Part shown: positions 1-64,000 of the stretch, in pieces
Layout: every line of letters begins with the position of its first letter
Position numbering within the stretch: position 1 is the stretch's first letter
Source: Cinnamomum chago
Lineage: Eukaryota; Streptophyta; Magnoliopsida; Laurales; Lauraceae
NCBI GenBank assembly: GCA_038049695.1
Contig: CP142451.1
Coordinates: 42,543,001-42,607,000, forward strand
DNA length: 64,000 nucleotides
Direction: 5' to 3'
Translations under genes and position numbers: made by a program
Notes under the pieces: generated by a model
What the model was told of the DNA's origin: nothing
What the model saw: the letters and a program-made list of their open reading frames with translations, nothing else
Databases searched by the model: none

Positions 1-675
1 CTCTTTGTGGATTGTAACTATTCATGATATATTATGTACTCATGCTAGTTTGTTTTGGTATCTCAGCTTTGATAGTATTTCATACCAAAGATTTGCTTAC
101 ATGTTTTCCCTAAATGTTATTGTTCATGTTCATGCCTACATTGATTACCTGCCAAACCGTCGTGTTTGACCCTTGTTTATTGGTGCCCAGGTGCAGGAGA
201 CGTTGCCTTCGAGGAGGAGCGTCAGGAGGAGGCTTGTGAGCCAACTCCCGTGAGAGAGTGGCAGCCCGACGATGTCATTTAGACGTCGGTCTGGTTCTCG
301 AGTTCGTCACCTTTAGTCTTGGGGTTTCTCTTGTTTTTTTTGAGATTGTATTGACCTTTATTGGTCTCTTATGGGTTGTACTAAACTTAACTTACTTTCG
401 TGTTAAACTTATAACTTGAACTATATTTGGGAATGCCATGATAACTCTTTTCTTTGATGCTATGTCTTGTTATTAAATGTTATAGCACTTAAATATTTGA
501 TTGTGATTATCGTGATGTGTTTTGCTACACGCTTCCGCAATCGTGTACGTGTGAGTCAGATTCCGCGTGTCTTTGGGAATCCTCACCGCGGGAACCTGTG
601 GGAAAACAAAATCTTCAGTAGTAATCATCACCAAATCGCGTCGCGGGCCCGGGGATCCGTTCCGGGGTCGCGACA
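1..675 (+). repeat. 3' part of gypsy (Tekay-like) 5' LTR, element D1
   Basis: The window opens inside a long LTR that ends in GGGGTCGCGACA at 675, five bases before a primer-binding site. It shares landmarks with the other gypsy LTRs here: a block around 'ccgtcgtgtttgacc' near 160, 'gacgatgtcatttagac' near 270, and 'cctcaccgcgggaacctgtggg' near 580. Its sequence is clearly diverged from D2, so it is a separate subfamily. The LTR start, and any promoter or splice donor, lie outside the window. Confidence 0.85.
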
Positions 676-679
676 GGAC

Positions 680-691
680 TGGTATCAGAGC
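680..691 (+). other. Primer-binding site, D1 (initiator Met-tRNA type)
   Basis: TGGTATCAGAGC lies four bases after the LTR end. This is the classic plant LTR-retrotransposon PBS complementary to the 3' end of initiator methionine tRNA, and it fixes the LTR boundary and the plus orientation of D1. Confidence 0.95.
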
Positions 692-817
692 GAGACATGT
701 TTCAGGCACTTAAAAGAAACTAGAAAGGTCTTAGGAACGTGGCGAGGATTCGTGAGTTCGATAGATTCGTTCGTATAGGATCTTAGAAACCCTTGTACCA
801 TGATTATTGTGTTCTAA

Positions 818-832
818 CTCTTTGTTTTACAG
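818..832 (+). promoter_or_regulatory. Candidate 3' splice site just before D1 gag ATG
   Basis: A T-rich tract ending in TTTTACAG lies four bases before the gag ATG at 837, with a branch-point-like 'gttctaactc' upstream (about 811). Element D2 has the equivalent TTTTGCAG (3764-3771) four bases before its own gag ATG, although the two 5' leaders have diverged. Read as an acceptor for a spliced gag mRNA; this is an inference. Confidence 0.45.
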
Positions 833-836
833 CAAT

Positions 837-2987
837 ATGCCTTCAAGAAAAGCTCCAAATCATCATGCTTCAGGCAGTAACCAGAATGAGTCAGATGCAT
901 CTGAGACACCTACAGCCACACAGTTTCAGGAACTTATGCATGCCATGATAGCACAGCAAAGGCAGGCTAATGAGAACCAAGCCAGATTTCAAGAGCAGTT
1001 AGCTAAGAAGGATGATGAAATGGCACAAGTTCAGAGACAGTTGTTGGAAGTCCTCCAGAACAGGAATGTAGCACCACCTGCAGGTCCACAGATTGTGATA
1101 CAGAATAGGGATCCTGACCCTAATGCTCTATTTGAGAAGTTTAGGAAGAGAGCACCTAGAGAATTTTCGGGCAATGAGGACCCACTAGTGGCAGATGACT
1201 GGCTAGTCAATACGGAGAAGATCTTTGATGTCTTCATGTGCACGGGTATACAGAAGGTCAACCTCACAGCTTCATTATTTTATGGGCTCGCAGATAGGTG
1301 GTGGCAAACAGTCAAGGACCCTTATGCAGTGATGGCAGATGATGAGGCATGGGCAGCATTCAAGATACAGTTTCAAGACAAGTACATTCCCTCTCATGTC
1401 AAGAGACAGAAGGCTGTTGAGTTTCAGCAGCTCAAGCAAGGTAGCATGACAGTGTTGGATTATGTCACCAAGTTTGAGAGACTAGCTAGATATGCTACCG
1501 AGTTGATTGATACAGAACGGAAGAAGATCACTAAGTTTTTGGAAGGGCTGAATCCGATCATCATGCGAGATGTCATAGGAGTAGTCCCACCAGCTACCTA
1601 TGATGAGGCAGTCAAGCGGGCATATACTTTTGAGGATATTAATAATATGATTGTTCAGGACAGGAAGCAGCAGTATCAGCAGCAAAATCAGAGGCAACAA
1701 CAGGGCAAGAAGCCAAGGCAAGAGCAAGGCCATGTGAGGCAGGGTTGTGGACATTGTGGCAAGAATCATGAGACACACGAATGCCGTAAGGCCATGGGTG
1801 CCTGTTTCAAGTGTGGGGCCATGAACCATGCAATCAAGGATTGCCCATTACTTCAGACTCAAGGGAACAGAAACCAGCAGCAGAGACAAGTAGCTCCTCA
1901 GAATCAAGCACCAGTTCAGAATCAGATTAGACCACCTCAGCAGCAGCAGCAGGCTAGGCCACCAGTCCAGAATCAGAATGCTCGTCCTCCACAGCAGAAC
2001 AGACAAGGCCAAGGAAGGCAGAACCAAGTACCGAACAGACTACAGATGCATGGACGTTTGTACTATCTCAACCGTGCAGACGCTGAAGCTGCAGGAGACG
2101 TGGTAGAAGGTAAACTTCTTGTTTGTGGGGTAGAAGCCCAGATTTTGTTTGATCCTGGATCCACGCATTCCTTTGCATCTCCTAGTTTTGCTAAGTTGAT
2201 TGATGCACCATGTAGTGAATTGGATTACATTTTGGTAGTGACCACTCCAGTAGGGAAACAAGTTGTGTGTAGAAACCATTACCCTAGTTGTACAGTTTTA
2301 TTAGGAGATGTTAATCTACCGGCCAACCTCATAGTTTTGGACATGCATGATTTTGATGTCATTTTAGGCATGGATTGGTTAGAAGCATATCATGCCACCA
2401 TGGATTGTTTTAGTAAGACCATCACGTTCAGATTCCAAGGACCACAGGCAGAGTTGATATTTCAGGGGAACAGGAGGAAATCTCAGGCAGGGTTTATTTC
2501 AGTGTTGAAGGCAAGCAGATTAGTGCAGAGTGGGTGTCAGGCATTTATTGCGTTTATCACGGAGGATAAACAGTCCCAAGGGGTGGAGGATATCCCCATA
2601 GTGTGTGAATTTCTGGATGTTTTTCCAGAAGAAATCCCGGGTTTACCACCAATTAGAGAAGTTGAGTTTACAATTGAACTCCTTCCAGGGACAGCTCCGA
2701 TCTCGATTGCACCATACAGGATGGCTCCAGCAGAAATGGGTGAGCTAAAGCTCCAATTGCAGGATTTGTTGAGCAAAGGTTTTATTAGGCCAAGTGTTTC
2801 ACCGTGGGGAGCACCGGTGTTATTTGTGAAGAAGAAGGATGGAAGCTTGAGAATGTGCATAGACTACCGGAAGTTGAACCATGTGACAGTGAAGAACAAG
2901 TATCCTTTGCCAAGGATAGATGAATCTTGCTTGTTTCTCGTTTCCTTGGTTACCTGTACATGTTTTATAATGCACACTTGTATTTGA
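837..2987 (+). CDS. gag-pol: Gag-protease-partial RT of gypsy element D1, fused to LTR sequence
   Basis: A 716-codon reading frame from the ATG at 837. The frame is open from 807, but D2 Gag also starts at the equivalent ATG, so 837 is preferred. Residues about 90-250 are a Retrotrans_gag domain. Two zinc knuckles follow (CX2CX3HX4C at about 304-316, CX2CX4HX4C at about 323-336), then a Q/N-rich linker. The protease has [11 protein letters not shown] at about 436-446, with DPG in place of DSG/DTG. The RT start ([10 protein letters not shown], then [14 protein letters not shown]) is cut after the '[10 protein letters not shown]' motif. The last 20 or so codons come from LTR sequence at the 2926 junction. 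Gag and protease are unbroken, whereas the neighbouring D2 copy has many stops. RT palm, RNase H, integrase and chromodomain are missing, so this copy is not autonomous. Confidence 0.85.
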
Positions 2988-3617
2988 ATAAATGGTTTAT
3001 CTTTTCATGGAAATTGTTATTGAGATAAATGCTTTTGAAGGTAAATTCATTTATTATTATATTGTCATTGTATTTTACCCATTTGCCAAACTGTTGTGTT
3101 TGACCCACTCTTTGGTACTCAGGTCCCGTTGTTAGTTATCTCGAGGAGGAGCACGAGGAGGCGGTTGGAGAACCGCAGCAGTTAGTTGAGTGGCATGCTG
3201 ATGATGTTATTTAGACATTGGATTGCTAGAGAGAGATAACATTTTGGGAGAACTTTTAACCATTCTTTTGGGGATTGATATTTTGTTTGTATTGGTCTTT
3301 GTTGGCCTCTATTTTTGTGAAATGTAATTAAATGATATTTGCATAAACTCTAACTTACTTTTGAGTAACATGCTAATGATCATTGCTCATTCTGATACAA
3401 AACTATACTTGTGTTATTATCTTTATGATTAGTGATGGATTGAATATTTGATTTGTTACACGCTTCCGTACCTAATAGAAATGTTCATATATGGTTGTGA
3501 TATCCTCACTACGGACACCTGTGGGAAATTAAATAAATGTATGGCAGTAAACTGACGTGGTACATCATTAATCTCGATCTCGGATTAGTCCTTCGGGCTC
3601 GGTCCAGGGTCACGACA
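2926..3617 (+). repeat. Truncated 5' LTR of D2
   Basis: This matches the last ~700 bp of the D2 3' LTR (16787-17492), from 'cttgcttgtttc' through 'tttgtattggtctttgttgg' to a final cacgaca. It begins abruptly inside the D1 RT reading frame at about 2926, so about 2.5 kb of LTR has been lost. Confidence 0.85.
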
Positions 3618-3620
3618 GAC

Positions 3621-3632
3621 TAGTATAAAAGC
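3621..3632 (+). other. Decayed primer-binding site, D2
   Basis: TAGTATAAAAGC stands where D1 has TGGTATCAGAGC, at the same spacing from the LTR end and followed by the same leader (gcgagac...tgtttca). Three substitutions are seen. Confidence 0.8.
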
Positions 3633-3775
3633 GAGACGTGTTTCAAGCAATTAAAAGAAACTAGAAATCCGAAGGACATGGCGAGGATTTGTTAGACTCT
3701 TCGTTAGCTAGTATCGTGTGAGCAATGTGACCCTTTATTTGATTATTATGTGCTAAGAATTTATTTTGCAGCATC

Positions 3776-4468
3776 ATGTCACCTCGTAAGCGACCGATAA
3801 ACGACAACCCTTCTGCATGCAATAGTGATCATACAGGGCCACTTGAAAAGGATAAGGTTAATAACAACACGCCAAATCAATTCCAACAAATGATGCAAGC
3901 AATGCTTGACCAACAGCGTCAAGCCAATGAGAACCAGGCCAGATTGCAAGAGCAGATGCTCAAAAGAGAGGAGGATCATGCTAGGGAATTGACAGAGATG
4001 TAGAGACAATTGCTAGAAGTATAACAGATAAGGCCCGAACCGGTTCAACCCCAACCCGCTATTGTCATCAATCAAAGGCAATATGACCCAAATGCATTAT
4101 TTGAGCAGTTTCGGAAGAGGGTTCCGAAAGAGTTTCTTAGAATAGAGGATCCATTAGCTAGCTGCAGATGATTGGCTAGAGTAAAATTAGCATCATCTCT
4201 CTTTAGCAGTACAACGGACAGATGGTGGAAGACGGTTAGGGAGGAATACAGGACTATGGTTGATGTAGAGATTTGGGCAAACTTCAAGAGGCAGTTCCAT
4301 GATAAGTATGTACCCACCCACATCAAGAGACAAAAGGCAGTAGAATTTCAGCAGCTTGTGCAAGGGAATATGACAGTCCTCGAATACCTCACCAAGTTTG
4401 AGAGGCTGTCCAGATGTGCTCCGGAGTTAGTGGATACAGTTGAGAAGAAGATTACCAAGTTCCTAGAG
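3776..4468 (+). pseudogene. gag: D2 gag, N-terminal part (broken)
   Basis: The ATG at 3776 follows a TTTTGCAG acceptor-like tract. The first 75 codons align with D1 Gag ([20 protein letters not shown]) and end at a stop at 4001. Frame is disturbed up to about 4172, where the Retrotrans_gag core returns ([31 protein letters not shown]). At 4468 the gene is interrupted by solo LTR S1 and resumes at 8352. Confidence 0.85.
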
Positions 4469-5790
4469 TGTCACGCCCCCGAACCGAAACCTCGGGGGCG
4501 GGAGATGGGATTAAGGTATAATTATATTTTACTTCTCCCAGGATCCGCGTGTGTGAAGACAACACATTCTGAATATTTTGCGGAAGCTTTTGTGGCATTG
4601 CGACCCGGAGTCCGTGGCCATCGGATTCCGCATCGCACTAAACCATTAGCATATAGCTATCATATCAAGAATCATATCAGACTGGAGTAAACCATCACAA
4701 TAAATTACAGAGCTGACAGTAACAGGATATTACATTCCCATATATGTTCAAGTTACAATTATCAATGTACATTAATTAAGAAACCCAAGAAAAAGGCTAA
4801 TAAAAGCCATACAACAATAAGCTATAAACTACTACCCAAATGTGACGTAGCTCCGATGTCAAGCTCAATGTCTACATGACATAGCCGACAAAACAACCTG
4901 CAAGGCATGGCTCCACAGCCAACAAAACACTCAACTCGGGGCGAAGAAATCTGAACCCGAGTACCAAAAGTAGTGGGTCAGACACGACGGTCTGGCAGGT
5001 GGATGAAAAGATCACAAATATAGTAAAGAATAAAACATATAATAAATCATGCTAATCGATCAAGTGCTGCATATAATTAAACGGGTGCAAAGTCGGGAAT
5101 CTCGGACAAAACATGTATTCTTTTCAAGCATGAGTAAAAGCCTGAAGATCTAATAAAGCATATGTTCATTTACATAATCTGTAAAGGCATAGATATTTGA
5201 CAATCGGGTTTTCGTCTAAAACATGTTTAAATATAGTGGTTTGACAAAACAAACGTTCATTTGAAACTTAAGTAAAACACAAGTACACAACAAATCAAGT
5301 ATCCATAACAGCCTGGCAAAACCAAAGTCCATTTGAAAGATATGTGAAAATACAGATATTTAACAAAACCGGGTATTCATTTAAAACCGGTGTAACCAAA
5401 GAAATCTGTCAAAACTAGTGTTCATTTAAAACATATTTCAAAGCATGGGTATTTAACAATTCGGGTATCCCTTTAAGACACGTGTAATCATATAAATCTA
5501 GCAAAATCATTGATCGTATGGAACATATGTAAAAGCATGGTTATTCACCCAACCGGCATTCATTTAAAACATGTGCGGGTACAAAGAACAGAAAACAATA
5601 TAATAATAACTGAATTTACATTGGAGAATATTAGCACTTGTTTAAATAACAACTTTCATAAAGGAAACGAATCATTTATCGGAAAGCAAGTAAACAATAT
5701 AAAACATGTCGGGTATCCAAGGAATCGGGAACTGGCAAGATGGCAACCACACGAAGCTAAGTCCTCTATCACTAAAGCGATAGAGCAATA

Positions 5791-5924
5791 ACTAGGCCCT
5801 GATCTCAATCACTCGAGGTGAGGAGAAACAGGGGATCTCATAAATACATATACATATACTAGGCCCTGATCTCAGTCACTCGAGGTGAGGAGAAACAGGG
5901 GATCTCATAAATACATATACATAT
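5791..5924 (-). repeat. 67-bp tandem duplication in S1
   Basis: Two adjacent 67-bp copies (5791-5857 and 5858-5924) differ at one visible position (atctcaatc / atctcagtc). Each carries the conserved block that reads, in LTR orientation, TATA-rich sequence, GAGATCCCCTG, TTTCTCCTCACC. S3 and S4 have one copy each. Confidence 0.9.
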
Positions 5925-6830
5925 ACTATACATGACCACGGTAGCGAGCCGGGCATCGGGGACCACAGTAGCAATCTGCGGTATCGGGACAAGACCACGG
6001 TAATAACCGGGTATCGGGACGGGACCACGGTAATAACCGGGTAGCGGGATCCAAGCTGCAGCTGGCGGGACGGGAGGGGGATCTCCAAGTCGGTTGATCA
6101 GACCAACAGGGTTATCCAAGCTTAGTGGTGCCGACTCATAGGTTAAAACCAATCGAGACAATACAAGTAAATCAAGTACAAATGCATAATCAAACGGGCA
6201 AGACGGGGGTGCTCAAGGGCACACTGACATATCATATCGGGCAATACATTTCGGGACAAGTAACTGTTACTAATGTAACTTCAATGATTTCGGGAAAACG
6301 AGTCATATGATGCAAATCTTGGAAATGAGGTGAAACAACGAACTGTAACAATTTCGGGAAAAGTATTAGTTTCAAGATCTATTTAAGTGAATAGGGGTCC
6401 CGTATGTCGATTATCATCATTACTTGGTACTCCTTGAGTTTGAAGACATTCCGGGCTCCTTATGCACTTGACGGTTTTCAAAACTTAAAATGAGCTTATG
6501 GGTAGTACTAGATGTTACAATAGAAAAATCAAGATTATAAAGGGTCCATCCTAAGCATGACGTTACTTCGGAAACATCGACCGACCTATTCAGTCATCGA
6601 AAGGAATGGAATTTGCGATAACCAAGGAAAAAGACTTGTGTTTAGATATTAGGAAGATATCGCGTCGTTCCATCCCGTTCAAGATTGAAATCGATTGGAC
6701 TTCGATGCAACCGAATCAACCGTGAGGAGTGTCGGCTCAAGACATCTCACACGTAGTCCAATCAGTCCAAAAGGGGTAGCCAAGGTCCCACCTAGAACCA
6801 AGAAAAAAATAAAAATCTCAAAATTCACCT

Positions 6831-6973
6831 CCGATCGATCGGACCGAAGGTCCGATCGATCGGTCTGAATTTCTGTACAGGGTCCGATCGATCGGTCGAT
6901 CGATCGGCTGAAAAAGCCTTACAGTTAAAAGTCAGTCCGATCGATCGGTCTGAACGTCCGATCGATCGGACCT
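6831..6973. repeat. CCGATCGATCGG palindrome cluster (S1)
   Basis: At least six copies of the self-complementary CCGATCGATCGG or its core fall within about 140 bp of AT-rich LTR. S3 has the same cassette at 32081-32225 in the opposite orientation. The copies are CpG-rich and so likely targets of DNA methylation. Confidence 0.9.
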
Positions 6974-7573
6974 GGGCGCAGTGCAGGTCCGGGAACTGAT
7001 TTTTTTCTCCTTTTCTTTCCTTTCCTTCCAACATATAATCAATCACATAGAACTAGATACAAGGATACTTAATACATGTTTCCAAGGTATTAGAATGAGC
7101 TAAAGAGCTCCTCATTTCAAGTTTTCCCCCTTTCCATCTATTCCATTCACAATAAAACTCAAAGTGGAGAAAACTCATTCATGTGAAACCATTTGAAATT
7201 CTTGACAATAGGATGCATGCACTTTCAAGAGCTTAACAAGAAAGAATAACTCATCAATAAGCACATCTCATAATCAATATTTATCATATCAAAAACAACT
7301 ATTAAAATTACCAAAACCATCAATGAAATCAAGATTTTTATCACAAAACATGTTAATAAGCAAAACAATCCATTCATCCACTTGCCTTTGACTCTAATCA
7401 AGCAAATCCAAGCTCCTAATCACCTCTTAGGCTCAAGATCCACAATCTCTACAAAAACCCCCAAAACAACCCTAAAATGGGTTAAACAATGAAATGACAA
7501 TGAAACTTTCCAAAAATCAAGGTGGAGCTTCTCTAAGGCTAGAAGATTACAAATCTAGAAGATGGGAAGAATC

Positions 7574-7579
7574 ACTTAC
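7574..7579 (-). promoter_or_regulatory. LTR splice-donor-like GTAAGT (S1)
   Basis: On the minus strand the sequence reads CATCCAA|GTAAGTGAT. The same position in D2, S2, S3, S4, S5 and E6 has GTAAG followed by T or C. Candidate donor for LTR-initiated transcripts. Confidence 0.45.
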
Positions 7580-8351
7580 TTGGATGACTTTCAAATGAGA
7601 AGAACAAGCTCAAGGGAAGTCTTGTGATGGAGGGTTCTCTTCACAAATGGTACCAATGGAAAGCTTGCAAGATGAGGAAGAAGAAGGCGGTCTCCATTTC
7701 GAGTTTGGTGAACTATTGGTGTGGCTTGGAGATGAAGAAGCAAGAAGAGGAAGAGAGCACAAGGAACCCTAGGCTCAATAGTTGCTGATTTGTGCTGGAA
7801 ATGAAGATGGGGAAGAAGGGAGGTGGGTTCTCTTATAGCAAGTGAGAAGGGGTCCCACAACTTAAGGAACTTGGGTGGCTGGAATCATCTATTTGTGGGC
7901 CTCGGATGCGATCGACGAAGAAGAGAAAAATGATCGTCGAAATATCTAGTTTTCAAAAAGTATATGTTTCGCGGGTTTCGAGAATATCGAGTTTTGGGTA
8001 CAGATTTGGTGTGAAAAGACTGTTTTGCCCTCAAGGCCAAGAAATCGGTTTTTGGTTTCTCAAATGGATACGAGATCAACATGAAAGTTGTAGGATTCCT
8101 CAAGATGAATGCAACGGGCCAAAAACACGATACGAAACAAATCGGGAAAATCTCACAAGAAAAAGCAAAGCCGAAAAGGGAACCCCCAAAGGGCCCCACA
8201 AGCTACCAAAGCACTCAAAAGCCCAAAACTAGAAGAAAGACCATTCTAGCTCACAAACTCAACCCAACAAATACTAATCCCACTAAAAGAACTAATCCAC
8301 AAATAAAACAACACTAATCCAAGAGATTAGGGGTCGGGTTCTCACATAGAG

Positions 8352-8969
8352 GGACTTAACCCTTTCATTGAGAGATATGCTACCAGAGTAGTACCACCTG
8401 CAAGTTTCGATGAAGCTGTTAAGAGGGCCTATAAGTTTGAGAACTTTCACAACAAGATCCTTAGAGTCCAAGGCAAGGGACAAACTCATCAACAGAACTA
8501 CCAGCACAGGAGTCATCAGAACAAGAATCAAAGGACAAAACCGAATACTCCGAATCCATTGGTGTGTGCCCACTGTGGGAAGAACCATGAGAGTGCACAG
8601 TGCCGTACACTGATAGGAGCGTGCTTCAGATGTGGTTCCATGACCCATCAGATGAGAGACTGTCCAAGGCAGAATAGACAAAATCAGTAGCAGCAGCAAG
8701 GGGCACAACGTCCAGCTGCACCACAAAATGCAATCATTGTCCAGAATCAGGCAAGGCCACTTCAGCAACAAGCACCACAACAACAACAGGATAGAGCACA
8801 ACAGTAGCAACAACAGGCTCGTCAGCAGGGACATAACCAAAACCAGCGTGCACCGCAACAAAATAGGAATGCACAACAAGGCAAGCCACAACAAGCTCCG
8901 AATAGGCCACCACATCGAGGACAAATCTACGCGGTCAATAGAGCTGATGCAAAGGCAGCGGGAAATATA
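8352..8969 (+). pseudogene. gag: D2 gag, C-terminal part with two zinc knuckles (broken)
   Basis: Resumes gag after S1 ([22 protein letters not shown]). Two knuckles are visible: tgtgcccactgtgggaag (8567) gives CX2CX3HX4C, and tgcttcagatgtggttcc (8623) gives CX2CX4HX4C. Q/N-rich linkers contain in-frame stops (tag near 8687 and 8805). Order and spacing match D1. Confidence 0.85.
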
Positions 8970-9420
8970 GTGGAAGGTACACTTCTTGTTTGTGGGATAA
9001 AAGTTAGGATTTTATTTGACCACGGCTCTACACATTCATTCTTATCCCATGAATTTTCTAACTTGATTGATATGCATGCTAGAGAACTTGAGTTCATTTT
9101 TACTGTGGCAACCCCAGTAGGCAAACAAGTTATTTGTAGAATCTTTTACCCTAGTTGCACATTTCAGATAGGAGAAGTGGTTTTAACCGCAGATCTCATT
9201 TTTTTGGAGATGTATGATTATGATGTCATCGTAGGGATGGATTGGCTGGCAGGATACCATGCCACAATGGATTGTTTCCATAAGACCCTGACTTTCAAGT
9301 TAGATGAGACACCAGCAGGGGTGTTGTTTTAGGGAGAGAGGAGTCCTCGTACAGGGTTGGTCTCAGCATTGAAGGCTGATAGACTATTGAGAAGTGGTTG
9401 TTAAGCATATTTGACATTTT
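8970..9420 (+). pseudogene. D2 aspartic protease region
   Basis: Open to a stop at 9330. LLVCGIKVRILFDHGSTHSF carries the catalytic Asp in a DHG context, compared with DPG in D1 and DSG/DTG in active families. VGMDWLAGYHATMDC is the conserved C-terminal part of gypsy proteases. The link to RT (about 9333-9447) has further stops. Confidence 0.8.
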
Positions 9421-9447
9421 ATCACGGAGGATAAACGGTCCCAAGGG

Positions 9448-10071
9448 GTGGAGGAGATCCCAATTGTTTGGGAATTCCCGGATGTTTTTCCGGAGGAGAT
9501 TCCAGGCTTACCACCCATCAGAGAGATCAATTTCACTATTGAGTTGTTACCAGGGACCGCTCCAATATCTATTGCACCATATAGAATGGCTCTAGCAGAG
9601 TTGGGGGAATTGAAGACTCAGTTGCAAGAATTGTTAGACAAAGGTTTTGTGAGACCGAGTATTTCACCATGGGGAGCTCCAGTCTTGTTTATCAAGAAGA
9701 AGGATGGTTCGATGAGAATGTGTATAGATTATTGAAGCTTGAATCAAGTGACCATCAAGAACAAGTATCCATTACCAAGAATAGATGAATTGTTTGATCA
9801 ATTGCAAGGTGCTTCTCATTTTTCGAAGATTGATTTGAGATCCGGTTACCATCAGCTGAGAGTCAGAGAATCAGATGTGTTGAAAACAACTTTCCAGACA
9901 AGATATGGCCATTATGAGTTCCTAGTGATGCCATTTGGGTTTACTAATGCACCAGCAGTGTTCGTGGCGTTGATGAACAAGATATTTGCACAGTATTTAG
10001 ATCAGTTTGTTGTAGTATTCATAGATGACATTTTAGTGTACTCCAAAACTAGAGAAGAGCATGAAGGATAA
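9448..10071 (+). pseudogene. D2 reverse transcriptase (one internal stop)
   Basis: The RT begins [18 protein letters not shown]. Fingers motifs [14 protein letters not shown] and MCIDY are followed by a TGA at 9736, where D1 has an Arg codon (CGG). The frame continues with [15 protein letters not shown], then [17 protein letters not shown] and the catalytic [11 protein letters not shown] (about 10018-10050). A frameshift follows at about 10070. The FIDD box and '[10 protein letters not shown]' are typical of gypsy RT. Apart from the stop the domain is well preserved. Confidence 0.85.
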
Positions 10072-10082
10072 CACTGCAACTC

Positions 10083-10780
10083 TTGAAAGAGAATCAGTTG
10101 TGGAAGCTCAACAAGTGTGAATTTTGGTTGGAGCAAGTAACATTTTTTAGGCACATCATCTCCAAAGAAGGATTATCGGTGGATCCGTCCAAGATTGAAG
10201 TAGTTATGAGTTGGGAAAGACCAAAGAATGCGTCAGAAATTAGAATTTTTCTGGGATTGGCAGGCTATTACAGGAGGTTTGTGCAGGGATTCTCGTCGAT
10301 TGCGTCACCTTTGACGAAGTTGACAAGGAAGAATGTGTCATATGCGTGGACAGATCAGTGTGAAGATAGTTTTCAAGAGCTAAAGAAGAGATTGACTACA
10401 GCACCAGTCCTTACTTTACCATCCGGAAGCTGCGGTTTTACCATTTTTATAGATGCTTCGAATGTTGGACTTGGTTGTGTGTTGATGCAAGAAGGAAAAG
10501 TGATTGTATATGGATCCCGACAGTTGAAAGATCACGAGTATAACTATGTCATCCATGATCTTGAGTTAGCAGCGGTTGTTTTCGCATTAAAAATGTGGAG
10601 ACATTACCTCTATGGAGAGAAGTCCGAAGTCCACTCCGACCACCGCAGCTTATAATATTTATTTTCTTAGAAGGAATTGAACACGAAGCAGAGAAGATGG
10701 ATGGAATATATCAAGGACTATGATTTTCCAATCAAGTATCACCCGGGAAAAGCAAATGTAGTTGCTGTGCCTTGAGCAAA
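10083..10780 (+). pseudogene. D2 RT thumb and RNase H
   Basis: Continues RT after the frameshift: [19 protein letters not shown], then the connection [11 protein letters not shown]. RNase H follows with [28 protein letters not shown] and HSDHRSL, giving the expected D-E-D carboxylates. A stop after DHRSL and further frame breaks lie at 10654-10771; tail motifs ([22 protein letters not shown]) can be read in other frames. Confidence 0.82.
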
Positions 10781-11671
10781 AAATCAGTAGGCTTGGCAAA
10801 TCTAAGTGGCACTTGTATCTTTGAACAATTTGAAGAATTGAGTATACACCTGCAACCACTCAGGAAGGGTGTTTTGTTAGCTAACATGACAATGTCAGAG
10901 CCTTCTTTTATTCAGAAGATCAAGGATAGTCGGTTGCAAGATCCAGAGTTGGCCAAGATTTCAGAGCACATAGCAGAACGTCCTGACTTCCGTATTATTG
11001 ATGGAGTTTCGTACTACCGTGACCGTCTATATGTGCTTAACATTGAAGATTTGAGGAATGATATCATGACCGAAGCTCATAGTATGAAGTACTCTATGCA
11101 TCCAGGCAGCACAAAGATGTATCAGAATTTGAAGGGCAGATTTTGGTGGAACAATATGAAGAGAGAGATTGTAGTGTTTGTCCCCCGTTGCATGACCTGT
11201 CAGTTGATTAAGGCAGAACATCAGAGGCCTCTAGGATTATTACAACCGTTAGAGATCCCGGAATGGAAGTGGGAGCACATTACCATGGACTTTATTTCGG
11301 GACTACCGAGGACTAGCAGAGGCAACGATGCGATATGGTTCATTGTGGATCGTCTCACCAAGTCAGCTCATTTCATTCCTATGAGGACAGGGAAGAAGAT
11401 GCACATGCTACCTTTAGCAGAGTTGTTTGTCAACGAGATTGTCAGTCGGCATGGACAGCCAGTTTCTATCACATCTGACAAAGACAGCAGATTCATCTCG
11501 AGGTTCTGGAAGACGTTACATGAGTCTATGGATACGAAACTACAGTTTAGCACGGCTTATCACCCGCAGACAGACGACCAATTAGAGAGGACTATTCAAA
11601 CTCTTGAGGATATGCTCCGTGCTTGTGTGTTAGACTTCAAGACTCAATGGGATGAGACTCTACCGTTGTGA
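10772..11671 (+). pseudogene. D2 integrase (zinc and DD35E core)
   Basis: 299 open codons. The zinc-binding HHCC is at H103, H110, C140 and C143. The catalytic core has D173 (ITMDFISGLP), D236 (TSDKDSRF) and E272 (DDQLERTIQ), with exactly 35 residues between the last two. All three carboxylates are kept, but family glycines are altered. The frame breaks at 11671 and continues in another frame. Confidence 0.85.
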
Positions 11672-12368
11672 GTTTGCTTACAACAATAGTTACCACTCGA
11701 GCATTGGGATGGCGCCTTTTGAGGCTTTGTATGGCAGAAGGTGTAAGACACCTGTTTGTTGGGAAGAGGTCGGAATTCGCAGTTTCCATGGACCGACTAT
11801 AGTAAGTGAAACGAGCGATAAAGTGAAGTTGATCCAAGAACGCCTAAAAGTGTCCTAGAGTAGACAGAAGCGCTATGCAGACTCCCACCGCAGAGACTTA
11901 CAATTCAAAGAAGGAGATAAGGTTTTCTTGAAAGTGTCACCTACGAGAGGAACATTGAGATTTGGACAGAAGGGCAAGTTATCACGGAGGTACATTGGAC
12001 CATACGACATTATGAGCAAGATCGGTGATGTGGCTTATAGGTTAGCCTTACCACCTGAGCTATCCGGCGTACATGATGTCTTCCATGTGTCTATGTTAAA
12101 GAAGTACGTTCCTGACCTTTTGCATGTATTTTGGCCTGAGCCATTGAAGATCAGAGAAGATGCCACCTATGTTGAGAAGCCCGTTCAGATCATTGATACG
12201 AAGGAACAAGAGTTGAGGACTCGGACTATTCAATGGGTGAAAGTACTTTGGGAGAATCATGGATCGGAAGAGGCAACGTGGGAATTACGAGACCAAGTAC
12301 ATAAGAAGTACCCACATCCACTACCTGAGGTGAGTTTTATATTTCATTTGGAGGACCAAATGTCCTAA
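11652..12368 (+). pseudogene. D2 integrase C-terminus and chromodomain
   Basis: 11652-11858 reads CEFAYNNSYHSSIGMAPFEALYGRRC, the end of the integrase core, and stops at 11856. 11928-12368 is open (146 codons): RGTLRFGQKGKLSRRYIGPY and VFHVSMLKKYVPD form the integrase C-terminal domain. EKPVQIIDTKEQELRTRTI, VKVLWENH and EEATWELRD form a chromodomain. Chromodomains of this lineage direct insertion to heterochromatin, which fits the setting. Confidence 0.85.
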
Positions 12369-12379
12369 GGGGTGGAGGA
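12366..12379 (+). other. Polypurine tract, D2
   Basis: Purine-rich AAGGGGTGGAGGA directly precedes the 3' LTR start TGTAAGACCCCG at 12380. This is the expected plus-strand priming site. Confidence 0.88.
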
Positions 12380-12886
12380 TGTAAGACCCCGTCCCGAGTG
12401 ACCTCGATTAACATTAATTAAGTTGTGTTTTAGTTTTAAGCGTGTTTAGTGGATTTTGATTAAATTGGGAATATAATAGATTTTGATATAGTTTTGGGAA
12501 TTTTGATTTGCATTGTGATTAGTAGGGCCCTTTGGGGGTTCCTTCTTTATGACCTTACATGCGCTTGAAGACTTATCGGAGATTCTTGCATTCATTGTTT
12601 TAATCTTGTTTTATTTGTATTGTTAACCCCTACAACTTTCATGTTGATCCCGTCCCCGTTCGAGATCCCGAAACCCGATTCCCTAGCATTGAGGGCAAAA
12701 CAGTCATTGTACACTAAATCTGTACCAAAAACTTGATATCCCCGAAACCCGTGAAACATATACTTTTTAAAAACTAGATATTTCGGCGATCATTTCTTCC
12801 TTCTTTGTTGAATTCATCCGAGATCCTGAAAGACATGATTTCAGCCGAAAGGGTGTCTTAAGTAGTGGGACCCATTCCCATTTGCT

Positions 12887-12894
12887 TATATAAA
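12887..12894 (+). promoter_or_regulatory. Candidate TATA box in D2 3' LTR
   Basis: TATATAAA followed by GAGAAC, about 507 bp from the LTR start. S2 keeps TATATAAG at the same place (45459-45466, minus), followed by the related GAACCC block. S1, S3, S4 and S5 have diverged TATA sequences but keep this block. It lies about 250 bp upstream of the conserved donor-like site. Confidence 0.5.
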
Positions 12895-13139
12895 GAGAAC
12901 ACATCTTCCTCATTTCCCTTTTTTCGAGCACAAGCTTTAACCTAGGGTTTCTTGCAACTTTTTCCTTCTTCTTCTTGCTCTCTCTATCTCAATCTCCTAC
13001 CAAACTTGCACCAACATCAAAATGGACTTCACCATTCTCTTCCTCATCTTGAAGGCTATCTTTTGATACCATTTGTGAAGAAAACCTCTCATTCCAAGAT
13101 CTTCTTTGAGCTAGCTCTTGCCATGTAAAGGTCATCCAA

Positions 13140-13145
13140 GTAAGC
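13140..13145 (+). promoter_or_regulatory. LTR splice-donor-like GTAAGC (D2)
   Basis: CATCCAA|GTAAGC, the D2 member of a site found in all seven gypsy LTRs here that retain this region. It may pair with the acceptor-like tract before gag. Confidence 0.4.
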
Positions 13146-13522
13146 AATCTTCTCCATCTTCTAGTTTTGTATTCTTCTAGTCCTAGAGAAGTTTCATCTC
13201 TATTATTGTGAGTTCTATCTTCTTCATTCATTGTTTGACCCATTTTAGGGTTTGTTTTGAGGGGTTTTGTTTGCGCTTGTAGGATTCTTAAGAGAGCTTT
13301 GTTTAGTAGCTTGATTTCCTTGATTAAAAGACCCAAGGCAAGTGGATGAGTTAATAATATGAGCTTTCAATAGTTTTCATGAGGAATGTGGTTGATTTGT
13401 CATTTCCATTCATATTTATTGGCTTGCATTGATTTTTGAAATAAATGCTTTGAATGAACCTTGTTAAATCATTTAATGTTTTGGAAACATGTTGGTTATG
13501 GTACTTGTTGTCTTTTAGATAT

Positions 13523-15427
13523 TGAAAGTCCTGGGATCCTAACCCTAGAGGGGGAGGGGGAGGGGGAGGGGGGGGGGGTGAATAGGGTGAGCTACAATAT
13601 GTGACCAATATAGACAAATTTTAACTTCTTTAAATTAAATTAGTCACAAGTGATGATTATCAAACAAAATGCGGAAGCTTAATAAAAACAATCACCACAA
13701 AGCAAGCACCATCACACAAGAATTTATAGTGGTTCGTCCTCAATGCCTATATCCACTACCGGCTTGTGATCCAACACCCCACCGGATTTCCACTATTTAT
13801 GCTTTTCAATAGGCTAAGCAATAACCTTTACAATGATGTTTTTCAAGGCTTAACATCAACCTATTACACTATGCTTTTTCATAGGCTAAGCAATAACCTC
13901 TTCAACCAAAGGTTGATTATCTCTCTAAGTAGTGTCTAACATACACTTGATGGAGATACAATTTATAGTTCATTACAATGCCTCTTAATTAGGCGGATAT
14001 GGAAGTGAAAAACTAATTCACACACACACACACACTATGAATGCAAAGATGAATGCTCAATGTGTATGTATGATGTCCTCAATCATTTTCAAAATGAAAG
14101 CTCATAAATGTATGCCTAAGGCTTTTGAAAGTTTTAGCTCATAAAAACATTTATGATTGAGGAAAGAATGCAAGTCTCATGTTAAAAATAACTTGTAAAA
14201 GATATACATTTGTATCCTAAACAAATTGTGAAATTCTAAGCACAAAACATGTGATGCATAGGGATGTCAATCAAATCAACAATGTAGCTCATAAAACATA
14301 AAAAATAGATTTGATTGAAAATAGGGGACAAATCATATGTACTTATAAAATTAACTTGAATATGATATACCTATCAAAGAAAAGCAAGTTGTAAAACTTT
14401 AAGACAAAGTTACATATGATTTGTAAAGATGTTGAATCCAAAACATAAGATATATTTGAAAGTGATTTTCTTATGATGAAAAACAACAACCATAGATTCA
14501 ACCAAGTATAGGAATCATGTTACATATAATTTCAAAGATTCTTTCATTAACATGATCTACTTAGATTTACCAATTAAAGTACTACTTGGATTGAATCAAG
14601 GTGATGCATCCAAAACAATAGATCAATTCAAAACATAAACATGTTAAGGACACAACAAATCATAGTTTACCATGCTAGAAAAGATTTACCAATAATTAAA
14701 GCAAAGCATGAAAACATATGGTTAACGAAGGTAGAGCTTACTTAGAGATTTAACTTCATTAATCCAAGCTTTAGCTCTCCTAATGACCCCTTTCATCCCT
14801 TAGCTCATTCCCCTTTGATTTGCCTCAAAACCACTCAAGGATGGCCTAAAAATCCCTAACTTTTGGCAAAGGAATGAACTAGTATTTATAGCCAAAACAG
14901 CCCAACGGCTAGTCCCCGGTCGACCTGGCTCTTCCCCGGTCGACCTGGCCTTCACAACGGTCATAAAACTGACCGTTTGACAGAGGCACAACGGCTCTTT
15001 CCCAGTCGACCCGCAGAGGGCTCGGTCGACCGGGGTCGACCCGGGCCCGGGACCAAAATTCCCAAAAAATGCATATTTTGCATATTTCAAAGTATATTCA
15101 TGTGGGACCTCTTGGGCCATTAAATCAAGCTTGAAAACACGTTTTAAATCAATCTAAGGGTTTTAAAACATGAAACATAAAAAGCCTAAAACGTTTTGAA
15201 AGATATAAACCATAGGCTTGCTTGATTTCTAAAACTTCTTTTTCAAAACAAATGCATCCAAGATAAAAAACAAAACATGCATAAATCAATATTTAATCAA
15301 GTCTAAAAACCAATGCATGTATAAATCAAGATTTCAAGATTTTCTAAATCAATGAATATGTGTGTAAATCAAATGATGCTAGAATGATAATGCATCCATC
15401 AAATTGCAATACACAAAATTCCTAACA
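13523..15427 (-). repeat. Sirevirus solo LTR inside D2 3' LTR
   Basis: 1905 bp on the minus strand, from TGTTAGGAATTTTGTG at 15427 to TTGAAAG-type end (LTR end ...GGACTTTCA) at 13523. It is flanked by TSD GATAT (13518-13522 and 15428-15432), with no internal region. It is closest to the 3' LTR of element B. It carries a G-rich tract (13550-13578), AGCCT-loop hairpins (13797-13900), an AACGGTCA/TGACCGTT inverted repeat (14956-14977), GTCGACC palindromes, and a TATAAATACT box (complement of 14881-14890) beside CCCAACGGCTA (14901-14911). Confidence 0.93.
13550..13578 (+). repeat. G-rich tract with G-quadruplex potential
   Basis: Runs of five G separated by single A, then a run of about 11-12 G, on the plus strand (C-rich in the sense of the LTR). 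It lies at the U5 end of the Sirevirus LTR next to the conserved GTGAATAGGGTG. Related tracts occur at the ends of the C LTRs. Confidence 0.9.
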
Positions 15428-15644
15428 GATATATCTTAAATGAATATTTGTGATTTGGTTTCTCTTTCCTCTTGTCGTTGTTGTGGTTAAGAAGGAGGTG
15501 ATGGAATGAACACATATTGGAGTTTTTGAGAAGTGTACATAGATGTATTGGAGGAGCTCTTAACTCAGTTTTATTGCAGGGATTAAATGAAAGTGAGGAG
15601 AATGGTTTTGAGGAGGGAAAATGGCTTAAATCTGAACATAGTGG

Positions 15645-15960
15645 GTGTTTCCCGCACCTGGCGGTCAGCCAGTGATCACCTGTCGGCTAGCCATCTGGTG
15701 ACTGGCGGCTAACCACTAGCTAGCCGAACAGTCGTGATTACTTTTCCAGAGAGCAACATTTTCCTCCTAAAGGCACGGTTAGCCTCACGGTTAGCAAACG
15801 GCTAACCGCCTAACCCATCAGCGGCTAACCATCAGCCAACCGAACCATTTCTGTTACATTTCCAGTAACCTATTTTTCTGTCAGGCCAACCGCGGTCAGC
15901 CGCTAACCCAACGGCAGCTAACCGCCATCTGATCGCTAGGTAACCGAAATCACCCAGACA
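15645..15960. repeat. CGGCTAACCG / GCGGTTAGCC cluster (D2 3' LTR)
   Basis: More than a dozen copies of CGGCTAACC, CGGTTAGC and GCGGTCAGCC variants in both orientations within about 300 bp, able to pair with each other. The same cassette type is in S4 (about 40005-40440) and a related one in the CACTA element (about 37074-37405). Confidence 0.85.
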
Positions 15961-17492
15961 ACTATATTCCAGAGAGCTCCTCGCTAGAGTGATGAGCTTT
16001 GTCGGTCGAAGGCTATGTTTGGGACAATGATGAATTGTTTAAACGTTTTGGGGTTATTCATTGAGAACCCCTTTATATCAGGGAGATTTACTAGGCAACG
16101 TATGAGGCCATTCGAGAAAGAACCCACATCACGAAGATTTCATTTGAAGTTTTGAAAAATTCAAAGTATATAAGGAGCCTGGGATGTCCCCAAACTCAAA
16201 GAGTACCAAGTTGTTATTAGATCGACATACGGGATCCCTATTCACTTTAAACAAATCTTGAACCCCGGTACTTGTCTTGAGATTTTGAAATATTCATTTG
16301 TATTCTTCTATTTCTCGAACTTCCCATGTATTCTCGAAAATGTTGAAATTGCAATTGTAGCATCTTGCTAGTCCGATAAGCATGCCCGAATTGATATGAC
16401 AGTTGTGCCTTTGAGCACCCCGTCCTGTTTATTTATGTACTTGCACTTGATGTATTTCATACATATTTTTAATCTTGTCATTTGACCTATGAGTCGGCAC
16501 CACTAAGCTTGGATAACCTTGTCAGTCTGATCCACTGACTTGGAGATCCCCCTCTTGTCCCGCCAGCTGCAGTTTGGATCCCGCTACCCGATTATTACCG
16601 TGGTCTTGTCCCGATGCCGCAGATTGCTACTGTGGTTCCCGATGCCCGACTCGCTACCGTGGTCATGTATAGTATATGTATATGTATTTATAAGATCCAC
16701 TGTTTCTCCTCACCTCGAGTGACTGAGATCAGTGCCTAGTTATTGTTCTGTCACTTTAGTGATAGAGGACTTAGCTTCGTGTGGTTGTCATCTTGCTTGT
16801 TTCCTGTTTCCTTGGTTACATGTACATGTTTTATAATGCACACTTGTATTTGAATAAATGTTTTATCTTTTCATGGAAATTGTTATTGAGACATGTTTTA
16901 AATGCTTTTGAAGGTAAATTCATTTATTATTATATTGTCATTGTATTTTACCCATTTGCCAAACCGTCGTGTTTGACCCACTCTTTGGTACTCAGGTCCC
17001 GTTGTTGGTTATCCCGAGGAGGAGCACGAGGAGGCGGTCGGAGGACTGCACCATTAATAGTTGAGTGGCATGCTGATGATGTTATTTAGACATTGGATTG
17101 CTAGAGAGAGATAACATTTTGGGAGAACTTTTAACCATTCTTTTGGGGATTGGTATTTTGTTTGTATTGGTCTTTGTTGGCCTCTATTTTTGTGAAATAT
17201 AATTAAATGATATTTGTATAAACTTTAACTTACTTTTGGGTAACATGCTAATGATCATTGCTCATTCTGATACAGTACTATACTTGTGTTATTATCTTTA
17301 TGATTAGAGATGGATTGAATATTTGATTTGCTACACGCTTCCGCACTTAATAAAAATGTTCATATATGGTTTTGATATCCTCACCGCGGATACCTGTGGG
17401 AAATTAAATTAATGTATGGCATTAAACCGATGTGGTACATCATTAGTCCCGATCCCGGATTAGTCCTTCGGGCCCGGTCCGGGGTCGCGACA

Positions 17493-18097
17493 ATATTCAT
17501 GACGATGGCTTCTCTTACCCATATGTCGTGATGTACCAAATATATGCTGTATTCTGATATATTCACATCTCTTTTATTATTCATACACTACCCTCCCCAT
17601 CGTTTCTGTTGCATTCTGATATTCTGTCTTTATTATCGAGGTACTAATCATGCAGGTACAATTGGGATTAAGTGTGGCCTTCTTCCATATCTGTTATTAT
17701 AATGTATTGTCATCTAAATATGCCTATTTGCCTGGCTCATCGAGCTTGACCCAATCCTTGGTGCTTTCAGGTACCTTTCCCTCTTTTTTTGCTTGGTAGT
17801 TGATCTATTTTCATAGGTTTCTAAGAGTGATGCGGTTGGTGCATCGAGAGACAACTAACACTTAGAGTTATTATTTCTTCCCTTTATTTGTAACTGGTCG
17901 TGTTGGCCTAGGATTGTACTTAGTTTAATTTTGGAAAGTACCTTGTAATCCCTTAAAGTGAAATTAAATTGAACGGCATTGCCCATTTACATTCATATGA
18001 GATTCATACTCATTCATGTTATTGAATTTTCTGATTCTCTTAAGTACTTTCTCATAGCATTCTGCGCTTTGAGGCGCCCGGATTTTGGGGTGTTACA
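17493..18097 (+). repeat. 3' part of an older gypsy-like LTR
   Basis: No gene. The block 'catcgagcttgacccaatccttggtgctttcaggtacc' corresponds to the U5 landmark of the other gypsy LTRs, and the stretch ends in GGTGTTACA, a plausible LTR end. The sequence begins immediately after D2, suggesting that D2 inserted into it; the rest would lie upstream of the window. Confidence 0.5.
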
Positions 18098-18194
18098 GAG
18101 GGCAGGCGGGCGACAGTGGGAGGGCGGCAATAGGCGGCGGGCAGAGAAAGGGAGAAAGACATGGCAAGGGAGAGGGAGAGAAACAGGGAGAAGG
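18098..18194. other. Short purine/GC-rich spacer, unassigned
   Basis: 97 bp rich in GGGAGG, GGCGGG and GAGAGGG between the old LTR end and the E6 LTR start. No PBS, coding potential or recognised repeat is visible. Confidence 0.5.
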
Positions 18195-18476
18195 TGTAAC
18201 ATCCCGGAATTTCAAGGTTGTAATTAGCTTAGTTAATTGTGCTTTTAGTTAATTAAGCTTGTTTATAAGCTAAGTAGGTCCGATTAATCAATAGAGTCGC
18301 ATGTGCGAAGTTGGGTTGAGATTCGAGCCCGTTTGGGTACAGTAGGGGTGTCACGCCCCCAAACCGGAACCTCGGGTGCGCGAATGGGATTAATGGTGAT
18401 TATTTTTTCCCAAGATCCGCGTGTGTGAAGACAATACATTCCAATACACTCTGAATACATTCCAACAAAGATGAAT

Positions 18477-19024
18477 TTTTAAGTCATATCTAATAGTTTT
18501 CAAAATCCTTTGATTGCAATTTTATCATAATAGATTTGTATCTTTGCTCATTTAGTTACATTCTTTTTATGCAAATTGTTTTTGTTGTCTTACATTGCTT
18601 GGTTGGGTATGGTGTCATTGATTAGCATGTTTGTGCCTAACTTGGTATATATTTTCATTAATGCAAATTGATGATTATTTATGTGCTTTATAGTAAAATC
18701 TTTTATTTGAGCTTAATAAGTACATATGTGATTTAGTGTGCTAAGCTCATTTGGTATAATCTTCATATCCATTTTTCATTGCATTGTAAGCTTAGTACAT
18801 TTGCTATGACTGGAGATATTGCATGATAGATTAATGGATCATTTTAGATGAATTGGAATTAAACCATTGTTCTTAATAGGTATACCCATATATGAGATCC
18901 TTTTTCATCTATATGCGATCCATGATATCCTTCTAACTTCATACCTTATTGTGCTTGCATAGTTATATTCTTTATTGTTGATTTGGTATGAGTTAGATCT
19001 TGTGTGTTGATTGATCATCTCTAT
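18477..19024 (+). other. Element B stem-loop array, left part
   Basis: AT-rich and non-coding. Clear units: arms GAGCTTA (18709-18715) and TAAGCTC (18742-18748) around a TAAGTACATATG loop motif; and arms of 13 bp with one bulge (18932-18945 and 18985-18997) around CATAGTTATATTCTTT. These arms do not match the A units in sequence but keep the design of private stem and shared loop. Confidence 0.6.
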
Positions 19025-19039
19025 CACTACTAGAAAATA

Positions 19040-19380
19040 GGGTTTTTATATCGGTTACAAAAACTGCCTTATATCGGTTTTTCATATAACCGATATAATA
19101 TCTTCAGTCAAGGTTTTTTATATCGGTTAATATTTTTTTATATCGGTCAATTTTTTTTATATCGGTTACACAGGAACCGACATAATAATCTCTATATATA
19201 ATATCGGTTAGAAAATATATGATATTAATTTCTATATTTTATATCGGTTATTATGAAACCGATATTATATACACATATTTTATATCGGTTATTATGAAAC
19301 CGATATTATATACACATATTTTATATCGGTTATTATGAAACCGATATTATATACACAATGATTTTACATCGGTTTTAAAA
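19040..19380. repeat. CACTA left subterminal repeats, with 3 x 41-bp tandem
   Basis: Repeated TATATCGGTT and its complement. From 19242 to 19364 a 41-bp unit is repeated three times; each unit is itself an inverted repeat, TATCGGTT-attatg-AAACCGATA. Subterminal repeats of this kind are transposase-binding sites in En/Spm elements. Confidence 0.85.
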
Positions 19381-19389
19381 TCCCTTAAT

Positions 19390-20340
19390 ATGCTGCTCCC
19401 CGCGCGGGCTCAGTCGTTCTTTCCCTCCTTTCTTTTTTCCCAGCGCTCTCTCCCTCCAAAAACCCCTTTCCTCTCACTCTCGCTCACTCCCTCCAAAAAC
19501 CCCTTTCTTTTTTCCCAGCGCTCACTTTCGTTCTCTTTCTCTCTGCTATTTCTCTTTCTTTCTCTCTCTCTCGATCGGCCAACCCTCTATCTCGTTCTCA
19601 CCTGTCCCTCTCGCCATCGTCCTCCATGCGAGCAATACTAGCCGGCCCTCCTCCAACTATTGCACGCACCTCACGACCTATCACCCTCGTCGCCGCCCTG
19701 CGCAGAGTCTCCACCGATCTCAAATCTCATCATCCCTTTCACGATGCCCTCTCCATCGTCGCCATCTCCTCGTGCGCGGAACCTTGCCAGAGCCTCGGCA
19801 GAACCTATCTGGACTCCCCCTCTGGCGCCGATCCTCTCCATTATCACCGACTGCGCTGCTGCCCTGAGGCGACGCTCGTTCAAGCCCAGACACGCCCCTT
19901 TCCCTCTCCACGCCAAACCGCATCACTGCCATCCACAGGTAAGGAACTGCCCCTTCTCTCCCTATCATCTACACCAACTCCACTGCCTTGCACCGTCACA
20001 GCACCTGCGGACAGCCACACCCTTCCCGTCCATCTTCTTCTTTTTTTCTTTCCATCACTCTCTCTCTCTCTTTCTCCTCGCTACATCTGCCCTTCTCCCT
20101 CATCGTGCACCCCTGCACCCCCTTCCCCCCTCTTTCTTTTTCTCTCTTTCTTTCTCCTTCTTCCCCACCTCCACTCCATCTCCCTTCTCCTTCAACACAT
20201 CTCTCTTTCCTTTCTCTTCCACCCTCTCTCATCTCCTTCGCTCACTGCGCTCACCCACTACCCTGCACACCTCCCTCATTGCCCGAGCCCGTCTCTGCAT
20301 CATCTTCTCCATACGCAGTGGCACAACTTTGAATAAGGGA
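19390..20340 (+). other. CT-rich, GC-rich segment resembling a transcript leader or exon
   Basis: Strong CT bias on the plus strand (ctctctctc, ttttctctctttctttctc) and much higher GC than its surroundings. Long overlapping frames (19626-20336, 19660-20364) are low-complexity Pro/Ser/His/Leu translations with no recognised domain, so I do not call them genes. CCACAG|GTAAGGA at 19930-19942 is a good splice-donor match. It could be a captured gene 5' end or the element's own leader. Confidence 0.4.
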
Positions 20341-20364
20341 TTTAGGTTGAAGAAGGCACCCTAA

Positions 20365-23300
20365 ATCCCTATGTAATTGGTATGTGTAGACCCTAGTTTT
20401 TCCCGTCTAGACCATTGATTGATAGGCTTGCCCCAACGAAATCCCAAAATCTCCCAGATTAGAGGGCCCTAATTCTTGAACCAAGTTCGCCTAGATCTCA
20501 TGTCTGTTGCAACCAGAAACAACTATTCTGCTGCGATCCAACTGGCCCACAGTTGATGTCAGCCCCACTGCTCCTCTCTGGCTTGATCCACAGTATCTTT
20601 CTCGAAGGATTTTGTGTAAGATGCTTTCCTTCTTCTCTCACTTCGATTTTTTTTCTTTTTTTGCTTGCAATTGGTATTATGCACACCTTTTCTTCTCTGT
20701 GTAGTTCTACTTTTTGATGAAAAGTATGTGAATGGTTTTAGTTTGAAATTCTCTTGAATTCTGCTTAAATCAAGGTTGTTTATTATTGATATGAAGGTTT
20801 TGCTATTTCCGTGATTTTTTTCTCTCATGTGAATAAGGGCCTGGGAGTGGTTGATTTTTTTTTTGTTTTGCTTGTATCATTGTGGGGTTTTGTCAGTAGT
20901 TTCTAATTTACAGTTTGGAGTTTGTGTTTGCTTGATTTGGATTGGGAAGCAAGAGTTTAGTAAATGAGTTTTGCTTGTTTTGTATTGTTATTTCTCATGA
21001 GATTTGTTTTATTCAATTCTTAATTTTACAACGGAAGCAGGGAAATTCTGCTCAATTCCTATGGATTTTGATTGCAGAGAAGAATTGAGCAAGAAAGAAA
21101 GAAAAATGGGAGTGTTATTGTTGATTCTGTTGATGGGTTTTGTGGTGTGGTGGGGGGCTTTCATTTTTGCTGGGTTTTGATGGGAAACAAATTGCAGAGC
21201 ATATATGAAGTTATGGTTTTGGGTGTTGCAGGCAATGCTCAGATGAGGGTTGGGATGTGATGGGGTGCTTTAATGATGTGTTAATTGATATGGCTATAGT
21301 GGTTTGCAAATGGGTATACATTGGATTTGATAGAATTTCATCTAATGCATGGTTTCTTGTTTCTGAATAGTTGGTATTGGGCATCTCAACTTGGCGGTCA
21401 GCAGTCAGCATAGGATTATTATTTTTACTATAATTTAGAAGCTTTCCAAGGTATGATCCTCTAACTCCCTTTCTTCTCTACCAATGATCTCTACCCTTCT
21501 ATTCGGATTGGATTTTGATGTAATTGTGATATCTTTGTCATGTTCATAATCTTATTGTCATTGTTGATTTTGAGCAAGGTCAGCGAGGCCCTTCATGGGA
21601 GTTGGAGGTATGAGATTACCTTTGTTATGATGAAGCAACAATATCATTGAACCTCTCTAACCATTTCTTAGTTTATGAATAGAGTATTATTAGAGTATTA
21701 TTAGCGTATTTTCCTCATTTGTCAACACTGTTACTTTATTCTCTTTTGTATCTTGTTAAATTCCAAAATGAATATAATTAAAAGCATATTGTTTTGCTGT
21801 ACTTGGTTTTGCTGTATCTTGTTAAATTCCAAAATGTGGCACAAATTTGAGCTTGTATTAAATGTTTAAAAGCATATTTTTTTACTGGAATCCACGCTCG
21901 TATTGCTGTTTTGTCAATTAACTTAATAGGTGGTACTGTGTTTCTCGTTTTTTTTCTTATCCTAAGGATTCTAACAGAATTCCCATCATATCTTAAAAAA
22001 ATAAAAAAAATAAAATAAAAAAATTGCTGCTGGGATCTTCTCAGCTCAGTTCAGCTGCTGGGATCTTCTCAGCTGCCTTGCCATCTTCTCTTTAGTCCAG
22101 TGCTGGAATTGGTGGCTTCTCTTTCCTTCTGCTCTCTTCAGCTAGCGATCTTATATGTTTATTATTTCACCTTTTCTATTTTTGTCCTGTTTTCCTAGGT
22201 CCATATTCTTTCCCAACAACCAAATCCATCTTAGAAGACCTGCTTTATTTTTGTTGTCATACTTTATAGGGGCCCCTACTTTATGTCCACCATTCTTTTT
22301 TATCATCTATATAAAGCTTGTTCTACACTAGCAATTGTATCATATTGGAAAAGTTCTTTAATCTATGGTCTGATACAGGGTCAAGCCAAACAGAAAAAAG
22401 ATGGTGGATTTGCTTGGCTTGGGGGCATTATTATTATTTTTTAATTTTAATAACGCCGGTTTCAGTAAGGTCTTTGACCCAACATGACTAATCCATTGGG
22501 AGGCGCCTACTAAACCCGCACAAACGCACACCGGGCAAATATGGGGCTGGTTTCTTAGTTGGGCATATGGATCCCCAATCCGTGAGTGATTAAAATAAAT
22601 AGGGCTGGGTCGGTTTATCTTAATCAAGACTCAAGAGTAACTTTAGTTGTCACATATACTCAAAGAAAATAAAGTTCATTGATTATAAACAATCCAAGTT
22701 GATGGAAATTTTATTGTGATTGAGAAATAAGTTCTTAAGTTTGATATAAATTAGACCAAGTTGCAAGGAGATGGTCCTTCCCATTCCACTGTGGGGGGGA
22801 ATTTATTGTCATCCATTTTCCACTTGAAAAGAATGGGGGTTTTGCAAGAGATATCTCTTGTTCCATATGATTTAGCTGATCTTTCAGATGAGGGAAGCTT
22901 CTTGGTCTTACAGATATGCTACCTAGTATTACCTTAGTTTACTGCTTTCCTCTCTATCTACTGTTGTTTAGCAACACATCCCTATACTTCATAACATTCT
23001 TTCCATCTAATGCCTGATGGTGATCACAATTCACATCCAACATCACTCTCACATGCTTCTCTCCTGAATCCTGTAATTTGGTTATAATCTTAATGATGGA
23101 GATGGTGCATGTAAGTGAGTACTGAATCATAAATTGGATTATTCAAGTCATGTCAGTTAAGCATGTTGTTATGCTTATATCTTCTTATCTAACATCTTAA
23201 TAAAAAAGTGGTCAACATGACTTTTGTGCATCAGTGAGAGAGATTGATTTTTGGTTTTGGAATCAGGTCGATCTGACTTCAGGTTTTGAAGTTATGAATT

Positions 23301-23823
23301 TTCTACTGGAGACAACTCTGCTTCACTCAGGTTGCTGTTTTTCTGTGACCAGTCAGCTTCAAGGTGATTTTACACTACTTTCCATTCAATCTGGGTTAAA
23401 TCTCAAAACATGAAAGTTGTAGCCCTCTGATAAATATTTCATTTGGATCAAGAATCATTTTGTTTCGAGTTCAAAAGAGGAAGTTATGAATTTTCTACTA
23501 GAGATAAATTCTGCCATTGTAAGTAGACTACTGACAAATTCTACCATTCTACTGAAGTTATGAATTTTCATTTGGAAGTTATGTTTTTATACTGAAATCC
23601 ATTTCCATGTTGATGCCATTGTAGTAGTCTACTTATATGTGGGATTGAAACCCATCATATTTGTGAGCTATAATTCAAAGAAAGACCATTGCTAGGAGGA
23701 GACAGACAAGTCCCTCGAATTCTCAGGAGATATTTGTTTCATAATGTTTTGATTCGTGAATGGAACCCATCATGTTAGTGAACTGTAATTCTATTTAAAC
23801 ACGAGATTTAGATAAATCTTGCA
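20365..23823. other. CACTA interior, left, no gene seen
   Basis: AT-rich with no convincing ORF. Noted: a direct duplication of GCTGGGATCTTCTCAGCT (22030-22075); repeated GAAGTTATGAATTTTCTACT (23288 and about 23500); and ACATGAAAGTTGTAG (23408-23422), a motif also found in the gypsy LTRs. T-rich, AG-ending tracts are frequent, so spliced non-coding transcripts are possible but unproven. Confidence 0.5.
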
Positions 23824-24314
23824 ATGTTTGTTAGGGATTTTGTATTTGCAATTTGATGGATGCATTTTCACTTTAGCATCATTTGAATTTTCACACTTGC
23901 ATTGTTTTAGAAAACCTTGAAATATGGTTTTATACTTGCATTGCTTTTAAGATTTGTAAAAGTTTTGTGTTATGCATGTTTTGTTTCTAAACTTGGATGC
24001 ATTGGTTTTAGAATCCAAACTCTTTTGAAAACCTAATTCTTTGAGCATTACTTTTGAGAAATCATATTGAGAATTTAGGTTTGTGTCTTGCATACATTCA
24101 TCACTTTCAAATCATTTTAGGCTTTTTGTGTTTCATGTTTTTAAACATCTTCGTTTGATTTAAAACATGTCTCCAAGCTTGGTTTAGTGGCCCAAAAATC
24201 CCCACAAAGAGAAACCTTCAAATATGCAAAAGTTGGGATTTTTTGTCCCAGGGGGTGGTCCGGCAGTGTCGCCGGTCGACCGGGAACACTGCAGGCCAAC
24301 TGGGCACCTGGAGC

Positions 24315-24435
24315 CCCAACGGTCATTTTTCTGACCGTTGTGTGATCCCGGTCGACCGAGACCTGTTTGCAGGTCGACCGAGACCTGTTTGCAGGTCGAC
24401 CGAGGACTAGCCGTTGGACTGTTTTTCATTATAAA
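24315..24435 (+). promoter_or_regulatory. Sirevirus promoter: paired MSA-like elements and TATA box
   Basis: CCCAACGGTCA (24315-24325) fits the plant MSA consensus YCYAACGGYYA. It is followed by an inverted partner (24332-24340), making a 9-bp inverted repeat with a 6-bp centre. A third element, TCCAACGGCTA on the complement (24408-24418), is also a full match and sits 11 bp before TATAAA (24430-24435). MSA elements bind three-repeat MYB (MYB3R) proteins in G2/M-expressed genes. The arrangement recurs in every Sirevirus LTR in the window. Confidence 0.6.
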
Positions 24436-25065
24436 GTCCATTCATTTTCTAACTTTCAAAAGGCTTGAACCATGAACTTTTGAGACCATATTGGAGCCAA
24501 AGAAAGGGGAAGAAGTTGGAAAGGCTAGAGGGCTATTTGGAAATCAATTGCTTGAGTTTTCAAAAGGTACATCTTACTAGTATTTTGATTTCCATTAAAA
24601 TGAAATCCATGCATGCTTAAATCTTTGTATTTTCACTTATGCATGATTTCTAGAGAAGTTTAGCAAACTCATTATCATCTTTGGAACATTAGAATGATTT
24701 GCAAACTCTCTTGACTAATTCACATGCTATTAGACTTTAATATTCATACAACTTGTTTAGTTCATTTCTTCAAAGTTGTTTGAATCTTTTATGTGATTAG
24801 TTTTATCTTCAATCATCATTTTCTAAGCTTTGATTTTAAAATGCATCAAGCATTCATTTAGGAGCTTCATTGTAGACATTGATTGAAGTAAAGCATTCAT
24901 ACACTTGTGCACACACTTTAACTTGTTTTAGTGTATGTTTGTAATTGGAATTTCACTTTCATATTAGCCTATTTAGAGGCAATCCAATTGTGCTTAAATT
25001 GTATCTCTTAGAGTGATCTTTTGTAAAGACACCTTCTTAGAGAAATCTTTATTTGTAAAGGTTAT

Positions 25066-25224
25066 TGCTTAGCCTAAGAAAAGCATTGTGTAAAGGTTAT
25101 TGCTTAGCCTAAGAAAAGCATCTTGTAAAGGTTATTGCTTAGCCTAGAAAAGCACATTGAGAGGTTGTTGTTTAGCCTAGAAAAACAACATTGTAAGGGT
25201 TATTGCTTAGCCTAGTAAAAAGCA
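25066..25224 (+). other. Five shared-loop hairpins near the end of the element A LTR
   Basis: Each is a short stem around a loop beginning AGCCTA. Four have the stem TGCTT/AAGCA (25066-25085, 25101-25120, 25136-25154, 25204-25224). The fourth in order has GTTGTTT/AAACAAC (25167-25189) with the same loop. Different but complementary stems around a fixed loop suggest a selected RNA structure upstream of the PBS. Confidence 0.65.
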
Positions 25225-25481
25225 TAAATAGTGGAAATCCGGTGGGGTGATTGGATCACAAGCAGGTAGTGGACGTAGGCATTGAGGCCGAACCACTATA
25301 AACCTTTGTATTGTGGTGTTTGCTTGTGGTGATTCATTTATTAGCTTCCACATCTTGTTTGATTAATATCATCACATGTGACTAGTTTATGTTAAGAAAT
25401 TAAAATTGGTCTAAATTGGTCATAGTTGTAGCACACCCTATTCACCCCCCCTCTAGGGTTAGGATCTCAAGGACTTTCAAT

Positions 25482-25493
25482 TGGTATCAGAGC
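25482..25493 (+). other. Primer-binding site, element A
   Basis: TGGTATCAGAGC two bases after the 5' LTR, matching initiator Met-tRNA as in Sirevirus C and gypsy D1. Confidence 0.95.
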
Positions 25494-25593
25494 CAAGTGC
25501 TCTATCTTTTAGGATCAAGTGTTTGGAACTCTTGATTAGGTGTAAAAACCTAGAGTCAAAACCCTAGAGTTGTCCTTGCATGAAATCATTAGA

Positions 25594-26991
25594 ATGGACT
25601 CCACTATGCTAGACTTTGTAGATTCTTCTAGACCCCTCATTCTTCCTTCTATTGGAGATTCAAACCCTCAATTAAATGAATATCAATTTGATTCAAAAGA
25701 GGAAGAAAATGAGTATGATGAAGATGATCTTCAACAAGCCTATAATGAATTATATACATTATCTTCAAAGCTTGATAAGAGAAATAAAAGTTTAAAAGAA
25801 GAATCAAATAGACTAAATATAGAGCTAGTCTCTTCAAAAGATGAGCTTAGAGAGAAAGAAGAAGTCATAAATTGTTTAGAATCTAAGTTCATGATCTCTT
25901 TAAATAACCTATCTAACATTCAAGATGAACTAAAAGAATTAAAGATGGGTTATGATAATGTCAATAAGGAAAATTTAAATCTAAGAGATCAAATAAAAAG
26001 GCAAGACAAAGACTTTATCAATTTAGAAGGCAAGTTGATTAAAAGTAAGTTAAAAACCAAAGAACTTGGATCTAATGTTGTTAATGCACTAAAACTTGAA
26101 TTAAAACTTGCCAATGAAGAGCTAAGCAAATATAAGGAAATTGAAAATGAACTTTCAAAAGTTAAAAATGAAAATTCAATCCTTATAACCAAAGTCACTC
26201 AACCTGAAGGGTATAAACAAAAGTATGAGTGCAAGTTTACCCAAAGTGAAGAAATACTTGAAAAATTATTTAAATTGGGTAAATCTCATGGAGATAGGAC
26301 GGGTCTTGGATTTAATAGGAATATGTCATATGACCCTAAATTCACCAACACTTTTGTGAAAGGTGAGTCCTCTTTCTCTAGCACTCTTTCTCCAATGTCC
26401 AAAACTAAATGTCATTATTGTGGTAAAGTAGGATATTTCAAATTTGAGTGCAAACTAAGAAGAAGCCATGTGTCTAAACCCCTCATTGAACCCAAAAAGG
26501 TAGAATCTAAATCTATGAAGGGTAAGACACTAAAAATCAAGAAAGACTCCAAAAAGACTAAACAAGTTAAATCTATTAAAATGGAGTCTCCAAAGATAGA
26601 TTCTAAAAAGGTTAAACAAGTCAAACCAAGCTTGAAAGAATCTATGAACAAAAAGCTTCTCAACCTATCTCCCTTATATAAATCCATGAAAGAACTTTTG
26701 AATAAAGTAACAAAGTTAAATTTAAAATTCAAAAATCAAGTAAAGGGAGAAAATAAGAAGAAAAGAAAAGTGAATCAATCCCCAAAGAAACAAACTCACC
26801 AACATCAAAAGACTAATCACCAATCTAAGCTAAATTTAGTCAAATCTAAATATCATGGTGATAAGTTTAAATTGAAAATTTATCAAGTCAAATCTCCTTT
26901 AGTTGGTGAGAAGTCCAAACTAGACCTCAAAGTTCAACCCTCTCAAGACCTTAGGTGGATTCCAAAAGTTATTTACTTAGACAAACCTTAA
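25594..26991 (+). CDS. Gag-derived coiled-coil protein of element A
   Basis: 465 codons from the first ATG of an open frame (open from 25570). It matches the middle of Sirevirus C Gag: 'AYNELYTLSSKLDKRNKSLK' corresponds to 'AYEELYELCEVITKKNKSLK' in C. A long coiled coil (about residues 35-210) is followed by LFKLGKSHGDRTGLGF (C: FTLGNDKF...GIGF). The zinc knuckle CHYCGKVGYFKFEC has Tyr in place of the metal-binding His. A long Lys/Ser/Gln-rich basic tail follows and ends DLRWIPKVIYLDKP. The N-terminal UBN2-type Gag domain, the first knuckle and all of pol are missing. It could bind RNA or co-assemble with Gag from a full element; this is inference. The frame is open in a young element. Confidence 0.8.
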   Translation: MDSTMLDFVDSSRPLILPSIGDSNPQLNEYQFDSKEEENEYDEDDLQQAYNELYTLSSKLDKRNKSLKEESNRLNIELVSSKDELREKEEVINCLESKFMISLNNLSNIQDELKELKMGYDNVNKENLNLRDQIKRQDKDFINLEGKLIKSKLKTKELGSNVVNALKLELKLANEELSKYKEIENELSKVKNENSILITKVTQPEGYKQKYECKFTQSEEILEKLFKLGKSHGDRTGLGFNRNMSYDPKFTNTFVKGESSFSSTLSPMSKTKCHYCGKVGYFKFECKLRRSHVSKPLIEPKKVESKSMKGKTLKIKKDSKKTKQVKSIKMESPKIDSKKVKQVKPSLKESMNKKLLNLSPLYKSMKELLNKVTKLNLKFKNQVKGENKKKRKVNQSPKKQTHQHQKTNHQSKLNLVKSKYHGDKFKLKIYQVKSPLVGEKSKLDLKVQPSQDLRWIPKVIYLDKP

Positions 26992-27006
26992 GGCCTTGGA
27001 CCCCAT

Positions 27007-28785
27007 TGACCAACCTATTCTTTAATAGTTAAATCATATTGTTGGTCATGTTGCTTTGCATTTTGTTCTTTCTTAGTTACATTTATTTAAATGCATTGTT
27101 TCTTTATGATCAATTGATTTTGTTTTCATGCACCATTCTTGTTACATATCATGGTTTTCAAAATCTTTTGATTATAATTTCATCATGTTTGATTTGCTTT
27201 TTGCACACATATGTCTTGCATTGCATTTCTTTACATGATTAATTGATTGTGATTTTAAAAGCTTTCATAGCTAATTTATTCATGATCAATTGTTGTTGAA
27301 TCATTTGTGTAGATGTCATAGTTAGATTATTTGAACAAATGATTTGAATCAATTCAAGTTTTTCCATAGACTTCTAAGTTATATTTTTATATGGAAAATC
27401 ATTGTTTTGAAAAATCAACTTGTATGTGTTTCTTTTAAGTTATATCTTTTAAAATACAATGTTGAAAATTGATCTTCAAATTCATTCTTTTTATGCTCAT
27501 TGTTGGATTTTGTTTATCAAAATGATTTGAAGATTGGTTGAATGGAAATGCTCTATAACATCATTAGTTATATTCATCTAAGCATGTTCCATGTTCACAT
27601 TTCCTTTTCTTTTGGTTTCATTATCTTAGAAATGGAGATGTATGTTGTTTGCATATTTGCTTATTTAGTTATTCTTTTTATATGCAAATGACTATTGGTT
27701 CCATGTATGGTTGTGATCTTAGTTATATTTGTAGAAACCATACTAGAACCCAAATCCATCCTCTATGCACTCTAGTCATATCTTTTTGGATGGTTATGAT
27801 GTTGATTCATGGATATTTTCTTAGTAATGTCATTCTTATACATGTTTCAACTTCATAGTAGTGTTCTTAATCATATGAAACTCTTTGAAACCCATTTCTC
27901 ATATTCCTATATGTTTGATGGATATCTTAGATGTTGAATTCATATGATTTTGACACTTTGGAAATTGCATGCATTACCAAGTAATAGCCTTTTGCATTGC
28001 AATTTGCCTTGTTCATCACTATGCTCATTAGTCATATCTTTAAAAGTGATGAATATGCATTTATGATGCTTGATGGGATTTTGGGTTTGTCACATCCTTG
28101 CTTTTAATCATGTTGTCATATTCAATTGGTTTCATTTGGTATAACTTTCCATTGATTTCATATCCGATTGATATCTTATCGTGTGTATGTGATAGACCTT
28201 GTGTACATTGGATTGATCTTGATAGTTATATGTTTTCATTCCATGTCACATTCCATTAGCATCATAATGTTCATGTTTGCCACCTCTCTTGCTCATATAG
28301 GTATATCTCATGACCTCCATATTTATGTGTTCATAATATTGGTTGGTTATTAGTTGAGGTTGGCTTCATGCTTGAATTTCATTTCACTCATCTTGCACAT
28401 GATAGTCATATTTTTTGATTGAATGAAATGATTTCAAAACTTACATAGCATATGATTTTCATAAGTTATATTGATTGATGCTATGTTTAGTAAACCCCAT
28501 TGCATCATGGATAGCTCTAATTTGGATTTTTCCTAATAGTTATATTTTTAAATCCATTTTAGAGTGATTGTGTTTAATAGACTTATCTTTAAATCTCAAT
28601 TGGTATTCTTTGTTTTTCCAATTGGTATCCATGATTGCTTTTCTCTTTAGACCTTGCTTTCTTTTGGGAATTTGATCATATGAGCCTTATAGTTAAATGA
28701 ATCTAATCCTTTCCTTGAAGTTGACCCTCATTTGGTTAAACCATCTACTTCTTGAACCAAATAGTTATACCTTGTCAAAAGTTTG
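27007..28785 (+). ncRNA. Array of about 20 stem-loops with a common loop motif (element A)
   Basis: Non-coding, AT-rich, between the gag-like ORF and the PPT array. A motif near TAGTTATATYTTT recurs about every 50-70 nt in one orientation, mostly directly before the right arm of an inverted repeat whose arms differ from unit to unit. Perfect pairs: 27007-27014/27041-27048; 27057-27063/27089-27095; 27299-27308/27335-27344; 27360-27368/27390-27398; 27648-27656/27680-27688; 28012-28020/28045-28053; 28444-28451/28478-28485; 28523-28529/28550-28556. G·U-tolerant or bulged pairs: 27241-27252/27280-27291; 27415-27425/27454-27465; 27544-27552/27581-27590; 27697-27712/27736-27750; 28200-28216/28236-28250; 28379-28390/28420-28431. 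Element B shares the design. Function unknown. Confidence 0.65.
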
Positions 28786-28799
28786 ACAAAAGAAGAGAA

Positions 28800-29437
28800 T
28801 GGATTGAGGGGGAGTGTAAACCTTCATAGGAAGTATTAGTTTTGATCAAATTGACCCTTGGATTGACTTTGAACCCTTAGAGTCTTCTTCCATACATGAT
28901 AGCCTGTTATGATTATCATTTTCGATTTCTTTTGTTAACAGGTGCTACTAAAAGGTATTTTCCTTGTTTCATGTGTGTAGGTACCTTTGCAATTTAATGG
29001 CAAAGGGGGAGAGAACTGTCAAGTACTCAAAGATCTCCTATTCTTCAAAAGGGGAGAGAGCATTCAAGTTCTCAAGAAGGGTGAAGAGAATGTCCAAGCT
29101 TCCTAAGGGGAGAGTTGTGTATGATCTTCTACAAGGGGAGAGAATGCATATCTTGCCAAAGGGAGAGAGAGGCATGGTCAAAGGGGGAGAGCAAATAGAA
29201 GAAAGAAAGCTTGGAGCTAAAGAAGATGCTTGGCCATAGAGAGGAAGATGAAAAGAAAGCTTGAAGGATGATCAAGCTCCAAGCATCAAGAAGATTGAAG
29301 AAAAGAGCCCAAGAGCCCAAGCTAAGAGGAGGAGCATCCAAGAAGATTTCAAGACTTGTCCAGCTTAGGGGGAGCTGAAGACTTGGTGTGTTATTTCAAT
29401 GATAAGTAAGTTGCCATCAAATTGCAAAGGGGGAGAT
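28800..29437 (+). other. Polypurine-tract array before the 3' LTR of element A
   Basis: About eight GGGGGAG-type purine runs (near 28809, 29002, 29048, 29106, 29132, 29158, 29180, 29365), then the final CAAAGGGGGAGAT (29425-29437) touching the LTR. Repeated PPT-like motifs upstream of the 3' LTR are a described signature of Sireviruses. Confidence 0.8.
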
Positions 29438-32400
29438 TGTTAGGGATTTTGTATTTGCAATTTGATGGATGCATTTTCACTTTAGCATCATTTGAATTTT
29501 CACACTTGCATTGTTTTAGAAAACCTTGAAATATGGTTTTATACTTGCATTGCTTTTAAGATTTATAAAAGTTTTGTGTTATGCATGTTTTGTTTCTAAA
29601 CTTGGATGCATTGGTTTTAGAATCCAAACTCTTTTGAAAACCTAATTCTTTGAGCATTACTTTTGAGAAATCATATTGAGAATTTAGGTTTGTGTCTTGC
29701 ATACATTCATCACTTTCAAATCATTTTAGGTTTTTTGTGTTTCATGTTTTTAAACATCTTCGTTTGATTTAAAACATGTCTCCAAGCTTGGTTTAGTGGC
29801 CCAAAAATCCCCACAAAGAGAAACCTTCAAATATGCAAAAGTTGGGATTTTTTGTCCCAGGGGGTGGTCCGGCAGTGTCGCCGGTCGACCGGGAACACTG
29901 CAGGCCAACTGGGCCCCTGGAGCCCCAACGGTCATTTTTCTGACCGTTGTGTGATCCCGGTCGACCGAGACCTGTTTGCAGGTCGACCGAGGACTAGCCG
30001 TTGGACTGTTTTTCATTATAAAGTCCATTCATTTTCCAACTTTCAAAAGGCTTGAACCATGAACTTTTGAGACCATATTGGAGCCAAAGAAAGGGGAAGA
30101 AGTTGGAAAGGCTAGAGGGCTATTTGGAAATCAATTGCTTGAGTTTTCAAAAGGTACATCTTACTAGTATTTTGATTTCCATTAAAATGAAATCCATGCA
30201 TGCTTAAATCTTTGTATTTTCACTTATGCATGATTTCTAGAGAAGTTTAGCAAACTCATTATCATCTTTGGAACATTAGAATGATTTGCAAACTCTCTTG
30301 ACTAATTCACATGCTATTAGACTTTAATATTCATACAACTTGTTTAGTTCATTTCTTCAAAGTTGTTTGAATCTTTTATGTGATTAGTTTTATCTTCAAT
30401 CATCATTTTCTAAGCTTTGATTTTAAAATGCATCAAGCATTCATTTAGGAGCTTCATTGTAGACATTGATTGAAGTAAAGCATTCATACACTTGTGCACA
30501 CACTTTAACTTGTTTTAGTGTATGTTTGTAATTGGAATTTCACTTTCATATTAGCCTATTTAGAGGCAATCCAATTGTGCTTAAATTGTATCTCTTAGAG
30601 TGATCTTTTGTAAAGACACCTTCTTAGAGAAATCTTTATTTGTAAAGGTTATTGCTTAGCCTAAGAAAAGCATTGTGTAAAGGTTATTGCTTAGCCTAAG
30701 AAAAGCATCTTGTAAAGGTTATTGCTTAGCCTAGAAAAGCACATTGAGAGGTTGTTGTTTAGCCTAGAAAAACAACATTGTAAGGGTTATTGCTTAGCCT
30801 AGTAAAAAGCATAAATAGTGGAAATCCGGTGGGGTGATTGGATCACAAGCCGGTAGTGGACGTATGTAAGACCCCGAACCGAGTGAACCCGATTAGTGCT
30901 AATTAAGTTGCGTGTTAGTGCTAAGCTTGATTAGTGTTTTTGGTTAAGTTGGGTTTGGAATAGTTTTGATTCTAGTCTTGGGCTTTTGAATGCTTTGGTA
31001 GGTTGTGGGGCCCTTTGGGGGTCCCCTTTCCGGCTTTGCTTTTGCTTGGTGGATTTTCCCGATTTGTTGTGAATTGTGTTTTTGGCCCGTTGCATTCATC
31101 TTGTGGATTCTTACAACTTTCATGTTGATCCCGTGTTCATTCGAGGCCCCGAAACCCAATTTTCATAGCCGGAGGGCAAAACAGTCATTGCCCACCAAAT
31201 CTGTACCCAAAACTTGATATTCTCGAAACCCGCGAAACTTACACTTTTCGGAAAGTAGATATTTCGACGAACATTTCTTCCTCCTTCGTCGAATTCATCC
31301 GAGGACCCGAGAGAGATGATATCAGCCCATTTAGTTTCATTAGTTGTGGGACCCAATCCAACCCAACTCTTTAGCTAACAAGAGAAGCCATTCCATTCAC
31401 TTCATCTTTCATTTTCCAGCACAACCATTGGAGTCTAGGGTTTTCTTGGTTTCTCACCTTCTTCTTGCTTCTTCATCTCAAATCCTCACCAATCTTGCAC
31501 TAAACTCAAAAGGGAACTCATCATCTTCTTCCTCTCCTTGCAAGCTTCACCTTGATACTATTCTTGGAGCAATCTCCCCATCTTGAGACCTTCTTTGAAC
31601 TAGTTCTTCTCATTTGGAGGTCATCCAAGTAAGTGATCCCTCTCATCTTCTAGATTGTTAATCTTCTAGCCTTAGGGAAGCTACATTTGCATTTTTGAAA
31701 GGTTTCATTGTCATTTCATGGTTTGACCCATTTTAGGGTTGTTTTTGGGGATTTTTGATTGTAGCTTGGAAGTGATCTTGAGAAGTGAGTAGAGGCTTGT
31801 TTATTGCTAGCTTGGACTTGAGGCAAGTGAATGTTTGGAGGTTTTTAAGTTTCAAATGATGTGGTGAAGCATTGATGGATTTTTATGCTTTCATTGATTG
31901 CATTTATTGGTTTTTCATGGTTGAAATAAATGATATTTACACCTCTTGATAGCCTCATTTAATGTCTTGGAAGTATGTAAATAAGTCATATTGTTCATAG
32001 TTTTCCTTGGTTGATCATGTGTTGGAAGGAAAGGAAAAAGGGAGAAAAATCAAAGTTCCCGGACCTGCACTGCGCCCAGGTCCGATCGATCGGACGTGCA
32101 GACCGATCGATCGGACTGACTTTTAACAGTAAGGGTTTTTGGGCCGATCGATCGGACTCTGTGCAGAAATTTCGGCCGATCGATCGGACCCTGTTCAGAA
32201 AATTTTGGCCGATCGATCGGACCGAAGGTGGATTTTGAGATTTTTATTTTTCCCTTGGTTTTAGGTGGGACCTTGGCTACCCTTTTTGGACTATTTGGAC
32301 TATGGGTGAGATGTCTTGAGCCGACACTTCTCACGGTTAGTTTGGTGACATCGAAGTTCAATCCATTTCAATCTTGAACGGGACGGAATGACGCAATAAC

Positions 32401-34131
32401 TTCTTTATATCCAAATATAAGTCTTTTGCCTTGGTTATCGCGAACTCCATTCCTTTCGATGACTGGATAGGTTGGTCGATGTTCCCGAATTAATGTCATG
32501 CCTAGGATGGACCGTTTATAACCTTGATTTTCCTAGTATAAAATCTAGTGATAACCATAAGCTCATTTTAAGTTTGAAAATCGTAAAAGTGCATAAGGAG
32601 CCCGGATGTCTTCAAACTCAAGGAGTACCAAGTCTTTTCCATAATCGACATACGGGACCCCTATTCACTCAATTAGATCTTAAAATCATTATCTTTCCCG
32701 ATTTAGTATAGTTCATTACATTTCTCTATTTCCAAGATTTACATTTACATGACTCGTTTTCCCCGAAAGCATTGTGTACACTTGAAATGGTTACTTGACC
32801 CGAAGTGCATTGCACCACATGATATGTCAGTGTGCCCTTGAGCACCCCCGTCTTGCCCGTTTGATTATATACTTGTACTTGATTTACTTGCATTGTATCG
32901 ATTGTATTTGACCTATGAGTCGGCACCACTAAGCTTGGATAACCTCGTTGGTTTGATCCACCGACTTGGAGATCCCCCTCTTGTCCCGCCAGCTGCAGTT
33001 TGGATCCCGATACCCGGTCATTACCGTGGTCTTGTCCCGATACCGCAGATTGCTACTGTGGTCCCCGATGCCCGGCTCGCTACCGTGGTCATGTATAGTA
33101 TATTATTTATATGAGATCCCCTGTTTCTCCTCACCTTGAGTGACTGAGATCAGGGCCTAGTTATTGCTCTATCACCTTAGTGATAGAGGACTTAGCTTCG
33201 TGTGGTCGCCATCTTGCTTGTTCCCGATCCCTTGGTTACCTCATATGTTTTATCTTGTCTACTTGTTTTATAGCAAATGATTTACCTGTTTTATGAGAGT
33301 TATTGCTTAATCAGATTTACACGCTTTCCAAGAGATTTCTTACATTATATATTGTTGTATCCTTGCTTTCTCTTGCCAGACCGTCGTGTCTGATCCTTTG
33401 CTTTGGTACTCAGGTCCCGTTGCCGGCTTCCTTGAGGAGGAGCCAGAGGAGGCGGTAGGTGAACCGCAACCTCTAGTTGAGTGGCGTGCTGACGATGTCA
33501 TGTAGACATCAGATTGCTTTGAGAAGCGTAACATTTTGGGAGATATACTTAACCATTCTTTGGGTTATTGTTTTGTGTATATTGGCCTTTGTTGGCCTCT
33601 ATTTTTGGGAATGTAATTAAATGATATTTTTGTCTAACTTTAACAACTTTTGGGAATCATGCTATAGATCATTGCTCATTCTGATACAGTCTTGATATTT
33701 GATGTTAATGCTTGCATGGTTGAGATAGTCTATTACTTGATTTGCTACACGCTTCCGCACTCAAAAGAAATATTCATGCAGGGTTGTGATATCCTCACCG
33801 CGGACACCTGTGGGAAATTAAATAAGTTCTATAGATGGTGGATGTAGATAATCATCATCAATCATCATCCACTATCTAATGTGTCCCGATCCCGGATTGG
33901 AAATTCCCGGTTCGGGGTCGCGACAACGTAGGCATTGAGGCCGAACCACTATAAACCTTTGTGTTGTGGTGTTTGCTTGTGGTGATTCATTTATTAGCTT
34001 CCACATCTTGTTTGATTAATATCATCACATGTGACTAGTTTATGTTAAGAAATTAAAATTGGTCTAAATTGGTCATAGTTGTAGCACACCCTATTCACCC
34101 CCCCTCTAGGGTAGGATCCCAAGGACTTTCA
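29438..34131 (+). repeat. 3' LTR of element A, interrupted by solo LTR S3
   Basis: Starts TGTTAGGGATTTTG and ends AAGGACTTTCA. Segments 29438-30864 and 33931-34131 join at TSD ACGTA to give 1628 bp, nearly identical to the 5' LTR but with one copy of the 22-bp unit instead of two. Confidence 0.95.
30865..33925 (+). repeat. Solo LTR S3, gypsy (Tekay-like), inside the 3' LTR of A
   Basis: 3061 bp, TGTAAGACCCCG to GGGGTCGCGACA, flanked by TSD ACGTA (30860-30864 and 33926-33930). It carries the TTCGACGA/TCGTCGAA inverted repeat (31263-31293), GTAAGT (31629-31634), a CCGATCGATCGG cluster (32081-32225), GC-rich CCCGATACC repeats (33005-33090) and a TATA-rich block (33093-33112) before TTTCTCCTCACC. 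It is the innermost and so youngest insertion of its nest. Confidence 0.95.
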
Positions 34132-34136
34132 ATGTT

Positions 34137-34724
34137 GGCTCTGTATATGTTGCTAGAATTTTTCTAAGATTCCTTCTACTTCTAAGATGTTTATTTTCAC
34201 TCTATAAATTTGCAGCTGCTTATAAACTTGTACGTTGATAATTGATGTTTTCATGACGTTCTTATTCCAAATTAATCTAGTAAGATGTTTATTGTGCAAG
34301 TGGTGAAGCCACTGCTGATTAATGCAGAGGAGATGAGAATGTCAGCATGATGTTGATTATTTGGAAGTGGGTGAAAGCAAAACCAATTCCATAAACTAGA
34401 ATGAAAGTTAGGTATGTGTTCTTTGTCATAATAAATTTCAAGTTACTCAAGCTATCCGAGTGCATGATGAGTCAGCTACACTTGGTTTACCAACATGAGA
34501 ATGGGCCTTAAATAAAGTTTCTAAGAAAATTGAGTGCAAGGCAACCTGATTGTAGGGATCAAAGGAAGGCCTTTAATGGCTTAGTATCAATAGTGGGGAG
34601 TGTGGCCTTCCAAGGGAGTGATCGATTGAATGCAATGCCAGGACCGGTTCCTTTTTATATTTTGTTTAACTTGTTAATCATTAGCGTTTTTATGTTTTGA
34701 GTTTGTTTTTTCAACCCGTCTCAG
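34137..34724. other. CACTA interior right of element A, no gene seen
   Basis: AT-rich, no recognised ORF or domain. It continues the CACTA sequence interrupted at 23828. Confidence 0.5.
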
Positions 34725-34733
34725 TTGATTCAG

Positions 34734-34829
34734 TACCGCTTTACGAGTGCTTATAATTCACCCTTCTTCACCACAAACTCTGGTGCCCCTGTTTGGAACA
34801 ACTTAGCATTGACGGTTGAGTCAAGAGGT
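34734..34829 (+). pseudogene. Catalase exon fragment captured by the CACTA element
   Basis: 32 codons read as the N-terminal part of plant catalase: [20 protein letters not shown], then WNN and, after a short diverged stretch, LTVESRG. Plant catalases begin with a closely similar block ([18 protein letters not shown]...LTV..RG). The start codon is not kept. After TCAAGAG the sequence continues GTATTA, a splice-donor-like boundary, and the following codons no longer resemble catalase, so the capture may include the exon 1 end and some intron. The haem-binding and catalytic regions are absent, so no enzyme activity is possible. Only one catalase piece is visible. Confidence 0.8.
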
Positions 34830-34919
34830 ATTAATTGTGATGGACCATTGCTATACATTTGCAATACAGTATCTACATCCCTAATTCACAAGGATACTCC
34901 AGTTAGTGATTTTCTTTAG

Positions 34920-37070
34920 GGTGAAGTGTCAATTATACATAATTGAGCACTATTTTTTCCCCCCTTTTGATGGATATGTTTATTAATTTGAAGGTAGAGG
35001 TGACAACTCTGTCCAGCTATGAATAGAAGGAAGAACAATTCAAGGAGTAGGTATGAGATCAAATGCAACAACTAAAATTTGAAATTTCAACACCTAGCTT
35101 GGACATTAACACGTATTGCACGATTAAAGTAGGCATGAAACTGGGTGATCTCCAATGAGCTGAAGCCTAAGCAATTTTGAGAAGCATTGGTGAGGGTATG
35201 GTATTTTATCAAGACTACTATAGAGATTGGATAGTGATTATATTGATGATCACTCTTTTAGAAAGTTTTGCAGCTGGATTTATAGGTTCATTTTAAAATT
35301 TAATTTTGGAGCTAGATTTGTATGTTCATTTTAAAAGTTTAGATTTGTGGTCATTGTATTACTGAGAAATTGTTTTTTGAGTAATCTGTTTCATACTATT
35401 AATTTGTGATAAATTAGTATTTTTGATGGTGTTTTTCTTATTTGAAATGTTGTGGTTGATGTCGTTAGCTTAACTCATACTCTTTTCTTCCATAAGAAGT
35501 AATTCATATGGATGAGTAGAATGGATTTGATGTTGCAAATTGTTTGATGTGGTACCTTTTTCTGTTTTTGTAGGTATTGAAACTACAACCGGTTTCCGAA
35601 TATGAGAGATAATTTGTTCTTTAACATATTTACAAAAGTGGCTTCAAGGAATGAACAATCTTTGTTTTTAGAGGCATGTTTTCCTCTGTTTTAATTGGTT
35701 AAGTAATATGCATAGTGACAAATTTTTTTCAACTTTTGTTACCAGGCCAAGTTATGTAATAATTATTTAATTTCATTGTTCTTAGGACCTGTTTGTTTGC
35801 ATATAATATGTAGGAATTAACTTTTAAATTTCTGCGTTCCCTCACATCTTCGTTTTTGGATCGGTTCTTTTTAATAGCAACAGTTTTTTTTTCTTCTTTC
35901 TTTCTTTTTCTTGAGAGGTTTATGTTAGTGAAGAAGAAACAGCCCACCAATTTACATACACATTTGGACAGCCATCAACAGCCCACCTATATGCATATAC
36001 ATTTGGTGATGGTGAAAATAATAGAATAGTAGTTGGTAGGCGTCATATAGACAATTTGGACAATGGCAGTAGTGATAATTTTTCTTTTTGGTGAGGATGA
36101 GGAAGAGGGTTTGTATGCATGTCAATTGTTTTTGGTGATCAGGTGGAGCCTAGACATGGAGTTCCAAGGTTGATGGATGAGGCCAAGGTTGTAGGATGAT
36201 AACAACTTAAATTTATTTTGTTTTGGTATTCAACTCTCTCTCTTTCTCTAAGCATACATTGCATGGATTTTTTTGTAGGGAGTTAAACTTCTTGTTTCCT
36301 CAGTCCGCAACTAAAGTTTTGCCATACTTTGTCTTGAAATTCTTATAGGACTTGTAAGTGCTTTTAAATTATCTATTTAATGGACTACGTCTTTACTTTT
36401 TCCACTCCTATGAAATGAGGCTGACTTTTTCCTTTTTTTCTATATTACTGATATTGGTTGCAGGAGCGCTTCCATGGTCTTGATTGTTTCCTTGCAGGTG
36501 AGTTCGATAAATGAATTTTAACTCTTTTTCCTTGCATGTATTTTAATATCATATAATTGGTTTTTTTTTGGGATATGTTGTAGTGTCTTGCTTTTGCCCT
36601 TCTAGTAGATGTTTATATTGTGAATCCTAAATGCTTAGATTTTTTTTTGTCAATGTAGTTTTTGATTGGTCTGCAAGTTGAATGCTTCCATCGTAGATAA
36701 TTTTTGTGAGTGTTTTACTTTTTGAAGAAATGAGTTGCTAAAAGGGGCTTTTGGCAATCCATGTTGTAATATTAATTTCTCTTGTTCCTTAGTGTGCTTT
36801 TTAAGTGGTTAGAGGTCTGGTCCTCTAGGGTAACATGGATATGGCATTCATGCACAGTAAGGGATCCTAGAGAAACTCTTCTCACACAACACACTCATCT
36901 TGGAGCTAATGAAGCTCTGGGATTTTTCTAAATCTACTACATGAGTGTTTGGAAGAAGATTTGAGAGCATAGATATGTTGGGAAGAAAATAGCATGCAAA
37001 AGCTCTCTCAAAAGAGTCCACTGGAAAAGAGAAAGAAGCTCCAGATTTATAGAAAACATCTAATGACTAT
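34920..37070. other. CACTA interior, right, no gene seen
   Basis: AT-rich with T-tracts and scattered short frames, none recognised. An A/G-rich stretch at 36090-36190 (gaggatgaggaagagg, then ggtggagcc and gatgaggcc) looks mildly exon-like but has no supported translation. Confidence 0.45.
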
Positions 37071-37073
37071 ATT

Positions 37074-37405
37074 GGCGGCTAGCCCTTTTAGACCAGCGGC
37101 TAGCCGCTTTCAAATAACGGTCAGAAAATTCAAATCAGGATGGCTCACGGCTAGCCGCAGGAAAAGTTGGGGGCTAGCCGTGAGGCAACCGCAGGGGTGA
37201 CCGCAAGATGGTTCTGAAAAAACTGGTCTCTGGAAACCAAACCGTAATCCCACGGTTAGCACTGCGGTTAGCCGTAGGTGCACTGACGGTTAGCTGCAGG
37301 AAGCACAGAAAATCATCCTGAAAAAAAAACGCTTACTGGAAAGCTGACCGTGGGTCTGGCGGCTAGCCCCCTTGCAAAGGGCGGCTAGCCGCCAGGTGAC
37401 CGTAC
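37074..37405. repeat. CGGCTAGCCG cluster in the CACTA element
   Basis: At least eight CGGCTAGCC, GGCTAGCCG and CGGTTAGC motifs in about 330 bp, resembling the cassettes in gypsy LTRs S4 and D2. The motifs are self-complementary and CpG-containing. Confidence 0.8.
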
Positions 37406-37439
37406 CCTTTCTAGAAGGACTATTTATAAAAAAAAATGC

Positions 37440-37863
37440 ATATATAATATTAAATTGGTTACAGAACAAACGATATAATACAATCCCAAAAAACCGATAT
37501 AACAAAGCCCTTTATAACCGTTATTATAAATAATTTTTATATCGGTTTCACTCTTTTTTATATCGGTTTTATAGTAATGTATGCTATAATTTTAGTTTCA
37601 AAACACATCAGTTCTCCGAAAATCGATATTATAAATATTTTTTATATCGGTTTCACTTTTTTTATATCGATTTTACCGTAATATGTGTTATAATTTCAAG
37701 TTTAAAAGACATTAGTTGTCCAAAAACCGATATGAAATAATACACATATTATATCGGTTATAGTTATTTATTATATCGGGGATACTTATATCGGTTTGAA
37801 GTTTACTGAAAAACCGATATAATAGGTCTTTTATATCGGTTTTTAGCCGTTATAAAAACCCTT
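37440..37863. repeat. CACTA right subterminal repeats
   Basis: Many TATATCGGTT and AACCGATAT copies up to the terminal inverted repeat, mirroring 19040-19380. Confidence 0.88.
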
Positions 37864-37876
37864 TTTTCTAGTAGTG

Positions 37877-38632
37877 TATGCAAATGTCAATTCGTTCCAT
37901 GTATGGTTGTGATATTAGTTATACTTGTAGAAACCATACTAGAACTCAAATCCATCCTTTATGTTTTCTAGTCATTTTTTTTATGGATGGTTATGATGTT
38001 GATTCATGTATATTCTCTAAGTAATGTCATTCTTATACATGTTTCAACTTCATAGTAGTGATCTTGATCATATGAAACTCTTTGAAATCCATTCCTCGTA
38101 TATCTATATGTTTGATGGATATCTTAATTGTTGAATTCATATGATTTTGTCACTTTGAAAATTGCATGCATTTCCAAGTTATACCCTTTTGCATTGGAAT
38201 TTATGTTGTTCATCACTTGCTCATAGTTAAATCATTAAAAGTGATGAATATCCATTTATGATGCTTGATGGAATTTTGTGTTTGTCACATTCTTGCTCTT
38301 AATCATGTTTTCAAATTCAATTGGTTTCAATTAGTATCATTATCGATTGATTTGATGTCTTATCTTGAGTATGTGATAGACCTTGTGTACATTGGATTGA
38401 ACTTCATAGTCATATATTTTTGTTCCATGTCACATTTCATTAGCATCATAATTTTCTTGTTTGCCACCTCTTTTGCTCATATAGGTAAATCTCATGACCA
38501 CCATGTTTATGTATTCATAATCTTGGTTGGTTATTAGTTGAGGTTGGCTTCATGTTTGAATTTCTTTTCACTCATCTTGCACATTATAGTCATATTTTTT
38601 GATTGAATGAAATGATTTCAAAACATTCATAG
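37877..38632 (+). other. Element B stem-loop array, middle part
   Basis: Homologous to A at 27680-28440. Units with arms kept: GGTT..TATGGTT / AACCATA (37895-37940), TTCATCACT / AGTGATGAA (about 38209-38248), GTTGATTCATG / CATGTTTCAAC (about 37999-38047). In the TTCATCACT unit the loop changed from TTAGTCATATCTTT (A) to ATAGTTAAATCATT (B) while the arms stayed complementary. Confidence 0.6.
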
Positions 38633-41600
38633 TGTAAGACCCCGACCCGAGTGAACCCGATTAGTGCTAATTAAGTTGCGTGTTAGTGCTAAGCTTGATT
38701 AGTGATTTCTGGTTAAGTTGGGTTTGGATTAGCTTTGATTATGGTTTCGGGCTAATTCGATTGTCTTGATTTGCTTTGGTAGCTTGTGGGGCCCTTTGGG
38801 GGTTCCCTTTTCGGCTTTGTATTTTCTCGAGGAATTTCCCGATTTATTGTGGATTATGTTTTTGGCCCGTTGCATGCATCTTGTAGATCTCAACAACTTT
38901 CATGTTAATCCCGTATTCATTCGAGATCCCGAAACCCGATTTTCATAGCCTAAAGGGCAAAACAGTCATTGCACACCAAGTCTGTACACAAAACTCGATA
39001 TCCCCGAAACCCGCGAAACATGTACTTTTTGGAAACTAGATATTTCGACGATCATTTCTTCCTTCTTCGTCGAACCCATCCGAGGTCCCGAAGTAGATGA
39101 TTTCAGCTAATATAGTTCCTTAAGTTGTGGGACCCAAGCTCCCTTTGTTAACAAAAGAGAACCCATCTCTTCTTTCTCATTCACTCTCCATTCTTGTTCC
39201 AGCACAACTGAGCCTAGGGTTTGCTCTTGTGCTTTTCTTCTTCTTCTTCTTGTTTCTTCATCCCCAAGCCACACCTAGGGCTCATCAATCAAACATTGGA
39301 GATCACCAATCACTCCCTCATCTCTCAAGCTTTCCATTGGTACCATTTGTGAGGAGAACCCTCCATTCCAAGACCTTCATTGAGCTTACCATTGCCATTA
39401 GAGGACCTTCAAGGTAAGTGATCATTCTCATCTTCTAGATTTGTTGTCTCCTAGGCCATGAGGTACTACATTTGCATTATTGTTGGTTTGTTCATTGTCA
39501 TTCCTTGTGTAACCCATTTTAGGGTTGTTTTTGGGATTTTTGATTTGTAGCTTGGCTTTGAGCAATAGAGGTGATAAAAGGCTTGATTTCAACTAGCTTG
39601 GACTAGAGGCAAGTGAATGTTTGGATGTTTTTAAGTTTCAAATGGTTTGGTGAAGTATTTATGATTTCCATACTTTCATTTAATGAGGTTTGTTTGAAAT
39701 AAATGCTCATAACGTATCTTGATAGTCCCATTCAATGTTTTGTAAACATGTTGGTAGGGCATTTATTGTCCTTATGATAGCTTAGATGAATGTTTGTGAA
39801 ATGGTTTACTTCTTTTTTTTCTTTGCATTGGACTTGACTTGGAAGAAGTGATGGAGGGCACTCATAATGGGGATTTGGAGAAGTGTAAAGAGGTGCATTG
39901 GGGGAGCTATTAGCTCATTGTTAAGTTAAGGACTTGGTGGATGTGAGGAAGATGGTTTTGGGGAGGAAAATGACCCAAAACTGAACACAGTGAGCAATTC
40001 CGCAACTGGCGGTCAGCTCACGGTTAGCCATCGGCGGCTAACCGCCAGCCAACCGCCATTCACGGTGACTTTTCCAGAGAGCTCCATTTTCCCCCTTCAA
40101 ATACGATCAGACTCACGGTTAGCCAGCGGCTAACCGCCGAACACATCGGCGGCTAACCGCTAGCCAACCGCCCGCTCTCGGTTACCTTTCCAGAGAGCAT
40201 CAGATATCCCACTTGAAACTCGGTCAGCTCCACGGTTACCCAGCGTCTAACCGCCGAATGCATCGGCGGCTAACCGCCAGGTAACCGCATTTGACGGTCA
40301 GCTTTCCAGTAAGCTGCATTTCTGCAGCTTAGCCGCGGTCAGCTGCACGGTCAGCCAGCGGCTAGCCGCCTGCCCAACGACGGCTAACCGCTAGGTGACC
40401 GCCAGGTGACCGAAATTCCCCAGGTTTCGAAAAGCTCCCCGCTCGAACGAACCAAAGAGTTAGTTCGAGTGTTGAGCTTTGTCAATCGAAGGGGATTCCC
40501 TAGGCATTGCTTGATGCCATCCGAGAAAGAAACCATATCACAAATATGTCATTCGAAATTTTGGAAAAATCGTAGGAGTGCATAAGGAGCCCGGAATGTC
40601 TCAAAACTCAAAGAGTACCAAGTAAGGGCTATAATAGACATACGGGACCCCTATTCACTTAATTGGATTTCTAAATTGATATTTTACCCGAATTTCATTA
40701 TAGTGTATTGTTTCACCTCATTCCCAGGAATTTCATCGCATGACTTGTTTTCTCGAAAGCTTTGGAGCTACAATAGTAACAGTGAATTGCCCCGAAATGT
40801 ATTGCCCGATATGGAAAGACAGTGTGCCCTTGAGCACCCCCGTTTTACCGTTTATTTACTGTACTTGAATACTTGATATGCCTCGATGGGTTTTATCCTA
40901 TGAGTCGGCATCACTAAGCTTGGATACCTTGTCAGTCTGATCCACTGAGTTGGAAATCCCTCTCCCGTCCCGCCAGCTGCAGTTTGGATCCCGATACCCG
41001 GTCTAATACCGTGGTTCCGTCCCGATACCCGGTTCGCTACCGTGGTCCCGTTCCCGTATAATTATATTGTATATATGTATACGTTGTTTCTCCTCACCTT
41101 GTGTGACAGAGATCAACGTCCCGTGATACTGTTGTCACTTTAGTGACAGAGGACTTAGCTTTATGTGATTGCCACCTTGTTAGTTCCCGAATCCTTGGAT
41201 ACCTGATATGTTTTATATTGTTTACTTGTTCATCGCAAATGATTTATCTATTTTATGAGAGTTCTTGCTTAACTCAGATTTATACGCTTTGCCAGAGATT
41301 TTCTTGTATTAGATATTGTTGTATCCTTGCTTTCTCTTGCCAGACCGTCGTGTCTGACCCTTTGCTTTGGTACTCAGGTCCCGTTGTCGGCTTCCTTGAG
41401 GAGGAGCCGGAGGAGGCGGTAGGCGCGCCGCAACCTCTAGTCGAGTGGCGTGCTGACGATGTCATGTAGACATCAGATTGCTTTGAGAAGCGTAACTTTT
41501 TGAGGGGAACTATTTAACCATTCTTTTGGGTTGTTGTTTTGTGTACATTGGCCTTTGTTGGCCTCTATTTTTGGGAATGTAATTAAATGATATTTTGTCT

Positions 41601-41878
41601 AACTTTAACAACCATTGGGAAACATGCTATAAATCATTGCTCATTCTGATACAGTATTTTAGTCTGGTGTTATTATTTTTATGACCAAGGATGGTTTGAC
41701 TATTTGATTTGCTACATGCTTCCGCATTTAACAGAAATATTCAATTATGGTTATGATATCCTCACCGCGGACACCTGTGGGAAATTAAATAAATCATATG
41801 GTATTATTAAGCAGTTGTGGATCATCCTAACATCAATATTAGTCCCGATCCCGGATCTCTCGGTCTGGGGTCGCGACA
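38633..41878 (+). repeat. Solo LTR S4, gypsy (Tekay-like), inside element B
   Basis: 3246 bp, TGTAAGACCCCG to GGGGTCGCGACA, TSD CATAG (38628-38632 and 41879-41883). It carries a TTCGACGA/TCGTCGAA inverted repeat (39044-39074), a 96-codon ORF (39127-39417) ending at the GTAAGT donor-like site (39414-39419), a CGGCTAACCG cluster (about 40005-40440) and the GC-rich repeat/TATA block (about 40970-41090). Confidence 0.95.
39127..39417 (+). CDS. Recurrent small ORF in gypsy LTR (S4 copy)
   Basis: 96 codons after GTGGG at 39127. It shares LPHLxSFPLVPFVxRTLHxK with the S1 ORF (7591-7860, minus), and its stop falls in the donor-like GTAAGT. S2 and S3 have shorter frames at the same place, whereas D2 is broken. 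It may be an upstream ORF in LTR transcripts, or just conserved DNA that happens to be open. No known domain. Confidence 0.3.
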   Translation: MGPKLPLLTKENPSLLSHSLSILVPAQLSLGFALVLFFFFFLFLHPQATPRAHQSNIGDHQSLPHLSSFPLVPFVRRTLHSKTFIELTIAIRGPSR

Positions 41879-41883
41879 CATAG

Positions 41884-42439
41884 CATATGATTTTCATAGT
41901 TAAATTAATTGATGCTATGTTTTGTAAACCCCATATCATCATGGATATCTCTAATTTGGTTTTATCCTAATAGTTATATTCATTTTAACTCCATTTTAGA
42001 GTGATTGATTTAATAGTCTTATCCTTGAATCTCAATTAGTATTCTTTATTTTTCCAATTGGTATCCATGATCGCTTTTCTCTTTGACCTTGCTCTTTATA
42101 TTGGTAATTTTGATCAAACTGAGCTCTATAGTTAAACGAATCTAATCCTTCTCTTGAAGTTGACCCTCAATTGGTAAAACCATCTTCTTCTTGCACCTAA
42201 TAGTTAAATCTTTGTCAAAAGTTTGACAAAAGGAGAGAACGGATTGAGGGGGAGTGTAAACCTTCTTAGGAAGTATTAGTTTTGATCAAATTGTCCTTTA
42301 TATTGGCTTTGAACCCTTAGAGACTTCTAACCATACATGATAACCTGTTATGTATTTCATTTTCGATTTCTTTTGTTAACAGGTGCTTCTAAAAGGTATT
42401 TTTCTTATTTCATGTGTGTAGGTACCTTTGCAATTTAAT
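41884..42439 (+). other. Element B stem-loop array, right part
   Basis: Homologous to A at 28446-28985. The TATAGTTAAA, AATAGTTATATT and AATAGTTAAATC motifs continue with partly eroded arms. It ends at GAGGGGGAGTG (42246), the first purine run of the PPT array. No gene. Confidence 0.55.
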
Positions 42440-42822
42440 GTCAAAGGGGGAGAGAACATTCAAGTTGTCTAAAAGGGAAGAGAATGTCCAAACTTCCTAA
42501 GGGGAGATATTGTATGATGTTCTACAGGGGGAGAGAATGCATATCTTGCCAAAGGGAGAGTGCATGGTCAAAGGAGGAGAGTCGAAAGAAGAAAGCTTGG
42601 GAGTTAAAGAAGATGCTTGGCTAATGAAATAAAGATGAAAAGAAAGCTTGAAGAATGATCAAGCTCCAAGCATCAAGAAGATTGAAGAAAAAGACCTAGA
42701 GCCCAAGCTAAGAGAAGGAGCATCCAAGCGATTTCAAGCCTGTCCAGCTTAGGGGGAGCTGAAGACTTAGTGTGTTAATTTCAGTGATGAGTAAGTTGCC
42801 ATCAAATTGCAAAGGGGGAGAT
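42440..42822 (+). other. Polypurine-tract array, element B
   Basis: Purine runs near 42443, 42497, 42527, 42555, 42573 and 42750, then the final CAAAGGGGGAGAT at 42810-42822 next to the LTR. Same order as in element A. Confidence 0.8.
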
Positions 42823-44716
42823 TGTTAGGGATTTTGTATATTGCAATTTGATGGATGTATTATCATTTTAGCATCATTTGAATTTACACACATGCATTGA
42901 TTTAGAAAAACTTGAAATCTTGATTTATACATGCATTGTTTTTAAGACTAGTAAAAATATTGAATTATGCATGTTTTGATTTTAAACTTGGATGCATTTT
43001 AAATTTGGAAAGAAAAATTTTAAATCAAGCTAGCCTATGTTTTAAATCTTTCAAATCAATTTAGGCTTTTTATGTTTTCATGGTTTTAATCCTCTTAGTT
43101 TGATTTAAACCATGTTTCCAAGCTTGATTCAGTGGCCCAAAAGTTCCCTTCAAGAAATACTTTGAAATATGAATTTTAAGGGAATTTGGTCCCTGGGCCC
43201 GGGTTGACCTGCAGTGTGCTCGGTCGACCGAGCCCATAGACCCGGTCGACCAAGCCCACGGTGGGTCGACCGGCTAAAAAGCCGTTGAGCTTCCTTTCAA
43301 ACGGTCAATTTTATGACCGTTGAGCGCTAGGCCGACCGGGGAAAGGCCAGGTCGACCGGGGAAGAGCCGTTGAGCACTTTTTGGCTATAAATACTAGTTC
43401 ATTCCTTTGCCAAAAGTTAACAATTTTTAGGCCCTCCTTGAGATGTTTTGAGGCCAATCAAAGGGGAATGAGCTAAGGGATGAAATGGGTCATTTGGAAA
43501 GCTAAAGCTTGGTTCCATTGAGTTAAATCACTAAGTAAGCTTTATTTTCCTTAACCATATGTTGTCATGCTTTGCTTTATTGTTGGTAAATCTTTTCTAG
43601 CATGATAAACTATGTTTTTTTGTGTCCTTAACATGTATATGTTTTGAATTGATTTATTGTTTTGGATGCATCACCTTGATTCAATCTAAGTAGTACTTAA
43701 ATTGGTATATCTAAGTAAATCATGTTAATGAAAACATCTTTGAAATTATATGTAACATGATTCATATACTTGGTTGAATCTTTGATTGTTGTTTTTCGTC
43801 ATAAGAAAATCACTTTCAAATCTATCTTATGTTTTGGATTCAACAACTTCACAAATCATATGTACTTTTGCTTTAAAGTTTCACAACTTGTTTAGCATTG
43901 ATAGGTATATCATTTTCAAGTTGAATTTATAATTATATATGATTTGTCCCCTAACTTCAATCAAATCTAATTTTGTGTTTTATGCTTATAGCATACACAT
44001 ATTGAGCTACATTGTTACTTTGATTGAAATCCCTATGCATCACATGTTTTGTTCTTAGAATTTCACAACTTGTTTAGAATACACAAGTATATCTTTCACA
44101 AGTTATTTTTAACATGTGATTAGCATTCTTTCCTCAATCATAAATGTTTTTATGAGCTAAAACTTTTAAAAGCCTTTGGCATACATTTATGAGCTTTCAT
44201 TTTCAAATTGATTGAGGACATCATACATACACATTGTGCATTCATCTTTGCATTCATAGTATGTGTGCGAATTAGATTTTCACTTTCATATCCGCCTAAT
44301 TAAGAGGCATTGTAATGAGCTAAATTGTATCTCTATCAAGTGTATTCTAGACACTGCTTAGAGAGATAACCAACCTTTGATTGAAGAGGTTATTGCTTAG
44401 CCTAAGAAAAGCATAATGTAGAGGTTATTGTTTAGCCTTGAAAGCATAATGTAAATGTTATTGCTTGGCCTATTGAAAAGCATAAATAGTGGAAATCCGG
44501 TGGGGTGTTGGATCACAAGCCGGTGTGGGTGTAGGCATTAAGGCCGAACCACTATAAATCCTTTGTGGTGATTGTTTTTGTTAGTTTCCGCATTTAATTT
44601 GATAATCATCACTAGTGGCTAATGTAATTTAAAGAAGTTAAAATTGGTCATTATTTGTCACTAATTTGTAGCTCACCCTATTCACCCCCCTCTAGGGTTC
44701 GGATCCAGGACTTTCA
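42823..44716 (+). repeat. 3' LTR of element B
   Basis: 1894 bp, TGTTAGGGATTTTG to CCAGGACTTTCA. It carries GTCGACC palindromes (43205-43365), the AACGGTCA/TGACCGTT inverted pair (43300-43321), GAGCCGTTGAG then CTATAAATAC (about 43363-43395), and AGCCT-loop hairpins (44390-44490). It is closest to the solo LTR at 13523-15427. ACATC follows it, but the left TSD is deleted. Confidence 0.92.
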
Positions 44717-45969
44717 ACATCAATTTTCCAACAACATCCATTCTAACCTCCTCCCACAATATCACATCCAAACACAATGAATAGAGGGAAGGAAATCACT
44801 ACACACAAGAGTACATTTGAGATAAAAACAAGATAACATTGAATGCTATAAATCAAAACTTTTCAATGACAATAGATACACTATCAAGGCTCTTTCATGA
44901 ACATTTATTTCAAGTCAATGCATTAAATGGGCATGAGTGGAAAACAATACAAGAAATCATATTCCTTATAAAATCATTGAAAGCTCATAAAAACCAATTC
45001 ATCCACTTGCCTTGGGTCTCTAATCAAGCAAATCAAGCTACTAACCAAGCTCTTTCAAGAATCCTACAAGCACAAACAAAACCCCAAAAAACAAACCCTA
45101 ACATGGGTCAAACAATGAATGAAGAAGAAAGAACTTTCAATAATGGAGATGAAGCTTCTCTAGGGTCACAAGAATACATATCTAGGAGATGAAGAAGATT
45201 GCTTACTTGGAAGGTCCTCTAATGGCAAGAGTTAGCTCAAGGAGAGTCTCAATGTTAGTGGATTTCTCTACAAATGGTATTAAAAGGAAGCTTGCAAGGT
45301 GGGGAAGAAGATGATGACCTCCATTTCTTGATCGGTGCAAGATTGGTGTGGATTGGAGATGGAGAGAGTAAGAAGAAGAAGAGAAAGTTGCAAGAGAAAA
45401 CCCTAGGCTGCCTTTTGTGCTGGAAAATGGAGATGGAAGAGAAGGGAGATGGGTTCCTCTTATATACGCAAGTGAGAATGAGTCTCACTACTAGAAAATC
45501 TCTTTGAGCTGAAATCATGGTTTTCAGGACTTCGGATGAATTCGACGAAGAAGGGAAAAATGATTGCCGAAATATCTAGTTTCCAAAAAGTATATGTTTC
45601 ACGGGTTTTGAGGATATCAAGTTTGGGTACAGATTTAGTGCACAATGACTGTTTTGCCCTCAATGTTAGGAAAGTCGGGTTTCGGGACCTCGGACGGGTA
45701 CGAGATCAGCATAAAAGTTGTAGGGGGTTAACAATACAAATAAAACAGGATTAAAAAAATGAATGCAAGAATCTCCGATAAATCACCAAGTAAACGCAAG
45801 GTCATATAAGGAACCCCCAAAGGGTCTCGCTAGTCACTAAGGCACTCAAAATTCCCCAAAACCATAGAAAAACCATTCTAGCTCACAACTCAACCAAACA
45901 AACACTAAACCAACTTAGAGAAACTAATCCACAAATACATGAAATTAGGGGTCGGGGTCTCACAAGGGG

Positions 45970-46596
45970 TGTGTGTCGTTTTTTTTTCGGAAAGTTCAGA
46001 GGTTTTTTTGTATTTTTCCGCTTTTCGAGATTTTGGCACCAATCGGGTAGATTACATAATTTCTCGGACTTTATCCTTCTGTTGCATCTTGATCCGGACC
46101 CTCGAACCCGACCCAAAACCTAACCTGACCCGAACCCACCTAAGCTTATTTTATTAATTTCCCAAAAGTCAAACCCCACCCCACCAAACCTAATCCCATG
46201 TGAACCCCACCTCATCACCTCACTCCCATTATGCCCCACCCCCCTTTATCCCAAGTGCAAGCCCCCACCCATTTCCCCTTTTTCTTTACTAGGTCAAAAC
46301 CCCTCCCTTATTCTTCATTCACTCAACACAGCAGCAACCCCCTCCTCATCTTCTCATCCCTCTTGTTCTTCACTCCCTCTCTTCACTCTCGTCGCTGCCA
46401 CTGTCGCCGGACTACGAGCATGTCGGCGATCATCACCACCACCAAGCTCTCATTTGCCTCTCTCTTCTCCATTCTCTCATCTCCCATCTTTTATTTATCA
46501 CACTCATCTCTCCCTCTCCCAGTACCTCGCTGCCCCACCGTCCCGGCATCATCACCGTCGCCGTCGGTGACCTCCACGATCACCGGCAGCCACCAC
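45970..46596 (+). repeat. E6 LTR, middle segment
   Basis: Continues the E6 LTR after S2. A T-rich start gives way to a C-rich segment (46110-46590: 'ccccacccccc', 'cactccctctc', 'gtcgccgtcgg') of the transcript-leader kind. The open frame at 46231-46623 is low-complexity Pro/Ser and is not called a gene. Confidence 0.7.
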
Positions 46597-47393
46597 TGTC
46601 ACGCCCCGGGACCAAGGCCTTGATAATCAAGTCCTTAATCCGGGGGACGTGGCGCGACGGGTCAGAAAATTCCGCCCGCACACGCTAATTATTTTCCCAC
46701 AGGATTCCGCGGTGAGGATTCCAGACGATCCATCACAACCAATTAATCGAATTCACAACAAATAATAATATGCGGAAGCTTGTAGCAAAATAAAAACCAA
46801 ATGAGATATAAGATAATTGCACAAACTCTGCATCAAAAGAGAAATATATAAAAGGCATAACCCAAAGTTATTTAAAGTTGTGAGGATCACAAAAGTATAT
46901 TCAATTTATACATCCCAAAAGAAGACCGATGAGGTCATAAACTAAGTTCCCAAAATGTTATCCCAGCTCAAATTCCAACACGACGTCTACATGACATCGT
47001 TGGGCTGCCACTCGCGCTCCACTGGCGGCTCTACCGCCTCAACCGCGTGCTCCGCCTCAAAATCTGCGGGTCCGACATCTGACACCAAACAAGAGAGTAT
47101 CAGACACGACGGTCTGGCAAGTGGATAAAGCAGATAAGGTATACAAGTTTTATAAATGTCATATTTAAAATCATAAAAATACAACTGAAACGAAACATAT
47201 ATAAAGAGTAAACCAAATGAACCAAATCTATACAAATGAAAGAATTTCATAGTTTAAATGTTTCAAACTAACTGACAAATAATCGAAACATTGGCAAACC
47301 ACATATAGCTATATTCTCCTATTATCGAAGTAACAAGAGCACACAGACAAATAGCCGTTGCCATATAAAATGGCCGGAACAAACAGACAGAAG

Positions 47394-47495
47394 CCGTTGC
47401 CACTACTCGTGGGACCGGAATACAGAACCGTTGCCACTACTCGTGGGACCGAAATACAGAACCGTTGCCACTACTTGTGGGACCGGAATACAGAA
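47394..47495. repeat. Three 34-bp tandem repeats in S5
   Basis: Unit CCGTTGCCACTACTCGTGGG followed by 14 more bases, at 47394-47427, 47428-47461 and 47462-47495, with one or two changes each. A partial unit resumes after element C (56180). They correspond in place to the CCCGATACC repeats of S1, S3 and S4. Confidence 0.92.
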
Positions 47496-47496
47496 C

Positions 47497-49050
47497 TGAA
47501 AGTCCAAGATCGAATCCTAGAGGGGGGGTGAATAGGGTGAGCTCAAAGTCCTAGACCAATTTTAATTCTTTTAGCTTTTAAGTCTTTTATGTTTTGAAGA
47601 AGAATAATGAAATCAACCAAGAGAGCATAATCCATAAAAAGAAAGCATAAAGACAATCACCATAACACAAGCACATATAGTGGTTCGGCCAAATTGCCTA
47701 CATCCACTCGCGGTACACCTACCGGTATTCACTAACTTCAATTAAGGTTTAGGATCACCTCAAACCTTACAATCAACACTATGCTTTTCAAAGCTAAGCA
47801 TAAACCTTTACAACATATGCTTTTCAAGGCTAAGCATGAACCTTTACAACAATGAACTTTTCTCTTAAGAATTATGCCTAACAATGCATGGATAAAGAGA
47901 ACAATAAAGTGCAATTGAGTGCCTCTAATTAGGCTAATTAGAAAGTGAAAACTTAAGTTCTAGAAACATGCATGTGAATGACAAAGTTTATGTAAAATGC
48001 ATTTTCTAGAAATAACTCTTTCTCTTTGAAAAGATAAAAACTAAAATGATGCAAAGATGTTTATCATATATTGGAGAAAGAGTTGTATGTCTAACACATG
48101 TGATTAACAATGAGAAATAACTTTTTTTCAAGAAAGATGTTCTAAAGTCTAACAAGTTGATTTTTGAAACAAGAAAGTAAAATCATGTGTAACATAGACC
48201 ATATGTTGTATTCATAGCATATGAGATTACTAAAGTGTTAAGCATGTTATGAAAGACAACATTCTAAAAGAAAAGCAACTAGTTAATCATGCATTGAGGA
48301 AGATCAAAGATTTGAAACAAAACATGATTTTGAAAAGACTAGGATTAAAGAAAGCACACCCATTTGAAGATCAAAGATTGACTTAGTGGAATGGCTTCAT
48401 AATCCCTTTGAAAATGCTCTTGAGAAGTTGCTAATCCTTGGCCTCAAAGGTCTCTCAAATATCAGCCACTTTCTTCAACCAAAAAGCCACTTTTTATAAA
48501 GATAAAGTTGCCAACGGCTAGTCGCAGGTCGACCTACCTACAGGGGCAGGTCGACCTACCACACACAACGGTCAAAAAATTGACCGTTGGAGCTTTCTGG
48601 ACCCAGTCGACCTGCAGAGAGGTAGGTCGACCTGCCCCTGGGTAGGTCGACCTACCTCACTGCAGGTCAACTGCCTGGGATGAAAAAAATCCAATTTTTT
48701 GCAAATTGAAGGGCTCTTTCCAGGGGACTTTGAGGACCATTTCCAAGCATGAAATCATGACTGATAGAAGATGAAACATGAAATTCTAAAGCCATGAAAA
48801 CTCCAAATGAAAATAATGATTTTAAAGATAGAAACTTTGGAAAGCTTGGATGGATTTTGAAATAAAAAACTCCATGAACTGAAGAGGCAACTTGAATATG
48901 AAAACCATGCATATCAAATGATAAAATCAACGATCAAGAATGAGAAATATGGATGATGATCCTATGAATAAAAACATGAATGAATGAGAGGACAAGCTTT
49001 ATGAAATTGATTGCATCCTATCAAATTGCAACAAAACAAAAACTCTAACA
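47497..49050 (-). repeat. 3' LTR of Sirevirus C
   Basis: 1554 bp. In sense it starts TGTTAGAGTTTTTG (49050) and ends GGACTTTCA (47497). It contains AGCCTTGAA-loop hairpins with ATGCTT/AAGCAT stems (47781-47801 and 47817-47837), a CAACGGTCAA/TTGACCGTTG inverted repeat (48566-48589), AGGTCGACCT palindromes, and a TATAAAA box (near 48495) beside CCAACGGCTA (48511-48520). Confidence 0.95.
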
Positions 49051-49350
49051 ATCTCCCCCTTTGCAATTTGATGGCAACTCTTGAAGCTTGAACACTCTCT
49101 CAATCTCCTCTTAAACTTGAACAGCAACAACTTTGGATATTTAAGGAGCTTTGGATAATTAAGGAGCTTTGGATATTTGGGAGCATTTGGATCTTTTGGA
49201 ACTTTGGATTTTCCTTGCAGGAGCGACGACAAAAGACGACCAACCTAGAAGCTATACACAATATGCACTCTAGGCAAAGCTACTCCCCCTCAATCAAAGC
49301 AACCCTTGAAATCTTCTCCCCCTCAATTGGAGAATTCTCTCCCCCTTTGA
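49051..49350 (-). other. Polypurine tracts, Sirevirus C
   Basis: The final PPT is the complement of ATCTCCCCCTTTGC (49051-49064). Further upstream copies have the cores CTCCCCCTC near 49283 and 49316 and CTCCCCCTTTG near 49338 (plus-strand reading). The space between pol and the LTR is only about 400 bp and has no stem-loop array, unlike A and B. Confidence 0.85.
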
Positions 49351-49466
49351 CATCTAATTGCAAAGGAGCCTGCCCATCAAAGATAAAACACATAACCTTG
49401 TTAGTAGCACCTGTTTATAAGAGATATAAAAATAAGATGAGGAACAGGTGATTAGCCAACAAGAAA

Positions 49467-51548
49467 TTAAAACACAGGGCAAGGGCCAATGCCCAATTGA
49501 TGTCTCAAATTTATGAAACGATCATTTCCAAGGGGTTTAGTGAACAAATCAGCCAATTGGGTATCTGTAGGGACAAACAATAGCTCAATAGTGCCTTGGT
49601 CAGCATGATCACGCAAGAAATGATAGCGAATGTCAATGTGCTTAGTGCGTGAGTGCTGAACAGGATTTTTTGAGATACTGATGGCACTGGAGTTGTCACA
49701 CATGATAGGCATGCATTGTTGTGGAACATTATAATCTAATAAAGTTTGTTTCATCCACAACAGCTGGGCACAACAGCTACCTGCAACAATATATTCAGCT
49801 TCTGCAGTAGACAAGGATACAGAATTTTGCTTTTTGCTATGCCAGGCTACTAAGCAGTTCCCTAAGAAATAACAGCAGCCACTAGTGCTTTTCCTATCAT
49901 CTATTGATCCTGCCCAATCTGCATCACTATATCCAATTAATTGCAGAGTTGAGTCATGAGGGTACCAGATACCATAATGAGAAGTCCCATTAATATATTT
50001 TATGATACGTTTAACAGCTTTAATGTGAGACTCTCGGGGATCGGATTGATATCTAGCACATATTCCAACGCTAAAAGAGATATCAGGGCGGCTAGCTGTG
50101 AGGTAGAGAAGGCTTCCTATCATGCTCCTATAAAGTTTTTGGTCAGCTTTCTTACCCTGAAGGTCACTAGAGATTTTAGTAGTGGATCCCATAGGATTGC
50201 AACTAGTCTTAGATTCTCCTAAGCCAAACTTTTTCACTATTTCTAGAGCAAACTTGGATTGACTAAGAAAGATACCTTGATCAGTCTGACTAACTTGTAA
50301 TCCTAGAAAGAACTGAAGGGGTCCTACCAAACTCATTTCAAAAGTGGAGCTCATTAACTTAGAAAATCCTTGAGCAAGATGATCAGATGTTGATCCAAAA
50401 ACAATGTCGTCAACATATATCTGAGCAATGAGAATATCTTTATCAACCTTTTTAATGAATAGAGTCTTGTCCACATTCCCACACTCATATCCATTTTCAA
50501 GTAAGTGACTTGTCAGCTTTTCATACCAGGCTCTTGGGGCTTGTTTCAATCCATAAAGAGCCTTTTTCAACTTAAAAACATATTCTGAGTGATGAGGATC
50601 CTCGAAGCCTTGAGGTTGAGTAACATACACATCTTCCTCAATTTCACCATTTAAAAAGGCACTCTTCACATCCATTTGAAACAGTTTAATCTTCATGTTG
50701 CTGGCATAAGCTAATAGTATTCGAATAGACTCCAATCGGGCTACTGGGGCAAAGGTTTCCTCAAAATCAATTCCTTCAACTTGAGCATACCCTTTGGCTA
50801 CAAGTCTAGCTTTGTTCCTTATAACATTTCCTGATTCATCCAGCTTGTTCTTGAAAATCCATTTGGTGCCAATTTGGCTTTTGCCTTCAGGAAGAGGAAC
50901 AAGATCCCACACATCATTCTTTCTAAACTGATTTAATTCATCTTGCATGGCATCAATCCATTCAGACTTGGTTTCTGCTTCAGAGAAGTTCTTGGGCTCA
51001 ATTTGTGAAACAAAGGAATAGTGAGCACACAGATTATGAACCTGTCTTCTTGTCATGACTCCTTTTGTGATATCTCCAATGACATTATCCAAGTTGTGAT
51101 TTCTTAATAGCTTTGTGGGCATAGAGGGAATCTCTTTTTCAATTTCAGATGAAATAGGCAGCTCAACTGAGGTCTCTTCTTCATCATGAGGAGCTTTCTT
51201 AATTTGATTAGTCTCATCAAAGACAACATGAGCTGATTCCATGACAGCCATTGATCTGAGGTTGAACACTCTATAAGCCTTGCTTTTATCAGAATATCCT
51301 AAGAAGATCCCTTCATCAGATTTGGAATCGAACTTTTCCAGCTGCTCTCTATCTCTTAAAATATAGCACTTGCTACCAAACACTTTAAGATAACCCAGAT
51401 TTGGTTTTCTTCCAAAATACAGCTCATAAGGGGTTTTGTTAGTGTTCTTTGTCAAATAAACACGGTTAATAAGGTAGCATGCCGTATTGATAGCTTCTGC
51501 CCATAAGTTGCGCGGAAGATTTTTCTCATTAAGAAGGGTTCTGGCCAT
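49467..51548 (-). pseudogene. pol: Sirevirus C pol, second part: integrase C-terminus, RT, RNase H
   Basis: 693 codons, separated from the upstream part by one TGA (complement of 51570-51572) and seven in-frame codons, so it is one broken frame and not a separate gene. Residues 1-110 are the integrase C-terminal region ([28 protein letters not shown]). RT spans about 210-455, with [11 protein letters not shown] (Asp293) and catalytic YVDD (378-381). RNase H spans about 535-670, with D544 or D542 (YSDADWAG), E583 or E585 (AEAEY) and D618. All polymerase and RNase H signature residues are present, and the C-terminus LGIGPCPVF looks natural. Confidence 0.92.
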
Positions 51549-51569
51549 TTCTTGAATAACTCTGTTTCT

Positions 51570-54266
51570 TCATTCAGCTACTCCATTTTGCTGGGGAGTT
51601 TTTGGAGCAGAGAATTGATGACTGATCCCATGGCTTTCACAGAAGTCTGCAAATCTTTCATTTTCAAATTCGCCTCCATGATCACTTCTTATCTTCTTAA
51701 TTTTGCAGTCCTTCTCAACTTGAATTTTCTTGCAAATCCTTATGATATTATCTACTGCATCTGATTTTGCATGAAGAAAGGCTACCCATCCAAATCTCGA
51801 ATAATCATCAACCATCACTAGGATATACTTTCTCCCACCAATACTCTGAACAGGTGCAGGTCCAATGAGGTCCATATGAATGAGTTCAAGGGGACGAGCA
51901 GAGGATATATCTTTTATACCTTTAAAACTTTTCTTGATCTGTTTACCCATTTGACAAGCCTTGCACAATTCAGATTTGTAATCATCTAATTTGGGTATTC
52001 CTCTGACAATTTCTTTCTTTGATAAGATCCTCATCAGTTTGTAATTTATATGTCCCATTCTTTGATGCCACAAATGATTTTCTTGAGCTTTAGACATTAA
52101 ACACATAGATTCATTCTCACAACATTCTTCTATGGTGTAGATGTTATCTTTAGTACGTAATCCAGTGAGTAGTACTTTATGAGATTTCTCATCCAGAACT
52201 TTGCAAGATTTGCTATCAAAAACAACTTTGTTTCCTTTGTCACACAATTGACTTATGCTCAAGAGATTATGCTTTAAACCATCCACAAGGAAAACATCTT
52301 TTAATGTAGGCATTTGATCTCCTCCAACACAGCCTTTTCCTATAATCTGAGCTTTCCAATTATCTCCAAAAGACACATTACCTCCATCATAGTCCTCAAG
52401 AGTGATAAATCTAGAACGGTCTCCAGTCATATGCTTAGAGCAACCACTGTCCAAAAACCATCTAGAGTTTTCTTTAACTTTAAGAGCGGTTTGAGCAAAA
52501 AAATTCTTGACACTTTTCTCTTTTTCAATCCAAGTAGCCTTAATGAAGGTAGAGGTAGAAGTCTTGGGAACAAACTTGAAATGAGCTCTAGAACTATGAT
52601 TTTGAGACATCCTAAACTTAAAAGGACAGTTTGGAACTAGATGACCTATTTGATTGCAAAAATGACAAGTCCATCTAGAGGAAAAGAAGATTTTACCTAT
52701 AGGTTTGAGGTGAGTCCTAGTATTATGTTGAAAGCTATTCTTCTTGCTACTAGAGGAGCATTCAAAACCTATACCATTCTTGTTACCAAAGACTTTATTC
52801 AAGCCTAACATTTGATAGAATTTGTCATTGCCTAAAGTAAATTTTTCAACAACATGTTTTCCCTTTTCAAGTTTCATTTGAAGAGATTCTGATTCTTGTT
52901 GACTAGATTCCAGCAGACTTTGTAATTTATGAATTTCTTTTTCAGCTTTAGCAAGATTGTCATTAGAGGTAGTCAACTTAGATTGAACATTTTTTATCTC
53001 ATTGTCTTTCAAGATTAATTGATCTTTTAAAACATCTAGATCATTCACAAGCCTTTTTGATTCACTTTTTAAGCTTTTATTTTTCTTGGTTATGACTTCA
53101 CATAGTTCATATAGTTCCTCATAGGCTTGATGAATATCATTGTCACTATTCTCTTCATTTACTTCTTCTATTAACACATTATGATCATTGTTTTCTTCAA
53201 TGGGAGTGAAGAGAAGCCAAGAAGTGGAATTATCATTATGTTCATCATTTTGAGGTTCATTATTGTCACTACTTTCATCTTCATCATCATCCCAAGTTAT
53301 GTTCAAGACTTTCTTTCCTTTCTTATCTTTCTTTTCAGATTCTTTAGGGGAGGGACAATTTTGAGCGATGTGACCAAAACCTTTACAGTTGTAACATTGC
53401 ACATCCCTTTTGGTAAAAGATCCCCTTGAGTTTCTTTGAAAATTTTCATTTTTAGAATCTTCAGAATATTTATAGTTCTTTTTGTTCTTAAGGAAATTCT
53501 TGAACTTCTTAGCAAGCAAAATAGTGTTTTCATCATCACTCTCACTCTCATTGTCATTTTCCTTATGTTGGGAGCTAAGAGCTACACCTTTCTTCTTGCT
53601 AGGGACTTCAAAATCTAATTCATAAGTGAGAAGATTTCCTCTAAGTTCTTCTATTTTGATCTTGTCAACATCTTTGCTTTCAGTTATAGCTACTATCTTA
53701 GGTTTGAACCTTTTGGGGAGAGATCTTAATATTTTTCTAACAGCTTTGGACTCATCCATCTTCTCTCCTAGACCTATGAGGGAATTAACAATCTCCATGA
53801 ATTTAGTATAGAACTCGTCAAAGGTTTCTTCCTCTTGCATTTTGAGTTCTTCATACTTAGTTGACAACATTTGGATTTTAGCTACTTTGACTTGATTGGT
53901 CCCTTCATGAGTGGTCTCTAAGGTATCCCACACTTCCTTAGCAGTAGTACAATTTACTACCCTATTGAACTCTTCTTGGGACAAGGCACAAAATAAGGAA
54001 TTTTTAGCTTTAGCATTTAGATTTGCCCTTTCTTTCTCTCCTTGAGTCCAATCTTTCTTAGGCTTATCCTTGATAGCTATGACATGTCCTTCCGAATCTT
54101 TTTCCGTGAGAATGGGTTCATGATACCCTTCTTCAATGATACTCCAAACTTCTAGACTTTGAGATTCTAGAAAGACTTGCATCCTAATCTTCCAATACCG
54201 GTAATGTGAGCCATTAAACAAAGGTGGTCGATTAGTAGCATGACCTTCTCCTAATTGGGATTGCAT
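51570..54266 (-). pseudogene. gag-pol: Sirevirus C gag-pol, first part: Gag, protease, integrase to a premature stop
   Basis: 898 codons from the ATG at 54266. A UBN2-type Gag domain (about 20-230) is followed by zinc knuckle 1 (C291, C294, H299, C304), a coiled coil (about 375-480) and zinc knuckle 2 (C534, C537, H542, C547). The protease has WFLDSGCSKHMTG, Asp606. Integrase has zinc ligands H734, H739, C768, C771 and the triad D799, D862, E898, with 35 residues between the last two. The stop falls directly after E898, splitting integrase. As read, the element could make Gag and protease but not complete integrase or RT unless the stop is read through or absent in other copies. Confidence 0.93.
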
Positions 54267-54339
54267 GGTGACTACAAAAGCAAAAACTCACTCTAAGGAT
54301 TCTAACTCTAGGTGGTTAGACCTAAGCAAGAGCACCTAG

Positions 54340-54351
54340 GCTCTGATACCA
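54340..54351 (-). other. Primer-binding site, Sirevirus C
   Basis: The plus strand reads GCTCTGATACCA, complement of TGGTATCAGAGC, two bases inside the 5' LTR (which starts at 54354). Confidence 0.95.
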
Positions 54352-54353
54352 AA

Positions 54354-56176
54354 TGAAAGTCCAAGATCGAATCCTAGAGGGGGGGGGGGGGGGGGTGAAT
54401 AGGGTGAGCTCAAAGTCCTAGACCAATTTTAATTCTTTTAGCTTTTAAGTCTCTTATGTTTTGAAGAAGAATAATGAAATCAACCAAGAGAGCATAATCC
54501 ATAAAAAGAAAGCATAAAGACAATCACCATAACACAAGCACATATAGTGGTTCGGCCAAATTGCCTACATCCACTCCCGGTACACCTACCGGTATTCACT
54601 AACTTCAATTAAGGTTTAGGATCACCTCAAACCTTACAATCAACACTATGCTTTTCAAAGCTAAGCATAAACCTTTACAACATATGCTTTTCAAGGCTAA
54701 GCATGAACCTTTACAACAATGAACTTTTCTCTTAAGAATTATGCCTAACAATGCATGGATAAAGAGAACAATGAAGTGCAATTGAGTGCCTCTAATTAGG
54801 CTGATTAGAAAGTGAAAACTTAAGTTCTAGAAACATGCATGTGAATGACAAAGTTTATGTAAAATGCATTTTCTAGAAATAACTCTTTCTCTTTGAAAAG
54901 ATAAAAACTAAAATGATGCAAAGATGTTTATCATATATTGGAGAAAGAGTTGTATGTCTAACACATGTGATTAACAATGAGAAATAACTTGTTTTCAAGA
55001 AAGATGTTCTAAAGTCTAACAAGTTGATTTTTGAAACAAATTGAGTGCCTCTAATTAGGCTAATTAGAAAGTGAAAACTTAAGTTCTAGAAACATGCATG
55101 TGAATGACAAAGTTTATGTAAAATGCATTTTCTAGAAATAACTCTTTCTCTTTGAAAAGATAAAAACTAAAATGATGCAAAGATGTTTATCATATATTGG
55201 AGAAAGAGTTGTATGTCTAACACATGTGATTAACAATGAGAAATAACTTGTTTTCAAGAAAGATGTTCTAAAGTCTAACAAGTTGATTTTTGAAACAAGA
55301 AAGTAAAATCATGTGTAACATAGACCATATGTTGTATTCATAGCATATGAGATTACTAAAGTGTTAAGCATGTTATGAAAGACAACATTCTAAAAGAAAA
55401 GCAACTAGTTAATCATGCATTGAGGAAGATCAAAGATTTGAAACAAAACATGATTTTGAAAAGACTAGGATTAAAGAAAGCACACCCATTTGAAGATCAA
55501 AGATTGACTTAGTGGAATGGCTTCATAATCCCTTTGAAAATGCTCTTGAGAAGTTGCTAATCCTTGGCCTCAAAGGTCTCTCAAATATCAGCCACTTTCT
55601 TCAACCAAAAAGCCACTTTTTATAAAGATAAAGTTGCCAACGGCTAGTCGCAGGTCGACCTACCTACAGGGGCAGGTCGACCTACCACACACAACGGTCA
55701 AAAAATTGACCGTTGGAGCTTTCTGGACCCAGTCGACCTGCAGAGAGGTAGGTCGACCTGCCCCTGGGTAGGTCGACCTACCTCACTGCAGGTCAACTGC
55801 CTGGGATGAAAAAAATCTAATTTTTTGCAAATTGAAGGGCTCTTTCCAGGGGACTTTGAGGACCATTTCCAAGCATGAAATCATGACTGATAGAAGATGA
55901 AACATGAAATTCTAAAGCCATGAAAACTCCAAATGAAAATAATGATTTTAAAGATAGAAACTTTGGAAAGCTTGGATGGATTTTGAAATAAAAAACTCCA
56001 TGAACTGAAGAGGCAACTTGAATATGAAAACCATGCATATCAAATGATAAAATCAACGATCAAGAATGAGAAATATGCATGATGATCCTATGAATAAAAA
56101 CATGAATGAATGAGAGGACAAGCTTTATGAAATTGATTGCATCCTATCAAATTGCAACAAAACAAAAACTCTAACA
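54354..56176 (-). repeat. 5' LTR of Sirevirus C, with 259-bp internal duplication
   Basis: 1823 bp. It equals the 3' LTR (1554 bp) plus 259 bp of tandem duplication (54781-55039 and 55040-55298) plus 10 extra G in the run at 54379-54395 (17 G against 7), which accounts exactly for the length difference. The duplication is absent from the 3' LTR, so it arose after insertion (or is an assembly artefact). Confidence 0.95.
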
Positions 56177-58372
56177 AGAACCGTTGCCATGGCCGGAGCA
56201 AACAAACAGAATCCAAACTGCAGTTGACAAATAATTTTAAGATCCCAAGCCGGGTGATCAGCCCAACTAGGTGGCCTAAGCTTAGTGGTGCCATTCAAAA
56301 CCAAAACCTGAATTAATACAAATCAAATCATACTAATACATTTCCAAAATCGATAAAAGGAACTACTCCAGACAAATACAAACTGACAAATTCGAACGAA
56401 TCATATGAGTAGCCTTACCGATGTTTCCAAATGTGGCAAACCACTCAAATCTATTTCAAAACAATTTGTAGAAAGTATACAAATTTTCTTAACTTGGAAT
56501 CAATTAATGTATAGTGGTTTAATGGCTTACCACGGGTCGTCTTGACATACACTTAGACCCTTAATGTCAATAATATATGTAAAGCTTGGTGTCACTGAAG
56601 ATCTCTGACAATTAAAGATATAAAGTGTATATTAAGACTTGAATAAATTTCCCGGGTAATTCTAACATCAAACAATTCCATCATATTTCCCATTTAAATT
56701 TCACAATTTAAGGTAATTCGATTCAAGGTATACATCTCATACTACTATGCTTCAATGGGTTTAAATGGGCTTCAAATAGTGGGGGAAATGGGCTGGAAAA
56801 CAGCCCAGAAATTGGCTGAGCTGGGCTGGAAAACAGCCCTGAAATGGGCTGAAAACAGGCCCTGAAATTGGCTGGAAACAGGTCCTGAAATGGGCTGAAA
56901 ACAGGCCCTGAAATTGGGCCTGGAATAGCCTAGAAAATAGCCTAGAAATTGGGCCTGATATGAACATCAATTGGACACAAAAACTACAGAAATTTGTACA
57001 TAGTTTGAACACAAAGAGGGCAGAAATCTGCACACGGATTGAACACAAAAAGTGCAGAAATCTAAACATAAAACCTGCACAAATCTGAACCTGAATTGGA
57101 CACAAAAGAAACTGCAGAAATCTGAATATAATTGAACTCTAAAACCTGCAGAAATCTGCACATGAATAGAATACTGAAACCTACAGAAATTTAAATTTGA
57201 ACACAGCTGAACACTAAAACTCTGCAGAAAGGTTGAACATGAACTGCACACGAAAATTGCAGAAATCTGCCTTACATAGTCCAAGAAAAATAAATCAAAT
57301 GAAATAACAATTCACATCAAACTTTGAAGAAGAAACACGGTTTAATGGCATGCATCCAATATCAGTTTATTCACTTGCCTCAAGTCAAGATGGGTCTCAA
57401 ATATACTCCAAATAACTCCTACACAGTCAGCTGAAAGCCTACACCAAAAGCCCCATGAAAACTAGCTTAAAATCCATGAAAATTCGAAATTAGTGGAGTC
57501 CTCCAAGAGAACACCTTGCATGAATGTTAAGAGGCTTCTATAGGCTTAAAAGGACACATGGTATCAACAAGGTAGCAATGGCTTACCTTTAGGTGGTTCA
57601 AACAAGAAGAAGAGCTTGGAGAAGATGATGAACCCAGCCCAAATTCTTTGAAAATGGTGTCACAAGGAATCTAGGACAAAGGGGAAGAGATTGGTGAAAT
57701 TTTCTCTCCAAATGGCTTTCAAGAAGGGTACATGCAAGAGGAGAGAAGGTGGCTGGAAATGGAGGAGGAAGCAAGCTCTCTCTTCAGCTGAGTTGTAGGA
57801 AAAAGAATGGAAGAAGAACCCAACGTGGGTTTTCTTATGTGAATGGGTTTAAGTCCATTTGTGGGCCCCATTGGCCCCAAAGTTTCAAGTGTTTAAAACT
57901 CCCTTTTGTGGGTCCCGGATGAAGTAGACGAAGAAGAGAAAAATGATCGTTGAAAAATCTAGTTTTCAAAAAGTATATTTTCCTCATGATTTTCAAATTT
58001 CGAAATTTATGCACAGATTTGGGTGTGAAAAGACTGTTTATCCCCTTTTTCTCAAAAAACGCGATTTCTGGGTTTCAAATGCAAACGGAGCAAACATGAA
58101 AGTTATTGGGATCAAAATAACAAATTCAAAAATGTCGAAATCCATATTTTTCATAAATCAAATAAATCAAATTCCCATACTAACACGTGACACACGAGCC
58201 ACCCCGGGCCCGGTCAAACTAAACTCAACGCGCTCAAAATTCCCCCAATGCTATCTAAAATTCTAATCTAACTAAAAATCCAAGCTAATCGTCCCCTAAT
58301 CCCACTTAGAGACTAATCACAGTTAAAACAATAATAATATATACTAAACCTGGGTCGGGGCCTGACAACCAC

Positions 58373-61342
58373 CGAACCCACCTGCCATCTCTCTCTTTTC
58401 CTATTTATATTTCTTCCTTTCCTCCCCTGCTTCTCTCTTTCTTTCTTTGTTTTCTTTATTCATTTTCTCTTTTCCTCACTCACCTCCCTGCCAACCTGAT
58501 GTACCCCCTTCCTCACCCATCTCACCCATTCCACCATTCTCTCTCTCTCTCTCTCTTTCTTTCTTTATTTGTTTTTCTTTTCTCCCCCTTTCTGCCAACG
58601 TGGATTAGCCCCTCCTCACCCATTTCATTTCTCCTTTCTTTCTCTCTTTTCATTCTTTATCTCTTCCTCTCTCCACTCCACTCACTATCAAAGTGAGTTG
58701 ACTTTCTTCCCTCCCATCTCACCATGTCATCATCTCTCCTTCTCTCTCTCTCTAATTCTCTCCCATTCTGTCTTTCTTTCTTTCATTTTGTCTTCTTCAA
58801 TTTTCTTTTCAATGGACCAAAAGACCCTCCATCACCACCAAATCAGTGGGCCACCAATCTAGTGGGCCCCACAACCTCCCCATCTCAATTTCAATCCCAT
58901 CCATCATTCTCTTTCTTTCAATCTCTCTCTCACCCACCTTGCTAGAAACGGACTACAAAGGCAGCCCCCAACCTCCGATCATCACCATCATCTCCGCATG
59001 GACCCCTCGGGCATCTGTTCCTCAATTTCAAGCCACCACTCCATCCACCCATCCGTTTGGTAAGCTTCCCTTCCCCTAGGTTTGGTTTATATACTTTGGG
59101 TGTGGAGTTGTGTTAAGTTAGCTTAGAGCTTTCCATTCTTTTAGTTTTATTTTACTAATTATCCCTTCAGTTTGGTTTGTTGGGCTATGGAGCTAGGATT
59201 TGTGGATTTGGGCATATTCAACCAAAGGCAAGTAGATACTTATATTTATGGTTGGATATGTTTGTCTCTCCTTTGATTTGATGATTGATGATGATTTAGA
59301 TGACCACATGCTCATTGACACTTTAGATATTTGAAAACATGATAATATAAATTGAATGGTTGTAGTGGGATGGATGTTGGTTTGAATGGACTTGATGAGA
59401 GGGGGTATGGATGTATGTGGAAAGGGCAAGGCCCTATTATCTTTGTTTGCAGGATTAGAATGGAAGGGCTAGGCCCTTCATACTGTCTGATTACATGTCC
59501 TGGGATTTTGGAAAGGGGTTTCCACCTATTTCACTTCAGTTACAGAACTGAGGTTCTGTAACTGCAGTGTATGTGGTTGACCGGCCAAGGGGATCGGGTC
59601 GATCGGCCACACACAATCAGGCTCCCTGGAGCCTGATGAAAAACACCGTGCACTCCACTTGTTTACAACTTCTGGTCGATCGGATTGGGTCGGGTTGACA
59701 GGGTACTCTGCATGGGATGTCGACCGGCCAAGGGCCGGGTCGACCGAATGAACCGTGGCACCTTTTGGAAAGGGCCTTTTAGATCCTATCTTGGTTGGAC
59801 TTAGGTGGAACTTCAATTACCCTTTTTGGACTCATTTGACTATATGTGAAGATGTTTTGAGCCGACGTTCTTCATGGTTATTCCGATTGCATCGGGTTTC
59901 AACCTAGCTCAATCTTGAACGGTACGGGACAACGAGATACCCCCCTTTATATCTATGCACGAAGATTGGTTGTTTGGGTATCGCGAACCCTACTTCCCTT
60001 CGTTGACTGAGTATGGTTGTACGATGCCTTGGGTTTAACATTGTACCTAGGATTGGATTGTCTATCGCCTCTCATTCCAAATTTTACCGTATGGTACTTT
60101 TCTACATGCTATGTTCATGTTCCTTAGCTTCGTTTGCTTTGTTTTGTTTTTGGGATTACTTGATGAACCTAGGTGTTGAACTTAGGATCCATTTTGATGT
60201 TCTGCTTGTTTTAATGATTGATGGAAGTGTTGAGGCTAGGTGGCTTTGATTGTAAAAGCTTGATGAGGACTACTTATGGTATTGACGTTTGAAGAAGCTT
60301 GCTTGATTGATCTTGACTTGATAATGGAAAGTAGTCTCTCTTTTGTTGATGAATCTTGTTCACGCAAGAAAGCCTAACCCCTCACTATTGTTTGTCTAGG
60401 GATCTTTGTGTCAGGCACCACTTAGCTGTATATCGCCCAACACGGATGGGGCATCATCTGTGTGAGGACCTTGATGAACGTCTGTGCAATACGACTTTTT
60501 ATATTTTAGATGGATGTACACCATCGAATACATCTTGAACACTTGACTTGATGACTATTGGCCTCTTAGTATCCATCTTGCTTGTTTGCCAAATTTTTAT
60601 CCTGTGCCTCTTGTTTGCCGGGTATATCCTGTGCCTCTTGATATCTCCACCACGACCCAATGTGAGTATGGGAGGGCAATGACACTATCCCGTAGTAATT
60701 AGCGTATATGGACCGCCTATCTTGCTAGATGTTTATGTTAGTTTGTTTATGATTCTTATGCTATGCACTTCTTATGATCAGGATGCTATGCATGTTTTAT
60801 GATCTTGTCTATCGTTTACTTTGATTCGTTTTGCATATCTATTGATGTTTTATATTTATATCTGCTGCCGACCGTTGTGTTTGATGCTACTCTTGGTGCA
60901 TAGGTACCAGGTACATTTACCTTTGGGAAAGTGGAGGCGTCGCTTCAGGCGGTTTAGCCTGATGGTGAGTATGAGTTGTGTGTCGACGGTATTATCGTCG
61001 TGACCAGCACATGAGTGCCTTCATACTTTGGTTAGTTCGTATTTATTCTTCCTTCGGCTTAGGTTTTGTCAGGAGCCATTAATTAATATACTTTGTTATA
61101 TTTTGCTAAACTTAAACTATAGAAAAGAAAGATGTGCATACTCTAAAATGTTATATCGTTCCATTTGTTTAATATGATGTTCCGCTGTGGTTTATGGTTA
61201 CCGAGGAAATATTTATACCTCACCGCGGACTTCGATCCTATGGGACATGATTGGGGCCAAGTTGCATTTGATTAATATTGAAAAAAATTTAATTGACCCT
61301 AATCTCACGCATAACCACAGTTTCACTTTTGGGGGCGTGACA
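58373..61342 (+). repeat. E6 LTR, right segment
   Basis: No gene. CT-rich microsatellite (58539-58570) and pyrimidine tracts to about 58760; GTAAGC donor-like site at 59060-59065; a GTCGACCGGCC / GGTCGATCGG palindrome cluster at 59578-59755; the 'ctttttggactcatttgac' block shared with S1 and S3; and the usual gypsy LTR end landmarks up to 61342. Confidence 0.8.
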
Positions 61343-61345
61343 AGT

Positions 61346-61357
61346 TGGTGTCAGAGT
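61346..61357 (+). other. Primer-binding site, E6 (decayed)
   Basis: TGGTGTCAGAGT, two mismatches from TGGTATCAGAGC, three bases after the LTR end. It shows that 18195-61342 is a 5' LTR in plus orientation. Confidence 0.8.
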
Positions 61358-62291
61358 GGGCACGTTTTTAGAAATAAAATCTACTAGAAACAAGAGAACG
61401 CGTGTGAGAATTTCGATTCGGTAGTTGGCATCTATACTATATAAGTATGGATCCTATAGTCTTGTTTGTTAGTAAAGTAGGTGTTTAGTAATTTCTCTTA
61501 TAAAAATGAATTTGGGGACCAAATTCCTTGTTAGTGGGGAGAGATGTAATGTCTCATTACCCATTGTTTGTGGTTTCAGTACCGTAGTTGTTCTAGAATA
61601 AGAGTTTCTTAGTTTTAGTTAGTTTCTTTCTTTGGTTTGTTCGAGGAGTTGCAACTGTCTTGAGACGTTTTCAGTTCGCTGAAGAGGGTTTTGTAGCAGA
61701 TCTTGTTGGAGTTAGAGTTGTTCTCCATGTTCAGTTGGAGTTAGAGTTGCTCTCCATGTTCAGAGTTTTCTCAGATTAGCAGGCTTCAGTAGATGATTTG
61801 TTCAGAGTTTTCTTTGAGTACAGATTCGTTGGCAGAGTTATCAGGTAGGTTATGCTTTTGTATGGTTAGACTAGTGTGAGATTAGTTTTGAGGAGGAGAT
61901 TGACTTTAGATATTATCGACAGTTTTGTGATGTTTTTGGAGTTAGATTGAGATTCGTATAGTTGCAAGCGACCGATGCTGAGTTTGTGGGACAAAAGAAG
62001 CCTATGTACCAGAGTTATTTCAGATTTACGGGCAGACAGGTTGATTCGAAGTAGGTATGAAGGTTATGATATACCTATGATATGTGAATTTCCTGATTTC
62101 TTTCCGGAGGAGATATTGGATTCATTGCCATTTAGAAAGATTGACTTCACTATTGAGCTTGTGTTAAGGACGACACTAATATCTAAGACCGTGTACCGCA
62201 AGGCTTCAGCAGAGTTGGGGAAATTGGTAGTGCTGATGGGGGCTCCGACCTTTCGTCCTCTCCTTCCCACCCCTGGGGCTACCGAGAGTAT
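61358..62291 (+). pseudogene. E6 internal remnant with RT start
   Basis: Gag and protease are unrecognisable or deleted. From about 62070 an open frame reads ICEFPDFFPEEI, then RKIDFTIEL and KTVYRKASAELGKL, the start of gypsy RT seen in D1 and D2 ([23 protein letters not shown]). It ends where the Sirevirus LTR begins at 62292. The lone ATG frame (61975-62319) is a decay product. Confidence 0.75.
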
Positions 62292-64000
62292 TGTTAGGAA
62301 TTTTGTATTTGCAATTTGATGGATGCATTTTCACTTTAGCATCATTTGAATTTTCACACATGCATTGTTTTAGAAAATCTTGAAATCTGGTTTTATACAT
62401 GCATTGCTTTTAAGATTTGTAAAAGTATTGTTTTATGCATGTTTTGTTTCTAAACTTGGATGCATTGGTTTTAGAATCCAAACTCTTTTGAAATCCTAAT
62501 TCTTTGTGCATTACTTTTGAGAAATCATATTGAGAATTTAGGTTTGTGCCTTGCATACATTCATCACTTTCAGAATCATTTTTGTATGCATTTTTATGTG
62601 AAAAGAGTTTTTAGAAATCAAGCTAGCCTTTGGTTTTAAAAGTTTTGAATCATTTTAGGCTTTTTGTGTTTCATGTTTTTAAACATCTTCGTTTGACTTA
62701 AAACATGTTTCCAAGCTTGGTTTAGTAGCCCAAAAATCCCCACAAAGAAACACCTTCAAATTTGCAATTTATGGGAATTTTTGTCCCAGGGGGTGGTCCG
62801 GCAGTGTCGCCGGTCGACCGGCCCAGAGGTCCCGGTCGACCGGGAACACTGCAGGCCAACTGGGCCCCTGGAGCCCCAACGGTCATATTTCTGACCGTTG
62901 TGTGATCCCGGTCGACCGAGACCTGTTTCCAGGTCGACCGAGGACTAGCCGTTGGACTGTTTTTCATTATAAAGTCCATTCATTTTCCAACTTTCAAAAG
63001 GCTTGAACCATGAACTTTTGAGACCATATTGGAGCCAAAGAAAGGGGAAGAAGTTGGAAAGGCTAGAGGGCTATTTGGAAATCAAATGCTTGAGTTTTAA
63101 AAAGGTACATCTTACTTATCATTTTGATTTCCATTAAAAGTAGAATCAATGCATGGTTAAATCTTTGTATTTTCATTTATGCATGATTTCTAGCTTTTAA
63201 AGAGTTGTGTTGCAAACTCAATATCATCTTTGGTAAATTAGATTGGTTTGCAAACTCTCTTATCCTAATCACATGTGTTCTTAGACTTTAACATTCATAC
63301 AACTTGTTTGTTTCATTTCTTCAAAGTTGTTTGAATCTTTTATGTGATTAGTTTTATCTTCAATCATCATTTTCTAAGCTTTGATTTTAAAATGCATTAT
63401 GCGTTCATTTAGGAGCTTCATTGTAGAAATTGATTGAAGTAAAGCATTCATACACTTGTGCACACACTTTAGCTTGTTTTAGTGTATGTTTGTAATTTGA
63501 TTTACACTTTCATATAAGCCTATTTAGAGGCAAATACATTGTGCTTAAATTGTATCTCTTAGAGTGTTCTTTTGTGAAGACACCTTCTTTGAGAAATCTC
63601 TCATTTGTAAAGGTTATTGCTTAGCCTAAGAAAAGCATTGTGTAAAGGTTATTGCTTAGCCTAAGAAAAGCATCTTGTGAAGGTTATTGCTTAGCCTAGA
63701 AAAGCACATTGAGAGGTTGTTGTTTAGCTTAGAAAAACAACATTGTAAGGGTTATTGCTTAGCCTAGTAAAAAGCATAAATAGTGAAAATCCGGTGGGGT
63801 GATTGGATCACAAGCCGGTAGTGGACGTAGGCATTGAGGCCGAACCACTATAAACCTTTGTTTTGTGGTGCATGCTTTTGTGGTGATTGTTTTTATTAGC
63901 TTCCGCATATTGTTTGATTAATCATCACATGTGACTAGTTTAATTTAAAGAAGTTATAATTTTTCTAAATTGGTCATAGTTGTAGCGCACCCTATTCACC
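62292..64000 (+). repeat. Sirevirus LTR F, A-like, cut by the window end
   Basis: Starts TGTTAGGAATTTTG and runs to the conserved CACCCTATTCACC near the LTR end. It is very similar to the A LTR, including GGTCGACCGG palindromes (62812-62942), CCCAACGGTCA (62875-62885) with inverted partner, TAGCCGTTGGA (62946-62956), TATAAA (62968-62973) and AGCCTA-loop hairpins (63617-63777). AGTAT precedes it as a candidate TSD. Whether a whole element follows is unknown. Confidence 0.9.

Follow-up and report, generated by a model that had tools for sequence, protein, structure and literature searches.

In the window, by which we mean the whole 64,000-nt stretch of DNA analysed, an LTR retrotransposon without pol (element A) carries on the + strand a hairpin array (27007-28785) that is U-rich (44.6% T) and whose units share a loop motif, pair within themselves, have been kept under purifying selection on that pairing and tolerate G.U over A.C pairs. 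Our preferred reading, to which we give a probability of roughly 0.45, is that this is a multivalent protein-binding RNA array, probably for Gag or its nucleocapsid (NC) part and for packaging, in a pol-less Sirevirus-derived element; the ligand and the function are what we infer. The original prediction had placed a structured region in an element that lacks pol, and this held: the element keeps only part of gag, and the region has been selected in a replicating lineage.

Element A begins with a 5' LTR at 23829-25480 (+ strand), which starts TGTTAGGG, ends ACTTTCA and contains palindromic GGTCGACC boxes, and ends with a 3' LTR found by self-comparison in two + strand pieces, 29438-30864 and, past a nested insertion, 33926-34133. 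The 5' LTR differs from the 3' LTR pieces by 7 mismatches in 1635 bases besides gaps, indicating that the window's copy is young. A primer binding site (TGGTATCAGAGC, 25482-25493, +), the core of which recurs in the window's gag-pol element, adjoins the LTR and is followed by the sole ATG-initiated open reading frame (ORF) of at least 150 aa (465 aa, 25594-26991, +), the hairpin array, and a cluster of purine tracts (AGGGGGAG and variants, 28808-29436, +; family definition in PMC2829016) that reaches the terminal PPT beside the 3' LTR. By eye, multiple AGGGGGAG tracts cluster before the 3' LTR and end in an AT/TG junction (28808-29440), and an inverted repeat spans the terminal PPT and LTR start, with CATCAAATTGCAAA before the PPT and TTTGCAATTTGATG in the LTR start; the LTR itself contains repeated palindromic boxes of the CGGTCGACCG type. 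Multiple PPTs, a PPT/LTR inverted repeat and LTR palindromes are Sirevirus hallmarks (PMC2829016, in part), and on these non-coding features element A is classed as Sirevirus-derived. It is not an autonomous Sirevirus, as gag-pol coding capacity is missing and the one ORF of at least 150 aa has no Pfam domain at E 0.001. A B-type element of the same family also lies in the window, in pieces (18471-19024, 37877-38632 and 41878-44717); one insertion, with element A inside it, separates 19024 from 37877, and another interrupts the B-type element at 38632/41878. Both edges of the large A-containing insertion in B (19046-19374 and 37516-37789) carry repeats with TATATCGGTT/AACCGATATA arms, which are possibly the ends of a DNA transposon.

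The ORF of element A corresponds to the C-terminal part of a Sirevirus Gag, with a coiled coil, one zinc knuckle and a basic tail. Searches against Pfam at E 0.001 gave no match, the UBN2 capsid gave none, and the zinc-knuckle models gave none even at E 10. Its counterpart in the Gag encoded by the gag-pol element spans residues 367-587 (identity 43% across 83 columns and 24% across 237), a stretch that holds the coiled coil and the second zinc knuckle without the UBN2 part. Four protein relatives were found among 7990 scored candidates, two of them 54-55% identical across 99-100% of the length; of these two, P0002 passes the zinc-knuckle cut-off (24.4 versus 20.8 bits), and P0001 scores below it (16.7). 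For the ORF, omega on internal branches is about 0.53 of the neutral expectation, with 1 change to a stop against 13.6 expected (30 copies, of which the 29 others were among the best-scoring by protein, biasing terminal branches against stops). No stop interrupts it in 70 of the 91 best-scoring copies (from 8320 candidates). In the window's copy the zinc-knuckle His is replaced by Tyr at codon 281 (26434-26436), and 29 of 30 copies have His.

The array is more than chance, since stem counts, fold energy and motif counts all lie above dinucleotide shuffles. The motif WAGTYAYAT occurs exactly 11 times on the + strand of 27007-28785 and never on the - strand (shuffle means 0.15 and 0.11), and with one mismatch allowed it occurs 23 times on the + strand (shuffle mean 3.75, maximum 10) and 5 times on the - strand (3.24, maximum 9). 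Perfect stems with loops of 6-45 nt number 19 at 7 bp or longer, 12 at 8 bp or longer and 6 at 9 bp or longer, compared with means of 8.0, 2.2 and 0.62 (maxima 17, 7 and 3) in 200 dinucleotide shuffles. The motif, with at most one mismatch, lies in the loop of 12 of the 19 stems of at least 7 bp; shuffles do not give as many motif-centred stems (mean 0.38, maximum 4 in 200 shuffles), and the predicted array of motif-bearing stem-loops is therefore real. In all 12 of these motif stems the motif is at the middle of the loop or 3' of it, its centre falling at 0.50-0.79 of the loop length. Folding with a span of 70 gave -365 kcal/mol versus -270 in 60 shuffles (z -9.6 on the + strand, -8.6 on the - strand), with control z scores of 0.6 and 0.5 for gag-pol coding pieces, -3.0 for the ORF of A and -0.15 for the PPT region.

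The strongest test that the array exceeds chance is a permutation of flanks, in which composition and motif stay fixed and the sole question is how well the two flanks of a motif match. Among the 11 exact motifs of A, pairing within a unit averaged -16.5 kcal/mol and across units -8.7, with 0 of 5000 permutations as good; within-unit pairing was also found in 7 other copies (permutation p at most 0.0002 for energy and at most 0.025 for run length). Arms that are private to a unit and yet pair within it, as originally proposed, are thus confirmed. The proposed single orientation of the motif stands as well, but its regular recurrence every 50-70 nt does not: spacing, with one mismatch allowed, ranges from 20 to 180 nt (median 67). 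In the three copies folded, the motif is more open than 9-mers of the same composition (0.56-0.67 versus 0.37-0.40). Across the genome, pairs of exact extended motifs at a distance of 30-60 nt were counted 83 times and a reversed control pattern 0 times, and all 83 stretches resemble one pair of neighbouring units of A's family. None of 4227 Rfam families matched the array at gathering score, the sole match at E up to 1 being a snoRNA model (24.2 bits versus a gathering score of 50), and a search for relatives in viral contigs returned nothing.

We list 23 hairpins or nested pairs, all on the + strand, 14 with the motif at no more than one mismatch and 11 with it exact; 9 of the 23 + strand matches with up to one mismatch fall outside the listed loops. 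Perfect stems are 7-10 bp, with loops of 14-44 nt. The array opens with an 8-bp hairpin at 27007-27048 (motif at 27026, one mismatch), followed by one of 7-9 bp at 27057-27095 (27074, exact), a two-part hairpin at 27104-27177 with inner arms 27116-27122/27159-27165 (27139, one mismatch) and a 7-bp hairpin at 27182-27239 without the motif within one mismatch. At 27240-27292, sequence and fold both give a 13-bp hairpin with a degenerate motif and two G.U pairs, which the 12-bp pair 27241-27252/27280-27291 indeed needs, as the prediction had noted. Unit U2 (27296-27347; 10-13 bp; 27319, one mismatch), which is compensated between subfamilies, is followed by a 9-bp hairpin at 27360-27398 with arms TTTTCCATA/TATGGAAAA (27376, exact) and by U4 at 27415-27464, of 11 bp plus a bulge (27437, exact), in which C-G has become T-A between subfamilies. 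Next come a 10-bp hairpin at 27471-27535 without the motif within one mismatch, a bulged hairpin at 27542-27592 (27565, exact, partly paired in the model fold of A) and U7 at 27597-27640, of 8 bp with one G.U, again with C-G to T-A between subfamilies.

The hairpin at 27644-27692 has 9-13 bp, arms TTTGCATAT/ATATGCAAA (27648-27688) and a motif-like TAGTTATTC at 27666, and two further hairpins, of 8 bp at 27705-27743 and 6 bp at 27756-27793, carry exact motifs at 27720 and 27773, respectively. An interrupted hairpin (27794-27857) and nested hairpins (27872-27944), both without the exact motif, precede a hairpin of 8-9 bp at 27961-28006 whose loop reads AAGTAATAG (AAGTTATAT in several relatives) and one of 9-11 bp at 28010-28055 with arms TTCATCACT/AGTGATGAA (28012-28053; motif at 28029, exact). 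The nine-base arm pairs quoted earlier are all present, at 27360-27398, 27648-27688 and 28012-28053. The remaining units are an interrupted hairpin at 28199-28249 (28223, exact, partly paired in the model fold), one of at least 8 bp at 28372-28438 (28403, exact), one of 9 bp at 28443-28486 (28463, exact) with compensation in the permutation test described below, one of 7 bp plus an outer stem at 28514-28565 (28537, exact), and a 7-bp hairpin at 28597-28624 that lacks the motif and also showed compensation in that test.

Copies for comparison all came from the source plant genome (1.06 Gb searched), in which 40 of 6653, 40 of 4808, 91 of 8320 and 40 of 2607 candidates were scored. Duplicate alignment rows L001, L009, L014 and L019 were dropped, and 70 of 74 and 83 of 86 loci were kept, with a best matched piece above 1000 and 850 bases, respectively; B-type copies enter the reference-anchored alignments mostly by their second half. 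Across 71 aligned rows, the change rate per site and row was 0.0156 in alifold stem columns and 0.0423 elsewhere, about 2.7-fold lower in stems, and on internal branches it was 0.0028 versus 0.0114, about fourfold lower. Stems defined by Watson-Crick runs changed at 0.0128-0.0219 versus 0.0346-0.0385 for the rest, with the L078 rows left out as void because gaps could pair in that analysis, which may also have slightly affected other non-reference templates. Motif columns changed at an intermediate rate (0.032; median 0 for the first four positions; 71 rows), and the joint fold of the 71 rows reached -442 kcal/mol versus -249 (sd 9) in 10 column shuffles. Pairing in the array has therefore been under purifying selection. 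Deletions were set aside as an argument for structure, there being too few events: the alignment held two gap runs, which broke a mean of 1.0 stems versus 1.1 for random placement. A 350-nt deletion in five copies ends within a few bases of unit borders, but a 171-nt deletion in two copies takes out one arm of a unit.

Covariation gave a mixed picture. An R-scape-like test with tree-placed substitutions returned 3 pairs at E<1, none of them a stem pair, and two Watson-Crick types were seen at 3 of 276 stem pairs versus 2-5 in slid controls; the power of column covariation is low because the stems hardly vary. B-type copies have diverged over the array's first half, and when their arms were swapped with those of A-type copies the native arms paired better in 48 of 48 swaps for U2, 45 of 45 for U4 and 89% of 54 for U7. 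The changes between subfamilies, read by eye, are T-A to A-T in U2 and C-G to T-A in U4 and U7; since the swapped rows are related, this amounts to roughly one compensation event per unit. No net compensation appeared in swaps of U1, U3 and U8 (means +0.56, +0.16 and 0.0 kcal/mol), and U6, whose 5' window was misplaced, gave no swap effect. Permuting arms over the whole array put 7 of 27 units at z below -2 and 0 above 2, compared with 4 and 3 of 98 decoys. Compensation is modest and rests on a handful of units. Of the signs that the original prediction had named as refuting, no covariation and random arm decay, the first holds for columns, where covariation is nil, but compensation at the level of whole arms is seen in some units, and the arms are conserved and do not decay.

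The window's gag-pol element, which has two ORFs, runs along the minus strand from 47494 to about 56177. Its sequence is that of A from the terminal PPT through to the beginning of the LTR, and its LTR/PBS junction is nearly that of A. The exact motif is on neither of its strands, and its own strand has no motif hairpin of at least 7 bp; its coding pieces, as above, show no structure excess, and its LTR plus linker has a z of -6.9. This element or a close relative is a plausible source of enzymes for A. A hairpin with CCTGTTA/TAACAGG arms upstream of the PPT cluster is common to A (28903-28942), B (copy L048:2085-2126) and the gag-pol element (49408-49450, minus strand, arms CACCTGTT/AACAGGTG), with loops that differ among the three.

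A constant loop motif on private stems is what one expects when a protein recognises the loop and uses the stem only as a holder, and since each stem would be needed only as a stem, the stems can drift privately. In the mechanism that we propose, the 3' part of the genomic RNA of the pol-less element would form 20-24 AU-rich + strand stem-loops, most of which would offer many copies of one RNA-binding protein a UAGUUAUAU-type motif in the middle of the loop or on its 3' side. The many sites, the adjacent nucleocapsid-like Gag gene and the need for another element's particles make Gag/NC packaging the first hypothesis, and the likeliest protein would be a Gag nucleocapsid domain, either that of the element's own C-terminal Gag fragment or that of a partner's Gag. 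The element's own fragment, with its coiled coil and zinc knuckle, could bridge to the partner's Gag. Through such multivalent binding the RNA may be drawn into the particles of an autonomous Sirevirus with which it has PPT, attachment and primer-binding junctions in common, much as dispersed packaging signals act in small RNA viruses. A stronger version, in which pol has been replaced by some 20 Gag-binding hairpins and the element's own nucleocapsid-like adaptor so that A gets into the helper's particles, perhaps at the helper's expense, would constitute packaging-signal-mediated assembly in an LTR retrotransposon; it strikes us as rather doubtful. Several points weigh on the packaging reading as a whole. 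The zinc-knuckle substitution in the window's copy counts against it; in Ty1 the packaging cis sequences map close to the 5' end and as much as 5 kb of the interior can be removed (PMC4974528, in part), so packaging by an internal 3' block is not the rule; and should the helper get its own RNA into particles with no such array, packaging per se would not require one.

The main rival is that the array binds a host RNA-binding protein for export or stability, or for translation or localisation, of the unspliced RNA, and not for packaging. The same structural evidence (flank pairing, motif statistics and G.U versus A.C) speaks for this, together with the position of the array 3' of the ORF, the U-rich motif and the lack of an array in the window's gag-pol element. 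Nothing specific points to a host protein, however; some 20 sites are many for an export element, and the ORF that the element has kept is the RNA-binding part of Gag. We consider host-protein binding unlikely, albeit the foremost competitor of a Gag-binding array.

A different rival holds that no RNA structure has been selected, the inverted repeats having arisen by mutation (template switching in hairpins or gene conversion) or acting as DNA. The nil column covariation accords with this, as does the minus strand, which folds almost as well as the plus strand both as a single copy and in the joint alignment fold. Inverted repeats also exceed shuffles in the LTRs of A (23829-25480; fold z -4.8, a structure excess over shuffles) and of the gag-pol element (47494-49466), an excess that GTCGACC boxes explain only partly, since among LTR stems of at least 8 bp they supply the arms in just 3 of 10 and 4 of 8 cases; the exact WAGTYAYAT is missing from both LTRs on the element's strand. 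Raw wobble pairs, which the original prediction had offered as an argument for RNA, fail as such: stems with one wobble over 21 copies had G.U 31 times and A.C 28 times (shuffles of A, 1.0 and 0.58 per array), and the strand-neutral stems of the reference, at 41 to 38, show no strand bias. A G.U excess of 187 to 83 in the RNA-folded alignment was rejected as proof of RNA, being largely made by the folding method.

The RNA level is instead supported by strand-neutral stems corrected for mutation spectrum. These comprised only Watson-Crick runs of at least 6 bp present in at least 40% of rows (220 pairs, 84 rows), and expectations were taken from the mutation spectrum of unpaired columns. Observed over expected changes on internal branches were 30/96 for G.U, 11/74 for A.C and 54/247 for other mismatches (G.U favoured, p 0.02), and on terminal branches 104/199, 63/197 and 155/529 (p 0.001). 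A.C is thus purged about like other mismatches and G.U is intermediate, the pattern expected for + strand RNA. G.U was retained over A.C in 12 of 12 overlapping settings (six stem sets by two branch classes), with p<0.05 in 8 and no significance in 4. Pairs polymorphic between G.U and Watson-Crick numbered 34 on the + strand (shuffles 22.2) and 16 on the - strand (17.6), so that the comparison of strands in RNA folds gives a hint in favour of the + strand. The array is therefore likely, though not proved, to act at the level of + strand RNA. This tolerance of G.U, the conservation of arms across copies in sequence and not merely in self-complementarity, and the presence of the shared motif in the loop in one orientation all speak against a mutational or DNA origin, which we judge quite improbable.

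It is also improbable, and slightly more so, that the units make RNA-RNA contacts, with loops pairing to one another so that genomes dimerise or a partner RNA is co-packaged. The loops are repeated and relatively accessible, and kissing-loop dimerisation has been described for Ty1 (PMC5454406, in part), but the self-complementary core of the shared motif is only four bases (ATAT), and loop-loop contacts would be weak. That the array is a small-RNA source or decoy, or an anti-silencing structure, is the least probable reading, as perfect stems of 7-10 bp with loops of 14-44 nt are too short for a typical microRNA precursor and the shared loop motif is left unexplained, even though a correlation between secondary structure and small RNAs is reported for maize TEs (PMC10760457, in part).

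To our knowledge, how helpers recognise non-autonomous LTR retrotransposons is largely open, and our literature search found no report of such a hairpin array in a retrotransposon. LARDs are gypsy-like elements. They resemble A in that its internal domain has conserved RNA secondary structure (by conservation of pairing, column covariation being nil), but LARDs (Sukkula and relatives) encode no protein, whereas A keeps a Gag part whose stop-free copies and omega (70 of 91; about 0.53) set it apart from elements without coding capacity, and the portion of PMC7215508 available does not mention a repeated hairpin with one shared loop motif. BARE2 is described as defective in gag and otherwise equipped, and we know of no hairpin array in BARE2 or BARE1. 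That pair is comparable to A as a non-autonomous element using the proteins of a relative (PMC8704663, in part). TR-GAG elements, one of which (ATCOPIA63) moves in Arabidopsis ddm1, likewise have LTRs and a single gag-type ORF; the ORF of A differs in lacking a recognisable capsid half (UBN2), having only the C-terminal Gag part, and the available text on TR-GAGs contains no mention of a hairpin array (PMC8704663). All three Sirevirus cis motifs are present in A, and the array is a further, separate feature that goes unmentioned in the accessible part of PMC2829016.

Dispersed RNA packaging signals are described for ssRNA viruses and HBV (MS2, STNV, parechovirus and HBV core RNA; PMC7612645, in part), and the array of A resembles them in its multiple stem-loops with a shared loop motif. 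The viral signals are spread over genomes, whereas the hairpins of A stand in one 1.8-kb non-coding block and their protein contact is putative. As far as these partial sources go, LARD folds (PMC7215508) and viral packaging signals (PMC6281560) are nearest in concept. A dense array of one motif offers a recognition code concrete enough to test, in a family for which a first look gave 6653 candidate places in the genome (40 of them scored). If the preferred reading of a Gag-binding array is true, it would account for the retention of Gag's RNA-binding part by an element that has no pol, and the idea of packaging signals, so far one of small RNA viruses, would come to include retrotransposons.

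In the unpaired columns of the array, A-to-T (626) and T-to-A (544) are the commonest events. They outnumber T-to-C (406) as well as C-to-T (382), the change towards which plant repeats would usually be biased. One LTR of the gag-pol element contains a 259-bp tandem duplication, 99% identical, at 54780-55298. Copies of A's family also follow one another head to tail, up to nine in a row, at a period of about 5.2-6.0 kb (C6:38702456-38750350, C6:57947835-57989127 and C12:26734478-26755459 of the genome, G000), and these are perhaps elements sharing LTRs.
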